NCBI GenBank assembly: GCA_018402765.1
Contig: JAGYIE010000002.1
Coordinates: forward strand, 248,001-312,000
Source: Vicingaceae bacterium
GTDB taxonomy: Bacteria; Bacteroidota; Bacteroidia; Flavobacteriales_E; Vicingaceae
Direction of reading: 5' to 3'
Length of the DNA stretch: 64,000 nt
Shown in pieces: positions 1 through 64,000 of this stretch. A program made the translations under genes and the position numbers. Below the pieces are notes generated by a model. The model searched no databases. It had not been told where the DNA came from and saw only the letters and a program-made list of their open reading frames with translations. Every line of letters starts with the position of its first letter. The first letter of the stretch is position 1.

Positions 1-604
1 GCTTAATTTCTGGCACCTTTTCAATAGCATCCTCTAGGTATTCTGCATATTCTTTTAGCTTCTGAATAGGGTAATTGCCTGTTATGTTATAATTTACAAT
101 AGGAACTTCCTCTGAAAGATTAAGATCAAACACATTTGGCTCAACCTTCGCTCCGTTAAACGTCGGCCAGTCTTCACTAGCCTTTGCCGCATCTACTTTG
201 TCTTTTACCTTGACCTTCGCATCTTCCACAGTAATATCTTCGTCGAATTCTACGGTTATTATACCATAATCTTCTTGTGAAGTAGATAAAATTTCAACTA
301 CATTACTTACATCATCCAACTCATCTTCAAGTGGATCAACAATTAATCGTTCTATATCCTCTGCTGTGTTACCCGGATATGGTGCACTGATATAAATCTT
401 TGTTTCCTTAATTTCAGGAAAACTTTCTCTTGGTAATCCAAAATAAGAAGAAAGCCCTAGAAATAAGAAAATGGTAATCATCACATAAATAACCGTTGGG
501 TTATCTATCGCCCAAGAAGACAACCCAAATTCCTTTTCTTCAGTATTAACCTCAGCAGATTGTTTATTTTCAAGCAAATCGTTGTTTTTAATTTCTTCAG
601 ACAT
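1..604 (-). CDS. RND efflux permease, N-terminal 201 residues (partial)
   Basis: Start of an inner-membrane proton-driven RND transporter (AcrB/MexB or HAE1 type) that pumps drugs, lipids or dyes through a periplasmic adaptor and outer-membrane channel. The ATG is at 604 and the frame stays open to the window edge. A charged cytoplasmic tail of about 30 residues leads into a first membrane helix (about 31-53) followed by the family signature LPRESFPEI and then a porter-like region with PYPGNTAEDIE. The family is usually about 1000 residues, so four fifths of the gene is missing here. It follows the adaptor gene by 3 bases, as the last visible gene of the efflux operon. The substrate cannot be inferred. 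Confidence 0.92.
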   Translation of the reverse strand, partial: MSEEIKNNDLLENKQSAEVNTEEKEFGLSSWAIDNPTVIYVMITIFLFLGLSSYFGLPRESFPEIKETKIYISAPYPGNTAEDIERLIVDPLEDELDDVSNVVEILSTSQEDYGIITVEFDEDITVEDAKVKVKDKVDAAKASEDWPTFNGAKVEPNVFDLNLSEEVPIVNYNITGNYPIQKLKEYAEYLEDAIEKVPEIK

Positions 605-607
605 CCT

Positions 608-1780
608 TTATTGTTTGATGATTTCAATTTCTTGTTGGTCTTTAACTGTTCTAGCCCCTTCTTTAATTACTAAATCATTTGCAGACAACCCCTCTAACAC
701 TTCTATAAAATCTCCACCTTTTTTACCAGTTTTGATAAACACTCGCTCAGTTATTGATCCTGATTTATTCGCATTAACTTTATAAACATATTGCTGTCCT
801 TCAGAATCTTCTGAAATTATACTCTGAGGAATCAAAAGTGCATTCTCTGCAGTATAATCGTTAATTTTTAAACGAGCTGTCATATTTGGTTTAATCTTAC
901 CATCCTTGTTTGCTAATATAGCCTCAACTCTAAAAGATCTGTTGTCGGGCTTTATGTAGTTACTAGCTTGACTAATAACGCCATCAATAGTTTGGTTTAA
1001 TACAGGTATTTCTACTTTTACCGATCTACCTTTTGATATAGCGGAAATAAATGTTTCTGGCACATCTGCTTCAACATGCATCTGACTCATATTAATGATG
1101 CGCATTATACCCATTTGACCTGGACCTACTACATTACCTTCTTCAATCATTATCTCATCTACAATCCCTGCAAAAGGCGCTGTGATTTGCGTTTTTGCCA
1201 ATTGAGAATTTAGCTGAGATACGGACTTTTGTTGAGCTTCATAAGTAGCTTTAGCTTGCAAAAATTGCATTTCAGAACCAATTTTCTGCTCCCATAAACG
1301 CTTTTGACGTTCAAAGGTAGTCTTTGATAAATCCAATTGTATTTCCGCTGAGTTAACTTGTTGTGCCAAGCCACCATCCTCAATACTAGCTAACAGTTGG
1401 CCTGCACTAACTCGCTGACCTTCTTTAACTACAACATTTCTTAATACCCCTGAATATTCCGGATACAATACTACATTTTGCTTGGTATCAATACTTCCTT
1501 GAACTTCAACATAGTGCTTAAATTCTTCTGGCTTGATTGTATAAACAGAAACTAATGGCTTTACTTTATTACTATCTAATAAAGCCATAGCAATAGATAG
1601 CTTTTCTATTTTAGCCGCCAACTCTTGCTCTTGAGTAACTAACTCATTGTGTTTTTCTTTCAGCTCTACTAAATCATTATTTGCAATAATATCATCAACA
1701 GATTTTCCTTCTTGAGCTCCGCCGCATGAAGCTAATGCTGCACTTACTATAAATGCCCCTATTATTTGTTTTGTCTTCAT
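608..1780 (-). CDS. RND efflux periplasmic adaptor (membrane fusion protein, HlyD/AcrA family)
   Basis: Bridges the RND permease to the outer-membrane channel. The 390-aa protein starts with a lipoprotein signal whose lipobox is LASC, placing the lipidated cysteine at residue 19. A predicted coiled coil (about 30-65) is followed by the split lipoyl half (VEVQGSIDTKQNVVLYPEYS), an alpha-hairpin rich in Gln/Lys/Glu, the second lipoyl half (ITAPFAGIVDEIMIEEG) and a beta-barrel domain. Length and domain order are normal for the family. It lies between the TolC-like gene (3-base gap) and the permease (3-base gap), so the three are almost certainly co-transcribed. Confidence 0.93.
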   Translation of the reverse strand: MKTKQIIGAFIVSAALASCGGAQEGKSVDDIIANNDLVELKEKHNELVTQEQELAAKIEKLSIAMALLDSNKVKPLVSVYTIKPEEFKHYVEVQGSIDTKQNVVLYPEYSGVLRNVVVKEGQRVSAGQLLASIEDGGLAQQVNSAEIQLDLSKTTFERQKRLWEQKIGSEMQFLQAKATYEAQQKSVSQLNSQLAKTQITAPFAGIVDEIMIEEGNVVGPGQMGIMRIINMSQMHVEADVPETFISAISKGRSVKVEIPVLNQTIDGVISQASNYIKPDNRSFRVEAILANKDGKIKPNMTARLKINDYTAENALLIPQSIISEDSEGQQYVYKVNANKSGSITERVFIKTGKKGGDFIEVLEGLSANDLVIKEGARTVKDQQEIEIIKQ

Positions 1781-1783
1781 TTT

Positions 1784-3133
1784 TTAATAGTTATTTAATG
1801 CTTTGTCTAATTTAGATTTCGCTGATATGAGTTGTAAAATTGAATTGAGGTAATTACCTTGAGTAGAAAGTAGTTGGTTATTAGCTTGCGTTAGTTCTAA
1901 GCTAGAGGATACCCCTTCCTTATATTTAATTTGTTCCGTTGAGAAAATTCGGTTGGCCAAATCCATATTATCTTGCTCAGAATTGTATTGATCCAATGCA
2001 AAAGTATAATCCGAACGACTGGTCATTAGATTCATTTTCAAATTTTCAGCTACTTGCTTTTTTGCGATTTCAACTTTTTCATAATCAAGTGCTGCTTGCT
2101 TTACTTTGGCCAATCTCATTCCACTACTAAAAATTGGAACAGAAAGACTTAAACTAACCAACTGAGCATTAAACCATGGCGCATCTGAAAAGAAATTAAA
2201 CTCTTCGCTAAACGAATTTTCTTGAAAACTATAATTTGCTGATAACCTTGGAAGAAAAGTAGACTTCTCTTGCTTCATAAGCAGGAAACCGGCCTTCTCT
2301 TGATTATTAATAATTCGGTAATCAATGTGATTCTCAATGTTAAAATCATTCGACAACAAACCCTCAGCATCAACTTCACTTACTATTTCAGTTAGCTCCT
2401 CCGTTAATGTTATGGTATTTGCAATTTCAATTCCCATCGAAAACTTTAGTAAATTTTTTGAAATCTGTATTTGGCGTTCCGCATTATTGTAAGCGTTTGC
2501 TGTTTGTGACCTCAAAAGCTTTAATTGATCATAATCTTGTTCAGAAACAAACCCATTCTCATATAAGGCTTTATTATCAGAAACTATCTTATCAATATTC
2601 GCAAGATTCTCCTGAAGGATTTCTTTGTTTTTAGTAGCGACCAGAACTCCTCCATAAGCTTGTGTAACTTGATCTTTAATCTCGATTGTTGACTTGACTT
2701 TATCGTTCTCCGCTATTTCTTTATACACTTTTGAAGCTTGTAGACCTACGATATAACTGCCATCAAATATTAACTGATTAACATTTACTGCTGCATTCAT
2801 GCTTTGTTTTGTTCCAAAAGTTAACTCCTCAAATGTGCCAGGCTGACCACCAAAAGCCTCTGCGGGAACCAACTGTACCGGAAGTTTGATGTTATAATTG
2901 TATCCGGCACTTCCAGTAACTTGGGGCAGACCAATAGCAATTGTTTCCCAGACTTTCTTTTTCGCTTTTTCTACATCCTTAGCAGCAGAAAGGGTCTGGT
3001 AACTATTTAAAACTGCATAATCTTGCGCTTGCTTTAGTGTAAATTCAAATGTCCTGCTACTATCTTGTGCGCTTGCTGAAACAAATGCAATGGAAAATAG
3101 TGACAAAGTAATGAGCCTTCTCAGCTTCTTCAT
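1784..3133 (-). CDS. TolC-like outer-membrane efflux channel
   Basis: Outer-membrane factor that forms the exit duct of the tripartite pump. The 449-aa product has a signal peptide ending in ASAQ at residue 23 and then two halves of long amphipathic helices with many Gln, Asn, Lys and Glu residues, the duplicated OEP architecture of TolC. The motif SLSVPIFSSGMRLAKVKQA near residue 335 is typical of the second repeat. It is the second gene of the operon, 13 bases after the TetR gene. Whether it serves other pumps in the cell cannot be told from here. Confidence 0.93.
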   Translation of the reverse strand: MKKLRRLITLSLFSIAFVSASAQDSSRTFEFTLKQAQDYAVLNSYQTLSAAKDVEKAKKKVWETIAIGLPQVTGSAGYNYNIKLPVQLVPAEAFGGQPGTFEELTFGTKQSMNAAVNVNQLIFDGSYIVGLQASKVYKEIAENDKVKSTIEIKDQVTQAYGGVLVATKNKEILQENLANIDKIVSDNKALYENGFVSEQDYDQLKLLRSQTANAYNNAERQIQISKNLLKFSMGIEIANTITLTEELTEIVSEVDAEGLLSNDFNIENHIDYRIINNQEKAGFLLMKQEKSTFLPRLSANYSFQENSFSEEFNFFSDAPWFNAQLVSLSLSVPIFSSGMRLAKVKQAALDYEKVEIAKKQVAENLKMNLMTSRSDYTFALDQYNSEQDNMDLANRIFSTEQIKYKEGVSSSLELTQANNQLLSTQGNYLNSILQLISAKSKLDKALNNY

Positions 3134-3146
3134 GATCTTAAATGTG

Positions 3147-3764
3147 TTAATTGTCCTCTTTAAATTGTTGTTTTAAATATTCTCTGCCTTTGCTATTAGC
3201 AATCCCTCTGATATGGTAGCGCATTAACTCCAAATGCAATTCTTGAAAGTTAAATTTACCGGGTAGCGCCAATTGGTTTGACATCATAGCTTCAGTCATT
3301 ACCATAAATGCTTTTGTAATAACTTCAGGATTTAGATTATTTCTATATAAACCTTGTTTAATTCCATCATAAAGATTGTTGAGCATCTTGTTAAAAACAA
3401 ACTCTTCTTTATGGTTCATAAGCACCTTCCAAGCCTGTGGATAATACTTTTGAATATCAAACATTATAGATGGGTGGGCATCGGAGAGCCCTTCATTTAC
3501 TTTTTTGCCGATTCCCATTAGTTCATCAATAGCATTGCCTACGCCACTGCACACTTCAACCACATCACACTGAATATTGGATATTTGATATTCCATCACC
3601 TTTTTTACTACGTCTTTCTTATTAGAAAATGAGAGGTAAAGTGTTTTTTTAGATATGCCTAATTGACTAGCAATATCATCCATAGTTAGACTTTTAATTC
3701 CGTATTTAACAAATAAGTCACGAATAGAAATTAATAGCTTAGTTTCTGTTGTTGAATTTTTCAC
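3147..3764 (-). CDS. TetR/AcrR-family transcriptional regulator of the efflux operon
   Basis: A 205-aa one-component repressor. Residues 8-57 form the TetR N-terminal helix-turn-helix (IRDLFVKYGIKSLTMDDIA, then SKKTLYLSFSNKKDVV); the rest is an all-helical ligand and dimerisation domain too variable to assign an inducer. It is the first gene of the efflux operon, and the 36-bp palindrome 27 bases upstream is an obvious candidate binding site, which suggests negative autoregulation of the whole operon. The -7 box TAGGTTTG sits so close to the ATG that the transcript would have almost no leader. Confidence 0.9.
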   Translation of the reverse strand: MKNSTTETKLLISIRDLFVKYGIKSLTMDDIASQLGISKKTLYLSFSNKKDVVKKVMEYQISNIQCDVVEVCSGVGNAIDELMGIGKKVNEGLSDAHPSIMFDIQKYYPQAWKVLMNHKEEFVFNKMLNNLYDGIKQGLYRNNLNPEVITKAFMVMTEAMMSNQLALPGKFNFQELHLELMRYHIRGIANSKGREYLKQQFKEDN

Positions 3765-3768
3765 GGTG

Positions 3769-3776
3769 CAAACCTA
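3769..3776 (-). promoter_or_regulatory. Predicted -7 box (TAGGTTTG) for the efflux operon
   Basis: On the minus strand these bases read TAGGTTTG, matching the Bacteroidota -7 consensus TAnnTTTG. The ATG is only 4 bases downstream, implying a leaderless or nearly leaderless message. The place for the -33 element, about 20 bases upstream, falls inside the palindrome at 3791-3826, so repressor binding there would block polymerase. Confidence 0.5.
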
Positions 3777-3790
3777 AGAAACATTTTATC

Positions 3791-3826
3791 CATAGGAAAC
3801 ATTTTTTGTAAAAAATGTTTCCTATG
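3791..3826. promoter_or_regulatory. Perfect 36-bp palindrome, probable TetR operator
   Basis: Two 17-bp arms, CATAGGAAACATTTTTT and its exact reverse complement, are separated by the dinucleotide GT. A further partial half-site (GAAACATTTT) lies just to the left at 3779-3788. The palindrome sits between the TetR start and the divergent asnS gene. It lacks terminator context (no gene ends here), so an operator for the adjacent TetR protein is the best reading. Confidence 0.8.
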
Positions 3827-3961
3827 CGTAAATAATTAAATTATCTTAACAAATTTCTTCTCGTTTTTATAACAAGTAGTTGAAAATAAGCTGTCAAAAT
3901 ATCATCAAAAAAGCGTTTCTTTGCGGTTGTTTTAAAAGCAATCTATTAATAAGCATATCGA

Positions 3962-5404
3962 ATGGAACGTCAATCAGTAAAAGCTTTATTAGCAAGTAAG
4001 AAAGCAGACATAGAGGTAACTTTAAGTGCATGGGTGAGAACGAAAAGAGGGAGTAAAAATGTGGCGTTTATTGCATTAAATGATGGCTCTACCCAACACA
4101 ACCTTCAAGTAGTGGTTGATTTAGAAAAAATGGGAGAACAAGTTGTTGAAAAAGTAACTACAGGGTCTTGCATTAAAGTAACAGGGAAATTAGTAGAGTC
4201 ACAAGGGAGCGGACAGAAGTATGAAATAGAAGCTACAAGTGTGACGGTATTAGGAGAAGCTGATGCCAATGAATATCCTTTACAACCAAAAAAGCATTCA
4301 TTAGAATTTTTAAGAGAAAATGCGCATTTAAGGTTTCGAACGAGCACTTTTAGCGCAGTTAGTAGAATTAGACATACCTTAATTTTCGCAGTTCATAATT
4401 TCTTCAATAGCCGCGGATTTTATAACATTCACACGCCTATTATTACAGGTTCTGATGCAGAAGGAGCCGGAGAAACTTTTAACGTATCTACATTAGATAA
4501 AAAGAATCCCCCATTAACAGATCAGGGCGAAATAGATTACAAAAAAGACTTCTTTGGGAAGTTAACAAACCTCACTGTGTCAGGACAGTTAGAAGCAGAA
4601 GCTGCCGCGATGGCTTTAGGTAAGGTGTATACTTTTGGGCCAACTTTTAGAGCGGAAAATTCTAACACTACAAGGCACTTGGCCGAATTCTGGATGATCG
4701 AGCCAGAGGTTGCATTTAACGAATTAGAGGATAATATCGATTTGGCTGAAGACTTCATGAAATATCTAATAGCCTATACTTTAGAAAATTGCCATGACGA
4801 TTTAGTATATCTTGAAAATCGAATTATTGAAGAAGAGAAAAACAAAAAAGTAGAAGATCGTCAACCAATGAACCTAATGGAGAAATTAAAGTTTGTAGTT
4901 GATAATGATTTTGAACGTTTGACATATACAGAAGCAATTGAAATTCTGCGCAATTCAAAGCCTAACAAGAAAAAGAAATTCCAATATCCTGTTGAAGGTT
5001 TTGGCACTGATTTACAGTCAGAACACGAAAGGTATCTTGTAGAAAAGCATTTCAAAAAACCAGTTGTCTTAACAGACTATCCAAAAGACATTAAAGCCTT
5101 TTATATGCGTCAAAATGAAGATGGAAAAACGGTAAGAGCCATGGACATTCTTTTTCCCGGTATCGGAGAAATGGTTGGAGGATCGCAGCGTGAAGAGCGA
5201 TTAGAACTATTGATGAACCGAATGGAAGAAATGCATATTGAAGCAGATGAATTATGGTGGTATTTAGAGTTACGTAAATTCGGTACAGCCCCTCACAGTG
5301 GTTTCGGGTTAGGCTTTGAGCGATTGGTTCAGTTTGTTACAGGAATGGGAAACATTCGAGATGTAATCCCATTTCCAAGAACTCCAAAGAGTGCAGAATT
5401 TTAA
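3962..5404 (+). CDS. asnS: Asparaginyl-tRNA synthetase
   Basis: Charges tRNA-Asn with asparagine using ATP; a cytoplasmic class IIb synthetase. The 480-aa protein has an N-terminal anticodon-binding OB fold (about 1-110), then the catalytic core with motif 1 around [20 protein letters not shown], motif 2 around [20 protein letters not shown] and motif 3 [20 protein letters not shown] near the C-terminus. The FRAENSNT and [11 protein letters not shown] segments favour AsnRS over AspRS. Length is normal. rpoN follows on the same strand after 39 bases. Confidence 0.97.
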
Positions 5405-5443
5405 AAATTGCTTATCTTCCAAACGATTCTTTAATTCCATTAT

Positions 5444-6898
5444 ATGTTAAACCAGTCCCTTCAACAAAAGATGCTTCAGAAGCTTTCTCCTCAGCAAATT
5501 CAGCTGATGAAGTTACTTCAATTGCCTACAGTTTCTTTAGAACAAAGGATTAAAGAAGAGCTAGAAATTAATCCTGCCTTAGATGAAGGCAAGGAAAATG
5601 ATGAAGACTACGAAGAGCAGAAAGAAGAGTATGATGAGCGCGAAGATGCCACGGACATTCAAGAGGACTTTGACTTTTCTGACTACATGGATGATGATGG
5701 TACCCCTGATTATAAATACAACATCTCCAATAAAAGTAAAGATGATGAAGACAAGCAGATTCCATTAAGTGGAGGTAAAACGTTTCATGAAAGAGTAGAA
5801 AGCCAGCTTTCGCTTCAAAACCTTACAGAAAAAGAGTTTCAAATAGGCCAGCACCTTATAGGAAGTCTAGACGATTCTGGATACCTGAGAAGAGAACTCT
5901 CAGCTATTGAAGACGACTTAGCATTTACTCAAAATGTAACGACGGACGAAACTGAACTACTGAAAGTTCTGCGTGTAATCCAACAATTAGATCCTGCAGG
6001 CGTAGGAGCTAGAGATTTACAGGAATGCCTTCTTATTCAAATTTATAGAAAGGATAGAAACAAATTATCCATCGTATTAGCAACACACATTTTAGAGGAA
6101 CATTTTACAGAATTTACGAAGAAACACTACGAAAAGATCAAGAAACAAATCGAAATCACTGACGATGATTTGAAGTCGGCAATAGATGAAATTCTAAAGT
6201 TAAACCCTAAACCGGGCAACTCTATGAATGAATCTGCAAAAAGTGTTCAAGTAGTTGTTCCCGATTTTAACATGGCAATAAGTGATGGTGAGATTACCAT
6301 TACTCTGAATGGAAGAAATGCTCCTGAACTAAAAGTAAGTAAGGAGTACAAAAATATGATGCAGGCCTATTCAGAATCGAATAAAACCGATAAAGCGCAA
6401 AAAGAGGCATTGACTTTTGTCAAGCAAAAATTAGACAGTGCAAAATGGTTTATTGATGCAATCAAACAACGACAAGGTACTTTGCTAAATACAATGAATG
6501 CCATAGCTACTTATCAAAAAGCATACTTTTTAGATGGTGATGAAACTAATCTAAAGCCAATGATTCTTAAGGATATTGCAGATATGGTACATCTAGATAT
6601 CTCAACAGTCTCTCGTGTAGTTAACAGTAAATACGTAACTACACCTTATGGTACGTTTTTACTAAAGTCTTTCTTTTCAGAATCCTTATCTACTGACAGC
6701 GGCGAGGAAGTAAGTACTCGAGAAGTTAAAAAAATATTACAAGATTTAATAGAAGCTGAGGATAAACACAAGCCGATTACAGATGATAAACTTTCTCAAC
6801 TCCTTAGAGATAAGGGTTATAATATTGCTAGAAGAACAGTTGCAAAATATCGAGAACAATTACACATACCGGTAGCTCGCCTTAGAAAAGAGCTTTAA
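5444..6898 (+). CDS. rpoN: RNA polymerase sigma-54 factor
   Basis: Alternative sigma factor that recognises -24/-12 promoters and needs an AAA+ activator. The 484-aa product shows region I, rich in Gln and Leu (SLQQKMLQKLSPQQIQLMKL), a very acidic region II (about 45-105), the core-binding domain, and the C-terminal DNA-binding domain ending with the RpoN box ARRTVAKYRE at 462-471. All expected parts are present. The downstream membrane protein begins one base after the stop codon, suggesting co-transcription with asnS and that gene. Confidence 0.96.
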   Translation: MLNQSLQQKMLQKLSPQQIQLMKLLQLPTVSLEQRIKEELEINPALDEGKENDEDYEEQKEEYDEREDATDIQEDFDFSDYMDDDGTPDYKYNISNKSKDDEDKQIPLSGGKTFHERVESQLSLQNLTEKEFQIGQHLIGSLDDSGYLRRELSAIEDDLAFTQNVTTDETELLKVLRVIQQLDPAGVGARDLQECLLIQIYRKDRNKLSIVLATHILEEHFTEFTKKHYEKIKKQIEITDDDLKSAIDEILKLNPKPGNSMNESAKSVQVVVPDFNMAISDGEITITLNGRNAPELKVSKEYKNMMQAYSESNKTDKAQKEALTFVKQKLDSAKWFIDAIKQRQGTLLNTMNAIATYQKAYFLDGDETNLKPMILKDIADMVHLDISTVSRVVNSKYVTTPYGTFLLKSFFSESLSTDSGEEVSTREVKKILQDLIEAEDKHKPITDDKLSQLLRDKGYNIARRTVAKYREQLHIPVARLRKEL

Positions 6899-6899
6899 A

Positions 6900-7505
6900 A
6901 TGGGAGATCGCATAGCATCACACATTTCTAAACTACTCCATCCTATTTTCATGCCGCTTCTTGGGGTAGCATTACTTTTTACATTGCCTACATTTATAGG
7001 GTTTATGACTCATGAAAAGTTGAAAATTATCATCGTATTTTATGTTACTATCAATACCCTTATTCTACCATTGCTTTTTAGTTTAATTCTGAAATGGAAA
7101 GGAATAATTAATAGCCTTAAAATGGAAACCGTGGAAGAAAGAAGATGGCCATATCTTTTTAGTATTTTAATGTTTATAGTTTGCATTTGGCTTTTCAAAG
7201 AAATAAACGTAAACCCTCTATTGATCAACTTTTTGTTAGGTGCGGCAGTTTCTATTTTTATACTTTTGATGACTAGTTATTTTCATTTCAAAATGAGCGC
7301 TCATTTACTAGGCATTGGCGGATTAGTTGGTGTAATTTCAGTAGTTGCAATCAAAGACTATATAGACATTTCTACTCCTCTAATTATCCTCATTCTACTA
7401 AGTGGAGCACTAGGAACGGCTAGATTGCAGCTTAGAGCACATAAGCCAATAGAAATTTATAGTGGATTCTTAATCGGGTTTTTGGTGCAGTTATATTATT
7501 TATAA
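6900..7505 (+). CDS. Polytopic membrane protein, possibly PAP2-like
   Basis: A 201-aa integral membrane protein with about six hydrophobic helices and short loops. The segment SAHLLGIGGLVGVIS (about 131-145) and the C-terminal ARLQLRAHKPIEIYSGFLIG resemble the last two motifs of PAP2-type phosphatases (conserved Ser/His in SxHxxG and Arg/His near the end), but the N-terminal KxxxxxxRP motif is not evident, so catalysis is doubtful. It abuts rpoN (one base) and overlaps the convergent yraN by 6 bases. Similar small membrane proteins follow rpoN in other Bacteroidota as far as I recall; no function is established. Confidence 0.75.
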   Translation: MGDRIASHISKLLHPIFMPLLGVALLFTLPTFIGFMTHEKLKIIIVFYVTINTLILPLLFSLILKWKGIINSLKMETVEERRWPYLFSILMFIVCIWLFKEINVNPLLINFLLGAAVSIFILLMTSYFHFKMSAHLLGIGGLVGVISVVAIKDYIDISTPLIILILLSGALGTARLQLRAHKPIEIYSGFLIGFLVQLYYL

Positions 7506-7862
7506 CATTGGATAGAAGGCATCTTCAATGTGTTCTATCTCTACTTTTTTGCCCTCTATTAATACACTTACAATATCAAATCGCGCATCAAGAGATAGAT
7601 TCTTGTCTTCTATAAAAGCATTAGCTGCCCGAATTATGTTTCGCTGCTTTTTAATGGTTACAGCATCTTTTGGATTTTCAAAACAACGGGAAGAGCGCGT
7701 TTTAACTTCTACAAATACTAGGGTATCTCTATCCACTGCTATAATATCTAATTCATCTTTTCGATGCCGCCAATTTAACTCTATTAATTGATAGCCTTTT
7801 TCTTGAAGAAAAACTTGAGTTAGCCGTTCTCCTTTTTCTCCTATTTCATTATGCTCTGCCAA
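7500..7862 (-). CDS. YraN/UPF0102 family predicted nuclease
   Basis: A 120-aa protein of the UPF0102 family, which has a Holliday-junction-resolvase-like PD-(D/E)xK fold and is thought to act on DNA, although its substrate is unknown. Visible family residues are the N-terminal GEKGE (8-12), the ELD motif (37-39) and the EVKTR motif (52-56), which together make the expected active site. Length is typical. It is convergent with the preceding membrane protein gene and overlaps its last 6 bases. Confidence 0.93.
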   Translation of the reverse strand: MAEHNEIGEKGERLTQVFLQEKGYQLIELNWRHRKDELDIIAVDRDTLVFVEVKTRSSRCFENPKDAVTIKKQRNIIRAANAFIEDKNLSLDARFDIVSVLIEGKKVEIEHIEDAFYPML

Positions 7863-7903
7863 TTCTAGCTATTTTAAATTATTTTTACACCAAAATACAA
7901 AAA

Positions 7904-8527
7904 ATGATTCGAATATTTATTCTCATTCTTCTAACTAATTTTCTAATTACCAATGCTCAAAATAATTTTGAGGGTGCGATTATTTGTACAATACTAAAAG
8001 GTAAAGAAGAAATGAAACGTCACATTTGGGTAAAGGGGGATAGTATCCGTGTTGAAGAAACAATTGGAAATAATCAGAAAAAGAAGAGTATCTATGTAAT
8101 AGACGGCAAAGCAAAAGTAGGTTATATTCTTAGTCCTGAGCGTAAAATGTACATGTTAACTAACCTATATGAGCCATCAGAAGAAATAGACCTAACAAAT
8201 GCTACTATTTTAGAACGAGATAGTTTATTGGGGTACCAAGTCGAGAATTGGACACTTGTCGCGAAAGATTTTAAGCGATCAATTAGGTATTCCTTCTCTC
8301 CATCAAATTTTTATTTCTATAAAGCTATGCTGCAAAGCTTACCTGAAAGAAGTTTTTTAGAGAAGATTTATCTTCAGCTCCCCGTTGCCGAAAATGTTAT
8401 GCCCTTATTCGCTGAATTTAATGACATTAACGGTCAACTAATTTATCAGATGAAAGTCACACAAATCATCCAGAAAGTACCTGCTGATAGCCTTTTTAAA
8501 ATACCAAAAAGCTACCAGCAATTTTAG
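7904..8527 (+). CDS. Secreted protein of unknown function, DUF4412-like
   Basis: A 207-aa protein with a signal peptide ending near ITNAQ (residue 19). The mature part is beta-rich: FEGAIICTILKGKEEMKRHIW followed by a stretch with GDSIRVEE, YVIDGKAKVGYILSPERKMYM and a C-terminal motif PADSLFKIPKSYQQF. This pattern, an early beta sheet over which a measured quantity is printed and a late PxxxFxxPxxY ending, resembles DUF4412 periplasmic proteins. No catalytic residues are apparent. It starts 41 bases downstream of the divergent yraN start and ends overlapping the convergent LD-carboxypeptidase gene by 4 bases. Confidence 0.75.
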   Translation: MIRIFILILLTNFLITNAQNNFEGAIICTILKGKEEMKRHIWVKGDSIRVEETIGNNQKKKSIYVIDGKAKVGYILSPERKMYMLTNLYEPSEEIDLTNATILERDSLLGYQVENWTLVAKDFKRSIRYSFSPSNFYFYKAMLQSLPERSFLEKIYLQLPVAENVMPLFAEFNDINGQLIYQMKVTQIIQKVPADSLFKIPKSYQQF

Positions 8528-9426
8528 AAAACTAAAGAAGATGAATGTTCTGATACAGATAGTTGACAAGACCTACCAAAATACATGGCCTTATTTGGGT
8601 TAATATGTCCTGCAGGAAAATTAAACGCAACCGGGATTCCTAAATTTTTGGTCCTCTCATGAATAATTTCTCCAGCAGTTTTACCATAAGGAATCGCATT
8701 ATCATTCATATCAGACATTCCTCCAACTATAATCCCCTGCACCCCTTTCATCCAGCTTGACTTTCGTAAATTCATCATCATCCGATCAATATGATAAAGG
8801 TATTCGTCCAAATCCTCCATAAAGAGGATTTTCCCATTCATATCAACTGCAGAATTTGTCCCACTTAGACTATATAAAATAGATAGATTACCGCCTATCA
8901 ATTCCCCTTTTGCCTTTCCATTTATATTTAATTGATGTGATGGAAAATTATAAGAGGTCAACTCTCCGAATAGTGCTCGCTTCAAGGATAAGGTACTTTC
9001 ATTTTCACCTCCATCTCTAGGAAAGTTGATAGGCATAGTTCCGTGTATAGTCTCTACTCCAACATTTTCATGAATATGTATGTGCAAAGTAGTGACATCA
9101 CTATAGCCAACAATCCATTTGGGGTTTAATTTGAATGCTGAAAAATTCAATTGATCAATAAGCTGAACAGTCCCATACCCTCCTCTAGCACAAACTATTG
9201 CCCTGCAATTATTGTCATCTAAAAATTGTTGCAATCCCTTAGAACGCTCTATCTCAGAACCTGCAAACTGATTATCAGCAGAAAATAGAAATTGACTTAA
9301 AACAACTTCCAAACCCCAACTTTCAAAAAGTGCAATAGCAGGACTAACTTCTTCTTTGCTAATCTTCCGAGCAGTTGAAACGATGGCTAACTTATTTCCC
9401 TTAACTAAAAATGGTGGCTGTATCAT
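8524..9426 (-). CDS. Muramoyltetrapeptide (LD-)carboxypeptidase, peptidase S66 family
   Basis: Removes the terminal D-Ala from murein tetrapeptides during cell-wall recycling, or cleaves related amide bonds as MccF does. The S66 signature is clear: ARGGYGTVQLIDQL, then the nucleophile in GYSDVT, the glutamate of FMEDLDEYLYHIDRM and the C-terminal PAGHINPNKAMYFG that supplies the histidine of the Ser-Glu-His triad. The frame is open upstream to 9507, but the extra 27 residues are not conserved-looking; ATG 9426 gives MIQPPFLVKGNKLAIVSTAR, a normal S66 start, and a family-typical 300 residues. Confidence 0.93.
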   Translation of the reverse strand: MIQPPFLVKGNKLAIVSTARKISKEEVSPAIALFESWGLEVVLSQFLFSADNQFAGSEIERSKGLQQFLDDNNCRAIVCARGGYGTVQLIDQLNFSAFKLNPKWIVGYSDVTTLHIHIHENVGVETIHGTMPINFPRDGGENESTLSLKRALFGELTSYNFPSHQLNINGKAKGELIGGNLSILYSLSGTNSAVDMNGKILFMEDLDEYLYHIDRMMMNLRKSSWMKGVQGIIVGGMSDMNDNAIPYGKTAGEIIHERTKNLGIPVAFNFPAGHINPNKAMYFGRSCQLSVSEHSSSLVF

Positions 9427-9532
9427 GATAAAGCTTTTCAGCCAAATTAATAAGTATTTAAAACAATACAATAAACTAGGGCATATTAAGGAATTCTTTC
9501 TCGACATACTTTAAAGTGCCCAAGGGATAACT

Positions 9533-9540
9533 TATCTTTG
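9533..9540 (+). promoter_or_regulatory. Predicted -7 box (TATCTTTG) for metG
   Basis: TATCTTTG matches the Bacteroidota -7 consensus TAnnTTTG and lies 22 bases before the metG start codon region. No good TTG -33 element is seen at the expected distance, so strength is uncertain. Confidence 0.5.
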
Positions 9541-9562
9541 TCAAGATTAAAATTTATCAATT

Positions 9563-11635
9563 TTGGAAAAGCCGAAAAGACATCTAATTACCGCTGCATT
9601 ACCTTATGCTAATGGTCCACTTCATATTGGGCATATAGCCGGTGCATACTTACCAGCAGATATTTATAGTAGATTTTTAAAACTAAAAGGAGCAGATGTT
9701 GCATTTATTTGTGGCTCTGATGAACATGGTGCGGCAATTACCATACGTGCTAAAAAAGAAGGAATTACACCTCAAGAAATAGTTGACAAGTATCATAAAA
9801 TTAACAAAAAAGCATTCAGCGATTTAGGAATTAATTTTGATATTTATCATAGAACGAGCTCAGCTTTACATCATGAAACTGCTCAGGATTTCTTTAAAGT
9901 ATTGGATCAAAAAGGCAGCTTCACAAAGCAAACTAATGAGCAGTACTATGATGAAATTGCTCAACAATTTTTAGCAGATCGTTACATAATAGGAACATGC
10001 CCAAAGTGTAGCTTTGAAAACGCTTATGGTGATCAATGCGAAAGTTGTGGGTCGACTTTAAATCCAGAAGATTTAATCAATCCAAAATCAACCCTTAGTG
10101 GCGGAAAGCCAATTAAAAGAACTACAACTCATTGGTTTTTACCAATGGAAAAACATGAAGGCTGGCTAAAAGAATGGGTGGAAAAAGGCGTCCTTGATGC
10201 AAAACCTCACCATGATCCAAAATTATGGCGGAATCAAGTAATCGGACAATGTAAATCTTGGATAGACAATGGCTTACAGCCAAGAGCAATGACTAGGGAC
10301 TTAGACTGGGGAGTAAAAGTGCCTGTTGAAGAAGGAGAAGGAAAGGTACTTTATGTATGGCTAGATGCACCAATAGGTTATATCTCTGCAACTAAACAAT
10401 GGGCAGCCGATAATGGTAAAAATTGGGAGCACTACTGGAAGGACGAATCTACAGAAATGGTTCATTTTATAGGAAAAGATAATATTGTTTTTCATTGTAT
10501 TATTTTTCCAATTTTATTGAAAGAACACGGAGAATATAACCTACCAATTAATGTACCTGCTAATGAATTTCTTAATCTTGAAGGAGGAAAGTTATCAACC
10601 TCTAGAGATTGGGCTGTTTGGGTTCATGAATATTTAAAAGACTTTAAAGGCAAGGAAGATGTATTGCGATATGTCCTTTGCAGTATAGCTCCTGAATCAA
10701 AGGACAGTGAATTTACTTGGAGTGATTTTCAAGCTAGAAATAACGGAGAATTGGTTGCTATTTTTGGAAATTTCATAAATAGAGCTGTAGTTCTTACTCA
10801 CAAATACTTTGAAGGAAAAGTACCAGAATTAGGCGCTAATAGCCAGAAATACAGTGAAATTAATCAACAATTAAATTCAATTACTAAGTCACTAAACGAT
10901 AAACTAGAGAAGTTCCACTTTAGAGATGCTCAGAATGAAGCAATGGCAATTGCCCGTCTTGGAAATAAGTTTTTAGCAGATACAGAACCTTGGAAATTAG
11001 TTAAAGTTGATGTTGAAGAAGTAAAAACAATTCTCCGAATAGCCCTTCAACTTTCTGCAAATTTGGCTATTGCTTTTGAACCATTTTTGCCTTTCACAAC
11101 AGCGAAACTTAAACATATTCTAAACTTAAGAGAAACGAATTGGGACCAATTAGGATCTAATAACATCCTTAGAGCCAGTCATCAATTAAATGCAGCTGAA
11201 CTTTTATTTGATAAAATAGAAGACGAAACTGTAGCTGCTCAAATTCAGCAATTGGAAGTGAAAAAGGAAGCTAAATCATTAGCTGAAAAAACACTGAATC
11301 CTGCAAAAGATGTCATTACTTTTGATGATTTCGCCAAACTAGATATTCGGGTTGGAAAAATTATTGAAGCTGAAAAAGTAGCAAAGACTAAAAAACTATT
11401 AAAATTAAAAGTAGATACTGGCTTAGATATCCGTACCGTGGTTTCGGGCATAGCCGAATCATATACTCCTGAAGAAGTTATTGGTAAGCAAGTTTCTATT
11501 CTAATCAATTTAGCCCCACGATGCATTAAAGGAATAGACAGTGAAGGAATGATTCTAATGGCCGAAAATAGTTCCGGGAAATTAAGTTTTGTATCTCCAG
11601 ATTTAGGGTACAGTAAAGGAAGCGAGATTAAGTGA
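9563..11635 (+). CDS. metG: Methionyl-tRNA synthetase with C-terminal tRNA-binding domain
   Basis: Charges tRNA-Met and initiator tRNA. The 690-aa protein has the class I HIGH motif at 21-24, a zinc knuckle in the connective peptide (CPKC ... CESC, about 147-163), and at 343-347 the sequence KLSTS in place of the canonical KMSKS loop. An anticodon-binding helical domain follows, then from about 586 a Trbp111/EMAPII-like OB domain ([15 protein letters not shown]) that makes MetRS a dimer and increases tRNA affinity. The initiator appears to be TTG at 9563 (TTGGAAAAGCCG); it follows the -7 box at 9533 by a short leader. Confidence 0.97.
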
Positions 11636-11947
11636 CAGGTTCCTGCCTTTTCAAAGTACTTTCCAACTTTTAATTGATTCAAGTCGTCTTCCTATTATAT
11701 AAGGCTGCTTGATAGAATTAGATTGAGGCTGATTAATCTGCTATAAAATCAGCTTGAGCAACCTTTTTAAAAACATTCGTCGTTTTAAAAAAAGAAGTTA
11801 TTCGAAGTTATCGAATTAACTTTCTAATTTCTATATATTTGTTATGTTATGTTAAAATGTTCTATTTTTAATAACCTTCTGAAAGTTAATTAAATAATCA
11901 TTTTTAACATTAATTTTTTATTTAGTAAGTACTTAGCTCACGATACA
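11636..11947. other. Intergenic region, 312 bp, between metG and the giant adhesin gene
   Basis: No coding potential seen. It contains an imperfect hairpin around 11728-11755 (GCTGATT paired with AATCAGC) that could weakly terminate metG but has no clean T-run, and a promoter-like -7 box at 11834-11841. The remainder is AT-rich leader of about 100 bases in front of the giant gene. Confidence 0.5.
11834..11841 (+). promoter_or_regulatory. Predicted -7 box (TATATTTG) for the adhesin operon
   Basis: TATATTTG fits the Bacteroidota -7 consensus exactly. It implies a 5' leader of about 100 bases. A convincing -33 TTTG is not present at 17-20 bases upstream, so an activator may be required. Confidence 0.45.
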
Positions 11948-14900
11948 ATGAAAAGACTTTATTCTTATTTAACACTTGTAATTGCGCTTACAATTGTTTC
12001 TCATAATGCAATTGCTCGAGACCTTTTTTGGATAGGAACTACTTCAGCTTGGGCCGATGGTTCCAATTGGTCAGACAGTAAAAATGGGTCTCCTATCAAT
12101 ACCATCCCTGCGGCTTCTGATAATGTATTTTTTACAACAGTCAACACAAAAGTAACTGTTATCGAATTTAAGCATGCTGATTGTAAAAACTTCACAGTTC
12201 TCAATAACGGGCAGTTACTTTTAAAAGGGAGTCCGAATTCATTGCTTAGAATCGGAGGAGATATAGAGATTACAAGCAATACGAAAATTATAAACGAAGG
12301 CACAATTGAACTGAATGCGAAAAAGAATACTACTTATAATTTTAGTCCTAGTCTATTTATAAGCGCATTAAAAATAAATAACAAAGCAAAAGCCACTTTT
12401 AAATCTGACTTAAAAATAGAAGGTAAAATAACGCACCAATCAGGAGATCTAATTGCTAAAGCAAACAGCATATTTTGTGAGTTATATGAATTTATAACAC
12501 CCCAACAAAAATCAGTTCAACTAGATAAAGGTAATTTATTTGTTAATAATAAAACCCTCACCCCAGGAGATGCTATCTACATTGACTTTTCAAAAATCAT
12601 AGTTCAAAATCCATTAACCTCACGTCTAACTTCAAATGGAGGTACAAAAAAAGGTGGTGGTGGAAATGGTAATAAACAAGCAACTCAAGTTTTTACCACA
12701 GTTACGCCTCCTACCTGTAATGGTTTATCAGACGGACAAGCGACAGTAGATTCAATTAGAACCACTCCGGGAAGTACAGGTCCTTACGTATACACCTGGT
12801 CGCGAGCAGGATTTCCAACTGTAACAGGAGTTACAGCGACCGGGTTAAGTAACGGAACATATCTTCTAAGGGTTTTAGATCAAGGAGATAATACTACTTT
12901 AGGTGTGTTCGTAAACGTATTAGAACCAGATCCTATCTTCTCAAATATAACCAAGACAGATGAAACATGCTTCGGAGCTTGTGACGGAACTGCAAGCGCA
13001 TTCCCAATAGGAGGAACACCCATATCCCCTGGATCTACATATAATTATTTATGGTCAACTACTGCAACAACTGCCTCTATAACAGGATTATGTGTAGGAA
13101 CATACACTGTTACAATAACTGATGGAAATGGTTGTACGAATATTGATAATGTTATAGTTGGAGGACCCTCGGTTGTAACACCTAATGCTACCTCAGTGAA
13201 TGTAGCTTGTAAGGGAGATAACAATGGTTCAGCTACAGCGGCTCCAACAGGTGGTGTTGCACCTTATTCATATCTTTGGTCAGATGCAGGTGGAAGTACA
13301 ACAGCAACTGCAGTTGGTTTATCTCCGGGTACATACACGGTTACTGTAACTGATAATACTACGTGCACAGGAACCCAATCGGTAACCATTACTGAACCTG
13401 CTACACTGCTTTCAGCTAGTATTACTGTTAATTCAACTGTTACTTGTATAGGAAATACTGATGGAATAATTACTGCGAATGGTATTGGAGGAAATAGCCC
13501 TTATACATATTTATGGTCAAACGCTTCTACACAAAAAACGCTACTGAACATAGCTGCGGGTACATACACAGTAAGTGTGACTGATGCTAACAATTGCACT
13601 AAAGTTGACCAAGTAACATTAAATTCCCCAATACCGGTGGTTCCTGTAGCCTCTGTAATTTCTGATGTTAGCTGCTTTGGTTTCTCTGATGGAGAAGCTA
13701 CTGTAACTTCCTCAGGAGGAACTCCAGGTTATACCTATGTTTGGTCAAATGCAGCTACTACACCTACAATATCAGGACTTTTAGCAGGTACTTATACGGT
13801 AACAGCAACCGACGCAATAAACTGTCAAGGAATAACTCAAGTTACGATTAGTGAACCTACTTTATTGAGTACATCAATTATAAATAATAGTGGATCAACG
13901 TGTTTTGGAGGATCAGATGGATCTGCCGAGGCGTCTCCAACAGGAGGTACCGCGCCTTATAGTTTTGCTTGGTCTAATAGTGCTACCACAGCAGTAATAA
14001 CAGGTTTGTCAGCAGGCACATACACAGTAACGGTATCTGATCTAAACTTATGTACATCAACTGCTCAAATTACCATCGCTCAAGGAACACAGATTTCACC
14101 TAATGTAATAACTACAAATATTCTATGTAGAGGACAGAATAACGGTACTGCAACTAGCACTCCAACAGGAGGTGCAGGTTCATATACATATTTATGGTCA
14201 GATGCAGGAGCTTCAACCACAGCAAGCATCACAGGATTAGCAGTAGGAACATATACAGTAACTGTTACTGATGGTAATTCGTGCACAGATACCGAAACAA
14301 TTAATATTACTGAGCCTGCAACCGGAATTAATGCAAGTATAAATATCTTAAACAATCTAAGCTGTAATGGGATTAATGATGCGGTTATTCAAGCTACAGG
14401 AACAGGAGGCACACCCGGATATACTTACTTATGGTCAAATACGTCGACATCTAGAACACAGTTAAATCTTGGACCAGGAACGTTTACTGTTACTATTACA
14501 GACGCTAATTTATGTACCGATACTGAGTCAGTTACCCTTAATTATCCATCTCCGATAGTCCCAGTTGCTGTAGTAGATGCAGATGTTAGCTGCTTTGGTT
14601 TTACAGATGGACAAGCAACAGTTAGTGCGACCGGAGGAACTCCAGGTTATTCATTTAATTGGTCAAATAATCAAACAACAGCAACCATAACAGGAATAGC
14701 AGCAGGAACCTACACTGTTACAGTAACTGATATTAACAATTGTGATGCGATAACACAAGTGACAATAATTGAACCCCCACTTTTAACAGGAACTATTCTA
14801 AATCAATCAGATGCATTATGTTTTAATGGCACAGATGGAAGTATTGAAGTAGATGGCTTGGGGGGTACTCCTCCGTATAATTTCTTATGGTCAAATGCTA

Positions 14901-17900
14901 CTGCTACCGGCTTAAATACAGGTCTAACTGCAGGCACCTATACTGTCACTATTACTGATATCAATAATTGTACAGCAGTAACCGCAGCAACCATAGGTCA
15001 AGGAGCACAAATTTCTGCAACGTCAAACGTACTTTCTAATCCATTATGCAATGGAGGAAACCAAGGAGCAGGAGAAGTTATTGTAGCAGGAGGAGTTCCT
15101 GGATATACTTATCTATGGAGTAATGCAGCTACAACGCCGATAATCACAGGTCTTCAGGCTGGAACTTATACTGTGACAGTTTCTGATTTTAATCTTTGTA
15201 CCGAAACTACTCAATTTACATTAACTGAGCCTGCGGCAATTACAACCACAATAACAACAACGAATAACCCTCAATGTGCCGGTTTGTCAGCTGCTTCAGC
15301 TACTGTTTCTCCCAGTGGTGGCACACCTGCATATACGTTTATTTGGAGTAATGCGGCGACAACTCCTACAATTTCAAGTTTGTCAGCAGGAACCTACACC
15401 GTTACAGTTAGTGATGCAAATAATTGTAGTTCAATAGATCAAGTTACAATCAACCAGTCTCCAGTAATTACAACAGCAGTAACCTCTACTGATGCAGATT
15501 GCTTTGGCAATAGCACAGGAACGGCAAATGTAGTCGCTGGAGGCGGAGCAGGTGGATTTTCCTTTGCTTGGTCCAATGCTGGTACAACTGCATCAATTAA
15601 TAATCTATCAGCAGGTAAATACTTTGTTACTGTATCAGACTTAAATGGATGTACTGCATTAGATTCTGCTGTAATTCAAGAACCAACCTTGTTGACTACA
15701 GTTACAAATAAAACCGATGCAAGCTGCGACGTTTCTGCAGATGGCTCTGGAACAGTGATTGCATCAGGAGGAACACCCAACTACACCTTTTTATGGACAG
15801 GTGGATTCACTACAAGCACCATAAACAATTTAAATCCAGGTAAATATTTCGTTACAGTTACAGATCTAAATAATTGTACAACAATTGACAGTGTTGAAAT
15901 ACTTCAGGCTAATCCAGTAATTCTATCTGTTGACAGCACACTGAATGTAACCTGTAATGGCGGTAATGATGGAGGAGCATATATACTAACATCAGGAGGT
16001 TCAGCTCCATATACCTACCTATGGAACAATGCACAAACTAGTGACACATTAAAAAATGTCACTGCAGGGACGTATACCTTAATTGTAACCGATGCGAATA
16101 CGTGTACAGATCAAATATCGGTAACTGTTACAGAACCTATACAGTTAACATCTAGCATAACAGCATCTAATGTAAACTGCTTTGGTGGAAGTGATGGTCA
16201 AGCTTTTGTCACTGCAACTGGAGGAACTACTCCATATAACTATTTATGGTCAAACACAGCAACCACTGATACAATTAAAAACGTAACAGCAGGAAAATAT
16301 ATTGTTACCATTACTGATGCGAATAATTGTATACAATTAGATTCTGTTACTGTAACAGAACCGTTACAAATTCAAATTACGGTATCAACTACAGATGCCC
16401 TCTGCAAAGACAGCGCAAATGGAACCGCAACTGCAACTGCAATTAATGGAACAGCCCCGTATACCTTTGCTTGGAGTAATTCAACAACAGGTAGTAATAT
16501 AAACGGGCTTTTAGCCGGTACTTACACTGTAACAGTGACAGATTTAAATGGATGTACGTCTGTCAACACCGGTGTTATAGCCGAACCAACAGCAATCACA
16601 TCTTCAACCACAGCAACAGATGCTTCTTGTAGCGGAATTGCTGATGGATCCATTACTTTAACCGTAGCAGGAGGGTCACCGAGCTATTCATTTTTATGGT
16701 CTAACTCCTCAACAACGCAAAACCAAGCAGCCGTAAGTTCAGGAAAATACTTTGTTACTATCACAGATATTAATGGTTGTGTGAAAGTTGATAGCGCAAC
16801 TGTTAATGATGGTGTTACAATTAATGCTTCCCTTGATTCCATATCAAACGTAGATTGTAACGGAGGAAATAACGGATTTATTCGAGTTTTAGGTATTGGT
16901 GGAACAAACCCCTACACCTACTCATGGAGTAATTCAGCAACAACCAACTCGATTACAGGCTTGACTGCAGGAGCATACACGGTAACCATTACGGAACTAA
17001 ATGGATGTTTCAAAGACACCACCATAAATATCACAGAACCAAATGCAATTTCTACCTCAATAACTTCAATTAATGTTAGTTGTTTCGGTGAAAATGATGG
17101 AGAAGCTTTCGCTACGGTTAATGGTGGACTCTCACCATATATTTATTTATGGTCAAACACAGCAACCACTGATACAATTAAAAACTTAACAGCAGGAAAA
17201 TATATTGTTACCATTACTGATGCGAATAATTGTATACAATTAGATTCTGTTACTGTAACGGAACCGTTACAAATTCAAATTACGGTATCAACTACAGATG
17301 CCCTCTGCAAAGACAGCGCAAATGGAACCGCAACTGCAACTGCAATTAATGGAACAGCCCCGTATACCTTTGCTTGGAGTAATTCAACAACAGGTAGTAA
17401 TATAAACGGGCTTTTAGCCGGTACTTACACTGTAACAGTGACAGATTTAAATGGATGTACGTCTGTCAACACCGGTGTTATAGCCGAACCAACAGCAATC
17501 ACATCTTCAACCACAGCAACAGATGCTTCTTGTAGCGGAATTGCTGATGGATCCATTACTTTAACCGTAGCAGGAGGGTCACCGAGCTATTCATTTTTAT
17601 GGTCTAACTCCTCAACAACGCAAAACCAAGCAGCCGTAAGTTCAGGAAAATACTTTGTTACTATCACAGATATTAATGGTTGTGTGAAAGTTGATAGCGC
17701 AACTGTTAATGATGGTGTTACAATTAATGCTTCCCTTGATTCCATATCAAACGTAGATTGTAACGGAGGAAATAACGGATTTATTCGAGTTTTAGGTATT
17801 GGTGGAACAAACCCCTACACCTACTCATGGAGTAATTCAGCAACAACCAACTCGATTACAGGCTTGACTGCAGGAGCATACACGGTAACCATTACGGAAC

Positions 17901-20900
17901 TAAATGGATGTTTCAAAGACACCACCATAAATATCACAGAACCAAATGCAATTTCTACCTCAATAACTTCAATTAATGTTAGTTGTTTCGGTGAAAATGA
18001 TGGAGAAGCTTTCGCTACGGTTAATGGTGGACTCTCACCATATATTTATTTATGGTCAAACACAGCAACCACTGATACAATTAAAAACTTAACAGCAGGA
18101 AAATATATTGTTACCATTACTGATGCGAATAATTGTATACAATTAGATTCTGTTACTGTAACGGAACCGTTACAAATTCAAATTACGGTATCAACTACAG
18201 ATGCCCTCTGCAAAGACAGCGCAAATGGAACCGCAACTGCAACTGCAATTAATGGAACAGCCCCGTATACCTTTGCTTGGAGTAATTCAACAACAGGTAG
18301 TAATATAAACGGGCTTTTAGCCGGTACTTACACTGTAACAGTGACAGATTTAAATGGATGTACGTCTGTCAACACCGGTGTTATAGCCGAACCAACAGCA
18401 ATCACATCTTCAACCACAGCAACAGATGCTTCTTGTAGCGGAATTGCTGATGGATCCATTACTTTAACCGTAGCAGGAGGGTCACCGAGCTATTCATTTT
18501 TATGGTCTAACTCCTCAACAACGCAAAACCAAGCAGCCGTAAGTTCAGGAAAATACTTTGTTACTATCACAGATATTAATGGTTGTGTGAAAGTTGATAG
18601 CGCAACTGTTAATGATGGTGTTACAATTAATGTACTTGCAGACTCTATTGATAACGTGGTTTGTAACGGTGAGAATAACGGATTCATAAGAGTAGCAGGT
18701 ATAGGCGGAAGCTTACCTTACACCTATTTGTGGAGTACCACAGCGACTACAGATACTATCGGTGGGCTTACAGCAGGGGCTTACACTGTTACGATTACGG
18801 ACATAAATGGATGTTTTAAAGACACTACAATAGATATTACCGAACCTTTATTATTAGCAGTTTCAGCAGCTACTACGAATGTTAGCTGTAATGGCATTGC
18901 AGATGGCACAGCAACTGCCAGCGGATCAGGCGGAATTGCTCCATACACATTTAACTGGTCAACTACGCAGATAGGACCAAGCATAACAGGTTTGTTAGCC
19001 GGAAGCTATACAGTAACTGTTACAGATAATAATGGGTGCACGGCTACTGACACTTTTACAATTACACCACAATCAAGCTTTATATATTTAGATTCAATAA
19101 CTAACAATAATTGCTTTGGCGATTGTAATGGGGAACTTGGAATATTTGCTCTATCAGGAGGCACACCGCCCTATTCATTTGTTTGGTCCAATTTAGCAAC
19201 AACCCCTTTTATTAATGGACTTTGTGCAGGGAATTATACACTTACAATTACAGATGCAAATAATTGTGATTCGATTGTAACGTACACCATTACTGAACCT
19301 ACCCAGCTTACCACAACTACAACCACTACAAACTCTAATTGTACTGTTTGTGATGGAATTGCAGTAGCAACAGTATCGGGAGGTACTCCCACTTATTCTT
19401 ATAATTGGTTAGATGCAAGCTTAACTCCAATAGGTCAAACAACAGATACAGCAAAAGGATTATGTTCAGGAGTTTACAACGTTGCAATTACAGATCTTAA
19501 TGGTTGTAGAGATACCATAACTGCGAATGTTATCGATAATAATGCGCCAATTGTATCTACATCAAGCACAGATGTTACCTGCTTTGGTGCAAATGACGGA
19601 ACAGCTACGGTAAATTCTCCATGTTTACTCACCACTTGTTCGATTAACTGGCTAACCATAACTGGTACTCCAATAGGTCAAACTGCAACTACCGCAATAG
19701 GTCTAAATGCAGGAACTTACATTGCAGAGGTAAGTGATATCAGCGGATGCGTTACTTTAGATACCGTTACTATTAATAGCCCAACACAAATCATTCCAAA
19801 TGATGGGATTGTTCCAGTTAGTTGCTCAGCCATAACTCTATGTGATGGTTCTGCATTTGTAAAACCAATCGGAGGTTCTGCACCTTACACCTACTTATGG
19901 GCAGGCAATCCTACAGGACAAGGCACAGACTCAATATCGGGACTTTGCGTAGGAGCTTACACTGTAACCATAACAGACAATAGCAATTGCGATACTGTTG
20001 TAACTATAAACGTATCACAGGGAGGAAATTATAGTGCAACAATTAATTCAACAGATGAAACTTGCGCAAACACTTGTGATGGAACTGCAGAAGTTATATT
20101 GGCCGGAATTACAGCACCACCACACACCTATTTATGGAACCCTGTACCTCCGGGAGGACAACAAGGAAATAGAATACTAACCGGACTGTGTGCAGGGAAT
20201 TATTCCGTAACAGTCACAGATATTGCAGGTTGTACAACGACTGCATCAACTACAATCGGATCCCAAAACAGTTTGGTGGCTAATGAATCTTTTACAAATG
20301 AAACCTGTGGAGGAACCTGTGATGGAACAGCAACTGTTAACCCCGTTGGAGGAACAGGGCCATATACCTTTACTTGGACACCGACTCCTACTGTAGGACA
20401 AGGAACAAATACAGCATCAGGACTTTGTCCTGGCTCAGTAGAACTGCTAATAGCTGATGCAAATGGATGTGACACTATTATACGCTTTAACATAGGCTCT
20501 TCTTCTCCTATACTTCCAAACGAAACAGTTGCCAACGCAACATGTAATGGCAACTGTGATGGTTTAATAATTCTTGCTCCAACAGGAGGAGGTAGCAGTA
20601 ATTACATCTATACCTGGACACCTGTTCCACCAAATGGACAAGGCTCAGCAACAGCAAGTGGATTGTGCGCAGGAAACTACTCAGTAATAATAAGTGATGG
20701 CATTGGATGTGATACCACTTTAGCAATCACAATAAATGAGTTTTCTGCTATTATTTCAGGTATCTCATCAATAGATGCAAGCTGTAATTCCGCATGTGAT
20801 GGCGAGGCCTCTATATCCCCATCAGGAGGAACTAGCCCATATAGTTATTTGTGGTCTACAACTGCTACAAGTGATACCGTTAAAAACCTTTGCGCAGGAA

Positions 20901-23900
20901 ATTACTTCGTAACTATAACTGATGCAAATAATTGCTCAGTAATAGAACCAGTAGTTGTAAACGAGCCTTTAGCTCTTGCTGCAACGACAAGCACAACTCC
21001 TTCGACATGTAATTTTTGTGATGGAATAGCCTCCGTTTCACCTGTAGGAACAGGTCCATTTACCTTTGATTGGTTTGATAACAACCTTAGTCCTTTAGGC
21101 GTAAATACAGCAATAGCTATTAATCTGTGCTCAGGTAATTATTTTGTAGATGTTACAGACCAAACAACAGGATGTACAGATAGATTTAGTGCATCGATAA
21201 GCGACCTCGGAGGAGAAACGGTAGTTATTTCGCAGACAGACGAAAACTGCGTTGGAAGTTGCGATGGAACTGCAACAGCCACCTTCAATTGTTCAACAGC
21301 AAACTGTTTTGTTGAATGGTTCGATGCTAATACTGGTCTAGGAATTGGGCAAAATACACCTACCGCTGTTGCCCTTTGTGCAGGAAATTACTTTGTGGAA
21401 GTAACTAATGATTCAGGTTGTATTTCAATAGAACCAGTTTCAATAAACTCCCCGGCAATAATTTTTGCAAACGCAACAAGTATAGACGCTACATGCGCTA
21501 ACGCTTGTGATGGATCAGCATCAGTTGCCCCAACAGGAGGAAGTGGTACTTTTAGTTATATTTGGACCCCTGCCCCTGGCTCAGGTCAAGGTACAGCTAA
21601 TGCAAGTGGAATGTGCCCAGGAAACTACATAATAGAGATAATAGATGGGATTGGATGTAACTTAATAGAAAACATAACAATAGGATCACCGACTGCCCTT
21701 TCTGCAACATTTACTTCGATTGAGCCAGGGTGTGGACTATCAAACGGTAGTATAACTAGTATAATTACAGGAGGAACAGCCCCATATACTTTCCAATGGT
21801 TTGATGCTTCTAACACGCTTCTTGTAGGACAAACATCCAGTACAATTAACTCAATAACTGCAGGAATTTATATCGCAAAGGTTACCGATTTAAATGGATG
21901 TGAAGACTTTTTCAGCTTCAATCTATCAAATGTTAACGGACCGACGGTAACCTTAGACTCGCTTACAAATCTTACTTGTTCTGGTGATAATAATGGTGCT
22001 ATATTCATCACTACTTCTGCAGGAACGGCACCGTATACTTTTAATTGGTTTCCTTTTGGACAACCCTTTGAAGATTTAAATGGATTACAAGCAGGGGATT
22101 ATACAGTTGAAGTAACAGACGCAAATGGATGTATTTCATTTGAGACCTATACAGTAACAGAACCAACAAGGATGTTGGCTTCTTTCAATCTATCAGATGC
22201 AAATTGTGGAGCCTGTGATGGAGCTGCAGAAATAATCATGACAGGTGGGATTGCTCCATACACTTACAGATGGAGTAATGGATCAGATAGTACAAGAGCA
22301 CTGGATTTATGCGCAGGAATTTATGTTGTAGAAGTCACCGATGGAAATGGATGCGAAGAGACTTTTAATTTAGCAATTAATAACCTAGGAGGAATAACGA
22401 ACTTAGTTGCGAGTACAACAAATGCTACTTGTAATGGTTCTTGTGATGGAACTGCTACCTTAAATTTAATAGGTGGTACAGCGCCTTATAATTTCTATTG
22501 GCCACATGATGGCTCCACCACATCAAGTCTAACCAACTTATGCGCGGGAAATTATTTTGCACAAGTTACTGACTCAAATGGTTGTATGAGCGTTACAAAT
22601 GTCACAATTGGAGAACCCGTAAAATGGACAGTAAATCCATCCATTACGGCAGTAAATTGCAATAGCTTTCCATGCGATGGTTCTATACTATTAAATGTAA
22701 CAGGTGGAATAGCTCCCTACAATTATAATTGGGGACCTATCACACTAGCAGATACAAATTATGTAGATGGTCTTTGTGTAGGAAAATACACTGTTGATAT
22801 TAGTGATGCAGGAGGATGCAGTCAATCTTTTGAATTTACTGTATCTAATACTGCAATTCAAATTGATCCAACACCAACGGCTACTGATGAAAGCTGTTTT
22901 GGTTCATGTGATGGAAGCTTAATAGCAAACATATCTTCTACCCTAGTCGATTATCAATGGCTAGATGCAAATAATAATGCAATAGCAGCTCCTAATACCG
23001 ATGGTCAAGGATTATGTGCAGGGATTTACACACTGCAGCTAACATCAATAGCTGATGGCTGTCAATATTTTGAAAGTATTACTATCAACTCTCCTGATCC
23101 ATTAACACTAACTCAACCGTTGGTATCCAATGTAAATTGTGAAAATGATTGCGATGGACAAATCAGTGTCAATGCTTTTGGAGGTAAATTAGACTATACC
23201 TTCATTTGGAATGATCCAAATACACAGATATCTAATGTAGCATCAGGTTTATGTGCAGGAAGTTATGTGGCGATAGTTACAGATAATAATGGTTGTACTT
23301 CAGTCATTAATGCAACTGTAAATGCTCTATCTTCAATAACAGTAAGTGTAATTGATACCACAAATGTGGGTTGTAGTAGCGTTTGTGAAGGAGCAGCTGA
23401 AATTGAAGTAAATGGAGGAATAGCGCCATATACTGTTACATGGCAAGGTGGACAATCAGGGTTGATTGCTACAGGTTTATGCTTTGGCCCTAACTTGGTA
23501 ACAATAACAGATGCAAGCAACTGTAGCATTACAGAAACAGTATTCATAGGAGCTAGAGATACGGTTATAGCCTTAGCAGGAAATGACACACTATTTTGTG
23601 ATAATGGAACTGCAGTGCTAAAAGGAGCAACGCTAGGAAGCGGAGTAACAAGAGCAGAATGGTACAATGTGCCATCTTATACATTGCTATCAAGAAACTT
23701 AGACACTAGTTTTAGCATGAACTCAAAAGGCGTTTATCAATACGCATTTATAGCAACAAATGGCCTCGGTTGTAATGACACGACCATAAAAACGATAACA
23801 GTCACTTCTAGCCCATTAATTGACGCAGGCAGCAATGTAAGAATATTTGATGATGAAATTGCACAATTAAATCCATTAGGAGGACAACCTTCTTTTACCT

Positions 23901-24313
23901 ATTTGTGGACTCCACCAACAAACTTGAGTAACCCAGCCACTGAAAGACCAACTTCTGATACACGTGAATCAAGAACATATACACTTACAGTAACCGATAC
24001 AAATGGATGCACAGGAACTGACACAATGCGAGTATTGTATCAAGAGCCCATTACTTTCCCATCAGGATTCACTCCAAATGGAGATGGGAAAAATGATGTA
24101 TGGAACTTAGACTTTATTGAAGCCTTTCCAAATACATCGGTTCAAGTATTTAACAGATGGGGGCAAGTTGTTTTTGAAGCAGGAAAATATTCTACACCAT
24201 GGGATGGAAGTTATGATGGAAAAGCAATTCCTAGTGGAACATATTACTACATCATTGATTTAAAAGATGACAAATTTGAACCTTTCACAGGACCAATTAC
24301 AATAATGAGATAA
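11948..24313 (+). CDS. Giant secreted SprB-repeat adhesin with gliding-type (CHU_C) type IX sorting domain
   Basis: A 4121-residue cell-surface protein of over 400 kDa, like SprB of gliding Flavobacterium. Signal peptide 1-23 (ends NAIA); a non-repeat head to about 230, including a beta-rich part starting FWIGTTSAWADGSNWSD; a Gly/Lys linker (KKGGGGNGNK); about 48 SprB-like repeats of 70-80 residues from 250 to 3865; PKD-like spacer domains; and from about 4035 a CHU_C domain (FTPNGDGKNDVW ... VFNRWGQVVFE ... PSGTYYYIIDL), the type B signal for export by T9SS. Each repeat has an early Cys-Asn/Phe-Gly-DG, a central YxYLWS, a xGLxAGTYTVTVTD and a second Cys. It is followed 2 bases later by a PorP/SprF gene. 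A role in gliding, attachment or cell-cell contact is inferred; ligand unknown. Confidence 0.95.
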   Translation: MKRLYSYLTLVIALTIVSHNAIARDLFWIGTTSAWADGSNWSDSKNGSPINTIPAASDNVFFTTVNTKVTVIEFKHADCKNFTVLNNGQLLLKGSPNSLLRIGGDIEITSNTKIINEGTIELNAKKNTTYNFSPSLFISALKINNKAKATFKSDLKIEGKITHQSGDLIAKANSIFCELYEFITPQQKSVQLDKGNLFVNNKTLTPGDAIYIDFSKIIVQNPLTSRLTSNGGTKKGGGGNGNKQATQVFTTVTPPTCNGLSDGQATVDSIRTTPGSTGPYVYTWSRAGFPTVTGVTATGLSNGTYLLRVLDQGDNTTLGVFVNVLEPDPIFSNITKTDETCFGACDGTASAFPIGGTPISPGSTYNYLWSTTATTASITGLCVGTYTVTITDGNGCTNIDNVIVGGPSVVTPNATSVNVACKGDNNGSATAAPTGGVAPYSYLWSDAGGSTTATAVGLSPGTYTVTVTDNTTCTGTQSVTITEPATLLSASITVNSTVTCIGNTDGIITANGIGGNSPYTYLWSNASTQKTLLNIAAGTYTVSVTDANNCTKVDQVTLNSPIPVVPVASVISDVSCFGFSDGEATVTSSGGTPGYTYVWSNAATTPTISGLLAGTYTVTATDAINCQGITQVTISEPTLLSTSIINNSGSTCFGGSDGSAEASPTGGTAPYSFAWSNSATTAVITGLSAGTYTVTVSDLNLCTSTAQITIAQGTQISPNVITTNILCRGQNNGTATSTPTGGAGSYTYLWSDAGASTTASITGLAVGTYTVTVTDGNSCTDTETINITEPATGINASINILNNLSCNGINDAVIQATGTGGTPGYTYLWSNTSTSRTQLNLGPGTFTVTITDANLCTDTESVTLNYPSPIVPVAVVDADVSCFGFTDGQATVSATGGTPGYSFNWSNNQTTATITGIAAGTYTVTVTDINNCDAITQVTIIEPPLLTGTILNQSDALCFNGTDGSIEVDGLGGTPPYNFLWSNATATGLNTGLTAGTYTVTITDINNCTAVTAATIGQGAQISATSNVLSNPLCNGGNQGAGEVIVAGGVPGYTYLWSNAATTPIITGLQAGTYTVTVSDFNLCTETTQFTLTEPAAITTTITTTNNPQCAGLSAASATVSPSGGTPAYTFIWSNAATTPTISSLSAGTYTVTVSDANNCSSIDQVTINQSPVITTAVTSTDADCFGNSTGTANVVAGGGAGGFSFAWSNAGTTASINNLSAGKYFVTVSDLNGCTALDSAVIQEPTLLTTVTNKTDASCDVSADGSGTVIASGGTPNYTFLWTGGFTTSTINNLNPGKYFVTVTDLNNCTTIDSVEILQANPVILSVDSTLNVTCNGGNDGGAYILTSGGSAPYTYLWNNAQTSDTLKNVTAGTYTLIVTDANTCTDQISVTVTEPIQLTSSITASNVNCFGGSDGQAFVTATGGTTPYNYLWSNTATTDTIKNVTAGKYIVTITDANNCIQLDSVTVTEPLQIQITVSTTDALCKDSANGTATATAINGTAPYTFAWSNSTTGSNINGLLAGTYTVTVTDLNGCTSVNTGVIAEPTAITSSTTATDASCSGIADGSITLTVAGGSPSYSFLWSNSSTTQNQAAVSSGKYFVTITDINGCVKVDSATVNDGVTINASLDSISNVDCNGGNNGFIRVLGIGGTNPYTYSWSNSATTNSITGLTAGAYTVTITELNGCFKDTTINITEPNAISTSITSINVSCFGENDGEAFATVNGGLSPYIYLWSNTATTDTIKNLTAGKYIVTITDANNCIQLDSVTVTEPLQIQITVSTTDALCKDSANGTATATAINGTAPYTFAWSNSTTGSNINGLLAGTYTVTVTDLNGCTSVNTGVIAEPTAITSSTTATDASCSGIADGSITLTVAGGSPSYSFLWSNSSTTQNQAAVSSGKYFVTITDINGCVKVDSATVNDGVTINASLDSISNVDCNGGNNGFIRVLGIGGTNPYTYSWSNSATTNSITGLTAGAYTVTITELNGCFKDTTINITEPNAISTSITSINVSCFGENDGEAFATVNGGLSPYIYLWSNTATTDTIKNLTAGKYIVTITDANNCIQLDSVTVTEPLQIQITVSTTDALCKDSANGTATATAINGTAPYTFAWSNSTTGSNINGLLAGTYTVTVTDLNGCTSVNTGVIAEPTAITSSTTATDASCSGIADGSITLTVAGGSPSYSFLWSNSSTTQNQAAVSSGKYFVTITDINGCVKVDSATVNDGVTINVLADSIDNVVCNGENNGFIRVAGIGGSLPYTYLWSTTATTDTIGGLTAGAYTVTITDINGCFKDTTIDITEPLLLAVSAATTNVSCNGIADGTATASGSGGIAPYTFNWSTTQIGPSITGLLAGSYTVTVTDNNGCTATDTFTITPQSSFIYLDSITNNNCFGDCNGELGIFALSGGTPPYSFVWSNLATTPFINGLCAGNYTLTITDANNCDSIVTYTITEPTQLTTTTTTTNSNCTVCDGIAVATVSGGTPTYSYNWLDASLTPIGQTTDTAKGLCSGVYNVAITDLNGCRDTITANVIDNNAPIVSTSSTDVTCFGANDGTATVNSPCLLTTCSINWLTITGTPIGQTATTAIGLNAGTYIAEVSDISGCVTLDTVTINSPTQIIPNDGIVPVSCSAITLCDGSAFVKPIGGSAPYTYLWAGNPTGQGTDSISGLCVGAYTVTITDNSNCDTVVTINVSQGGNYSATINSTDETCANTCDGTAEVILAGITAPPHTYLWNPVPPGGQQGNRILTGLCAGNYSVTVTDIAGCTTTASTTIGSQNSLVANESFTNETCGGTCDGTATVNPVGGTGPYTFTWTPTPTVGQGTNTASGLCPGSVELLIADANGCDTIIRFNIGSSSPILPNETVANATCNGNCDGLIILAPTGGGSSNYIYTWTPVPPNGQGSATASGLCAGNYSVIISDGIGCDTTLAITINEFSAIISGISSIDASCNSACDGEASISPSGGTSPYSYLWSTTATSDTVKNLCAGNYFVTITDANNCSVIEPVVVNEPLALAATTSTTPSTCNFCDGIASVSPVGTGPFTFDWFDNNLSPLGVNTAIAINLCSGNYFVDVTDQTTGCTDRFSASISDLGGETVVISQTDENCVGSCDGTATATFNCSTANCFVEWFDANTGLGIGQNTPTAVALCAGNYFVEVTNDSGCISIEPVSINSPAIIFANATSIDATCANACDGSASVAPTGGSGTFSYIWTPAPGSGQGTANASGMCPGNYIIEIIDGIGCNLIENITIGSPTALSATFTSIEPGCGLSNGSITSIITGGTAPYTFQWFDASNTLLVGQTSSTINSITAGIYIAKVTDLNGCEDFFSFNLSNVNGPTVTLDSLTNLTCSGDNNGAIFITTSAGTAPYTFNWFPFGQPFEDLNGLQAGDYTVEVTDANGCISFETYTVTEPTRMLASFNLSDANCGACDGAAEIIMTGGIAPYTYRWSNGSDSTRALDLCAGIYVVEVTDGNGCEETFNLAINNLGGITNLVASTTNATCNGSCDGTATLNLIGGTAPYNFYWPHDGSTTSSLTNLCAGNYFAQVTDSNGCMSVTNVTIGEPVKWTVNPSITAVNCNSFPCDGSILLNVTGGIAPYNYNWGPITLADTNYVDGLCVGKYTVDISDAGGCSQSFEFTVSNTAIQIDPTPTATDESCFGSCDGSLIANISSTLVDYQWLDANNNAIAAPNTDGQGLCAGIYTLQLTSIADGCQYFESITINSPDPLTLTQPLVSNVNCENDCDGQISVNAFGGKLDYTFIWNDPNTQISNVASGLCAGSYVAIVTDNNGCTSVINATVNALSSITVSVIDTTNVGCSSVCEGAAEIEVNGGIAPYTVTWQGGQSGLIATGLCFGPNLVTITDASNCSITETVFIGARDTVIALAGNDTLFCDNGTAVLKGATLGSGVTRAEWYNVPSYTLLSRNLDTSFSMNSKGVYQYAFIATNGLGCNDTTIKTITVTSSPLIDAGSNVRIFDDEIAQLNPLGGQPSFTYLWTPPTNLSNPATERPTSDTRESRTYTLTVTDTNGCTGTDTMRVLYQEPITFPSGFTPNGDGKNDVWNLDFIEAFPNTSVQVFNRWGQVVFEAGKYSTPWDGSYDGKAIPSGTYYYIIDLKDDKFEPFTGPITIMR
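16241..18632 (+). repeat. Tandem 903-bp units inside the adhesin gene (2 full copies plus a 586-bp partial)
   Basis: Copy 1 spans 16241-17143, copy 2 17144-18046, copy 3 is partial from 18047 to 18632. The period is exactly 903 bases, 301 codons or four SprB repeats, so the reading frame is kept. Copies 2 and 3 appear identical; copy 1 differs from them at only two points I could find (16300 region Val/Leu codon and a synonymous change in the codon before EPLQ). The surrounding repeats are diverged, so this amplification is recent. An assembler could also have mis-sized it. Confidence 0.93.
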
Positions 24314-24315
24314 TT

Positions 24316-25230
24316 ATGAAAAAGTATATAGCAATTATTCTAGGATGTATAGGGTTCAGCCTTAATAGTACTGCTCAGCAGTTACCGCAGTTTACCCAAT
24401 ATCAGCTTAATGATTATGTAATAAATCCAGCAGTTGCAGGTTCTAGACCATATTTTGAGGCAAAATCAAATAATAGATACCAATGGGAAGGTATCACCGA
24501 CGCTCCAAGGACCTTTACATTAGGTATAAATGGACCACTAAAAAATCAGAATATGGGAATTGGTGGATATCTATTTGTAGATGTTACAGGACCGAGCAAA
24601 CGGACTGGACTTAGCCTTTCTTATTCTTATCACGTGAACTTATCAGATAACATTCGGCTTTCATTTGCTGCAAATGGAGGTGTTACGCAATACAGTTTAG
24701 ATGGATCTGAAATAAAATTAGAAGATGAGACAGACGATGCTTACATAAATTCATTGCAAAATGAACTAAAACCAGATGCGGGTTTTAGTTTTTACCTCTA
24801 TGGTAAAAACTTCTATTTTGGTGGTTCAGCACCCCAATTAATTCAGAGTGATTTGAACTATGAAGATGCTGTTGGGACCTCAGGTAGAATAGTGAACCAC
24901 TATTTTCTCATGGCAGGATACACGTATGAGATTAATAGTAAATTCAAATTAGATCCTAGTGCAATTGTTCGTTTTGTAAATCCACTTCCGCTCCAATACG
25001 AAGCTACGCTAAGAGCAACGTACTTAGACCAATTTTCAGTAGGTATGTCTTATAGACAGAATGATGCTCTAGCTATGCTGTTAGGGTTTAATTTAAACAA
25101 TACGCTAACATTTGGCTATTCGTATGATTTCATTCAATCCAACTTACTAAATTATAGCACAGGCTCACACGAATTTATGGTAGGAATTAGATTTAATGAT
25201 ACTGGTATTAAAAGACCAAAAGTAGAATAA
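24316..25230 (+). CDS. PorP/SprF-family outer-membrane protein, type IX secretion partner
   Basis: A 304-aa beta-barrel-like protein with a signal peptide ending NSTAQQ (about 21). The opening QLPQFTQYQLNDYVINPAVAGSRPYFEA is the hallmark of the PorP/SprF family, with the Asn-Pro-Ala-x-Ala-Gly motif. In Flavobacterium, SprF is needed to secrete or anchor SprB; family members typically sit beside genes for large proteins with type B sorting domains. It begins 2 bases after the adhesin stop, so the two form an operon and this protein is probably the adhesin's dedicated secretion or surface-attachment partner. Confidence 0.94.
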   Translation: MKKYIAIILGCIGFSLNSTAQQLPQFTQYQLNDYVINPAVAGSRPYFEAKSNNRYQWEGITDAPRTFTLGINGPLKNQNMGIGGYLFVDVTGPSKRTGLSLSYSYHVNLSDNIRLSFAANGGVTQYSLDGSEIKLEDETDDAYINSLQNELKPDAGFSFYLYGKNFYFGGSAPQLIQSDLNYEDAVGTSGRIVNHYFLMAGYTYEINSKFKLDPSAIVRFVNPLPLQYEATLRATYLDQFSVGMSYRQNDALAMLLGFNLNNTLTFGYSYDFIQSNLLNYSTGSHEFMVGIRFNDTGIKRPKVE

Positions 25231-25232
25231 GA

Positions 25233-25847
25233 CTACTTATCAAATAAAGAAGCAGTAAATCCTTGTGCTTTAAAAAGTTCAAGAGTTTTTTGTACTGCAT
25301 ATTTCATGTTTCGCTCAGCCTTAATACTATCATGAAAAACTATTATAGATCCAGGTCGAATATTTCTTTTGACATTTAAAAAACATTGCTGCGGCGACCT
25401 TCGTCTATTGTAATCTCCGCTTAGAACGGACCACATAATAATTTGGTAATCATTTTCTAATAGCCCAATTTGAGATTTTTTAATTCTACCATACGGAGGT
25501 CTAAATAACTTCGAATCAATTAATTCGCTTGCAAGTTTAACATTTTCAATATATTCTGCATCTATCGACCCCCATCCTTTTAAATGATTATAAGTATGAT
25601 TTCCAACAGAATGCCCCTCTGAAATAATTCTTAAATAGATTTCAGGATATTTTCGAACATTATCTCCGATACAAAAAAAAGTTGCCTTGGTTTCGTATTC
25701 TCTCAATAAATCGAGTACCCAGGGTGTAATTTCAGGAATTGGCCCATCGTCAAAAGTCAGATAGACGCTCTTTTCAGAAGTGCTACTTCCTTCCCAAATT
25801 AAATTTGGATAATATGAACGCAAGATTTTTGGGACGCTAGCTAACAT
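25233..25847 (-). CDS. Polysaccharide deacetylase (NodB homology domain, CE4)
   Basis: Metal-dependent deacetylase of N- or O-acetylated glycans such as peptidoglycan. The 204-aa protein is little more than a NodB domain: motif 1 TFDDGP (31-36, catalytic Asp and metal Asp), motif 2 HTYNH (84-88, metal histidines), motif 3 RPPYGR (116-121), and a late motif near VFHDS (the catalytic His). No signal peptide is evident; the N-terminus may instead be a short amphipathic helix, so its compartment is unclear. It is downstream of radA by 2 bases and convergent with the PorP gene (2-base gap). Confidence 0.92.
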   Translation of the reverse strand: MLASVPKILRSYYPNLIWEGSSTSEKSVYLTFDDGPIPEITPWVLDLLREYETKATFFCIGDNVRKYPEIYLRIISEGHSVGNHTYNHLKGWGSIDAEYIENVKLASELIDSKLFRPPYGRIKKSQIGLLENDYQIIMWSVLSGDYNRRRSPQQCFLNVKRNIRPGSIIVFHDSIKAERNMKYAVQKTLELFKAQGFTASLFDK

Positions 25848-25849
25848 AT

Positions 25850-27220
25850 TTAAACGAATAACAATTCAAAAACTTGATCAATTTTGGCTACAAATACCAA
25901 TTCTATTGAATAATTTTTCTGTTCTATTCCTTTACGATTGTACTTGGATAGAAAAATCTTCTCAAAGCCTAGCTTCTGACCTTCCAATATGCGTTGTTCT
26001 ATTTTACTTACTGGCCTAATTTCTCCTGAAAGACCTACCTCAGCTGCAAATGTAAATTTAGAATTTACAGGAACGTCCTCACTTGATGATAAAATGGCAC
26101 TAATCACTGCTAAATCTATTGCAGGATCATCTACCCGAATGCCTCCTGCTATATTTAAGAATACATCCTTAACTCCTAACCTAAATCCACACCTCTTCTC
26201 CAATACCGCAAGCAACATATTTAATCTGCGTAAATCAAACCCTGTAGACGAACGCTGAGGGGTGCCATAAGCAGCACTACTAACTAGCGCCTGCACTTCG
26301 ATTAACAACGGACGTATCCCTTCAACAGTAGCAGCAGTTGCAGAACCACTTAAAGGTTCATCCCTACTCCCAATTAATAACTCTGACGGATTATGTATTG
26401 GTTGCAAGCCTAAACTGTTCATTTCGTAAATACCCAATTCATTGGTAGAGCCAAATCTATTTTTTTGAGTCCTCAATAATCGATACATAAAATTTCGATC
26501 ACCTTCAAACTGCAGTACAACATCTACCATATGCTCCAACACTTTAGGACCTGCGATACTACCATCCTTGGTAATGTGGCCAATTAAAAATACAGGAGTA
26601 GTGGTTTCCTTAGCAAACTTCATCAACTCTGCTGTACATTCTCTAATTTGGGAGATACTACCCGCAGAAGATTCGATTAGCTGGGTATGAATGGTTTGAA
26701 TAGAATCTACAATAACAATATCTGCATCTAATTCAGCTAAATGAATCAAAATATTTTGCATAGAAGTCTCCGTAAACAAGTAGCATTCATCATTTAATGA
26801 ACCTATTCGTTCTGCGCGCATCTTTATTTGCTGCTCGCTTTCCTCGCCAGATATATATACAATTCTTATCCCTTTCATCTGCATGGCTAATTGCAGCAAA
26901 AGCGTAGATTTACCAATTCCAGGTTCCCCAGCAAAAAGGATTAATGACCCAGGTACTAGTCCACCACCTAATACCCGACTTAATTCAGGATCAGTAAGCG
27001 GAAATCTTCTCTCTTCACTAAACGTTACCTCACTTATTCTTTTGGGTTTACTACTCCTTTTTGAAGTAATAAGCGATCCAACTGTAGCTGCGGCAGGCTC
27101 TTTCTGAACAATTTCTTCTACATACGTATTCCATTCACCACATTCATTGCACTTCCCTACCCATTTGGGAGATTGTGTACCACAACTCTGACAAAAAAAT
27201 GCTTTTTTTAGTTTAGCCAA
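25850..27220 (-). CDS. radA: DNA repair protein RadA (branch-migration ATPase)
   Basis: RecA-related helicase that extends heteroduplex during recombination and processes stalled forks. The 456-aa protein has an N-terminal C4 zinc finger (Cys10, 13, 24, 27), Walker A GEPGIGKS at 98-105, the RadA-specific KNRFGS motif near 253, and a C-terminal Lon-protease-like domain without the catalytic dyad. Length and order are normal. The stop is 2 bases before the start of the deacetylase, which is probably co-transcribed; the TPR gene lies 10 bases upstream. Confidence 0.97.
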   Translation of the reverse strand: MAKLKKAFFCQSCGTQSPKWVGKCNECGEWNTYVEEIVQKEPAAATVGSLITSKRSSKPKRISEVTFSEERRFPLTDPELSRVLGGGLVPGSLILFAGEPGIGKSTLLLQLAMQMKGIRIVYISGEESEQQIKMRAERIGSLNDECYLFTETSMQNILIHLAELDADIVIVDSIQTIHTQLIESSAGSISQIRECTAELMKFAKETTTPVFLIGHITKDGSIAGPKVLEHMVDVVLQFEGDRNFMYRLLRTQKNRFGSTNELGIYEMNSLGLQPIHNPSELLIGSRDEPLSGSATAATVEGIRPLLIEVQALVSSAAYGTPQRSSTGFDLRRLNMLLAVLEKRCGFRLGVKDVFLNIAGGIRVDDPAIDLAVISAILSSSEDVPVNSKFTFAAEVGLSGEIRPVSKIEQRILEGQKLGFEKIFLSKYNRKGIEQKNYSIELVFVAKIDQVFELLFV

Positions 27221-27230
27221 CTTAATTCAA

Positions 27231-28085
27231 TTAAAAAGTGATATCAATATCTCTACGTTTCGACTTTACCTTATTCCCACAAAGACTGCCAATATTTCTA
27301 TCAGCAGCCTCGTATTTAAGCGTCATTGACTTAGTATAATCCTCGCAAGCTTCTTCTTTTAATCCTTTGCTGTATTTAGCCTCACCTCTGTAAAAATAAG
27401 CTTTACCTAAGTTATCGTCGCGCTGTGAGATAACCTGATCAAAGTCAGCAATAGCTTCTTCAAATTTTCCTAAACCTAGTTTTGATAATGCTATATTAAT
27501 TAGACCTCCTTCTAAGTTTTCGTCCTTTTCTAAGGCTGTGGAAAAGTCCGCCATACCTGCCTCGTAAAGTTCTAACTCTCCTTTCGCTGCTCCTCTATTA
27601 TAATAGGCTTGAGCGTAATCAGGTTTTAACTCAATAGCCTTAGAGTAACTAACAATAGCGTCTTTGTATTCAAAAAGTGCAGCTTCACAATATCCCTTAT
27701 AATAATGCATCTCAGCTGAGTCTGGATTGAATGAAATAGCTATTTCCAAATCTTTTAAAGCGTCCTTATACTTGTCCATGAAAACTCTAGCCGCTGCTCG
27801 ATTAAAATAAGCGATATAATTCTTTCTCTGAGATTTAATCACCTTGGTATAGCCTGCTTCAGCCAATTCAAATTTATCTAGTTTATGACGAGTGTCTGCA
27901 AGTAGCAGTTGATATTCAGGAGAAAAATCGTCCATTCGCTCAAAAGGCGTTAACGCCTTCTCAACAAAATCAAACTTATTTTCTAGATACAACCGTTTCG
28001 CTTCTTCTAGGCTTACAATGGTTGACTCTTGGGAAAATAAACCTAATGTAAAATGGAAGAGGATGATTAATAGGATAGCTTTCAT
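27231..28085 (-). CDS. Secreted tetratricopeptide-repeat protein
   Basis: A 284-aa protein with a signal peptide (about 1-18, ends GLFSQ) and roughly six TPR units from 30 to 265, recognisable by repeated AYFNRAAA, AEMHYYKGYCEAALFEYKDA, AYYNRGAAKGELELY and AYFYRGEAKYSKGL segments. TPR arrays mediate protein-protein contacts; no enzymatic domain is present. The C-terminal tail (KSKRRDIDITF) is basic and short. Probably periplasmic. It is upstream of radA on the same strand with a 10-base gap, but the functional link is unclear. Confidence 0.88.
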   Translation of the reverse strand: MKAILLIILFHFTLGLFSQESTIVSLEEAKRLYLENKFDFVEKALTPFERMDDFSPEYQLLLADTRHKLDKFELAEAGYTKVIKSQRKNYIAYFNRAAARVFMDKYKDALKDLEIAISFNPDSAEMHYYKGYCEAALFEYKDAIVSYSKAIELKPDYAQAYYNRGAAKGELELYEAGMADFSTALEKDENLEGGLINIALSKLGLGKFEEAIADFDQVISQRDDNLGKAYFYRGEAKYSKGLKEEACEDYTKSMTLKYEAADRNIGSLCGNKVKSKRRDIDITF

Positions 28086-28144
28086 GATTCAAATATAAAA
28101 TACACTAGCTACGAATCTAAGAAATAAGGAGAAGAAATAAAGAT

Positions 28145-28648
28145 TTACACCTTGAAATTCATAATTTTTTGTTCAATAGAAGTAGTTGAATGGCCATCTA
28201 AAAAATCAATAATCTCAACTTTCCCACCATTTTTAAGCACTACGTCATGACCAGCAATTTGCTCAATCTCATAGTCACCTCCTTTAGCTAATACATCAGG
28301 AACAATTTCACTAATCAAATGATAGGGGGTTTCTTCCTCAAATAAAACAACAGCATCTACAAATGACAAAGCAGCAAGCAAAAACGCTCGATCTTGCTCA
28401 TTTTGAATTGGCCGATTAGGTCCTTTATTCAATAGTTTTACAGAGACATCAGCATTTAAACCTATTATCAGTCTATTTCCTAAGTCTTTTGTTTTGGCCA
28501 AATAAGAAACATGACCCGGATGTAAAATATCGAAAACTCCATTGGTAAAAACTACCGTTTGACTCTTCAATCTCCATCTAGAGACTTGAAGCTTTACCTC
28601 AGCAAGGGATAAAATTTTTGATCGAATTATTTCAACTTGTTGCAGCAT
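28145..28648 (-). CDS. rfaE2: D-glycero-beta-D-manno-heptose 1-phosphate adenylyltransferase, single domain
   Basis: Makes ADP-heptose from heptose-1-phosphate, the activated sugar for lipopolysaccharide inner core. The 167-aa protein is just the nucleotidyltransferase half of HldE: FTNGVFDILHPGH with HxGH at 43-46, GLNADVSVKLLNKGPNRP and the C-terminal KGGDYE segment. The kinase half (RfaE1) is absent from this window. Family assignment to RfaE2 versus other cytidylyltransferases rests on the GPNRPI and AKGGDY motifs. The preceding flippase-like gene overlaps its first 17 bases, indicating co-transcription. Confidence 0.9.
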   Translation of the reverse strand: MLQQVEIIRSKILSLAEVKLQVSRWRLKSQTVVFTNGVFDILHPGHVSYLAKTKDLGNRLIIGLNADVSVKLLNKGPNRPIQNEQDRAFLLAALSFVDAVVLFEEETPYHLISEIVPDVLAKGGDYEIEQIAGHDVVLKNGGKVEIIDFLDGHSTTSIEQKIMNFKV

Positions 28649-29633
28649 CCTTATTTTGATTAATTACGCGAATAAAAATAATAGATATAACTCCCAATAC
28701 GATAATCATAAGCGTTTGAGCAGTCCAAATAATCCAGCCTAATGCTAATGCAGAGGTGTTTAAAACCCCATAAATCACTAATGTTTTCATTATGGCGATA
28801 GGATAAACGCCTATACCTCCTTGCACAAAAACAATTGACAGCCCTCCTAAAACAAATGAAGCTAAAACTCCTGCTAGTGGTACATCTGATGTATCCGAAA
28901 GTGCAAAAAAGCATACATAGTGCATCAATAAATACATGATCCAAATAAATGCTGTGTGCAACAAGAACATTCCCTTTTTCTTCATTGTGGCAATGGACTT
29001 AATCCCTTCAAAAATTCCTTGAAACAATGTTCTAATCTTTGAGAAAAATGGGTTTTTGGAGTTAGAAATCATAAAAAATAAGAAAATCCCTCCTCCAACT
29101 ATTGCAATAGCTAAAAGAATGAGGATATTCTCTAATGAGAATTTACCCCCTCCTTGTGCTGCGATTTCAACAAGTAAATCTCTTAACTTATCAAGCTCCA
29201 TGAATATCACAGTTAACGTAATAGCACCAAGAATCAATAAATCTGCAACTCTCTCGGCTACAATAGTTCCAAGCAACTTATTAAATGGAATATTTTCATA
29301 CTTCGCAACTACAGCAGGTCTTGTAACCTCACCCAACCTTGGAAAAGCAAGATTGGCGATATAACCAATCATCACTCCAAAAAAGCTATTCCAAAAGCCA
29401 GGGGTTTTGCCCAATGGTTCTATGGTGTATTTCCATCTAATTGCACGGGAAGCATGGCTTAAGATCCCAAAGATGATTGACAATAGAATTATAAAATAAT
29501 TTGCATGACTAAATGAATAATAAACATTCTCTTTTTCAGACGATGATAGATTATTAAACACATACCATATTAGAAAAATACCAAAGGCCAAAGGAATTGA
29601 TATTTTAAAAAAATTTAGAAAATACTTTTTCAA
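28632..29633 (-). CDS. YbhN/AglD-family flippase-like membrane protein (LPG synthase TM domain)
   Basis: A 333-aa polytopic protein with about eight hydrophobic helices. Family landmarks are AIRWKYTIEPLGKTP (about 64-78), MIGYIANLAFPRLGEVTRPAVV and the later ASFVLGGLSIVFVQGGIGVYP. Proteins of this family (YbhN, AglD, the membrane half of MprF) are linked to flipping or binding lipid-linked substrates. No soluble synthase domain is attached. It overlaps rfaE2 by 17 bases and lies 5 bases after panD, so it is inside a panC-panD-flippase-rfaE2 run; a role in envelope glycolipids would fit with rfaE2. Confidence 0.88.
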   Translation of the reverse strand: MKKYFLNFFKISIPLAFGIFLIWYVFNNLSSSEKENVYYSFSHANYFIILLSIIFGILSHASRAIRWKYTIEPLGKTPGFWNSFFGVMIGYIANLAFPRLGEVTRPAVVAKYENIPFNKLLGTIVAERVADLLILGAITLTVIFMELDKLRDLLVEIAAQGGGKFSLENILILLAIAIVGGGIFLFFMISNSKNPFFSKIRTLFQGIFEGIKSIATMKKKGMFLLHTAFIWIMYLLMHYVCFFALSDTSDVPLAGVLASFVLGGLSIVFVQGGIGVYPIAIMKTLVIYGVLNTSALALGWIIWTAQTLMIIVLGVISIIFIRVINQNKDAATS

Positions 29634-29638
29634 AAAGC

Positions 29639-29989
29639 TTATTTTAATCGGTTAGTTTGTTCATCAGGAAAAACTATCGTTGGTTTAAATGTTTTAGCCG
29701 CTTCAAAATCCATAATGCCATAGGATATAATTATTACTACATCTCCTACAGCAACCCTTCTAGCAGCCGGACCATTCAGACAAATTTCTCCTGAACCTCT
29801 TAATCCCTTGATAATATATGTTTCCAATCGTTCACCATTATTGATGTTTACGATTTGAACTTTTTCTCCTTCTATCATATTCGCCGCATCTAGCAAATCT
29901 TCATCAATAGTAACACTACCTATGTAATTAAGATCCGCTTCTGTAACGCTTACTCTATGGAGCTTAGATTTTAAAACTTGTACTTGCAT
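29639..29989 (-). CDS. panD: Aspartate 1-decarboxylase
   Basis: Makes beta-alanine from aspartate for pantothenate and coenzyme A. The 116-aa proenzyme self-cleaves between Gly24 and Ser25 ([12 protein letters not shown]), which becomes the pyruvoyl group. Downstream landmarks are [12 protein letters not shown] and the conserved NGPAARR (binding pocket) and ISYG. Length is standard. It lies 12 bases after panC on the same strand, so the two halves of the pantothenate branch are expressed together. Confidence 0.96.
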
Positions 29990-30001
29990 AAGGGCGCAAA
30001 A

Positions 30002-30856
30002 TTAAACAATAATCGGTAAATTGTCTATCAATCTGACATTTCCAACCTTTACTGCTATGAACAAATGAGGTTTCCACGAATAACCTTGATTAACAGTAGG
30101 CTGTAGCGTATCTCCGTCAACTAAGGTAAGGTACTCTACTTCAAAGTCAACTATTGAATTAATCCGTTTAATTCCAGTTGAAATAAGTTCATTCATTTCA
30201 TTTACATTAGTGCAATAGTTCTTTGCAATTTCAGATAGTTCTCTATAAATAACACTTGCTTCATTCCGCTGCTTTTCAGTTAAAAGTTTATTTCTACTGC
30301 TCATCGCCAATCCATTAAACTCTCTACTTGTTGCGCACCCAACAATATCAATCCCCATATCTTCCATCTCTACCAACCTTCGAACAATCATTAATTGCTG
30401 AAAATCCTTTTCTCCGAAATAGGCCCTATGAGGATTAACAATTTCAAATAATCGCTTGACCACTATAGCCATTCCATTAAAATGACCCGGACGATGCTCT
30501 CCTTCCATAAGCGCTTCTAATGAACCAAAATTATACTTTTGGGAAACTTCGTTTGGATAGATTTCATCAATTGATGGAACAAAAACTACATGACAGTTAT
30601 GTTTACTTAATAGCTTAATATCTTCGTTCACCGTTCTAGGGTACTTAGCTAAATCGTCAGCATTATTAAACTGTTTTGGATTTACGAAAATACTACAAAC
30701 GACCAAATCATTTTCTCTCATTGCCTTATCTATCAATGCCATATGACCATCATGTAGTGCACCCATGGTAGGAACAAACCCAATTTCCTTACTATCGTTC
30801 TTTAATTCAGCTAGAAAGTAGTGAAGTTCTGATGCAGACGTAAACTGTTTAATCAT
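30002..30856 (-). CDS. panC: Pantothenate synthetase (pantoate-beta-alanine ligase)
   Basis: Joins pantoate and beta-alanine with ATP, making pantothenate. The 284-aa protein is the family's normal length. It has the HIGH-type signature in VPTMGALHDGHMALID (about 29-44), the pantoate-binding segment with FVNPKQFNNADDLAKYPR, and the KMSKS-like LAMSSRNKLL (about 183). GEHRPGHFNGMAIVVKRLF is the classic middle motif. It heads the leftward operon with panD, the flippase-like gene and rfaE2. Confidence 0.97.
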   Translation of the reverse strand: MIKQFTSASELHYFLAELKNDSKEIGFVPTMGALHDGHMALIDKAMRENDLVVCSIFVNPKQFNNADDLAKYPRTVNEDIKLLSKHNCHVVFVPSIDEIYPNEVSQKYNFGSLEALMEGEHRPGHFNGMAIVVKRLFEIVNPHRAYFGEKDFQQLMIVRRLVEMEDMGIDIVGCATSREFNGLAMSSRNKLLTEKQRNEASVIYRELSEIAKNYCTNVNEMNELISTGIKRINSIVDFEVEYLTLVDGDTLQPTVNQGYSWKPHLFIAVKVGNVRLIDNLPIIV

Positions 30857-30933
30857 TTGCTATTGGTTAATGAAAAATGGTTAAAAATTAAGGTTTTAAC
30901 GCATCCGGAAAACGGACCAAGGTAAACCCATTG

Positions 30934-30964
30934 TTGAAAAATCGCAATAAAATTCGTACTTTTG
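30934..30964 (+). promoter_or_regulatory. Predicted promoter (TTG, 20 bp, TACTTTTG) that fixes the downstream start
   Basis: A TTG (30934-30936) stands 20 bases before TACTTTTG (30957-30964), a good Bacteroidota -33/-7 pair. The open frame extends back to a TTG at 30931, which would lie in this promoter; therefore the ATG at 30994 is the true start of the starch-synthase-like gene. Confidence 0.65.
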
Positions 30965-30993
30965 TTTCGCTTTTGTTAATTAATCCATCCTTT

Positions 30994-31821
30994 ATGACTA
31001 AGAAAAGAATACTTTTTATCTCACAAGAGATAACCCCTTACACAGAAGAAAACGAAATTTCAAAAATAGGAAGACATCTTCCACAAGGCATACAAGAAAA
31101 AGGAAAGGAAATTAGAACGTTTATGCCAAGATTTGGTTCTATAAACGAAAGAAGAAATCAACTTCACGAGGTTATTCGATTATCAGGAATGAATCTAATA
31201 ATTGATGAAAATGATCATCCTTTGATCATCAAAGTTGCTTCTATCCAACCTGCAAGAATGCAAGTTTACTTTATTGACAATGAAGACTTCTTTCAGCGAA
31301 AAGCAATCTTTGAAGATAAAAAAGGCACCTTTTTTGAGGATAATGACGAACGATCAATTTTCTTCTGCAGAGGAGTTCTTGAAACAGTAAAAAAACTAGG
31401 TTGGGCGCCTGATTTAGTTCACTGTCATGGATGGATGACTAGCCTTATTCCTATGTTTCTAAAAACTGCATACAAAGAGGAGCCCCTTTTTGAAAACACA
31501 AAAGTAGTTTATTCTGCTTATGACGATGAATTTGACAAGAGTCTAAACCATGATTTTGCAAAGAAGGCGTTAATGGAGGGTATTGATCCAAAAGATTTGG
31601 CAATGTATGAGAACCCAACACATAAAAATATTACCAAAGCTGCTATATCATGGTCAGATGGTGCAATTGTAGGTTCACAAGACATCAATGAAGAGTTGAT
31701 TCAATTTATAGAAAAAAGTGGAAAACCAATGCTATCCTATCAGTCAGAAGACAAATATGTAGAATCATTTTCTAACTTTTATGATGAAATTTTAACTGAA
31801 GAAGAAGTTTTAGCTAAGTAA
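30994..31821 (+). CDS. Starch/glycogen synthase-like protein, N-terminal GT5 domain only
   Basis: A 275-aa protein that matches the N-terminal Rossmann half of glycogen/starch synthase: it opens RILFISQEITPYTEENEIS (the ADP-glucose loop region has KTGG in true enzymes, here EISKIG), then FMPRFGSI, PDLVHCHGWMTSLIPMFLKT and a YSAYDDEF motif. The C-terminal GT-B half with the ExxxxxE-type nucleotide site is absent, so catalysis is doubtful. Such single-domain proteins are found in the panC to glmS neighbourhood of many Bacteroidota. The start at 30994 is favoured because the longer frame overlaps the promoter. Confidence 0.87.
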   Translation: MTKKRILFISQEITPYTEENEISKIGRHLPQGIQEKGKEIRTFMPRFGSINERRNQLHEVIRLSGMNLIIDENDHPLIIKVASIQPARMQVYFIDNEDFFQRKAIFEDKKGTFFEDNDERSIFFCRGVLETVKKLGWAPDLVHCHGWMTSLIPMFLKTAYKEEPLFENTKVVYSAYDDEFDKSLNHDFAKKALMEGIDPKDLAMYENPTHKNITKAAISWSDGAIVGSQDINEELIQFIEKSGKPMLSYQSEDKYVESFSNFYDEILTEEEVLAK

Positions 31822-33156
31822 ATGAAAAACAGATTGTATTTATCACACTATATGCGGAAAGTATCACTACTTTCCGCTATATTTTTTTTAGCCTTTTCTA
31901 CATATTCATGTAAAAAAGATGGGAATTTAGCTCCAGATTTCGAAGAAAATAATGCGAATGTGCAGTTTTCTGATACCACTTTAATCATCGCTTCTACCAT
32001 TAAGGAAGATTCTATATTGTCAAACAAAACCACTAAAGCGCTGATTGGTATTTACACCGATTCTATTTTTGGCACATCTACGGCTTCTTACTATACGCAA
32101 TTGAGCATGATTGGAAGCAATTTGGATTTTGGAACAGTTGCTAACTTAGTAGTTGACTCAGTAGTTCTAGCACTTAAATTCGACGATTACTACGGTAACG
32201 CTGATCAGCAGACCTTTGAAGTATTTGAAGTCATTGAAGCTTTTATAGAAGATGAAGGATACTATTCTAAAGACTCCATGCTTATTGATAATGCGGTTAT
32301 TGGGAGTAAATCATTTATTCCAAGCTTAGATAGTGTATTGGTAGGAACCGCAAACAGAAGTCCACAGCTAAGAATAAAAATGGACAATAGTTTTGGTCAA
32401 AAACTTATAGACCAATCAGGTAGTGCAACTTATGCTGACAATGATGCTTTTCAAGATTTCTTGAAAGGTTTATTTATTCGTTCGGCAGCATTAATAGGAG
32501 CAGAATTACCAAGAGGTGCTACTTGCTATTTCGAACCAAATTCTTCTACTTCAGGCCTATTTTTATATTATACAGATAATAGTGGCTCAACACCTGTTTC
32601 TCGTTCATATCGATTTGAAATAAACGCAAATGATCAACGCTTTAATAATTTCGAGCATGATTACAGTGGAACTATCGTTGAGCAAGCATTAAACAATACA
32701 ATTGTAGATACCACAATTGCTTTTGTTCAGGCTATGAGTGGTGTTAAAACCCACTTAAGGTTACCTGATTTAAAATCGATTATAGCAGATGGTCAGAAGA
32801 AGATTATCAATCAAGCAGAATTAGTTATCCCTGTAGTAGATGGGAGCTATATCGATCAAGGTATTGCCGAAAAATTATTAGTCGTAGCAGCTGACTCTTC
32901 TGGTTTAGGTGTTTTTATTCCAGACATCTTTTTGGACAGCGACTATTATGGGGGTGTTTACAATGAAACCACCAAAGAATACCGATTCAATATTACTCGC
33001 CACGTTCATCAACTAATAAATAATAACAGGGCTGATTACGGAATGATTCTTTTAGTATCGGGCTCAGCAACTCAAGCAAGTCGAGTAATTATTAGAAAAC
33101 AAGGAGATAATTTAGAAGGAATTAAGTTAAATTTGACTTATTCAACTACCGAATAA
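31822..33156 (+). CDS. DUF4270 family lipoprotein
   Basis: A 444-aa outer-membrane or periplasmic lipoprotein. A hydrophobic signal ends at YSC with the lipid-bearing cysteine at residue 30 (or residue 20 if ATG 31852 is used, which gives the more typical MRKVSLLSAIFFLAFSTYSC). The rest is beta-rich, with the family-style GIYTDSIFGTSTASYYTQL motif near 78-95, LRLPDLKSIIADG around 315 and RYNITRHVHQLI-like FNITRHVHQLINN near 390. DUF4270 has no established activity. It starts directly after the preceding stop codon, and glmS follows after 12 bases, so all three are likely co-transcribed. Confidence 0.85.
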   Translation: MKNRLYLSHYMRKVSLLSAIFFLAFSTYSCKKDGNLAPDFEENNANVQFSDTTLIIASTIKEDSILSNKTTKALIGIYTDSIFGTSTASYYTQLSMIGSNLDFGTVANLVVDSVVLALKFDDYYGNADQQTFEVFEVIEAFIEDEGYYSKDSMLIDNAVIGSKSFIPSLDSVLVGTANRSPQLRIKMDNSFGQKLIDQSGSATYADNDAFQDFLKGLFIRSAALIGAELPRGATCYFEPNSSTSGLFLYYTDNSGSTPVSRSYRFEINANDQRFNNFEHDYSGTIVEQALNNTIVDTTIAFVQAMSGVKTHLRLPDLKSIIADGQKKIINQAELVIPVVDGSYIDQGIAEKLLVVAADSSGLGVFIPDIFLDSDYYGGVYNETTKEYRFNITRHVHQLINNNRADYGMILLVSGSATQASRVIIRKQGDNLEGIKLNLTYSTTE

Positions 33157-33168
33157 AATAAGATTTAT

Positions 33169-35007
33169 ATGTGTGGAATTGTAGCATACGTTGGTGAAAA
33201 ACAAGCTTATCCCATCTTAATTAAAGGATTAAAGCGATTGGAATACAGAGGATACGATAGTGCAGGAGTTGCATTATTGGGTTCAGATATCAACTTATAC
33301 AAAAAACAAGGTAAAGTTTCAGAACTAGAAAAGTTCGCTATCGATAAAGATACAAATTCAACTATTGGAATTGGACATACTCGATGGGCGACTCATGGTG
33401 TGCCTAATGATGTAAACGCGCATCCACACACTTCTAATGACGGCAATCTAGCCATTATACATAATGGAATAATTGAAAACTACGCTTCTTTAAAGAAAGA
33501 ACTAATTAATAGAGGTCATGAATTTAGAAGTGAAACTGATACTGAGGTTCTTGTTCACTTAATTGAAGAAGTAAAGAAGATAGAGCAATGCTCCCTTTTA
33601 GAAGCAGTTCAATTGGCCCTTAAAGAAGTTATTGGAGCTTACGCTATTGTTATATTGTCAAATGAAACACCAGATACCTTAATTGTCGCCAAAAAAAGTA
33701 GCCCTTTAGTAATTGGTGTTGGTGAAGATGAGTTTTATGTAGCTTCTGATGCAACGCCTATAATTGAATACACAAAGAATGTATTGTATCTTGAAGATGA
33801 GGACATTGCTGTATTGACTAAAGGAAAAGATATTCAGCTGACAAACATTAAAAATCAACAGAAAACAGCCAATACAATTGCATTAGAAATGAAAATAGAA
33901 GCCATAGAAAAAGGCGGCTATGAGCATTTTATGTTAAAGGAGATTTACGAACAACCTACTTCAATACGCAACAGTATGTTGGGGAGACTAAACACCATAA
34001 ACGGTGAGGTAGTGATGGGCGGTATTGAAGAGTACGAGCATAAATTTATGAATGCAAAACGCATCATATTTGTAGCTTGTGGTACATCTTGGCATGCAGG
34101 ACTAGTTGGCGAATACATGATCGAATCATTAGCAAGAATTCCTGTTGAAGTAGAATATGCTTCAGAGTTCCGCTACCGAGATCCAATTATTAATTCTGAC
34201 GATATTGTAATCGCTATTTCTCAATCAGGTGAAACAGCGGATACCTTAGCAGCATTAGAGATCGCCAAACAAAAGGGAGCCCTTATTTATGGAATTTGCA
34301 ATGTAGTAGGTTCATCAATAGCTCGCGCTACTGACGCAGGATCGTACACACACGCAGGTCCTGAAATTGGTGTAGCTTCTACCAAAGCTTTTACTGCACA
34401 AGTGACTATTCTTGCCTTAATTGCATTGACTTTAGCAAAGAAAAAAGGATCTATTAGCGAAAGCAGATATAGAGCATTATCACAAGAACTGAACAATATA
34501 CCAAACGTGGTAGAAGAAGTATTAAAAACAAATGCTGCAGTAGAATACATCGCTGAAATTTATAAAGATGCACGCAACTGCTTGTATCTAGGAAGAGGGA
34601 TCAACTTCCCCGTAGCATTGGAAGGAGCTCTCAAATTAAAAGAAATATCCTACATACATGCAGAAGGTTACCCTGCCGCAGAAATGAAGCACGGTCCAAT
34701 TGCATTGATAGATGCAGATATGCCAGTAGTGGCAATTGCTACCAAGAAAAACTCATATGAGAAAGTAGTAAGCAACATACAAGAAGTAAAAGCTAGAAAT
34801 GGTAAAATTATTGCGGTAGTAACTAAAGGTGATACTGCAGTAAGAGAAATAGCAGACCACGTAATTGAAATACCTGATGTAGACGACTTTTTTGATCCGT
34901 TGATTACCGTTATTCCATTACAATTATTATCGTATCACATAGCAGTAATGAGAGGATGCAACGTAGATCAGCCGCGTAATTTGGCTAAGTCAGTTACGGT
35001 AGAGTAA
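33169..35007 (+). CDS. glmS: Glutamine-fructose-6-phosphate aminotransferase
   Basis: Makes glucosamine-6-phosphate, the first step towards UDP-GlcNAc for peptidoglycan and lipopolysaccharide. The 612-aa protein has the N-terminal Ntn glutaminase domain with catalytic Cys2 (MCGIVAYVG) and the GHTRWATHG motif, then two SIS domains with ACGTSWHAG (about 303) and SQSGETADTL, and the conserved C-terminal DQPRNLAKSVTVE. Length and residues are normal. A rho-independent terminator follows at 35029. No glmS ribozyme-like sequence is recognised upstream; the gene is translated from the preceding operon. Confidence 0.97.
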   Translation: MCGIVAYVGEKQAYPILIKGLKRLEYRGYDSAGVALLGSDINLYKKQGKVSELEKFAIDKDTNSTIGIGHTRWATHGVPNDVNAHPHTSNDGNLAIIHNGIIENYASLKKELINRGHEFRSETDTEVLVHLIEEVKKIEQCSLLEAVQLALKEVIGAYAIVILSNETPDTLIVAKKSSPLVIGVGEDEFYVASDATPIIEYTKNVLYLEDEDIAVLTKGKDIQLTNIKNQQKTANTIALEMKIEAIEKGGYEHFMLKEIYEQPTSIRNSMLGRLNTINGEVVMGGIEEYEHKFMNAKRIIFVACGTSWHAGLVGEYMIESLARIPVEVEYASEFRYRDPIINSDDIVIAISQSGETADTLAALEIAKQKGALIYGICNVVGSSIARATDAGSYTHAGPEIGVASTKAFTAQVTILALIALTLAKKKGSISESRYRALSQELNNIPNVVEEVLKTNAAVEYIAEIYKDARNCLYLGRGINFPVALEGALKLKEISYIHAEGYPAAEMKHGPIALIDADMPVVAIATKKNSYEKVVSNIQEVKARNGKIIAVVTKGDTAVREIADHVIEIPDVDDFFDPLITVIPLQLLSYHIAVMRGCNVDQPRNLAKSVTVE

Positions 35008-35028
35008 AATAAAATCAACATAAGAGAT

Positions 35029-35059
35029 AAAAAAGGAGCTGAATTCAGCTTCTTTTTTT
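35029..35059 (+). terminator. Rho-independent terminator after glmS
   Basis: AAAAAAGGAGCTGAATTCAG continues into CTTCTTTTTTT: an A-rich side, the palindrome AGCTGAATTCAGCT and a T-run. Symmetry means it may work for both strands. Confidence 0.85.
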
Positions 35060-35079
35060 GTAAAGACTCTCCCGTACTG

Positions 35080-35275
35080 AAATAAGTTGACACTAAATCG
35101 ACTTATTAATGAAGAAAGCAGAACAAAAAAAGAAACACCGTAGCCAACCCGATTACAATTTAGGCTTTAAATTGGACGTAGTATCATAGGTAGAAAAAGG
35201 CGAGATGACATACAAACAGGCACGAAAGGCCAACGGTATATAAGGACGACAGCACAAAAAACGAGGTTAAAATAG
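35080..35275 (+). pseudogene. Decayed IS3-family transposase OrfA fragment with a possible terminal repeat
   Basis: From ATG 35109 the frame reads MKKAEQKKKHRSQPDYNLGF, then KLDVVS, a TAG stop, VEKGEMTYKQARKANGI, a TAA stop and a GRQH remnant. The parts YNLGFKLxVV, VEKGEMTYKQA and GI-GR are typical of the DNA-binding OrfA of IS3-type elements in Bacteroidota. At least two stops and a likely frameshift (GRQH where QGRST is usual) show that it is dead, and OrfB is gone. Just upstream, AATAAGTTGA and TCGACTTATT around 35082-35107 are near-inverted. It marks the left edge of the accessory island. Confidence 0.8.
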
Positions 35276-35291
35276 GTAGTTTTAGATACCC

Positions 35292-35305
35292 ACCTAATAT
35301 ACCTA
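35292..35305 (+). promoter_or_regulatory. ACCTA-N4-ACCTA direct repeat upstream of the phosphatase gene
   Basis: Two ACCTA half-sites at 35292 and 35301 are exactly 9 bases apart, in CCCACCTAATATACCTATTA. The same arrangement stands at 44386-44399 and, with one mismatch, at 44286-44299. The motif ends 60 bases before the phosphatase start. A DNA-binding site is proposed; the protein is unknown. Confidence 0.5.
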
Positions 35306-35365
35306 TTAAATTAACCTTCTTCCATTAGTAATAGTTATAATTGATACATTTTTAAGCTTTTAATT

Positions 35366-36277
35366 ATGATTGATTTAATTGGCGATATACATGGGCACGC
35401 AGACCAACTAGAAGAATTACTTCATAAATTAGGTTACGAAAAACGCAATGGTACATACACTCATCCTGAAAGAAAAGTTCTATTCGTAGGTGATTACATT
35501 GATCGTGGACCAAAAATCAAGGAAACGCTTGAGATTGTGAAATCAATGGTTGAAAGTAAAAATGCCATCGCTCTAATGGGCAATCATGAATACAATGCTA
35601 TATGCTTTCATCTATTGAAAGAAGATGGTGGACACCTCAGGGAACATAGCATTAAAAACGTAAATCAACACTGGAAAACAATAGAAGCTTTTCGCAATAA
35701 TCAGGAGGAATACAACGACTATATAGACTGGTTCAAAACTTTACCACTGTATTATGAAACCGAAAATTTTAGAGCAGTTCACGCATGTTGGGATAATAAA
35801 AACATTGAATTTTTAAGACAAACACTGATCAATGACAGATTGACGGATGAATTGATTTATAAATCAGTAAAAAAGGGAACAAGACTCAATGATACAATTG
35901 AAGAAACCTTAAAAGGCAAAGAAATAAAAATGCCACAAAATCAGTTTTTCTATGATAAAGATGGATCCAAACGCTCAGAAATAAGGATTAAATGGTGGGA
36001 AAATCCTGCAATAATGACTTATAAGTCTATAAGCGTGGAACCTATTGAGCATTTAACGGAACAACAAATAGAATTGTCAGAACTTAAGTCGCTTGATTTT
36101 TACAACGAAAATGAAAAAACAGTATTCTTCGGCCATTATTGGCTAAAGGGAGAACCCAAACCTTACAAAAAGAATGTGTGCTGTCTAGACTATAGTGTAG
36201 CAAAGGAGGGCAAACTAGTGGCATATAGACTTAATGAAGAAGCTAAGCTAGACAGCAAAAACTTATTTTATGTTTGA
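35366..36277 (+). CDS. PPP-type metallophosphoesterase (Ser/Thr phosphatase or ApaH/PrpE-like)
   Basis: A 303-aa calcineurin-like phosphatase. The two-metal site is intact: GDIHG (6-10), GDYIDRGP (42-49), GNHE (72-75), HACWD (about 146) and GHYW (about 257). Relatives hydrolyse phosphoproteins or dinucleoside tetraphosphates (PrpE); the substrate here cannot be told. It lies 57 bases before the McrB gene on the same strand, in an otherwise restriction-type island, and could be co-transcribed with it. The pairing is suggestive only: standalone PPP phosphatases are common in bacteria. Confidence 0.88.
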   Translation: MIDLIGDIHGHADQLEELLHKLGYEKRNGTYTHPERKVLFVGDYIDRGPKIKETLEIVKSMVESKNAIALMGNHEYNAICFHLLKEDGGHLREHSIKNVNQHWKTIEAFRNNQEEYNDYIDWFKTLPLYYETENFRAVHACWDNKNIEFLRQTLINDRLTDELIYKSVKKGTRLNDTIEETLKGKEIKMPQNQFFYDKDGSKRSEIRIKWWENPAIMTYKSISVEPIEHLTEQQIELSELKSLDFYNENEKTVFFGHYWLKGEPKPYKKNVCCLDYSVAKEGKLVAYRLNEEAKLDSKNLFYV

Positions 36278-36334
36278 TTGAACTTTGATGAAAAACTAAC
36301 AAGAAAATATTAATAATAACTGCACTTTAAGAAA

Positions 36335-38536
36335 ATGAAAGATTTAGAAGATATAATTATTGATTGTCAATTGTCACTTGAAGAAATAACTAAGAAATAT
36401 AACACAGACTTCAACCAAATTGTTGAACAAGAAAAGGATTGGCTAAAGAATCTTGAAGAAAAGACATCGCTTTTATCAGAAAACTCGCGTATTGAAATTG
36501 AATATGTAATTACAAAACTTAAAGATGTAGATTATACTTTTAAAGAAACGGATACAGAAAAACTATCGAAATTCATCAGCCAAATAAATAGTATTGTTGG
36601 TATTGCAAATCGGATAAACAACTTCAAAGAAGGCACAATACTCAACAATAAGCAAAGTCTTCAACTATTTAAATTATTTAACAAAATAAAATCGACTAAT
36701 CGTTTTAGTGAATTTCAATACACTCTGAACAATAATTTAAATTCATTTATAGTCCATCTTTTCTCAGTAGTAAAGCATTGTCAATTACCTGAAAAGTATC
36801 CAATATACTACCGATTTTGGAAAAACATATTAGGCGAGGTATTAAAGAAAGCCGATGATTATGATAGCTTTTGTGAGTTCTACCTCACTATTCATTCACC
36901 AAAACACCTAAACTTCGCAGGATACTTTGGAACGATTGGAACAATTCTAGCAAGAAAGATTTCGGAAAAACAAGTCATTAAAGAAGAAGGTGATAACAAT
37001 TACAATTACATCAGAAGTAAAATACTAAATATCCACTATTTTGATATAATCACTGGATATAAACGGAAGCCTAATTATTATCTCTTAGATTCGAAATATG
37101 GAGTAAACAATGACATTGATGTATTTCCAAAAATGCTAGAAAGCAATATTGTTTCGGTTGGTTTCGCTTCTCATCTTGACTTAAGTGACTTCTATTTAAC
37201 TGATGATGCTGAAATGGTCGAATATCTTAAAGAAGAAAATGAAGAAGTTAATTCATGCAATGCACTAAGGCTATTTATGAATATCAGAGCAGGAGACAAG
37301 GTTGCTATTAAAACCAATGGGTCTTCGAAAGGTAAAAAGGGTATTTTGTCAATTGTTGGAATCTTTGAAGTTATTCAAAATGAAGATGGTGAAGTATACA
37401 GCTACGATCCTGATGGCTTGGGTCACACATTATCTGTCAAAGTTGTAGATGCTCCAATATATGAAGAGTTTGAACTAGGAAGGTATAATTCAACTGTTCA
37501 CAAACTATCTAAACAAGAACACATAAGCCAAATTTTCAATCGAATTAATAAAAATAGAAGTCTACTTCTTGAAACGAAAGAAAAATTTCAAAATACAAAT
37601 TTTGAAAATTTAAGCCTAAACACAATTTTATATGGACCTCCTGGCACAGGAAAAACTCATTTACTAAAAAATAAATTTATCGAGATGTTTACATCCCCAC
37701 CAAATGGCATTGGTGAGAAAAAAGAGCGATTTGAGTTTCTAACATTTCATCAATCTTACTCTTATGAAGATTTTATTGAAGGAATCAAACCCGAACTTTC
37801 TGGAAGTGATGTTTCTTATAAAATAGAAGAAGGTATATTTCAAAAAATGTGTACTAGAGCAAGAAATGATTCCTCAAATGATTATGCAATTTTTATTGAT
37901 GAAATAAATAGAGGCAATATTTCTTCAATTTTTGGAGAATTAATAACTCTTATTGAAGATGATAAACGAGAAGGAAGGCCCAATGAAATAAAAGCTACTC
38001 TTCCCTACTCTAAAAAAAAATTTTCAGTACCAAAAAACCTTTATATCATCGGAACTATGAACACTGCAGACCGCAGTGTCGAGGCTTTAGATACTGCTCT
38101 TAGGAGAAGATTTTCATTTATTGAAATGAATCCAGAGCCTGAGAAATTAAATACTGATGAATTTAAATGCACAGGAATTGATTTAGAAGCTTTATTAAAT
38201 ACCATGAATGCACGAATAGAAAAACTACTTGATAAGGATTATTGTATCGGGCACTCCTACTTCATGACTATTAAAAATAGACAAGAACCAATAGAAGAAA
38301 TCAAAAGCATTTTCCAGAATAAAATTCTCCCTCTTTTACAAGAATACTTTTACGGTGATTGGGGCAAAATACTTTTAGTAATTGGTGAAAAATTTGTAGA
38401 AACTAAGAAGAATACCGTCAAGTTTCTTTCTACAGATAGTTATGAAGACTTTAAAGAATATGAAGAAAAACCGATTTACAATTTCACCAGCAAGTCTAGT
38501 TGGACATTAGATTATTTCAAATCTATTTATGAGTAG
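36335..38536 (+). CDS. mcrB: McrB-like AAA+ GTPase with EVE/PUA-type reader domain, type IV restriction
   Basis: A 733-aa translocating motor of a modification-dependent restriction system. Residues 1-250 are helical and unassigned. About 265-365 resemble an EVE/PUA-like modified-base reader: SNIVSVGFASHLDLSDFYL, AGDKVAIKT, KGILSIVGIFEVI. The AAA+ module has Walker A GPPGTGKT at 434-441, the McrB signature FHQSYSYEDFIEGIKPE, Walker B/sensor FIDEINRGNISSIFGEL (from 520) and IGTMNTADRSVEALDTALRR. McrB proteins hydrolyse GTP. It overlaps mcrC by 8 bases (ATGAGTAG), a normal operon arrangement. Confidence 0.92.
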   Translation: MKDLEDIIIDCQLSLEEITKKYNTDFNQIVEQEKDWLKNLEEKTSLLSENSRIEIEYVITKLKDVDYTFKETDTEKLSKFISQINSIVGIANRINNFKEGTILNNKQSLQLFKLFNKIKSTNRFSEFQYTLNNNLNSFIVHLFSVVKHCQLPEKYPIYYRFWKNILGEVLKKADDYDSFCEFYLTIHSPKHLNFAGYFGTIGTILARKISEKQVIKEEGDNNYNYIRSKILNIHYFDIITGYKRKPNYYLLDSKYGVNNDIDVFPKMLESNIVSVGFASHLDLSDFYLTDDAEMVEYLKEENEEVNSCNALRLFMNIRAGDKVAIKTNGSSKGKKGILSIVGIFEVIQNEDGEVYSYDPDGLGHTLSVKVVDAPIYEEFELGRYNSTVHKLSKQEHISQIFNRINKNRSLLLETKEKFQNTNFENLSLNTILYGPPGTGKTHLLKNKFIEMFTSPPNGIGEKKERFEFLTFHQSYSYEDFIEGIKPELSGSDVSYKIEEGIFQKMCTRARNDSSNDYAIFIDEINRGNISSIFGELITLIEDDKREGRPNEIKATLPYSKKKFSVPKNLYIIGTMNTADRSVEALDTALRRRFSFIEMNPEPEKLNTDEFKCTGIDLEALLNTMNARIEKLLDKDYCIGHSYFMTIKNRQEPIEEIKSIFQNKILPLLQEYFYGDWGKILLVIGEKFVETKKNTVKFLSTDSYEDFKEYEEKPIYNFTSKSSWTLDYFKSIYE

Positions 38537-39839
38537 TTCCAAAAATATATTACAAGTTTTTGAACATCATACTTTAAAGGTTGATGAAGAATCCACTTTT
38601 AAATTGGTTCATTTTAATGCTCTAGAAAAGTATGGATATAAGACAAAGGAAAAGTTCTTTTCCGTTGGTAATAAACGAATCAAGTTCAACAATTATGTAG
38701 GTGTGATTCAAGTTAAGAATCTTACAATTGAAATACTTCCAAAAGCTGATAATAACGGTGAAGATAAAGATGCAAAAGAAAAATGGCATAATGCATTAAT
38801 TGCAATGCTAGAAGAATGCAAGCTTATAAAACTTAGCACAATCTCCAATGCAAAATTAAAGCTCAAATCTGCATCCATTTTAGACCTTTATTATGACTTG
38901 TTTTTATCTGAAACTGAAACGATTTTTAAACATGGACTAAGAAAGAACTATAGACCTATTAAAGAGAACCTGAATAAGGTTAAGGGCAAAATTCTTTTCT
39001 CCAGTCACATTCGAAAGAATGCCTTTCATAAGGAAAGATTCTTTGTAGAGCATAAAACATATGATGCCGATAATAAACTAAATCAAATATTAATCAAGGC
39101 TTTGCTTGTTTTAAAAACCATTGCACACAACCCAAATCACGATATTAGGATTAACAAACTACTCTTAAACTTCGAAGGTGTTTCGGAAGATAGCCCAACA
39201 GAAAAATGGTTTGATAAATTAACGTTTGATAGAAACACAGAACGATATAGGCAAGCAATCACTTTAGCTAAACTTATAATTTTAAGATATTCACCAGATT
39301 TAAAGGGCGGAAACGAAAACGTATTAGCAATTCTGTTTGACATGAATATGCTTTATGAAAACTACGTTTATCGTAAATTAAAAGCATTGCAAAATGATTC
39401 CGACAATCCAATTGTTGCGGTTAAAGAACAAACAAGAATGCCTTTTTGGGAAACAAGAGGATTAAGAGCTGATATAATTGTAGAAACGGCAGATAAAAGA
39501 CTAGTGATAGATACAAAGTGGAAAGTATTGAAAGACAATAAGCCTTCTGATGCTGACCTGAAACAAATGCTTGTTTACAATCTTCACTATAATACCGACT
39601 TGAGTATTTTACTTTATCCTAAAACCACTTTAGAATCATCTAGTAAGAAACCATTTAAGAATAAAAATTTTAAAAATTTAAATTGTCAGGTCGCATTTAC
39701 TGATCTATTCAACGAAGAGGGGAAACTTGAGAGTAATTTGGGTGACAAAATTTATAACGAATTGCTTAAAAAAGAACTAATTAATCTTTCTCATTTTACA
39801 GTTGCTAATATTAGAAATTCTATCTTTAAACTGTACTAA
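38529..39839 (+). CDS. mcrC: McrC-like endonuclease subunit, type IV restriction
   Basis: The nuclease partner of McrB. The 436-aa protein begins with a McrC N-terminal domain (VGVIQVKNLTIEILPKAD) and contains HGLRKNYRPIKENLNKVKGK, a typical McrC central motif. The PD-(D/E)xK site is visible at Asp315 (LRADIIVE) and Asp328-Thr-Lys330 (VIDTKWK). It starts inside the last 8 bases of mcrB. Together they should cut methylated or otherwise modified incoming DNA, so phage defence is the likely role; modification preference is unknown. Confidence 0.92.
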   Translation: MSSSKNILQVFEHHTLKVDEESTFKLVHFNALEKYGYKTKEKFFSVGNKRIKFNNYVGVIQVKNLTIEILPKADNNGEDKDAKEKWHNALIAMLEECKLIKLSTISNAKLKLKSASILDLYYDLFLSETETIFKHGLRKNYRPIKENLNKVKGKILFSSHIRKNAFHKERFFVEHKTYDADNKLNQILIKALLVLKTIAHNPNHDIRINKLLLNFEGVSEDSPTEKWFDKLTFDRNTERYRQAITLAKLIILRYSPDLKGGNENVLAILFDMNMLYENYVYRKLKALQNDSDNPIVAVKEQTRMPFWETRGLRADIIVETADKRLVIDTKWKVLKDNKPSDADLKQMLVYNLHYNTDLSILLYPKTTLESSSKKPFKNKNFKNLNCQVAFTDLFNEEGKLESNLGDKIYNELLKKELINLSHFTVANIRNSIFKLY

Positions 39840-39847
39840 TTTTTGGG

Positions 39848-39873
39848 GGGTGCATACAACAACAATTGCACCC
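39848..39873. other. Hairpin in the convergent junction after mcrC
   Basis: GGGTGCA (39848-39854) pairs with TGCACCC (39867-39873) around a 12-base loop. It lies between the stop codons of mcrC and the leftward 63-aa gene. A weak terminator role is possible, but no T-run follows on either strand. Confidence 0.45.
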
Positions 39874-39883
39874 TTACCACCAA

Positions 39884-40075
39884 TTAATCTTCTTTATCAG
39901 GATCCCACATACCTCTATCCATCTCACTATCTGTAATCCCCTCCTCTATAAAAAGCCTTTGCTCACTCGTAAGATGAGGATACATCGCCTGTACCGCTTT
40001 CCTTTTTTTACTGCGTTTCCCTGCTCGTGAATTCAGCCATAACTCATATTCAGCCTGTGTTAGTGGTATTTCCAT
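39884..40075 (-). CDS. Small hypothetical protein, copy A (63 aa)
   Basis: Function not recognised. A 63-aa protein with a basic centre (SRAGKRSKKRKAVQAMYPHL) followed by an acidic tail (TDSEMDRGMWDPDKED). The pattern, a helical opening LTQAEYELW, a basic stretch and LTSEQRxFIEEGI, is reminiscent of small phage-borne proteins, but I can name no family. It has a near-identical copy at 41908 (differences at Leu/Phe47 and the penultimate Glu/Asp). It follows the 183-aa gene by 89 bases in the leftward reading direction. Confidence 0.7.
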   Translation of the reverse strand: MEIPLTQAEYELWLNSRAGKRSKKRKAVQAMYPHLTSEQRLFIEEGITDSEMDRGMWDPDKED

Positions 40076-40164
40076 AGAGACTATTTTCTTGCTTAAAGTT
40101 GATCATCTTGTTAGTAACATATCATTCTGTTTGGTTAGTTAACATCTGATTACTTGGCCAAATG

Positions 40165-40716
40165 CTATTCCCAAGGATTATAATCCTCTTGATCCATTTT
40201 TCCCCGCGGAGCACGTGATCGAGCAAAATTTTTATCACTGAAAAGCTTTTCTTTAAACTCTTCGAAGGGCATTGTACTTGCACTGTCCAATTCCCACCTG
40301 TCTGCAGCCGCCATTCGAGCATAACTATTATTGATCATCGTTTCTGACCAAGTGCGCGCATCTTCTGGGTCAATGCCTTTCACTACTGCTAATCTAGCTG
40401 CCATTTCTTCTTGAAATCGCTGCTTTTCTTCTTGAATTTCTTTCAAAATTTTAAGCGCTATTTTAGTGTACTCCGTTTCTTCGTTTGCTTGAGCTGCTTT
40501 TATTTCTCTTTTGCAAAACTCCAGGGCTGAATTATCCGTAGTTGACCCACATGAGCTAATTGGAGAAACTCCTAACAGCTCACGCTTTCTATTGAGTTTA
40601 GCTGTATGTTCTTCACTCCATGGATCTTTGTCTGAAACAAACATGTAATTGAGTTCTTCATCAAATAGCTCCTTGTATAAGTAATGGGCACCTTTGTATT
40701 TTAATATTTCCTTCAT
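40165..40716 (-). CDS. Hypothetical helical protein, copy A (183 aa)
   Basis: No family recognised. The 183-aa protein is charged and mostly helical, with a likely coiled coil in the middle (KIALKILKEIQEEKQRFQEE, about 85-104), and a conserved-looking tail segment GIDPEDARTWSETMINNSYA. It has no signal peptide or membrane segment. An identical protein is encoded at 42189. Being in both copies, its dose would be doubled. It precedes the 63-aa gene and follows the chimeric 71-aa ORF in reading order. Confidence 0.75.
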   Translation of the reverse strand: MKEILKYKGAHYLYKELFDEELNYMFVSDKDPWSEEHTAKLNRKRELLGVSPISSCGSTTDNSALEFCKREIKAAQANEETEYTKIALKILKEIQEEKQRFQEEMAARLAVVKGIDPEDARTWSETMINNSYARMAAADRWELDSASTMPFEEFKEKLFSDKNFARSRAPRGKMDQEDYNPWE

Positions 40717-40751
40717 TTTTGTAAAATAAAACGTGTGCTAAAATGTTCCTT

Positions 40752-40967
40752 TTAGTCCAGATTGAGTTTAAAAAAGTTCAAAATAGAATCCCAGTCTTTG
40801 TATTCATTAAACACTTCTCGTTCATAATCCCACCCAAAATGCAAATGTTTTCCTGAAAATTCAGCAGCAGATTTAACTGCCATAGCCATTTTGTTTTCAT
40901 TTAGTTGAGATTTTACTTTTTTCATATTCTCAACCATTAATTTTCTATTTTCGTTTATGTTTGCCAC
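40752..40967 (-). CDS. Chimeric 71-aa ORF made from a new N-terminus and the nucleotidase tail
   Basis: The first 33 residues (MANINENRKLMVENMKKVKS, then QLNENKMAMAVKS) are unique to this place; the last 38 are identical to residues 256-293 of the 293-aa nucleotidase encoded at 42776. The join lies at 40869-40870, the edge of the duplicated block, and keeps the reading frame. The HAD catalytic motifs are all upstream in the full protein, so this fragment cannot be an active phosphatase. It could be a by-product of recombination, or a small protein of its own. Confidence 0.65.
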   Translation of the reverse strand: MANINENRKLMVENMKKVKSQLNENKMAMAVKSAAEFSGKHLHFGWDYEREVFNEYKDWDSILNFFKLNLD

Positions 40968-41011
40968 AATACCTTCTTTTTTATTAGTACTTTATTTATA
41001 TATATATGTAA

Positions 41012-41464
41012 TTATTTTAAAAATTTAACTGCATTTTTGTACTTTTCAATACGAATATAATCGATTTTAGTTGGGGATTGTATCCTACTAATATCCATAT
41101 TATGTTTTAAATCTGCTAACTTAACCAATCTTGCAATTTTATTTGATTTAACAGTTGATAAGTATCGCTTATAATCAGATTCATTAGAACCAAATCCCTT
41201 TGGTTTTGTTATAGCAAGTACCGCATCTGATATTACATTTCCAAATAATTTTCTAATATCTGATATTTTTAGATTAGTATCTTCAACCGAATCGTGTAAT
41301 AATGCAACTACTGCCAATTCTGTGGTTTTTGCATTGAATCCGCCAACGAAGTTAAATACCGATAGTATGTGCCCATTAAAGTAATCAACACCCGCTCTAT
41401 CTTTTTGACCGGAATGTGCTACCTTTGATAATTTGTATGCTTTTTTTATAATTTCAATATCCAT
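41012..41464 (-). CDS. Small RelA/SpoT-type HD-domain hydrolase
   Basis: A 150-aa single HD domain of the kind found in SpoT and in small alarmone hydrolases (Mesh1). Visible residues are AHSGQ (16-20), GH (31-32), HDSVEDT (57-63) and KLADLKHNM (about 115-123), which together supply the metal-binding HD site. No synthetase, TGS or ACT domain is attached. It would remove pyrophosphate from ppGpp or a related nucleotide; this is inferred from the family. It sits in the unique 1033 bp between the two duplicated blocks, downstream of the 144-aa gene by 12 bases. Confidence 0.85.
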   Translation of the reverse strand: MDIEIIKKAYKLSKVAHSGQKDRAGVDYFNGHILSVFNFVGGFNAKTTELAVVALLHDSVEDTNLKISDIRKLFGNVISDAVLAITKPKGFGSNESDYKRYLSTVKSNKIARLVKLADLKHNMDISRIQSPTKIDYIRIEKYKNAVKFLK

Positions 41465-41476
41465 TAAATCAAAATT

Positions 41477-41911
41477 TTAAAATTTTGTAAAGTAGAAGTA
41501 ATGATTTTCATTACTTCCGGTAATGTCCTTTGCAAGAATTTGATAACTCCAATTATCCCCCAATCTTTGAGCTATTGTATCTGCCATTAATTTAAACAAC
41601 TTACCTCGCTTTTCATCTGCCGGAATAAACATAAAATACTCTCTATTTGAGTTTTTTACAATACCAATTACTGCATTTAAAAGTTTTCTTTTCAATTCGA
41701 AAATAGAAACATCAGTGGGTATTTCCATATCATAAGCAACCCATTCAATTCGTCTTGCAGGAACATAATCATCATTAAACCAATTAAAGCTATCACTAGT
41801 TGCTTTACCTTTTACTTCTTTTACAAATGATATTATTAACTCATTCGTATTTGTAAGTGTTACCGCCCAATTGTAATCTAAAATTTTAACTTCGTATGTC
41901 ATACCAATCAA
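41477..41911 (-). CDS. Hypothetical protein (144 aa)
   Basis: Not recognised. It has aromatic-rich beta-type segments (FNWFNDDYVPARRIEWVAYDM) and ends in ENHYFYFTKF, with no signal peptide or membrane helix. ATG at 41911 or 41902 are both possible; the second is immediately next to the border of the duplicated block (41903) and avoids overlap with the 63-aa copy B gene. It lies 12 bases upstream of the HD hydrolase and probably forms a pair with it. Confidence 0.7.
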   Translation of the reverse strand: MIGMTYEVKILDYNWAVTLTNTNELIISFVKEVKGKATSDSFNWFNDDYVPARRIEWVAYDMEIPTDVSIFELKRKLLNAVIGIVKNSNREYFMFIPADEKRGKLFKLMADTIAQRLGDNWSYQILAKDITGSNENHYFYFTKF

Positions 41912-42099
41912 TCATCCTTATCAGGATCCCACATACCTCTATCCATCTCACTATCTGTAATCCCCTCCTCTATAAAAAACCTTTGCTCACTCGTAAGATG
42001 AGGATACATCGCCTGTACCGCTTTCCTTTTTTTACTGCGTTTCCCTGCTCGTGAATTCAGCCATAACTCATATTCAGCCTGTGTTAGTGGTATTTCCAT
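41908..42099 (-). CDS. Small hypothetical protein, copy B (63 aa)
   Basis: Near-identical to the 63-aa protein at 39884, differing at residue 47 (Phe here, Leu there) and at the end (DKDD here, DKED there). The sequence differences cluster in the 3' part of the gene, next to the edge of the duplicated block. Function is unknown; see copy A for features. It lies downstream of the 183-aa copy B gene by 89 bases, the same spacing as in copy A. Confidence 0.7.
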   Translation of the reverse strand: MEIPLTQAEYELWLNSRAGKRSKKRKAVQAMYPHLTSEQRFFIEEGITDSEMDRGMWDPDKDD

Positions 42100-42188
42100 A
42101 GAGACTATTTTCTTGCTTAAAGTTGATCATCTTGTTAGTAACATATCATTCTGTTTGGTTAGTTAACATCTGATTACTTGGCCAAATG

Positions 42189-42740
42189 CTATTCCCAAGG
42201 ATTATAATCCTCTTGATCCATTTTTCCCCGCGGAGCACGTGATCGAGCAAAATTTTTATCACTGAAAAGCTTTTCTTTAAACTCTTCGAAGGGCATTGTA
42301 CTTGCACTGTCCAATTCCCACCTGTCTGCAGCCGCCATTCGAGCATAACTATTATTGATCATCGTTTCTGACCAAGTGCGCGCATCTTCTGGGTCAATGC
42401 CTTTCACTACTGCTAATCTAGCTGCCATTTCTTCTTGAAATCGCTGCTTTTCTTCTTGAATTTCTTTCAAAATTTTAAGCGCTATTTTAGTGTACTCCGT
42501 TTCTTCGTTTGCTTGAGCTGCTTTTATTTCTCTTTTGCAAAACTCCAGGGCTGAATTATCCGTAGTTGACCCACATGAGCTAATTGGAGAAACTCCTAAC
42601 AGCTCACGCTTTCTATTGAGTTTAGCTGTATGTTCTTCACTCCATGGATCTTTGTCTGAAACAAACATGTAATTGAGTTCTTCATCAAATAGCTCCTTGT
42701 ATAAGTAATGGGCACCTTTGTATTTTAATATTTCCTTCAT
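42189..42740 (-). CDS. Hypothetical helical protein, copy B (183 aa)
   Basis: Amino-acid sequence identical to the protein at 40165. No family recognised: charged, helical, with a probable coiled coil near 85-110. It lies 35 bases after the nucleotidase stop in reading order, which suggests that RCK-nucleotidase, 183-aa and 63-aa formed the ancestral operon. Perfect identity between the copies means that the duplication is recent or that gene conversion keeps them alike. Confidence 0.75.
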   Translation of the reverse strand: MKEILKYKGAHYLYKELFDEELNYMFVSDKDPWSEEHTAKLNRKRELLGVSPISSCGSTTDNSALEFCKREIKAAQANEETEYTKIALKILKEIQEEKQRFQEEMAARLAVVKGIDPEDARTWSETMINNSYARMAAADRWELDSASTMPFEEFKEKLFSDKNFARSRAPRGKMDQEDYNPWE

Positions 42741-42775
42741 TTTTGTAAAATAAAACGTGTGCTAAAATGTTCCTT

Positions 42776-43657
42776 TTAGTCCAGATTGAGTTTAAAAAAG
42801 TTCAAAATAGAATCCCAGTCTTTGTATTCATTAAACACTTCTCGTTCATAATCCCACCCAAAATGCAAATGTTTTCCTGAAAATTCAGCAGCACCTCTTG
42901 CCGTTCTGTCGTCAATTAAATAATCCCCTATTAATAAATCTTTTCGGTGCGATATAATTAATTTTTTCTCAAATGATGCTCCAAACTTATCCGCTATCCA
43001 TAGCCGCTTGTCGATCCAAGCAGAAGGATTGTCCCAAGGAGCAGTAGTCAAAATAAAGATATCATATCTATCGCTAGCCAATAACTGATTTACAGCATCA
43101 ATAGCTCCAGCCATAGGAGGAAGATCTTTGAAAACACCAACAATTTCGTCAGGTTTATTTGTAAAGCTACCGTCTTTATTATCCGAGTGTATTTCGGCAC
43201 CTTTTGCTAAGTCTGCTAAAACACCATCCATATCAATGTAAATAATCGGCTTTAGCTTATTTTTCTTTTTAATACTCCATGACTTAAAAAGCAACCTATC
43301 ATTCAATAAATCAGTTTCAATGCCTAGCATAGTCAGTAAATTTCGATGTTCATTCGATTGGTAAACCGAGTGAATTTGAGAAACACCCAACTCTAGTAGC
43401 ACAGAACATGTTAATAGGCTTGCAGCAATATCATTTTTTATAAACAACAACACAACATCTTGCTCCGTTATGCTAAACGAAGAACTATAGAGTTCGCGAT
43501 CAGTAGCGTCAGCACACATCACTAGACTAAAGTCATCTGCAAAAATTTCTACGTTTGAGTCTGAATTATCAATACCTATAACTTCTTCACCTTGAAGAAT
43601 TAATTCTTTTGCAAAGCAAGCAGAAAAGGGATTAATCCCCACAATAAAATATCTCAT
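42776..43657 (-). CDS. Fusion of TrkA-N (RCK) domain and HAD 5'(3')-deoxyribonucleotidase
   Basis: A 293-aa two-domain protein. Residues 1-115 resemble the nucleotide-binding RCK domain of potassium channels and transporters: VGINPFSACFAKELILQG, an acidic residue ending strand 2 (GID, residue 30) and ADATD at 49-53; the Gly-rich loop is degenerate (GINPFS). Residues 136-293 form a HAD phosphatase of the 5'-nucleotidase type: DMDGVLADL (142-150, nucleophile Asp142, acid Asp144), TTAPW (204-208), a Lys around 239 and DDR (249-251). All HAD motifs are intact. Fusions of these two domains are not something I know; substrate and ligand are unknown. Confidence 0.82.
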   Translation of the reverse strand: MRYFIVGINPFSACFAKELILQGEEVIGIDNSDSNVEIFADDFSLVMCADATDRELYSSSFSITEQDVVLLFIKNDIAASLLTCSVLLELGVSQIHSVYQSNEHRNLLTMLGIETDLLNDRLLFKSWSIKKKNKLKPIIYIDMDGVLADLAKGAEIHSDNKDGSFTNKPDEIVGVFKDLPPMAGAIDAVNQLLASDRYDIFILTTAPWDNPSAWIDKRLWIADKFGASFEKKLIISHRKDLLIGDYLIDDRTARGAAEFSGKHLHFGWDYEREVFNEYKDWDSILNFFKLNLD

Positions 43658-43690
43658 TTGGTAACTTTCTATTTAAATAAATCTTGTATT

Positions 43691-44182
43691 TTATTCTATT
43701 GTAATCAATTTAACAGTTTCTTCAACAGCAGCTATAAACACATCAACAGGCACTCTATGACTGCCCTCATAATAAGCGTAATTAAACGAACTGTTTCTTT
43801 GAGTATTAAAGTACTTTATTACATCTTGCCCATTTATAACCGTATCTGATTTACCCAAGTATACATTATTCTTGTTTTTATTTAACTTGATACTTTTCAC
43901 ATCAAGCTCTATAGATCGGTTAACTACAGCAGGATTAAATAACACCGTTTGTATATCTAAGGAGCTACCTAATAAATAAGCGAGGTACCCACCCATTGAT
44001 GAACCAACAATAATATCAGGTGGGTTTGATTTCAATTTCTCAATTATGGTATTGACTTGCTTAGCGTCTCTGTAATTAATGGTAGGTAAATAAGCCTCTT
44101 TAAAGTATTCTCTTATCCAACTAATTTTAGGGTTTATCTCTGAAATAGTGGATTCCAAACCGTGTAAATAGGCAATTTTCAT
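43691..44182 (-). CDS. YqiA-like alpha/beta hydrolase (esterase)
   Basis: A 163-aa small serine hydrolase similar to YqiA/UPF0227. It begins MKIAYLHGLEST, has the nucleophile elbow GSSMGGY (Ser62), an Asp-containing segment near GKSDTVI and a C-terminal EGSHRVP histidine. Family members hydrolyse short-chain esters. It is 33 bases upstream of the RCK-nucleotidase gene on the same strand and probably the first gene of the leftward run. There is no signal peptide. Confidence 0.85.
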   Translation of the reverse strand: MKIAYLHGLESTISEINPKISWIREYFKEAYLPTINYRDAKQVNTIIEKLKSNPPDIIVGSSMGGYLAYLLGSSLDIQTVLFNPAVVNRSIELDVKSIKLNKNKNNVYLGKSDTVINGQDVIKYFNTQRNSSFNYAYYEGSHRVPVDVFIAAVEETVKLITIE

Positions 44183-44270
44183 TATAGAGGTCTTAAAGTT
44201 ATTTATTTATACTAGTATGCTAATTTTTAAAGTTATTTTCTTTTGACTATAAACAAGTCATTTTTTAAGT

Positions 44271-44299
44271 CAACTAAGTGAAATCACCTAAACTACCTT
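44271..44299 (+). promoter_or_regulatory. Upstream copy of the CAACTAAGTGAAAT ... ACCTA motif
   Basis: CAACTAAGTGAAAT (44271-44284) is followed by ACCTA (44286) and ACCTT (44295), 9 bases apart. The same 14-mer recurs at 44361-44374 with the ACCTA pair at 44386-44399. The whole element was duplicated about 90 bases apart, in the leader of the next gene. Confidence 0.55.
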
Positions 44300-44360
44300 C
44301 TCTACATTAAAGCGATATCAAACACTAAAACGACCTTTTGTTTTTATGATTTAAATTGTG

Positions 44361-44399
44361 CAACTAAGTGAAATTGGGTAATCCCACCTATTCTACCTA
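44361..44399 (+). promoter_or_regulatory. ACCTA-N4-ACCTA direct repeat overlapping the -33 region
   Basis: CAACTAAGTGAAAT, then the small palindrome TGGGTAATCCCA, then ACCTA at 44386 and 44395 (spacing 9). The second half-site ends 22 bases before the -7 box TACTTTTG (44422-44429), the place of an absent -33 element, as expected for an activator site. Confidence 0.6.
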
Positions 44400-44421
44400 T
44401 TTAAGGAAAGAATTGGAATTG

Positions 44422-44429
44422 TACTTTTG
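44422..44429 (+). promoter_or_regulatory. Predicted -7 box (TACTTTTG) of the membrane protein gene
   Basis: Exact match to TAnnTTTG, 24 bases before the ATG at 44453. There is no TTTG at the -33 position; the ACCTA repeat lies there instead. Confidence 0.6.
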
Positions 44430-44452
44430 CCCCATTATAATCTACTTCATAC

Positions 44453-45730
44453 ATGAGAAAAACATTCGCGGTAATACTCTTCATTCATATTGGCCTTTCA
44501 GGAATTTGCTCTACATCACCGGTAAAATTAGATACAGCTACAATTTATCGTAAAGCAAGAAGTTTAGTTAAAGACCCTCGAATTATACGGTCTAGCTGGC
44601 TTTTCTTTAATAACATACAACACATCAATGATTCTACTTTTTATTATAACCCCGAAGGCACACTTCATCTCTTCAAAGTAAAAATTGATACCGCTACCCA
44701 TGTCGAAAAGATCAGCAAAAGCATTTATCATGGTCACAATTTTAGTCGAAAGCTTTATTTGCACAATTCTATACTTTATAGCCTTGGTGGTTCTGGTCTT
44801 TTTGGAGAAACAGCACACTTGCTTTGCTTTAATGAACCTTTATCAGAATGGCTCATAGCTCCAATACAAGATATGCCAATAAATGTTGGCAGCGTAATTA
44901 ACTCATGGTTAAATGCTGATACACTATCGGTTATCTATCTATCGAAACTCAAAGACTCCCTAGTATATGCCAAAATAAATCTAAAAACAAAACGATTTCA
45001 ACGGATAGGTACAATAAGAAACAGCGAAAATGAATCTTATTCTTTTGGGGGTGGATATGAAATTTATAGGAATGAGAAATATGCGATTTTAGAACTCCCT
45101 CTGGGGGAACGATATCAAAATAAATGTCGTTACGAAATATTATCCTTACAAAATGTAGAGCTTAATAGAGCTTTAGAGTTAGAAAATTTACCCTGTATTA
45201 ATGGAAATTCAGTCATCTACATAAAAGAAGATACGCTAGTTTACAGAAGTACTACAGGAGAGCAAAAGAAATATTTTATTGATGACTTAAACGTTATTAG
45301 TAAAATAAACTATTCTAAAATATATCAATTAAATTTTCAAAATAAAAGTGATTATAAAGCTGGGTTATCTGCCCTTTTACTGATTATTTGTGCACTTATT
45401 TTTATCTCCTTTGTTATTTTCAAAAAAAGAAGACATTTTAGTCACTTACCAAAAGAAGAGCGTATAGATGACACTGAAAAAGAAATGTCAACTATTGAAG
45501 CTCGTCTAAATAATTTAAAAGGCCAAACAATAAGTAGAGATGAACTAGATGATATTTTTGCAATTACTCATCAATCAGCAGACACTATGAAATCCAGTAG
45601 GAGTTTAAAAATACGAAAGATTAACGAGCGCGCGAATAATATTACGATTACCCGAATACGAAATGAAAAAGACAGACGTTACTTTGAATATATAATTAAT
45701 ACTACTTCTAATACTACTTCATCCACATAA
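44453..45730 (+). CDS. Single-pass membrane protein with periplasmic beta-type domain and possible cytoplasmic winged helix
   Basis: Function not recognised. A 425-aa protein with a signal peptide (1-20), a periplasmic part to about 300 made of repeating short strands (YYNPEGTLHLFKV, SLGGSGLFGETAHLLCF), one membrane helix (about 303-324, LLLIICALIFISFVIF), then a 100-residue cytoplasmic tail. The tail's ISRDELDDIFAITHQSADTMK followed by KIRKINE and ITRIRNEKDRRYFEYII looks like a winged helix with a D-R-R-Y/F wing, a guess. If so, this would be a membrane-bound one-component sensor. It ends overlapping the convergent TM2 gene by 17 bases. The doubled regulatory motif upstream suggests controlled expression. 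Confidence 0.72.
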   Translation: MRKTFAVILFIHIGLSGICSTSPVKLDTATIYRKARSLVKDPRIIRSSWLFFNNIQHINDSTFYYNPEGTLHLFKVKIDTATHVEKISKSIYHGHNFSRKLYLHNSILYSLGGSGLFGETAHLLCFNEPLSEWLIAPIQDMPINVGSVINSWLNADTLSVIYLSKLKDSLVYAKINLKTKRFQRIGTIRNSENESYSFGGGYEIYRNEKYAILELPLGERYQNKCRYEILSLQNVELNRALELENLPCINGNSVIYIKEDTLVYRSTTGEQKKYFIDDLNVISKINYSKIYQLNFQNKSDYKAGLSALLLIICALIFISFVIFKKRRHFSHLPKEERIDDTEKEMSTIEARLNNLKGQTISRDELDDIFAITHQSADTMKSSRSLKIRKINERANNITITRIRNEKDRRYFEYIINTTSNTTSST

Positions 45731-46133
45731 TCAGCTTGCTGTTATTTTCATACACTGAAATATCAGGTGCCGTCAATAAGGCAATCACATCAACTAGTGG
45801 CAATAAGCCGAACCCACCTCCTAAAGTTAATGAATATGCAATAGGAACATTCGGCTTAGTGCCTAAATAAATGCGATGTACGCCAAAGTGACCTAAAAAA
45901 ATACCGAGCAGTATCGCTTTTAGTTTTTTGTGTTTTATAGGAGAAATACTGTCGATAGGAATATTCAATTGATTGTACAGCTTCATTACCTCTGCATCAT
46001 CCAATTGTTGAATAGCGAATTCTACTTCTTGAAACTGGCTGTATGAAATAGAAACAGCAGAAGAAGCGGCTGCTCCTTCTGCTGCAAATAAGCCAATAAT
46101 AATTGGCAAAATTGTTCTAAAAAACGCTTTCAA
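45714..46133 (-). CDS. TM2-domain membrane protein
   Basis: A 139-aa protein with a signal peptide or first helix (about 1-23), a short periplasmic or linker segment ([20 protein letters not shown]) and a C-terminal TM2-like module: two hydrophobic helices around the polar turn with [17 protein letters not shown] and [13 protein letters not shown]2 domains are of unknown function; many are near stress or secretion genes. It is convergent with the preceding gene (17-base overlap) and begins next to the superoxide dismutase stop codon. Confidence 0.82.
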
Positions 46134-46739
46134 TTACAGCGCTTTATTCATGTTTTCTTCTACTTTAGACCAGTTCACTACATTAAAAAATGCGTTGATA
46201 TAATCAGGTCTCCTATTTTGATAATTCAAGTAGTAGGCGTGCTCCCAAACATCAATACCTAAGATTGGTGTTCCATTGCATCCTGCTACATCCATCAATG
46301 GATTGTCTTGATTTGGAGTAGAACACACTACCAATTTTCCATTTTCTATGCATAACCAAGCCCAACCTGAACCAAACTGTGTGGCCGCTGCTTTAGAAAA
46401 TTCATCTTTGAATGCGTCAAAAGAACCAAAAGCATCATTGATCATATCAGCTAATTTGCCAGATGGTTGACCACCACCATTGGGTCCCATTATATTCCAA
46501 AACAAAGAGTGATTGTAGAAACCACCTCCATTATTTCTTACTGCTGCTGAATGCTCAGAAATATTCGCCAAAATATCTTCTACAGATTTTCCCTCTAGGT
46601 CAGTACCTGCGATTGCGTTATTTAAATTGGTTGTATATCCATTGTGATGCTTGCTGTGGTGGATTTCCATTGTTCTTGCATCAATATGTGGTTCTAATGC
46701 ATCATATGCATAAGGTAGTTTTGGTAATTCAAAAGCCAT
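46134..46739 (-). CDS. Superoxide dismutase, Fe/Mn family
   Basis: Converts superoxide to hydrogen peroxide and oxygen. The 201-aa protein carries the four metal ligands of the family: His27 (MEIHHSKHH), a second His in [11 protein letters not shown] (about 75), and Asp and His in [12 protein letters not shown] (about 161 and 165). Fe versus Mn use cannot be decided by eye. The open frame continues back to 46814, but a -7 box at 46776-46783 would then lie in the coding region; ATG 46739 gives [19 protein letters not shown], the standard start of the family. Confidence 0.95.
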
Positions 46740-46775
46740 ATTTTTTATTTTTAGTTGATAAAAAGTTGATTTCAT

Positions 46776-46783
46776 CAAAGGTA
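46776..46783 (-). promoter_or_regulatory. Predicted -7 box (TACCTTTG) for superoxide dismutase
   Basis: On the minus strand it reads TACCTTTG, fitting TAnnTTTG, 36 bases upstream of ATG 46739. It decides the start codon of the gene. Confidence 0.6.
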
Positions 46784-47198
46784 AGACTATGCTTACAGAA
46801 TAAAAAGAGCGCACACAGATAATTCTGTTCTATTTAACGAAGATTAATATTTCATTAACCAACAGAATTACAACAATTAACTTGATTAGAAAAGAAACCC
46901 ATTCATCAACTAAACAAAGAGCGACTGTGAGAATTTACTCTTAAATTTAGTGCGTTCCGAACTTGCAACAAAAGCATTTTTTAACCAAACTATCTGCAAT
47001 TACTTAGGTTCTTTTCCGATAAAGTAACAACCAATATTGAATTCAAGCGATTAAATAAGTCTTTAGAAACTGTAATGAATTGAATTTACAAATTTTATAA
47101 TAACGCCTAAAGAAAATAATAAATTTTACATTTTTTTGTTGCTATATTAATTTATCTATATTTGCAAAAATTATAACCGTTTTTTAAAGTAAATTAAG
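46784..47198. other. Intergenic region, about 415 bp, superoxide dismutase to small lipoprotein
   Basis: No coding potential found. It is very AT-rich, contains the -7 box of the leftward superoxide dismutase at its left end and the strong promoter of the small lipoprotein at 47135-47164. No structured RNA or repeat stood out. Confidence 0.5.
47135..47164 (+). promoter_or_regulatory. Strong predicted promoter (TTTG, 18 bp, TATATTTG)
   Basis: TTTG at 47135-47138 and TATATTTG at 47157-47164, 18 bases apart, match both Bacteroidota elements exactly. It stands 34 bases before the ATG of the small lipoprotein gene. Confidence 0.75.
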
Positions 47199-47432
47199 AT
47201 GAAAAAATTATTCGCAGCAATGATGTTAATTTCAGCTATGGGATTTTATTCTTGTGGTAACGCAGCTCCTGAAGCAGATGTTCAAGAAGAGGCAACTGAA
47301 ATGATGAACGAAATGGAAGAAACTATGGAAGACGCTACTGAAGAAGTAGAAGAAACTATGGATTCTACTGCAGCAGCAACTGATTCTACTATGGAGTCTG
47401 CTACTGAAACAGTTGAAGAAGTTACAAACTAA
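47199..47432 (+). CDS. Small acidic lipoprotein (77 aa)
   Basis: A tiny predicted lipoprotein. The signal ends FYSC with the lipidated Cys at 19; the mature 58 residues are almost wholly Glu, Thr, Ala, Met and Asp, with heptad-like repeats (EETMEDATEEVEETMDSTAA). Such proteins may form a single amphipathic helix anchored to a membrane. A near-perfect promoter before it and a terminator after it show that it is a free-standing, probably abundant gene. No known family. Confidence 0.85.
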   Translation: MKKLFAAMMLISAMGFYSCGNAAPEADVQEEATEMMNEMEETMEDATEEVEETMDSTAAATDSTMESATETVEEVTN

Positions 47433-47449
47433 TCAACATCCAACAAAAC

Positions 47450-47487
47450 AAAAGGGCCTGTTTCTTAATTGATTCAGGCTTTTTTAT
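47450..47487 (+). terminator. Rho-independent terminator after the small lipoprotein
   Basis: GCCTG (47456-47460) pairs with CAGGC (47475-47479), preceded by A-run and followed by TTTTTTATTTT. It reaches the stop codon of the convergent protease gene and may serve both. Confidence 0.8.
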
Positions 47488-49094
47488 TTTAGAACACTTA
47501 TGGCTTTTTTAATTGTAGTATCCATTTCATTAATAACAGGATAAAATACTGCTTCTCCATAAACGTTTCTACCCACAGTAGCCTTAATCCTGTTTTTAAT
47601 TAAATCAAGCGATAGAGCCAACCCTGCTGCATCTTCCTCTATGCCTTTTTCAGCAGCAAATTTCACAAATTCATCCATCAATTTTTGTTGAATATTAAAT
47701 TGATTAATAAATGCTTCAGGTGTTTTATAGCTGCTAATCAATTCCTTTCGATGGCGATCTACATAATCAAAACCAAACTGAAAAAAGATACCTCGATAAT
47801 TCAATTTTCCAAAATATTCACTAAGTCCTAAAGTATCAATAGGGACATATACATCAGGCATAATACCACCACCGCCATAAACTACTTTACCCCCGGGTGT
47901 AATGTATTTTAATGAGTCTTCAAAATGGATGGAATCCATTGATTGCATTTCCCCTGAGTTAAATCGCTCGTAAGCCTCATTATTATAAGCCTCCAAACCA
48001 TCATTGTAGGATTTTTGAATACTTCTTCCTGTTGGCGTGTAATACCTAGCAACTGTTAACCGTATAGCTGAACCATCAGGCCACTGTATTCCCTCTTGAA
48101 CTAACCCTTTTCCAAAAGATCGACGGCCGATTATAGTTCCCCGATCGTTATCTTGTATAGCTCCTGCTAAAATCTCACTTGCTGAAGCAGAACCCTCATT
48201 AACCAATATAACAACGGGAATATCTTCCAACCTTCCTCTTGAAGTTGCATAGAATTCTTGCTTAGGGCGAGACTTGCCTTCAGTGTAAACAATCATTTTA
48301 TTTTTCTGCAAAAATTCATCCGCCAACTGAGTAGCAGAATTTAAAAATCCGCCTCCATTATTTCGAAGGTCTACAACGATATTTTTCATACCGTTTTCTT
48401 GTAATTTCTGAACCGCAGCTAAAAATTCTTCATAGGTGTTTTTAGCAAATCGAGTTATTTTAACATAGCCTGTTTGCTCATCCAATAAATACGCTGACTC
48501 AATACTGTGTAATGGAATTTCATCTCGAGTAATGCTAAAATCTAAAATATTTCTTTGACCAGGTCTGAGTATTGCCACGTTGACAACTGTTCCTTTTGGA
48601 CCTTTTAGCAACTTCATTACATTTTGATTATCAACTCCTACTCCTGCTACAGGTGTAGTGTCAACTTTAATTATTCGGTCACCAGCCATTATACCCAGCT
48701 TCTCAGAAGGGCCACCACCAAGAGGATTAACAATCATTATGGTGTCATCGGTAATTCTAAACTCTACACCAATACCGTCAAAATTCCCTTCTAATGGATC
48801 ATTTACAGCATTATAATCTTCTACAGGAATGTAGTAAGAATGAGGATCTAATGATTGCAATAACTCAGATATAGCTGTCTCAGAAAGCTTTTCTAAATCT
48901 ACAGTATCGACGTAATCCTGATCGACATACCGCATCACTTGATTAAGTTTTGAAGACATGTCAAGCTTGCCGTATGGAGACAAATCAATGGTCCCAACAG
49001 CAACCATTTGTTTACCCAAAAAAATACCTCCAGCCAAAACAATTGCTAAAAGAATTGGTAAAAATAATAGGATTCGTTTATAATTGTTATTCAT
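47484..49094 (-). CDS. C-terminal processing serine protease (S41 family)
   Basis: A 536-aa periplasmic protease that trims C-termini of envelope proteins. An N-terminal membrane helix (about 8-28), a PDZ domain (about 85-175, with IVNPLGGGPSEKLGIMAGDR) and the S41 protease core with the nucleophile Ser in GSASASE (about 300) and the general-base Lys in RRSFGKGLVQ (about 327). This Ser-Lys dyad is intact. A long C-terminal extension of about 170 residues is typical of Bacteroidota members. It overlaps the upstream deaminase gene by 8 bases, so they share a transcript. Confidence 0.95.
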   Translation of the reverse strand: MNNNYKRILLFLPILLAIVLAGGIFLGKQMVAVGTIDLSPYGKLDMSSKLNQVMRYVDQDYVDTVDLEKLSETAISELLQSLDPHSYYIPVEDYNAVNDPLEGNFDGIGVEFRITDDTIMIVNPLGGGPSEKLGIMAGDRIIKVDTTPVAGVGVDNQNVMKLLKGPKGTVVNVAILRPGQRNILDFSITRDEIPLHSIESAYLLDEQTGYVKITRFAKNTYEEFLAAVQKLQENGMKNIVVDLRNNGGGFLNSATQLADEFLQKNKMIVYTEGKSRPKQEFYATSRGRLEDIPVVILVNEGSASASEILAGAIQDNDRGTIIGRRSFGKGLVQEGIQWPDGSAIRLTVARYYTPTGRSIQKSYNDGLEAYNNEAYERFNSGEMQSMDSIHFEDSLKYITPGGKVVYGGGGIMPDVYVPIDTLGLSEYFGKLNYRGIFFQFGFDYVDRHRKELISSYKTPEAFINQFNIQQKLMDEFVKFAAEKGIEEDAAGLALSLDLIKNRIKATVGRNVYGEAVFYPVINEMDTTIKKAISVLK

Positions 49095-49533
49095 CTAATT
49101 CCTTAATTTGAATGGTTTCTACACCTGCTTGTTTTAAAAAGTGAATCCCACGATCGTCTTTATATGCCTTCTGATAAACTACCCGAGTTATCCCAGCTTG
49201 CAAAACAAGCTTAGCGCAATCTTTACAAGGAGAAAGTGTGATATATAAAGTTGCTCCGCTGCAATTGTTGGCTGATTTTGCAACCTTTAAAATTGCATTA
49301 GCCTCAGCATGAAGAACATACCAATGTGTTTCTCCATTTTCATCTTCGCAACAATTATCAAAACCAGTTGGTGTTCCGTTATAACCATCAGAAATGATCA
49401 TACTATCCTTAACGATTAATGCTCCTACTTGTTTTCTGCTGCAGTGAGAAAGTGAAGCCCACTCTTTAGCCATTCTAAGATAAGCAGTATCGTACCGTAA
49501 CTGTTTGGAATGACTTTCATATTTAATCTTCAT
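49087..49533 (-). CDS. dCMP deaminase / ComEB family zinc deaminase
   Basis: Deaminates dCMP to dUMP for dTTP synthesis, or a related cytidine nucleotide. The 148-aa protein has the cytidine-deaminase zinc site: HAE (75-77) and PCKDC (102-106, Cys103 and Cys106). The family's extra cysteine cluster DNCCEDENGE is present near 59-68. Length is normal for ComEB/dCMP deaminase. It overlaps the downstream S41 protease gene by 8 bases. Confidence 0.92.
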   Translation of the reverse strand: MKIKYESHSKQLRYDTAYLRMAKEWASLSHCSRKQVGALIVKDSMIISDGYNGTPTGFDNCCEDENGETHWYVLHAEANAILKVAKSANNCSGATLYITLSPCKDCAKLVLQAGITRVVYQKAYKDDRGIHFLKQAGVETIQIKELDE

Positions 49534-49592
49534 AACCTTTAAAAATAAGAAAGCTACCTTTTTAGCAGCCCATATTTATGACAAATGGTAAA

Positions 49593-50168
49593 TTAATGCA
49601 ATTTTAACTTAAGCAAATACTGTTTTATTGCTTTTGGAAGCTGCTCATGTTCTAATTGTTGAATTTTATCCGATAACGATTCAATAGTATCCTGCTCTTC
49701 CACATCAACTTTATGCTGTTCTAAAATTCTTCCTTCATCAAAATGTTCATTGACTAAATGAATAGAAATTCCACTGTATTTTTCTTTGTTGAACAAAACA
49801 GCTTGATGAACAAATTTTCCATACATGCCTTTACCACCGTATTTGGGCAACAAGGACGGATGTAAATTAATAATACGATCTGGGAAAGCATGAATCAAAT
49901 CAAGATTAATTTTTAATAAAAATCCAGCTAAAACAATTAAATCTACTTTTAATTCAACTAACAAGTTAATAATCTCTATTGGATGCTCAAATTGCTGTTT
50001 GGTAAATACCCTAACAAGTATTCCCAAAGCGTTAGCTTTTTCTACTGCACCAGAGGATAGTTTATTAGATATTAATACACTAACCGTGGTGTCAGTCTCC
50101 TGAAAATAACGAATAATCCGATCGGCATTGGAGCCTCCTCCAGAAGCAAAAATTGCGATGTTCGCCAT
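49593..50168 (-). CDS. purN: Phosphoribosylglycinamide formyltransferase
   Basis: Third step of purine biosynthesis: formylates GAR using 10-formyltetrahydrofolate. The 191-aa product shows FASGGGSNADRI (phosphoribosyl-binding loop), AGFLLK, and the active-site Asn101 and His103 of INLHPSLLPKYGG, with the catalytic Asp144 in NEHFDEGRIL. Length is normal. A -7 like box, TAATTTTG on the minus strand (50182-50189), is upstream. It is divergent from the nitroreductase gene. Confidence 0.95.
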   Translation of the reverse strand: MANIAIFASGGGSNADRIIRYFQETDTTVSVLISNKLSSGAVEKANALGILVRVFTKQQFEHPIEIINLLVELKVDLIVLAGFLLKINLDLIHAFPDRIINLHPSLLPKYGGKGMYGKFVHQAVLFNKEKYSGISIHLVNEHFDEGRILEQHKVDVEEQDTIESLSDKIQQLEHEQLPKAIKQYLLKLKLH

Positions 50169-50245
50169 TTTCTTTTATTTGCAAAATTAAGGCAAATTAG
50201 TAGTTTAAGTAAAAATTTTGTTCAAAATATTGATAATTTAACGCA

Positions 50246-50914
50246 ATGGAAAATGAACATCTAGTTGAATATCTTTCATACGATCCACCCACGGAAATCG
50301 AGCTTTTACTCCGTTCAAAAGTATTTTATCAAAAAATGAAAACAAGAAGGTCTGTTAGGCACTTCTCTAATCGAAAAGTACCAATAGAAGTAATTAATAC
50401 ACTGCTTAAAACTGCGGGAACGGCTCCCTCAGGTGCACACAAGCAACCTTGGACCTTCTGCGTGGTAAGTAGCCAAGAATTGAAAAGAAAAATACGACAG
50501 GCAGCGGAGAAAGAGGAATTCGAGAATTACAATGGTAGAATGAGTGACGAATGGTTACGAGATCTGGCGAAATTCGACACAAACTGGCAAAAACCCTTTT
50601 TAGAAATCGCTCCATACCTTATTGTTGTGTTTAAACAGAGTTATGGACTTAAAGAGAACAAAAAACAAAAGCATTACTATGTAAATGAGTCAGTTGGAAT
50701 AGCTGCAGGCCTATTAATTGCAGCAGCGCATGAAGCGGGCTTAGTTACCTTAACACACACTCCAAGCCCATTAAACTTTCTATCAACACTTTTAAAGAGA
50801 CCTAAAAATGAGAAACCATATTTGCTCATTCCTATTGGTTACCCACTTGATGAGGCTAAGGTTCCAACACTAAAAAGAAAACAATTCGACGAAATTGTTG
50901 TACATTACACCTGA
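50246..50914 (+). CDS. Nitroreductase-family flavoprotein
   Basis: An FMN-dependent NAD(P)H oxidoreductase of the nitroreductase fold. The 222-aa protein has the FMN-binding opening KTRRSVRHFSNRKVPIEVIN (about 31-50), TAPSGAHKQPWTF (about 59-71), and a C-terminal PIGYPLDEAKVP motif. It contains the insert GLKENKKQKHYYVNESVGIA typical of iodotyrosine-deiodinase-like or BluB-like members. Substrate is unknown. It is divergent from purN, and 77 bases separate it from acpP. Confidence 0.88.
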   Translation: MENEHLVEYLSYDPPTEIELLLRSKVFYQKMKTRRSVRHFSNRKVPIEVINTLLKTAGTAPSGAHKQPWTFCVVSSQELKRKIRQAAEKEEFENYNGRMSDEWLRDLAKFDTNWQKPFLEIAPYLIVVFKQSYGLKENKKQKHYYVNESVGIAAGLLIAAAHEAGLVTLTHTPSPLNFLSTLLKRPKNEKPYLLIPIGYPLDEAKVPTLKRKQFDEIVVHYT

Positions 50915-50930
50915 AATAGCAAAAAAAATT

Positions 50931-50960
50931 TTGATATTGGCTGAATTACTTTTTTCTTTG
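50931..50960 (+). promoter_or_regulatory. Probable acpP promoter (TTG, 19 bp, TTTCTTTG)
   Basis: TTG at 50931 and TTTCTTTG at 50953-50960 fit the Bacteroidota spacing; the second base of the -7 box is T instead of A. It lies 32 bases before the acpP start. Confidence 0.45.
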
Positions 50961-50991
50961 CAGCTTGTAAAAACAATAAAAATTTAAAACA

Positions 50992-51228
50992 ATGGCAGAT
51001 ACATCATCAAGAGTAAAAGCAATTATCGTTGACAAATTAGGTGTTGATGAAAATGAAGTTACACCAGAAGCAAGTTTTACCAATGACCTTGGTGCTGACT
51101 CTTTGGATACTGTAGAATTAATTATGGAATTTGAGAAAGAATTCAATATTGCTATTCCAGACGAACAAGCAGAGAAAATTGCTACCGTTGGTGACGCAGT
51201 TAAATATATTGACGAGAACGCAAAATAA
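50992..51228 (+). CDS. acpP: Acyl carrier protein
   Basis: Carries acyl chains on a 4'-phosphopantetheine arm in fatty acid synthesis. The 78-aa acidic protein has the attachment Ser37 in [15 protein letters not shown], and the four-helix pattern of ACP. Length is standard. It is followed 15 bases later by fabF, then rnc, a widespread cluster in Bacteroidota. Confidence 0.97.
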
Positions 51229-51243
51229 TTTTTTCTTAATAGA

Positions 51244-52497
51244 ATGAAATTAAAGCGAGTAGTAGTAACCGGCCTTGGAGCGCTTACGCCCATTGGAGAT
51301 AACGTTCAAGAATATTGGGACGCATTAATCAATGGTATTAGTGGTGCTGCTCCTATACAACAGTTTGATGCCTCAAAGTTTAAAACACAGTTTGCTTGCG
51401 AGGTAAAAAGCTATGATCCAAATGATTACTTTGATCGTAAAGAACACCGTAAACTAGATTTATTTGCGCAATATGCGTTAATTGCTGCTGACCAAGCAGT
51501 GGTTGACAGTGGAATAGATCCTGAGAAAGTTAACGCTGACAGAATAGGTGTTATTTGGGGTGCAGGTATTGGTGGGTTAAAAACATTCCAAGATGAGTGT
51601 ATTGCATTCGGAAATGGTGACGGTACTCCTCGATTTAATCCTTTTTTCATTCCAAAAATGATAGCAGATATAGCCCCTGGACATATTTCAATGAAATATA
51701 ATTTCCGGGGGCCTAATTTCACAACCGTATCTGCTTGTGCTTCTTCCACAAATGCTATCATAGATGCTTACAACTACATCCGATTAGGTATGGCTGATGC
51801 ATTTATTACAGGAGGTTCTGAAGCTGCGGTAAATGAAGCAGGTGTAGGTGGATTTAATGCGCTGCATGCTTTGTCCACTAGAAATAATGACCCTAAAACT
51901 GCTTCAAGACCTTTCGATTTAGGACGAGAAGGGTTTGTTTTAGGAGAAGGTGCAGGAGCTCTAATTCTTGAAGAGTATGAGCATGCAATGGCACGAGGTG
52001 CTAAAATTTATGCAGAAGTTATCGGATGCGGCATGTCTGCAGATGCACACCACATTACAGCTCCTCACCCTGAAGGATTAGGAGCACTCAATGTAATGAA
52101 AAATGCACTGGCCGATGCAGGTATGAAGCCTGAGGATATCGACTACATCAATGTTCACGGAACTTCAACTCCACTTGGTGATATTGCTGAATCTAAAGCA
52201 ATAAAGCAAGTGTTTGGTGAACATGCTTATAATTTAAATATAAGCTCTACAAAATCAATGACAGGCCATCTTTTAGGTGCAGCAGGGGCTGTTGAGGCCA
52301 TTGCATCTATATTGGCAGTAAAGAATGATATTGTCCCTCCTACAATTAATCATTTTGAGGATGATCCCGAGTTTGACGCAAAACTCAATTTCACATTCAA
52401 CAAAGCTCAAAGAAGAGTGGTTAACGCTGCATTAAGTAATACGTTCGGATTTGGAGGGCATAATGCTTCAGCAATTTTCAAAAAATTCAACGCCTAA
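51244..52497 (+). CDS. fabF: 3-oxoacyl-ACP synthase II
   Basis: Chain-elongating condensing enzyme of fatty acid synthesis. The 417-aa protein has the nucleophile Cys165 in VSACASSTNA, the two catalytic histidines in NVHGTSTPLGD (about 304) and TKSMTGHLLGAAG (about 339), and the gatekeeper GFGGHNAS near the C-terminus. Length is normal. acpP precedes and rnc follows, immediately at the stop codon. Confidence 0.97.
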   Translation: MKLKRVVVTGLGALTPIGDNVQEYWDALINGISGAAPIQQFDASKFKTQFACEVKSYDPNDYFDRKEHRKLDLFAQYALIAADQAVVDSGIDPEKVNADRIGVIWGAGIGGLKTFQDECIAFGNGDGTPRFNPFFIPKMIADIAPGHISMKYNFRGPNFTTVSACASSTNAIIDAYNYIRLGMADAFITGGSEAAVNEAGVGGFNALHALSTRNNDPKTASRPFDLGREGFVLGEGAGALILEEYEHAMARGAKIYAEVIGCGMSADAHHITAPHPEGLGALNVMKNALADAGMKPEDIDYINVHGTSTPLGDIAESKAIKQVFGEHAYNLNISSTKSMTGHLLGAAGAVEAIASILAVKNDIVPPTINHFEDDPEFDAKLNFTFNKAQRRVVNAALSNTFGFGGHNASAIFKKFNA

Positions 52498-53214
52498 TTG
52501 AGCTTATTTACAGGAATTAAATACTTTTTCCTAACTGAAAAAAGTAAATATAAAACGCTTAAAAGAATACTAGGGTTTATTCCTGATAACATTGAGCTTT
52601 ATGAGCAAGCCTTTAGACATAAATCTGCTGCAGAGGAAGATAGTAGGGGAGTAAAAAATTCTAACGAGCGATTAGAATTTTTAGGAGACGCTATTTTAGA
52701 TGCCATAGTTGCCGATTACTTTTTTTTAAAATTTCCTTATAAAGGTGAGGGTTTCTTGACCAAAATGCGCTCAAGAATGGTCAGCAGAACATTTTTAAAT
52801 GACTTAGCTAAAAAATTAGACTTAGATACTTTTTTAGAGATATCTGAAGATGTAGTAAATGCTAAATCTGTTTATGGCAATGCATTAGAAGCACTGATTG
52901 GAGCAATATATCTGGATCAAGGGTACGATTTGACAAAGAAGTTTATCATCGATCGGATCATTTCTGACCACGTTGATGTTGAAAGTCTAATTCAATTAGA
53001 GAGCGATTATAAGAGTAAATTAATTATTGCAGCACAAAAGGCTAAGAAAGTTTTAAGCTTTAAAATAGAACTTATCAATAACAATAACTTCAACTATTAT
53101 ATTGCTACTATAGTAATAGAAGAGACTGCAATAATACACGGAAAAGGACAGTCTAAAAAGGCTGCAGAACAGCATGCCGCTCAATTATTTTTTGAGCGTG
53201 GATTTAAAATTTAA
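52498..53214 (+). CDS. rnc: Ribonuclease III (TTG start)
   Basis: Double-stranded RNA endonuclease for rRNA and mRNA processing. The 238-aa protein has the catalytic signature NERLEFLGDAILDAIVAD (about 54-71), the second-site residues in the loop with GNALEALIGAIYLDQG, and a C-terminal dsRBD with GKGQSKKAAEQHAAQLFF. No ATG is available before the catalytic domain, so the TTG directly after the fabF stop (TAA-TTG) must be the start, which implies translational coupling. Confidence 0.95.
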   Translation: MSLFTGIKYFFLTEKSKYKTLKRILGFIPDNIELYEQAFRHKSAAEEDSRGVKNSNERLEFLGDAILDAIVADYFFLKFPYKGEGFLTKMRSRMVSRTFLNDLAKKLDLDTFLEISEDVVNAKSVYGNALEALIGAIYLDQGYDLTKKFIIDRIISDHVDVESLIQLESDYKSKLIIAAQKAKKVLSFKIELINNNNFNYYIATIVIEETAIIHGKGQSKKAAEQHAAQLFFERGFKI

Positions 53215-53286
53215 TATGCCCTTCATATAAAGATTCTTTTAATGGTGGCAGTATTGGTAACTTTACCCTACTAAATCATTAAAGAA

Positions 53287-53700
53287 ATGCCGAAGCTAAC
53301 ACTTGCCCTTGAAGAGGATTTCGATTTCACCCTCATTGGAATTAGTTGCCACTCGAAAGATTATAGACTAGGTTACGAATTCAATAAACGAATGGGATTT
53401 AAGTTTTCTAGAGAAAATGATCTTGAACTACGGATAAAAGGTGAAATTTCTAGTTATGCATTCTTTAATTATTTTGATAAAGAAAATTATATAGAGTATT
53501 CTCTAATTTCTAATAAAAGTAATCTTGGAAAGTTAGTACCCGAAGAAAAACTTTCAGATTATTTTTTAATAGCCAAAGGGGAAGTTAGCACGCGTATTCA
53601 AAAAGAATTGCTCTTAAAAGTAAACGAAATACAACTTATACTGACAGCATACTTTATTGATGTAAATCAGTTAAAATCTAAAAGAAATTTAATCTTTTAG
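53287..53700 (+). CDS. IPExxxVDY-family protein
   Basis: A 137-aa protein of unknown function that commonly lies between rnc and pyk in Bacteroidota, as here. The eponymous motif is degenerate, VPEEKLSDYFL (about 84-94). The rest is a mixed alpha/beta fold with no recognisable catalytic residues, and no signal peptide. A possible RNA-related or regulatory role is suggested by synteny only. pyk follows after 15 bases. Confidence 0.85.
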   Translation: MPKLTLALEEDFDFTLIGISCHSKDYRLGYEFNKRMGFKFSRENDLELRIKGEISSYAFFNYFDKENYIEYSLISNKSNLGKLVPEEKLSDYFLIAKGEVSTRIQKELLLKVNEIQLILTAYFIDVNQLKSKRNLIF

Positions 53701-53715
53701 CCTAATTTTAAAATT

Positions 53716-55146
53716 ATGAAATCAACAAAAAAAACAAAGATAGTTGCGACCATAGGACCTGCGACATCATCGAAAAAGATGTTATTGCAAATTATTGAAG
53801 CTGGCGTAAATGTATGCAGAATCAATTTTTCTCATGGAAGCCATGAAGACCACCTAAAAGTAATTGAACGTGTCTCAGAAATTAATAAAGAAAACGGATA
53901 CCACACTGCTATACTAGCCGATTTACAGGGGCCTAAAATAAGAATTGGAGAAGTAGAAAATGGAGCTGTTGAAATAACAGCAGGAGAAGAAATTACTTTT
54001 ACAACCGAAAAAATAATTGGCAATGCACATAAAGTCTATATCAATTATAGTGAATTTCCTAGGGATGTTAAAGTAGGTGAACGTATATTAGTAGATGATG
54101 GTAAATTGGCCATGGAAATCCAGTCAACAAACGGAAAAGATCAAGCAATTGCTAAAGTATTGAATAGCGGAATCCTTTCTTCTAAGAAAGGAGTGAATTT
54201 ACCAAACACAAAAGTTTCGCTCCCTTCACTAACCGAGAAAGATCAAATTGACTTAGAATTTGCTATAGAAAATAATGTAGAGTGGATCGGTTTGTCATTT
54301 GTAAGAAATGCAAGAGATATTATTGAGCTAAAACATATTATTAAGAGCAAAGGAAAAACTGCTAGAGTTATTGCAAAAATAGAAAAACCTGAAGCAGTAG
54401 AGGATATTGATGATATCATTGATAAAACTGATGCAGTAATGATAGCTAGAGGAGATTTAGGAGTAGAAATTCCTATGGAAGAGGTTCCTTTGGTGCAAAA
54501 AGACATTGTAAAAAAGTGTTTAATTGCTGCCAAGCCGGTCATTATTGCAACTCAAATGATGGAAAGCATGATAACAAATATTAGCCCCACAAGAGCTGAG
54601 GTTAACGATGTAGCAAATGCTGTTCTAGATGGTGCTGATGCAGTAATGCTTTCTGGAGAGACATCAGTTGGAGCATATCCCTTACAAGTAATAGAGGCAA
54701 TGGTAAAAATCATTGAGCAAATGGAAAAATCAGAAAGCATCTATCATCAAGAAACATTGCCAACCTCTCCTGATGACGATCGTTTTATTTCCGACTCTAT
54801 ATGCTTTAATGCAGGCAGATTAGCAGCGAGAGTAAATGCAAAGGCTATTGTTACCATGACGCATTCAGGATATACCGCCATGAAAATATCTAGCTTTCGA
54901 CCAAGAGCGGGAACCTACGCCTTTACAGGCAATCACTCTTTACTAAATACCTTAAGCCTGGTATGGGGAGTAAAAGGATTTTATTATGATAAGTTTGTGA
55001 GCACCGATCATACAATAGCGGATATAAAATTCATCTTAAAAAAGAATGGATTTGTTAAAGATAAAGATTTGGTGATCAACTTAGCAAGTATGCCAATTTC
55101 TGAAAAAGGCCAGTCGAATATGTTAAAATTAAGTTTTGTGGAGTAA
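53716..55146 (+). CDS. pyk: Pyruvate kinase
   Basis: Final step of glycolysis: PEP plus ADP gives pyruvate plus ATP. The 476-aa protein has TKIVATIGPATSSKKM, the K+/Mg site FSHGSHEDH, the active-site ARIEKPEAVEDI-type motif (RVIAKIEKPEAVEDIDDI, with the catalytic Lys), IMIARGDLGVEIPMEEV, and the C-terminal allosteric domain. Length is normal. It ends before a terminator at 55172. Confidence 0.97.
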   Translation: MKSTKKTKIVATIGPATSSKKMLLQIIEAGVNVCRINFSHGSHEDHLKVIERVSEINKENGYHTAILADLQGPKIRIGEVENGAVEITAGEEITFTTEKIIGNAHKVYINYSEFPRDVKVGERILVDDGKLAMEIQSTNGKDQAIAKVLNSGILSSKKGVNLPNTKVSLPSLTEKDQIDLEFAIENNVEWIGLSFVRNARDIIELKHIIKSKGKTARVIAKIEKPEAVEDIDDIIDKTDAVMIARGDLGVEIPMEEVPLVQKDIVKKCLIAAKPVIIATQMMESMITNISPTRAEVNDVANAVLDGADAVMLSGETSVGAYPLQVIEAMVKIIEQMEKSESIYHQETLPTSPDDDRFISDSICFNAGRLAARVNAKAIVTMTHSGYTAMKISSFRPRAGTYAFTGNHSLLNTLSLVWGVKGFYYDKFVSTDHTIADIKFILKKNGFVKDKDLVINLASMPISEKGQSNMLKLSFVE

Positions 55147-55171
55147 GTCATGTAAAAGTTCATTTAATATT

Positions 55172-55208
55172 AAGCCCATTGTTAATCACTACTAGCAATG
55201 GACTTTTT
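55172..55208 (+). terminator. Rho-independent terminator after pyk
   Basis: CCATTG (55176-55181) pairs with CAATGG (55196-55201), extended by AAG with CTT, and ends in TTTTT. A second strand reading has no T-run. Confidence 0.75.
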
Positions 55209-55358
55209 GTTGATTGCAACTTTAACTTTGGTCGTTTAAATCTATTGATTTTCCAAAATGGATGAAAGGGTGCGAACAAGTAGATGATATATCATTATTT
55301 GCCACTCAAATTTAAATCAATTTTATGTACTTTCATTTTCCTATTTAAAAAGCAACGT

Positions 55359-56408
55359 ATGTCAATAAATACCTCATTATTAAAAGAAATTTGCGAAATA
55401 GCCGGAGCTCCAGGTTTCGAGCAACGGATTAGAGAACTGGTAATTCGCGAAATCACTCCATTAGTTGATGAAGTAAGCATTAACAATATGGGAAATGTTT
55501 ATGCAATAAAACGTGGTAAATCGAATAAACGGGTAATGATTGGTGCCCATATGGATGAAATTGGATTCATTGTTAATCATATTGACGATAAAGGGTTTGT
55601 GCGATTTCATCCACTTGGAGGATTTGATCCTAAGACGCTTACTTCTCAGCGAGTGATTATTCATGGAAAAGAAGATTTAATAGGAGTAATGGGTAGTAAG
55701 CCCATTCATGTTATGTCACCAGAAGAGCGAACTAAGGGAGCAAAAATAACGGATTACTTCATCGATTTAGGAATGCCAAAAGAAGAAGTTGAACAAATTA
55801 TAACCATTGGGGATCCAATTACCCGATATAGTGAATTAATGGAATTAGGAAACTGTGTAAATTGTAAATCTATCGACAATAGAGTTTCTGTATTTATTCT
55901 TATTGAAGCGCTTAGAGAGCTAAAAGGCCACAATGTTCCATTTGACATTTATGGCGTATTTACTGTTCAAGAAGAAGTTGGAATTCGAGGGGCGAATGTT
56001 TCAGCACTCGATATTCAGCCTGATTTTGGTTTCGGTTTAGATACTACTATCGCCTACGATGTTCCAGGAGCCAAACCAGAAGAGATGGTTACTAAACTTG
56101 GAGATGGAACTGCAATAAAGATTATGGATTCTTCTACTATATGCGACTATCGGATGGTAAAGTATATGAAAAGTGTAGCCAATAAGCATTCAATTAAATG
56201 GCAACCAGAAATATTACCAGCAGGTGGAACCGATACTTCAGGAATACAGCGTATGAATGCAGGCGGAGCCATTTCAGGGGCAATATCTATTCCTACTAGA
56301 CACATTCATCAAGTAATAGAAATGGCCGATAAAAGCGATATTAGAGCAAGTATAGAATTGCTGAAAGTCTGCTTATCTGAGTTAGACCAATATGACTGGA
56401 AATTTTGA
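55359..56408 (+). CDS. M42-family glutamyl/aminopeptidase
   Basis: A cytoplasmic dinuclear-zinc aminopeptidase, often a dodecamer, that trims peptides. The 349-aa protein shows GAHMDEIGFIVNHID (metal His and Asp), SIDNRVSVF (shared metal Asp), QEEVGIRGA (catalytic Glu), LDTT (metal Asp), and PTRHIHQVIEMAD near the end. The open frame extends back to 55284, but the extra 25 residues are hydrophobic-poor and lack conservation; ATG 55359 (MSINTSLLKEICEIAGAPG) is the usual family start. Confidence 0.93.
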   Translation: MSINTSLLKEICEIAGAPGFEQRIRELVIREITPLVDEVSINNMGNVYAIKRGKSNKRVMIGAHMDEIGFIVNHIDDKGFVRFHPLGGFDPKTLTSQRVIIHGKEDLIGVMGSKPIHVMSPEERTKGAKITDYFIDLGMPKEEVEQIITIGDPITRYSELMELGNCVNCKSIDNRVSVFILIEALRELKGHNVPFDIYGVFTVQEEVGIRGANVSALDIQPDFGFGLDTTIAYDVPGAKPEEMVTKLGDGTAIKIMDSSTICDYRMVKYMKSVANKHSIKWQPEILPAGGTDTSGIQRMNAGGAISGAISIPTRHIHQVIEMADKSDIRASIELLKVCLSELDQYDWKF

Positions 56409-56411
56409 AAA

Positions 56412-56456
56412 GTACAATTAAAAAGGTTACTAAAAGAGTCACCCTTTTAATTGTAT
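56412..56456. terminator. Strong bidirectional terminator after the M42 gene
   Basis: An imperfect stem of about 17 bp (ACAATTAAAAAGGTTAC against GTCACCCTTTTAATTGT) around a short AAAAGA-type loop. AT-rich tails on both sides allow termination in both directions. It lies between the M42 gene and the dead sigma locus. Confidence 0.8.
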
Positions 56457-56529
56457 AATTTCTATGAGTTAAATAGTTCTTAAGACATCCATTTTTCAAG
56501 AGTTGGCGTTGGACTTTCTCCCTAGTGTT

Positions 56530-56775
56530 TCAGCAAAAGTCTAAGTATTCCTGTAAGCTCTCAATTGCTGCATTAGGACCTATTAAGGAATTCTTTAATC
56601 CTGCTGTAAATTTTTGCGACTGCTTCTCGGCATATCCTATTAAATCCAATTCTATAGGCTTTACCTCAGCCAACCGTTCCGAATAATCTTTGAGAATAAC
56701 ATTTCTTGTAGCCAAATCTTCTGGAGAAAAAGCACCTAGAATAAATGGCGCTAGTTAACCTGATTATATGAATTG
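56530..56775 (-). pseudogene. Remnant of an anti-sigma factor (RskA/SigK-type)
   Basis: Reading leftward: QFI, stop, SG, stop, LAPFILGAFSPEDLATRNVI, LKDYSERLAEVKPIELDLIG, YAEKQSQKFTAGLKNSLI, then a stop codon at 56530. The pieces correspond to the common N-terminus of Bacteroidota anti-sigma factors (EYIESGxLExYVLGxLSPEE), with about 75 residues left of a usual 250. Two in-frame stops lie in the first ten codons and the rest of the gene is missing. It directly follows the dead sigma gene, as in intact loci. Confidence 0.72.
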
Positions 56776-56779
56776 TTCT

Positions 56780-57335
56780 AATCCCAATTGTTATTTACTG
56801 ATAAGGTTTCATAACTTTTCTATGCTACGTTTACCCTTGCTTATAACATACCAAATGGAAATTCCCATTCGTCGGAAACCACCATTTGTGTATCTCCTTG
56901 AAAGTAAATAAGCTTAATTTATAGACTGATATTCTTTCTTTAATTGATCCACTGCCTCTGATAAACCTATTGTATCTATATTTATCAGATCTACTGAGCC
57001 TAATGACCCATATACGGCATTATCTATAGTTTGGTCTTTTTGCGACTTTTAAAAATCTTTAGACCTTGTTGTGTCAATAGCTATTTTTTTAGCTCTCTAG
57101 AATATCCAAGTATACAATCGCCCTTTAGAAGCATCATAATTTTCGATTTTTTTCCAAATTTTTACAACCCCCTCTTGAAGGACGTCCTCAGATAATTTTT
57201 GATTATCTAGCACTTGATTGATAATCGCAAACAACGCCTATTTGTAGTTTACATTAAGAATACTAATCTAAACCTATTTTTCAAGTAAAAGATGTGTTCA
57301 GACTCTTTGTGTAATTGCTGAAATTCTTTATTCAT
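56780..57335 (-). pseudogene. Decayed ECF sigma factor gene with four in-frame stops
   Basis: In one leftward frame between 57253 and 56914 one reads ALFAIINQVLDNQKLSEDVL, QEGVVKIWKKIENYDASKGR, LYTWIF, stop, RAKKIAIDTTRSKDF, stop, and on to QLKKEYQSIN, stop, AYLL: sigma-70 region 2 of an ECF factor. Stops stand at 57238 (TAG), 57097 (TAG), 57049 (TAA) and 56914 (TAA). After a frameshift, region 4 persists as GDTQMVVSDEWEFPFGML and ARVNVA-stop-KSYETL. The possible start is ATG 57335. This is a nonfunctional copy. Confidence 0.82.
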
Positions 57336-57341
57336 TTACAA

Positions 57342-58358
57342 CTAAAATTGACTTAAAAAGCGTTTATCATTTTCTGAATAAAGCCTTAAATCATTTACGC
57401 TAAACTTTAATTGAGCTATTCGTTCTACTCCCATCCCAAATGCAAAACCAGAATAGATACTACTATCAATTCCACAATTTTCTAACACATTTGGGTCTAC
57501 CATTCCACAACCCAAAATTTCTAAAAAGCCAGTATATTTGCACACATTACACCCTTTAGATTTACAAATACTACAAGAAACATCCATTTCGGCGCTTGGT
57601 TCAGTAAATGGGAAATAAGATGGTCTTAGACGAATCTCAGTATCCTCACCAAACATTTCTTTAGCGAAATATAATAAAGTCTGCTTTAAATCAGCAAACG
57701 AAACATTCTTATCGATGTAAAGTCCTTCTACTTGATGAAAGAAACAATGTGCTCTTGCTGAAATCGCTTCATTTCTGTATACCCTGCCCGGACTAATTGT
57801 TCTTATCGGTGGTTTTGCATTTTCCATTACCCGAACTTGAACTGAAGAAGTATGTGTTCGAAGTGAAATATCGGGATTTTTTTCAACAAAGAAAGTATCT
57901 TGCATGTCTCTAGCAGGGTGCTCCTCGGGAAAATTAAGTGCAGAAAAATTGTGCCAATCATCCTCTATTTCAGGACCTTCACTAACATTAAAGCCTACAC
58001 GTTTAAAAATTTCAATGATTTCATTTCGAACCAAAGAAAGTGGATGACGCGCTCCAAGCTCTTTCTCAATAGCCGGTTTGGATAAGTCTTCACCAAATTT
58101 ATTTTCAGCAGCAAAAGAAGTATTTCCAACTGCTGATTTCAGCAATTCCAATTTTTGTTGTGCTAATTGTTTTAATTCATTTAACTCCTTACCAAAAGCC
58201 TTTTTTTGCTCATTAGGTACAGATTTAAAATCATCAAAAAGTGCTTTTATTTGACCCTTGCTACCAAGCACTTTTATTCTAAATGCTTCTATTTCTTGAA
58301 CAGAGGCACTATTAAATGCCTCTACTTCTGCTTTTAGTTCGTGTACTTTATTCAGCAT
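57342..58358 (-). CDS. pheS: Phenylalanyl-tRNA synthetase alpha subunit
   Basis: Charges tRNA-Phe as part of the alpha2beta2 enzyme. The 338-aa protein has an N-terminal coiled coil (about 1-85, tRNA-binding), then the class II core: PARDMQDTFFVEK, SLRTHTSSVQVRVM (motif 2 neighbourhood), RTISPGRVYRNE, FHQVEGLYID and motif 3 GFAFGMGVERIAQLKF. Length and order are normal. The beta subunit is not in the window. The cyclophilin gene lies immediately upstream in reading order (1-base gap). Confidence 0.96.
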   Translation of the reverse strand: MLNKVHELKAEVEAFNSASVQEIEAFRIKVLGSKGQIKALFDDFKSVPNEQKKAFGKELNELKQLAQQKLELLKSAVGNTSFAAENKFGEDLSKPAIEKELGARHPLSLVRNEIIEIFKRVGFNVSEGPEIEDDWHNFSALNFPEEHPARDMQDTFFVEKNPDISLRTHTSSVQVRVMENAKPPIRTISPGRVYRNEAISARAHCFFHQVEGLYIDKNVSFADLKQTLLYFAKEMFGEDTEIRLRPSYFPFTEPSAEMDVSCSICKSKGCNVCKYTGFLEILGCGMVDPNVLENCGIDSSIYSGFAFGMGVERIAQLKFSVNDLRLYSENDKRFLSQF

Positions 58359-58359
58359 T

Positions 58360-59016
58360 CTAATCGTTTAATACTTTCATTCGAATAATTCTGATATCTA
58401 CTGTAGGTCTATCTTTCCCATTTGTTTCAGCATTGGCTATTTGGTCCAAAACATCTAAACCTGCAATCACCTCTCCAAAGATAGTATATCCTCCGTCTAA
58501 ATGTGGCGCTCCACCTATAGTTTCATATATGTTTTTCTGTTCCTCCGTATAGGCAGTCTTTTTATCATTCTTTATTTTAGGTAAATACGCTCGAGGGTAT
58601 GTTCTCCCTTGAATTATATAAAATTGAGAACCATTACTTTTTTTAGTTGAATTGTACTTATCAGGCTGCCGCGCTGCCGCAAGTGCTCCCTTTTTATGAA
58701 TATACTTTTCAGCAATCTCAGCATTAACTGTATAATCCGGACCTCCATTTGAAAATACTTTATTTTTTGATGCTGTTCGTGACTCAGGGTCTCCTCCTTG
58801 AATCATAAACCCTTTGATTACCCTGTGAAATAATGTGCTATCATAAAAAGACTTTGCAGCTAATCCTAAAAAGTTGATGCGATGCTGAGGTGTTTCCTCG
58901 TACAATTTTACAATCATATTTCCTGCAGTTGTTTGAATAAGCACTTTATTTTGAGCGTTTAAACTTTCAAGCAAACATCCAAAAACAAGGAAAAAAAAGA
59001 TAAAGTGTTTATTCAA
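58360..59016 (-). CDS. Cyclophilin-type peptidyl-prolyl isomerase, secreted (TTG start)
   Basis: Isomerises X-Pro bonds, helping extracytoplasmic folding. Beginning with TTG at 59016 the 218-aa product opens with a signal peptide MNKHFIFFFLVFGCLLESLNAQ. The fold is clear: NMIVKLYEETPQHRINFLGL, FHRVIKGFMIQGGDPESRT (active-site Arg and Phe), and SQFYIIQGR with GEVIAGLDVLDQIA. An upstream in-frame extension to 59346 overlaps a divergent gene and its promoter, so it is not coding. Confidence 0.9.
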   Translation of the reverse strand: MNKHFIFFFLVFGCLLESLNAQNKVLIQTTAGNMIVKLYEETPQHRINFLGLAAKSFYDSTLFHRVIKGFMIQGGDPESRTASKNKVFSNGGPDYTVNAEIAEKYIHKKGALAAARQPDKYNSTKKSNGSQFYIIQGRTYPRAYLPKIKNDKKTAYTEEQKNIYETIGGAPHLDGGYTIFGEVIAGLDVLDQIANAETNGKDRPTVDIRIIRMKVLND

Positions 59017-59028
59017 TGGTGATATCTT

Positions 59029-59036
59029 TATATTTG
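59029..59036 (+). promoter_or_regulatory. Predicted -7 box (TATATTTG) for the small lipoprotein
   Basis: Exact match to TAnnTTTG, 24 bases before ATG 59060. It excludes a cyclophilin start further upstream on the opposite strand from being the only possibility in this area. Confidence 0.6.
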
Positions 59037-59059
59037 TAATTCTATAAGCTCTTTTGAAG

Positions 59060-59455
59060 ATGAACAAAGTTATTAAAAATATACTCCCAGTTGCTATCTT
59101 AACGATCAGCATTGCATTAACATTTAGCTCTTGTAAAAAAGAAGTACAACCTGAATTAATATTAACAGTGCAAAATGAAGACGGAGTAGGATTACGAAAT
59201 ATTCGAGTAGCTATTTTTGCTAGTGAGCTTGATGAAGCATTTTTAGATCCAATCATTTTAGATTCAGGCCTTACAGATGCTGTAGGAGTATACAGAAAGA
59301 AATTTATAAATACGGTTATTGTTGATGTTGCTGCATTTGTTATCAATCAATCAGGAGATACTACCCGTTTTGCTATGGACACTTACAAAATTGAAGAGAA
59401 GAGACAACGATCTAAAGAAAATTTTGTTAGAAGAACTTTAGTATTATCTAATTAA
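59060..59455 (+). CDS. Putative lipoprotein with Ig-like segment (131 aa)
   Basis: A predicted lipoprotein: signal ends FSSC, lipidated Cys25. The mature part has beta-type strands, with LILTVQNEDGVGLRNIRVAI and DAVGVYRKKFINTVIVDVAAF, resembling CarboxypepD_reg-like or other Ig folds (a repeated EDGxGLxNIxV start). The C-terminus is basic (EEKRQRSKENFVRRTL). No function can be named. The TTG at 59054 two codons upstream is an alternative start. It is convergent with the next gene (12-base overlap). Confidence 0.78.
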   Translation: MNKVIKNILPVAILTISIALTFSSCKKEVQPELILTVQNEDGVGLRNIRVAIFASELDEAFLDPIILDSGLTDAVGVYRKKFINTVIVDVAAFVINQSGDTTRFAMDTYKIEEKRQRSKENFVRRTLVLSN

Positions 59456-59788
59456 CTTATTGTCTTCAAAATAATCGACAATTGCTTGTTTCATCATTTG
59501 AGTTTGTTGACTAGCTTTTAAAAAAGGCAACTTCTCGGTTGCTTCCCAATGAGGCCACTCATCTTTATCTACTCCTGTAAATTTATAGTAGCCGTATTTA
59601 CTGAGGAGTGTACAAACTGCCACATGAATTACATCTAGTTTTTGATCTTTTGTAAACTTTTTATATCCATGCCCTAATTCTTGTACCCCGATCAAAAAAA
59701 GCAAACTCTGCATATCTACATCTTCTCCAAAGCGATTTTCGACCACTGAAGTTACTTTAGCCCACTTTTTTTCAAATATTTCTTCCAT
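59444..59788 (-). CDS. Conserved hypothetical protein (114 aa)
   Basis: Not assigned to a characterised family. A soluble, helical 114-aa protein with the conserved-looking core SLLFLIGVQELGHGYKKFTKDQKLDVIHVAVCTLLSKYGYYKF; the ending, MKQAIVDYFEDN, is acidic. Sequences like this occur beside cvpA-type genes in Bacteroidota, as far as I recall. It overlaps the preceding gene by 12 bases at its 3' end and is divergent from cvpA (36 bases). Confidence 0.75.
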   Translation of the reverse strand: MEEIFEKKWAKVTSVVENRFGEDVDMQSLLFLIGVQELGHGYKKFTKDQKLDVIHVAVCTLLSKYGYYKFTGVDKDEWPHWEATEKLPFLKASQQTQMMKQAIVDYFEDNKLIR

Positions 59789-59824
59789 AGTTTGTAAAAT
59801 TAATTAATAGTTTAGCATCAGTTT

Positions 59825-60361
59825 ATGAATTACCTGGATATTATTATTTGTGTTCCGCTTGCTTGGGCTCTTTATAAGGGATTTCGAAAAGGATTAATTT
59901 TAGAAATTGCATCTCTTATTTCTTTATTGATTGGCTTATGGGCTGCATATAAATTCTCCGCCATTACAGGAGAATATTTAATAAAATACTTCACCTTAAG
60001 TTCTAACGCACTCCCATTAGTTTCCTTTATTGTTACTTTCTTGCTAGTAGTAATTGGTATTCACTTTTTAGCTAAATTGCTCGAACGGATAATTAAGTTA
60101 GCAGCACTCGGATTAGTCAATAGGTTGGCAGGAGCGCTTTTTTCATTTATTAAGGTTGGGTTAATTGTAGGCACATTACTATATGCTAGTAGCTTATTTG
60201 ACAATAAATTTGAAATTCTACCAAATGAAATAAAAAAAGAATCTTTGGTTTACCAGCCAATTATTTCAGCTCCCCCAAAGATTCTTCCAATGTTAAAAGA
60301 CCTAGATTTTAGCAATAGACTTCCAGAACTATTTCATGATTCTAGTCTTGTATCGCCTTAA
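59825..60361 (+). CDS. CvpA-family membrane protein
   Basis: A 178-aa inner-membrane protein of the CvpA family, named for colicin V production and implicated in envelope integrity and purF-linked functions. Four hydrophobic helices are visible (about 5-40, 60-85, 95-120), with the conserved ICVPLAWALYKGFRKGLILEI opening and GLVNRLAGALFSFIKVGLIVG. Its last 20 bases overlap the convergent pgk gene. Family assignment is firm; its role here is not. Confidence 0.88.
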   Translation: MNYLDIIICVPLAWALYKGFRKGLILEIASLISLLIGLWAAYKFSAITGEYLIKYFTLSSNALPLVSFIVTFLLVVIGIHFLAKLLERIIKLAALGLVNRLAGALFSFIKVGLIVGTLLYASSLFDNKFEILPNEIKKESLVYQPIISAPPKILPMLKDLDFSNRLPELFHDSSLVSP

Positions 60362-61532
60362 TTCCAGGCAAGACTTTTCCCTCCATATATTCTAACAAAG
60401 CTCCACCTCCTGTTGATATATAACTTACTTGATTATTAAATCCAAACGTATTAATTGCAGCAGCAGAATCGCCTCCTCCAATTAATGAAAAAGCCCCATT
60501 TTTAGTGGCCTCTGCTACCGCTGCTGCTACACCTTTGGTTCCTTTTTCAAAATTTGACATTTCAAACACCCCCATTGGCCCATTCCATATAAGTACCTTT
60601 GAGCGTTTGATAATAGCAACAAATTCCGCTGTTGCTTTGGGACCAATATCTAAACCCATAAATCCATCTAATATTTCCATATTATCTACAATTGCTCTTT
60701 CGGCAGTATTTGAAAAGCCTTTTGCTGCGATCGAATCTACTGGCAACTGAACATTTACGTTCTTTTCAGCAGCTAAGTTCAAAATTGTCTGAGCAAGATT
60801 AACTTTATCTAGCTCCACTAATGAATCCCCTATCTGACCTCCTAGCGCTTTAAAAAAAGTGTATGCCATACCGCCACCGATCAATAAATTATCAACTTTA
60901 TCAAGTATTTGCTCAATCAGCAATATCTTATCAGAAACCTTAGCCCCACCCATTATTGCGGTAATTGGTCGTTGATCTGAGGACAGCGCTTTTTCAACTG
61001 CATTCAATTCTTGTTCAATTACCCGACCAAACAACTTATCATTCGGAAAAAACTGTGCAATTATAGCGGTAGAAGCGTGTGCCCTATGAGCAGTTCCGAA
61101 TGCGTCGTTCACATAAGTATCCCCCAAAAGAGCCAATTTCTTAGCAAAGCCGATATCCCCGTCCGTTTCTTCTTTGTAAAACCGTAAATTTTCCAATAGC
61201 AAAACTTCTCCTTGTTTTAAGTCTAAAATAGCATTTTCAGCTTTTTCACCTATGCAATCTGCCCCAAACTTAACCGGAAGATTTAATCGTTTAGATAATC
61301 CTTCAATTAAATGTCTTAAGCTGAATTTTTCCTCATAGGCTCCTTTTGGTCTTCCCAAATGCGATAATAATATTGGTAGCCCTCCTCCAGCTATAATTAG
61401 CTTTATAGTTGGTATTGCAGCATCAATACGTGTATAATCTGTAATTAGGAAAGAGTCATTCAAAGGCACATTGAAGTCAACCCTCACCAAAACCTTTTTA
61501 CCTTGAAAATTATAATTGTCTAGTGTTTTCAT
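60342..61532 (-). CDS. pgk: Phosphoglycerate kinase
   Basis: Glycolytic enzyme converting 1,3-bisphosphoglycerate plus ADP to 3-phosphoglycerate plus ATP. The 396-aa protein has VLVRVDFNVPL, SHLGRPKG, the FGTAHRAHAS segment, VSDKILLIEQILDK, and the nucleotide loop GPMGVFEM and GGGDSAAA near the C-terminus. The frame extends back to 61688 but the start MKTLDNYNFQGKKVLVR at 61532 is the standard one and follows a promoter-like box (61566-61573). Confidence 0.96.
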   Translation of the reverse strand: MKTLDNYNFQGKKVLVRVDFNVPLNDSFLITDYTRIDAAIPTIKLIIAGGGLPILLSHLGRPKGAYEEKFSLRHLIEGLSKRLNLPVKFGADCIGEKAENAILDLKQGEVLLLENLRFYKEETDGDIGFAKKLALLGDTYVNDAFGTAHRAHASTAIIAQFFPNDKLFGRVIEQELNAVEKALSSDQRPITAIMGGAKVSDKILLIEQILDKVDNLLIGGGMAYTFFKALGGQIGDSLVELDKVNLAQTILNLAAEKNVNVQLPVDSIAAKGFSNTAERAIVDNMEILDGFMGLDIGPKATAEFVAIIKRSKVLIWNGPMGVFEMSNFEKGTKGVAAAVAEATKNGAFSLIGGGDSAAAINTFGFNNQVSYISTGGGALLEYMEGKVLPGIKAIQD

Positions 61533-61565
61533 TTGCGAAGTTAGAAATATTGATTTTTGAGAGTG

Positions 61566-61573
61566 CAAAAATA
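61566..61573 (-). promoter_or_regulatory. Predicted -7 box (TATTTTTG) for pgk
   Basis: Reads TATTTTTG on the minus strand, 33 bases upstream of ATG 61532. It would be inside the coding region if the longer pgk frame were used. Confidence 0.55.
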
Positions 61574-61635
61574 GCTTTTCAAAAATAAATGAGCACGCTT
61601 TTAAAAGTTCCTTTAAAAAAGCAATTCGCATTGGG

Positions 61636-61643
61636 TATTTTTG
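61636..61643 (+). promoter_or_regulatory. Predicted -7 box (TATTTTTG) for holB
   Basis: Matches TAnnTTTG, 18 bases before ATG 61662; divergent from the pgk promoter, which lies 70 bases away. Confidence 0.55.
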
Positions 61644-61661
61644 GATTACATTTATTGAATC

Positions 61662-62804
61662 ATGCAGTTTAAACAAATCATCGGTCAAGAAGAAATTAAA
61701 AAAAGGCTAATACAAAGCAGTAAGTCAGGTAGAATAAGCCATGCACAACTTTTTATAGGAAATGAGGGCTCTGGAAATTTAGCAATGGCTATTGCTTATG
61801 CTCAATATATAAATTGTCTTCAACCTACTGAAGAAGATAGTTGTGGAAAATGTGCCTCTTGCATAAAATATGAAAAGCTTGCACATCCTGATTTAACATT
61901 CTCTTATCCGATTATAAACAAAGACTTCAGCAGAAAGTGGGTCTCTAAAGATTTTATTGCAGATTGGAGAGAAGCTATACTAGAAAATCCATACTTAGAA
62001 TATACTGATTGGTTTAAACGATTAGAATTCGAGATTAAACAAGGCATTATCACGGTAAATGAAAGTGCTGAAATTTTGAGGTCTATAGTTTATAAACGAT
62101 TCGAAGCCAAATACAAGGTTATTATTATGTGGCATGCAGAAATGCTACATACAGCAGCTGCAAATAAGCTATTAAAATTTATTGAAGAGCCTGCCGATAA
62201 CACCTTAATAATATTACTAACAGATAGTTCTGAAGAATTGCTACGCACAATACTTTCTAGAACACAACAAATCAGATTTAATCCCATCAGTCAAGAAGCC
62301 CTTTCTAGTTTCATAAATCAACACTACAAACTAGGTGAAGAAAAATCGGCACAAATAGCAGCATTTAGTAATGGTGACTATAATGCTGCTGTTCGATTAG
62401 CAGAAGAAGGTGGCGAGTCCGACTATTTTGAACTATATAAAAACTGGATGCGCATGTGTTTCGCAGGAAAATTGCCTCCTATAATCGATTGGATAGAAAT
62501 TATTAGTGGGAAAGAATATGGAAGAGAATACCGCAAAAATTTCATAGAGTACTGCCTTCGACTGTTAAGGGAAAGTATCATTAGCAATTACGCCGATGAT
62601 AGTTTACTTAGATTAAGTGCCGGTGAAACGCAGTTTTTGACAAAATTTGCACCCTTTATTCATACGAATAATGTATTGCAAATGATCGACCTGTTTAATG
62701 ATGCACATTATCATATTGAGCGAAATGCAAACCCTAAATTGGTATTTTTTCACCTTTCTACTAGAGTAACCAAACTATTAAGAACCAAAAATGTAAATTT
62801 GTAA
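61662..62804 (+). CDS. holB: DNA polymerase III delta' subunit
   Basis: Clamp-loader subunit. The 380-aa protein has the zinc site CGKCASC (about 65-71, with C53 region), a degenerate Walker A GNEGSGN that lacks the Lys (as in delta', which does not bind ATP), the HAEMLHTAAANKLLKFIEEP segment typical of DnaX/HolB AAA+ folds, and LSRTQQIRFNP. The start at 61662 follows a promoter-like box. It precedes the PSP1 gene by about 60 bases. Confidence 0.93.
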   Translation: MQFKQIIGQEEIKKRLIQSSKSGRISHAQLFIGNEGSGNLAMAIAYAQYINCLQPTEEDSCGKCASCIKYEKLAHPDLTFSYPIINKDFSRKWVSKDFIADWREAILENPYLEYTDWFKRLEFEIKQGIITVNESAEILRSIVYKRFEAKYKVIIMWHAEMLHTAAANKLLKFIEEPADNTLIILLTDSSEELLRTILSRTQQIRFNPISQEALSSFINQHYKLGEEKSAQIAAFSNGDYNAAVRLAEEGGESDYFELYKNWMRMCFAGKLPPIIDWIEIISGKEYGREYRKNFIEYCLRLLRESIISNYADDSLLRLSAGETQFLTKFAPFIHTNNVLQMIDLFNDAHYHIERNANPKLVFFHLSTRVTKLLRTKNVNL

Positions 62805-62823
62805 GATTGTATAAATGATTCGA

Positions 62824-62837
62824 CCCTAATTTTAGGG
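62824..62837. other. Small hairpin between holB and the PSP1 gene
   Basis: CCCTAA and TTAGGG pair around a TT loop. There is no T-run; possibly leader structure of the following gene. Confidence 0.35.
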
Positions 62838-62863
62838 CACTAGATATAAATTATAGAAGAGAT

Positions 62864-64000
62864 ATGGGATGTGGAAGTTGTTCTACTGGTGGAGATGGAA
62901 CTCCAAGGGGATGTAAAAATAATGGCACTTGTAGCTCAGGTGGTTGCAATAAGCTAAATGTATTTAATTGGTTGGCAAACATGGAATTGCCTAACAACCA
63001 GACACCATTTGATATGGTGGAGATTCGGTTTAAAAATGGAAGAAAGGAATTCTTCAAAAATCATGAAAATTTACCAATTTACGTTGGAGATGTAGTAGCC
63101 GTAGAAGCCTCTACAGGACATGATATAGGGGTCGTTTCACTCACTGGAGAGTTAGTAAGAATTCAAATGCAAAAAAAGAAAACCTTTGGTAAAGCTGATG
63201 AAATTAAAAAAGTCTATCGCAAAGCCAAAGAAACGGATATTGAAAAATGGAAGGAAGGGCAGCAAAGAGAAACTGAGGGTATGCCTATAGCTAGACGCTT
63301 AGCTATTGAGCTAGGGCTTTCTATGAAAATAAGTGATATTGAGTTTCAGGGCGACTTATCTAAAGCTGTGTTTTATTACACAGCAGAAGAGCGAGTTGAC
63401 TTCAGAGAACTTATCAAAAAGTTAGCGGAATCTTTTAAGGTTCGTATTGAAATGCGTCAAATAGGTATGCGCCAAGAAGCTGGAAGATTAGGCGGAATTG
63501 GTTCATGCGGGCGTGAACTATGTTGTTCAACTTGGCTAACAGACTTTAGATCAGTTTCCACATCTGCTGCTCGTTATCAACAACTCTCATTAAACCCAAT
63601 GAAACTTGCCGGACAATGTGGTAAATTGAAATGTTGTTTAAATTTTGAATTAGATGCTTACATGGATGAGCTAAAAGGCTTTCCTGATATAAAAAAGAAA
63701 CTCAAAACAGCTAAGGGTGATGCTTTTTATCAAAAAATGGACATTTTCGGAAACAAGATGTGGTACTCGTATTTTGAAGAGCCAGGTAAGTTTATCGAGC
63801 TATCCCTAGACCGTGTTACCGAAATAATAGCTATGAATGCAGAAGGAGAAACACCTGCTGAATTAGTTGACCTTGAAAATATTGTAATAGAAGTAGCCCA
63901 GCCTGATTACGCAAATGTTGTTGGGCAAGATGATTTAACGCGATTTGATCGTCAGAAGAAAGCTAAGAAAAAGCGTAAAAAACGGTCTACAGGAAATAAG
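62864..64000 (+). CDS. PSP1/RicT-family protein (YaaT), cut by the window edge
   Basis: The first 379 residues of a RicT/YaaT-like protein. In Bacillus, RicT acts with RicA and RicF as a cofactor of RNase Y and binds iron-sulfur clusters. A Cys-rich head (Cys3, 6, 17, 23, 28) precedes the PSP1 domain (VGDVVAVEASTGHDIGVVSL). Two conserved Cys sets, CGRELCC (about 209-215) and CGKLKCC (about 254-260), match the family. The tail (KKAKKKRKKRS) is basic. ATG 62864 gives the complete Cys-rich start. The gene continues past the window. Confidence 0.93.
   Translation, partial: MGCGSCSTGGDGTPRGCKNNGTCSSGGCNKLNVFNWLANMELPNNQTPFDMVEIRFKNGRKEFFKNHENLPIYVGDVVAVEASTGHDIGVVSLTGELVRIQMQKKKTFGKADEIKKVYRKAKETDIEKWKEGQQRETEGMPIARRLAIELGLSMKISDIEFQGDLSKAVFYYTAEERVDFRELIKKLAESFKVRIEMRQIGMRQEAGRLGGIGSCGRELCCSTWLTDFRSVSTSAARYQQLSLNPMKLAGQCGKLKCCLNFELDAYMDELKGFPDIKKKLKTAKGDAFYQKMDIFGNKMWYSYFEEPGKFIELSLDRVTEIIAMNAEGETPAELVDLENIVIEVAQPDYANVVGQDDLTRFDRQKKAKKKRKKRSTGNK

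Follow-up and report, generated by a model that had tools for sequence, protein, structure and literature searches.

What does an RCK lobe, best known from potassium regulators such as KtrA and TrkA, do when it is joined to a nucleotide-degrading enzyme? The question is raised by a gene within a 64,000-nucleotide stretch of a Vicingaceae bacterium genome (the window). The original prediction was that this gene encodes an RCK (TrkA-N) domain fused to an intact HAD 5'(3')-deoxyribonucleotidase, and that the protein might be a nucleotide-gated enzyme with an antiphage role. Each part belongs to a known family, and the domain combination is real, rare, conserved and carried within a mobile two-gene unit.

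The fusion protein and its domains

The open reading frame (Table 1) starts with ATG and contains no internal stop, and the plus strand in the same frame is full of stops. Both domains were recovered by Pfam well above the gathering scores (23.8 bits for TrkA_N and 24.8 bits for NT5C), with TrkA_N at residues 3-114 (E = 3.7e-12, 47 bits) and NT5C (PF06941) at residues 174-279 (E = 4.6e-13, 49.9 bits). A profile built from the four known fusions matched solved KtrA chains over positions 2-116 (E = 2.8e-18) and the human, mouse and Staphylococcus 5'(3')-deoxyribonucleotidases over positions 172-269 (best E = 7e-14), and on these matches the predicted domain identities hold. All four HAD motifs are present (D142xD144GV, T204/T205, K239 and D249-D250), with D142, D144, K239, D249 and D250 invariant in an alignment of 22 sequences, which bears out the predicted intact active site.

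AlphaFold modeled the HAD half with pLDDT mostly at 80-97, and residues 25-95 at less than 50, with only three alignment rows covering the RCK half. Searching with this model, Foldseek returned the HAD fold of the NT5C family (E = 2e-9); KtrA was one of the weaker matches. The model does not confirm a Rossmann fold at residues 25-95, and the RCK assignment comes from the sequence profiles. Judged from its sequence, the protein is a genuine in-frame fusion of an RCK N-lobe to an intact NT5C-family HAD, and the predicted assignment of the latter to the NT5C-type enzyme class is well supported. A frameshift or assembly artefact was ruled out as the source of the fusion, given four homologues with a common linker and purifying selection on both halves.

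Table 1 Features of the window and locations of the related fusions
Feature	Position	Strand	Remarks
RCK-HAD fusion, 293 aa	42776..43657	-	Residues 1-117 RCK N-lobe, 118-136 linker, 137-293 NT5C-type HAD
RCK/TrkA_N N-lobe, residues 1-117	43307..43657	-	Degenerate glycine loop GINPFS and Lys74
HAD 5'(3')-deoxyribonucleotidase domain, residues 137-293	42779..43249	-	All catalytic residues kept; C-terminal insertion of phage type
P183 (183 aa), partner gene, product predicted helical	42189..42740	-	35 bp downstream of fusion, co-directional
Mobile two-gene unit	42001..43727	-	91% DNA identity to MAG casp40-mb.291 (L037:4256-5980); flanking genes differ
Accessory island between glmS and sodA	35008..46133		11.1 kb
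McrB-like and McrC genes, modification-dependent restriction system	36335..39839	+	Neighbor
Small RelA/SpoT-type HD hydrolase, 150 aa	41012..41464	-	Between repeats; E = 2.9e-13
Direct repeat copy 1, 991 bp, 99.6%	41903..42893		Fusion 3' end and P183
Direct repeat copy 2	39879..40869		Second identical P183 (40165-40716) and tail of HAD fragment
Truncated C-terminal HAD fragment, remnant	40755..40946	-	Matches fusion residues 231-293
Fusion, second locus of same genome (G000)	L021:8803-9681		52% identity to window fusion
Fusion, MAG casp40-mb.291	L037:4324-5205		89% identity to window fusion
Fusion, MAG K_MB250 (locus same as G406)	L038:7980-8855		53% identity to window fusion

Recurrence and conservation of the fusion

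Full-length fusions with the same domain order and linker were identified in four copies from three genomes. The original prediction was to fall if the pair proved a single occurrence without defence neighbors; instead, nuclease genes are found in the cluster at each of the four loci. Both halves of the protein are under purifying selection, with dN/dS ranging from 0.07 to 0.27. Between the window and L037 copies the ratio is 0.19 overall (RCK half, 0.25; HAD half, 0.12), and between the L021 and L038 copies it is 0.135 (RCK half, 0.27; HAD half, 0.07). The RCK half thus evolves faster than the HAD half, yet is constrained.

Beyond these copies the fusion is scarce. A search of 395 genomes of the class revealed it in G000 and G406 only, and another draw of 395 genomes across the phylum returned G000 again and no further fusion genome. 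Searches at the family and order levels yielded no additional fusions, the remaining matches being HAD-only or KtrA. Two linker peptides compared with ~85,000 species genomes recovered the L037 and L038 copies only, a search that fusions with different linkers would escape. We also scanned viral contigs, phage records and plasmid records, where all matches were HAD-only or RCK-only; the idea of a virus-borne fusion was dropped, as these scans never gave both domains in one protein. A defence gene of broad use would not usually be so rare, which counts against a defence reading.

A mobile unit shared with a helical partner

A homologue of the partner gene P183 lies co-directionally within 10-35 bp of the fusion at all four loci and encodes 183-193 aa. 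Gene order is not fixed: in the window and L037 copies P183 comes second, 35 bp after the fusion, and in L021 and L038 its homologue comes first, with gaps of 12 and 10 bp, respectively. Homologues of P183 were present in 3 of the 395 class genomes, namely both fusion genomes and G122, where a truncated copy occupies the same glmS site next to an IS3-like transposase. The structure model of P183 is all-helical, at low confidence, and comparison with Pfam, NCBIfam, PADLOC, PHROG and PDB sequences gave no match of note. Given this conserved adjacency, the fusion and P183 probably form one functional unit.

As to mobility and REARRANGEMENT, window positions 43727-42001 correspond to the L037 segment over 1.73 kb at 91% DNA identity. 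Because this identity persists even though glmS is saturated at synonymous sites between the two genomes, the pair must have moved horizontally, and the unit has been transferred between species. The surrounding island lies where the original prediction had placed the fusion, in an accessory setting beside McrBC: it fills the glmS-sodA gap with 11.1 kb, versus a gap of about 0.4-0.8 kb in most relatives with glmS and sodA adjacent, and McrBC lies inside it. No RNA families were found in the island and no tRNA genes in the window.

The same gap is an accessory-gene hotspot, with different cargo in L129 and, beside glmS, in L037 as well. At L129, the 3' end of glmS is duplicated (6427-7114 and 11552-12238) and a short recombinase-like open reading frame ('GYRRISKIFNDEGLKTPRG') lies nearby, which suggests an element that inserts at glmS and regenerates the end of the gene.

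Within the window, two 991-bp direct repeats (99.6% identical) flank the HD hydrolase and a 144-aa open reading frame, and this arrangement suggests that related cassettes recombined recently. L021 likewise holds fragments, one of them C-terminal and from the HAD half (L021:10676-10948), the other N-terminal and from the RCK half (L021:15523-15645).

A degenerate RCK lobe

Relatedness of the N-terminal lobe to KtrA is clear, with a profile comparison against the KtrA proteins of relatives giving a probability of 99.5% and the RCK half being 30-37% identical to them. Nucleotide-dependent RCK domains carry the motif GxGxxG[17-18]xE/D, and a role has been described for the glutamate of their PE motif (PMC6957272). 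The GxGxxG loop is found in 19 of 19 KtrA proteins of relatives versus none of the four fusions, in which the second glycine is replaced by N, T, D or T and the third by S, A, S or A. Of the full motif, the fusions keep only the terminal acid. The PE motif with its Mg-binding glutamate is likewise missing, its place being taken by ND in all four copies, with the position still acidic. The position of KtrA Gly79 is a lysine in all four (Lys74), and the RCK C-lobe is absent.

Other positions have been retained or have become fixed anew. D30, the acid ending strand 2, is kept in every fusion, and the position of KtrA E125 is still acidic (D120). Six residues (K74, C84, Y99, D116, N119 and D120) are fixed across the four fusions and differ in KtrA. 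We infer from this pattern that the lobe would have a changed pocket or surface and is not a dead domain.

The original prediction had read the GINPFS stretch as an RCK-type nucleotide loop; an RCK domain is indeed there, but the loop is degenerate and not a normal RCK loop. It had also raised nucleotide gating, which in RCK regulators would be through NAD(H) or ATP. With both GxGxxG and the PE motif lost in all four fusions, KtrA-type ATP/NAD gating is unlikely, and the replacement of Gly79 and the missing C-lobe point the same way.

A phage-type HAD half, probably a phosphatase

Standalone HADs on viral contigs are 52-61% identical to the HAD halves of the fusions, and the best bacterial HAD-only matches in a first tree were at 44-52%. 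One viral homologue is a 161-aa gene without an RCK part, located on a large phage contig where its neighbors resemble PhoH and lipoproteins. In a further tree, the fusion HAD halves are monophyletic (0.933) and have as their sister a pair of standalone bacterial HADs (G765 and G761; 0.832); this group sits with a phage clade (0.861). Ahead of the terminal DW motif, most aligned members of the clade, including L233 and L234, have an insertion that is absent in other bacterial HADs. Phylogenetic placement thus assigns the fusion HAD to the phage branch of the NT5C family, with transfer possible in either direction.

Members of PF06941 include phage dTMP phosphatases that serve genome base substitution, and for one of them, Dtm of phage PBS1, dTMP phosphatase activity has been proven biochemically (PMC12697855). 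Since Dtm belongs to the same Pfam family, dTMP or dUMP is the best guess for the substrate of the fusion, whose HAD half would be an intracellular, Mg-dependent enzyme that removes the 5'-phosphate of deoxynucleoside monophosphates. We consider dNMP phosphatase activity of the fusion likely.

Neighboring genes

The nuclease and defence set differs at each fusion locus, comprising McrBC, HNH, DUF2779 or a PDC-S27 ATPase, and, because the nucleases vary from locus to locus, their closeness to the fusion could stem from common integration hotspots and need not mean that they work together. An HNH nuclease and a small protein of 111-121 aa are common to L037, L038 and L021. The L038 cluster carries a DUF2779 protein, a member of a presumed 3'-5' exonuclease family with a PD-(D/E)XK-like domain (PMC3985635), and the ATPase of L021 matches the PADLOC defence-candidate model PDC-S27 (E = 1.6e-171). 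PADLOC-DB models gave no match to the fusion or P183. No CARF domain was matched in the fusion, and among the window neighbors the sole match to a Cas model was McrC, at a weak E = 0.047. By eye, the HNH nucleases seemed to be preceded by an EVE/PUA-like domain, for which profiles gave no support.

The alarmone-type HD hydrolase named as a neighbor in the original prediction does adjoin the fusion and has a RelA/SpoT match, but it lies inside the rearrangement formed by the direct repeats and was not found at any other examined locus. Its best PHROG match is phrog_990 (E = 6.4e-42), a longer phage protein that is matched over part of its length only. Elsewhere in the window, positions 11948-24313 encode a 4121-aa repeat protein with a C-terminal signature that by eye is of gliding-motility type and with long, apparently identical internal repeat blocks.

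Proteins at L037, L038 and L021 have an N-terminal module in common and differ in their C-termini (ankyrin, TPR or short). This module of ~125 aa ('DKDNFLDIHLPSV...'; L038:10325-11224, L037:331-2775, L021:11011-14715 and 17585-18484) has no Pfam model. A second family with a constant N-terminus ('MAKDYTKY...'; L041:7164-9575, L042:5973-9251, L040:5182-6030, L242:5255-7278) adjoins or sits near standalone HAD nucleotidase genes, and one member has a weak match to PADLOC model PDC-S57.

In G030, G086 and G761, a standalone HAD gene of the family immediately precedes a DUF2779 gene, and in G765 it lies near one. The DUF2779 gene comes straight after the HAD gene in three genomes, at L023:8434-10914, L041:9626-12048 and L234:291-2147. 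Such a pair may form a two-enzyme DNA-degrading unit.

Discussion

We propose that the locus is a horizontally moving accessory unit that combines a dNMP phosphatase, an RCK lobe not using ATP or NAD, and a role in phage or mobile-element conflict, a proposal that, taken with all its parts together, is tentative. Participation of the fusion in such conflict, considered by itself and inferred from its setting, comes close to an even call, leaning slightly against. The RCK lobe would probably be dimeric, like other RCK N-lobes, and in its degenerate state could serve assembly or sense P183 or another ligand (other than ATP or NAD) at an altered pocket with the conserved Lys74. Nearby nucleases might release dNMPs, which the phosphatase would convert to nucleosides, so that they could not be re-used for phage DNA; we infer this pathway mainly because the pairing of standalone HADs with DUF2779 recurs. 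A more far-reaching version, in which the fusion and P183 are an undescribed antiphage system whose RCK lobe senses an infection cue, controls the phosphatase and blocks dNMP recycling, seems unlikely to us.

Several other explanations bear on the same evidence. The HAD half clusters with phage auxiliary enzymes, in a family that holds phosphatases for phage base substitution (PMC12697855), as would be expected of a housekeeping or phage-derived nucleotide-pool enzyme, moron-like cargo that cleans or rebalances dNMPs without a specific defence role; however, the strict coupling to P183, the nuclease-rich variable islands and the RCK fusion itself argue for a more specific role, making this reading somewhat unlikely. 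If the RCK lobe instead bound NAD(H) or ATP and switched the nucleotidase on and off in defence, one could invoke the common binding of nucleotides by RCK domains, the retained acids at positions 30 and 120 and the CARF-HAD protein Chp, in which a sensor and a HAD phosphatase form an antiphage effector (PMC12715507). The four-fold loss of the glycine loop, Gly79 and the PE motif, together with the missing C-lobe, renders this improbable.

P183 and the fusion might also neutralize each other as a toxin-antitoxin or effector-immunity pair, with the truncated copies as remnants of module exchange. Consistent with such a pair are two genes whose order is swapped between loci, the truncated pieces of HAD and RCK that accompany intact copies at two loci, and neighboring families whose N-terminus is constant and whose C-termini vary. 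However, no known toxin or antitoxin domain was found in P183 and phosphatases of this class are not generally known to be toxic, so we hold this pairing to be quite improbable. Least credible is interference with the host potassium system, as a decoy or modulator whose RCK lobe joins host KtrA rings or binds KtrB: the similarity to the KtrA of relatives would allow it and the host genome retains its own intact KtrA, but none of the inspected genes at the fusion loci is a transport gene and a phosphatase domain would be superfluous for such a role.

Should our proposal of a mobile conflict-related phosphatase be true, nucleotide-depletion immunity would be widened from dNTPs to dNMPs, an ion-channel sensor fold would have lost its nucleotide loop and been recruited to control a soluble enzyme, and a bacterial accessory gene would have been built upon a phage-type enzyme. 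The adjacency of DUF2779 exonucleases and standalone HADs also provides a concrete biochemical hypothesis, that of an exonuclease plus a nucleotidase.

In the literature searched we found no report of a TrkA-N/RCK fusion to a deoxyribonucleotidase or of an antiphage RCK fusion, and the closest comparisons are with the separate parts and with systems of similar logic. Residues 2-116 belong to the same sequence family as the RCK (KTN) N-lobe of KtrA and TrkA (PF02254), from which the fusion differs in lacking GxGxxG, Gly79, the PE motif and the C-lobe and in being joined to an enzyme. With NT5C enzymes (PF06941; human cdN/mdN and phage PBS1 Dtm) it has in common the HAD fold, as modeled, and the catalytic residues, but differs in its N-terminal RCK lobe and in a short C-terminal insertion that one branch of phage homologues also has. 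Chp, the CARF-HAD protein of type III-A CRISPR (PMC12715507), is comparable only in how it works, as a ligand-sensor-type domain combined with a nucleotide-acting HAD phosphatase; unlike the RCK of the fusion, its sensor is a C-terminal CARF domain, and it has four membrane helices and depends on CRISPR. The dCTP deaminase, dGTPase and Clover systems (PMC12265719) would share the logic proposed here, deoxynucleotide limitation during infection, although they act on dNTPs through HD or deaminase folds and the fusion putatively acts on dNMPs. By likeness of function, Chp and Clover may thus be regarded as precedents for the logic of the fusion.
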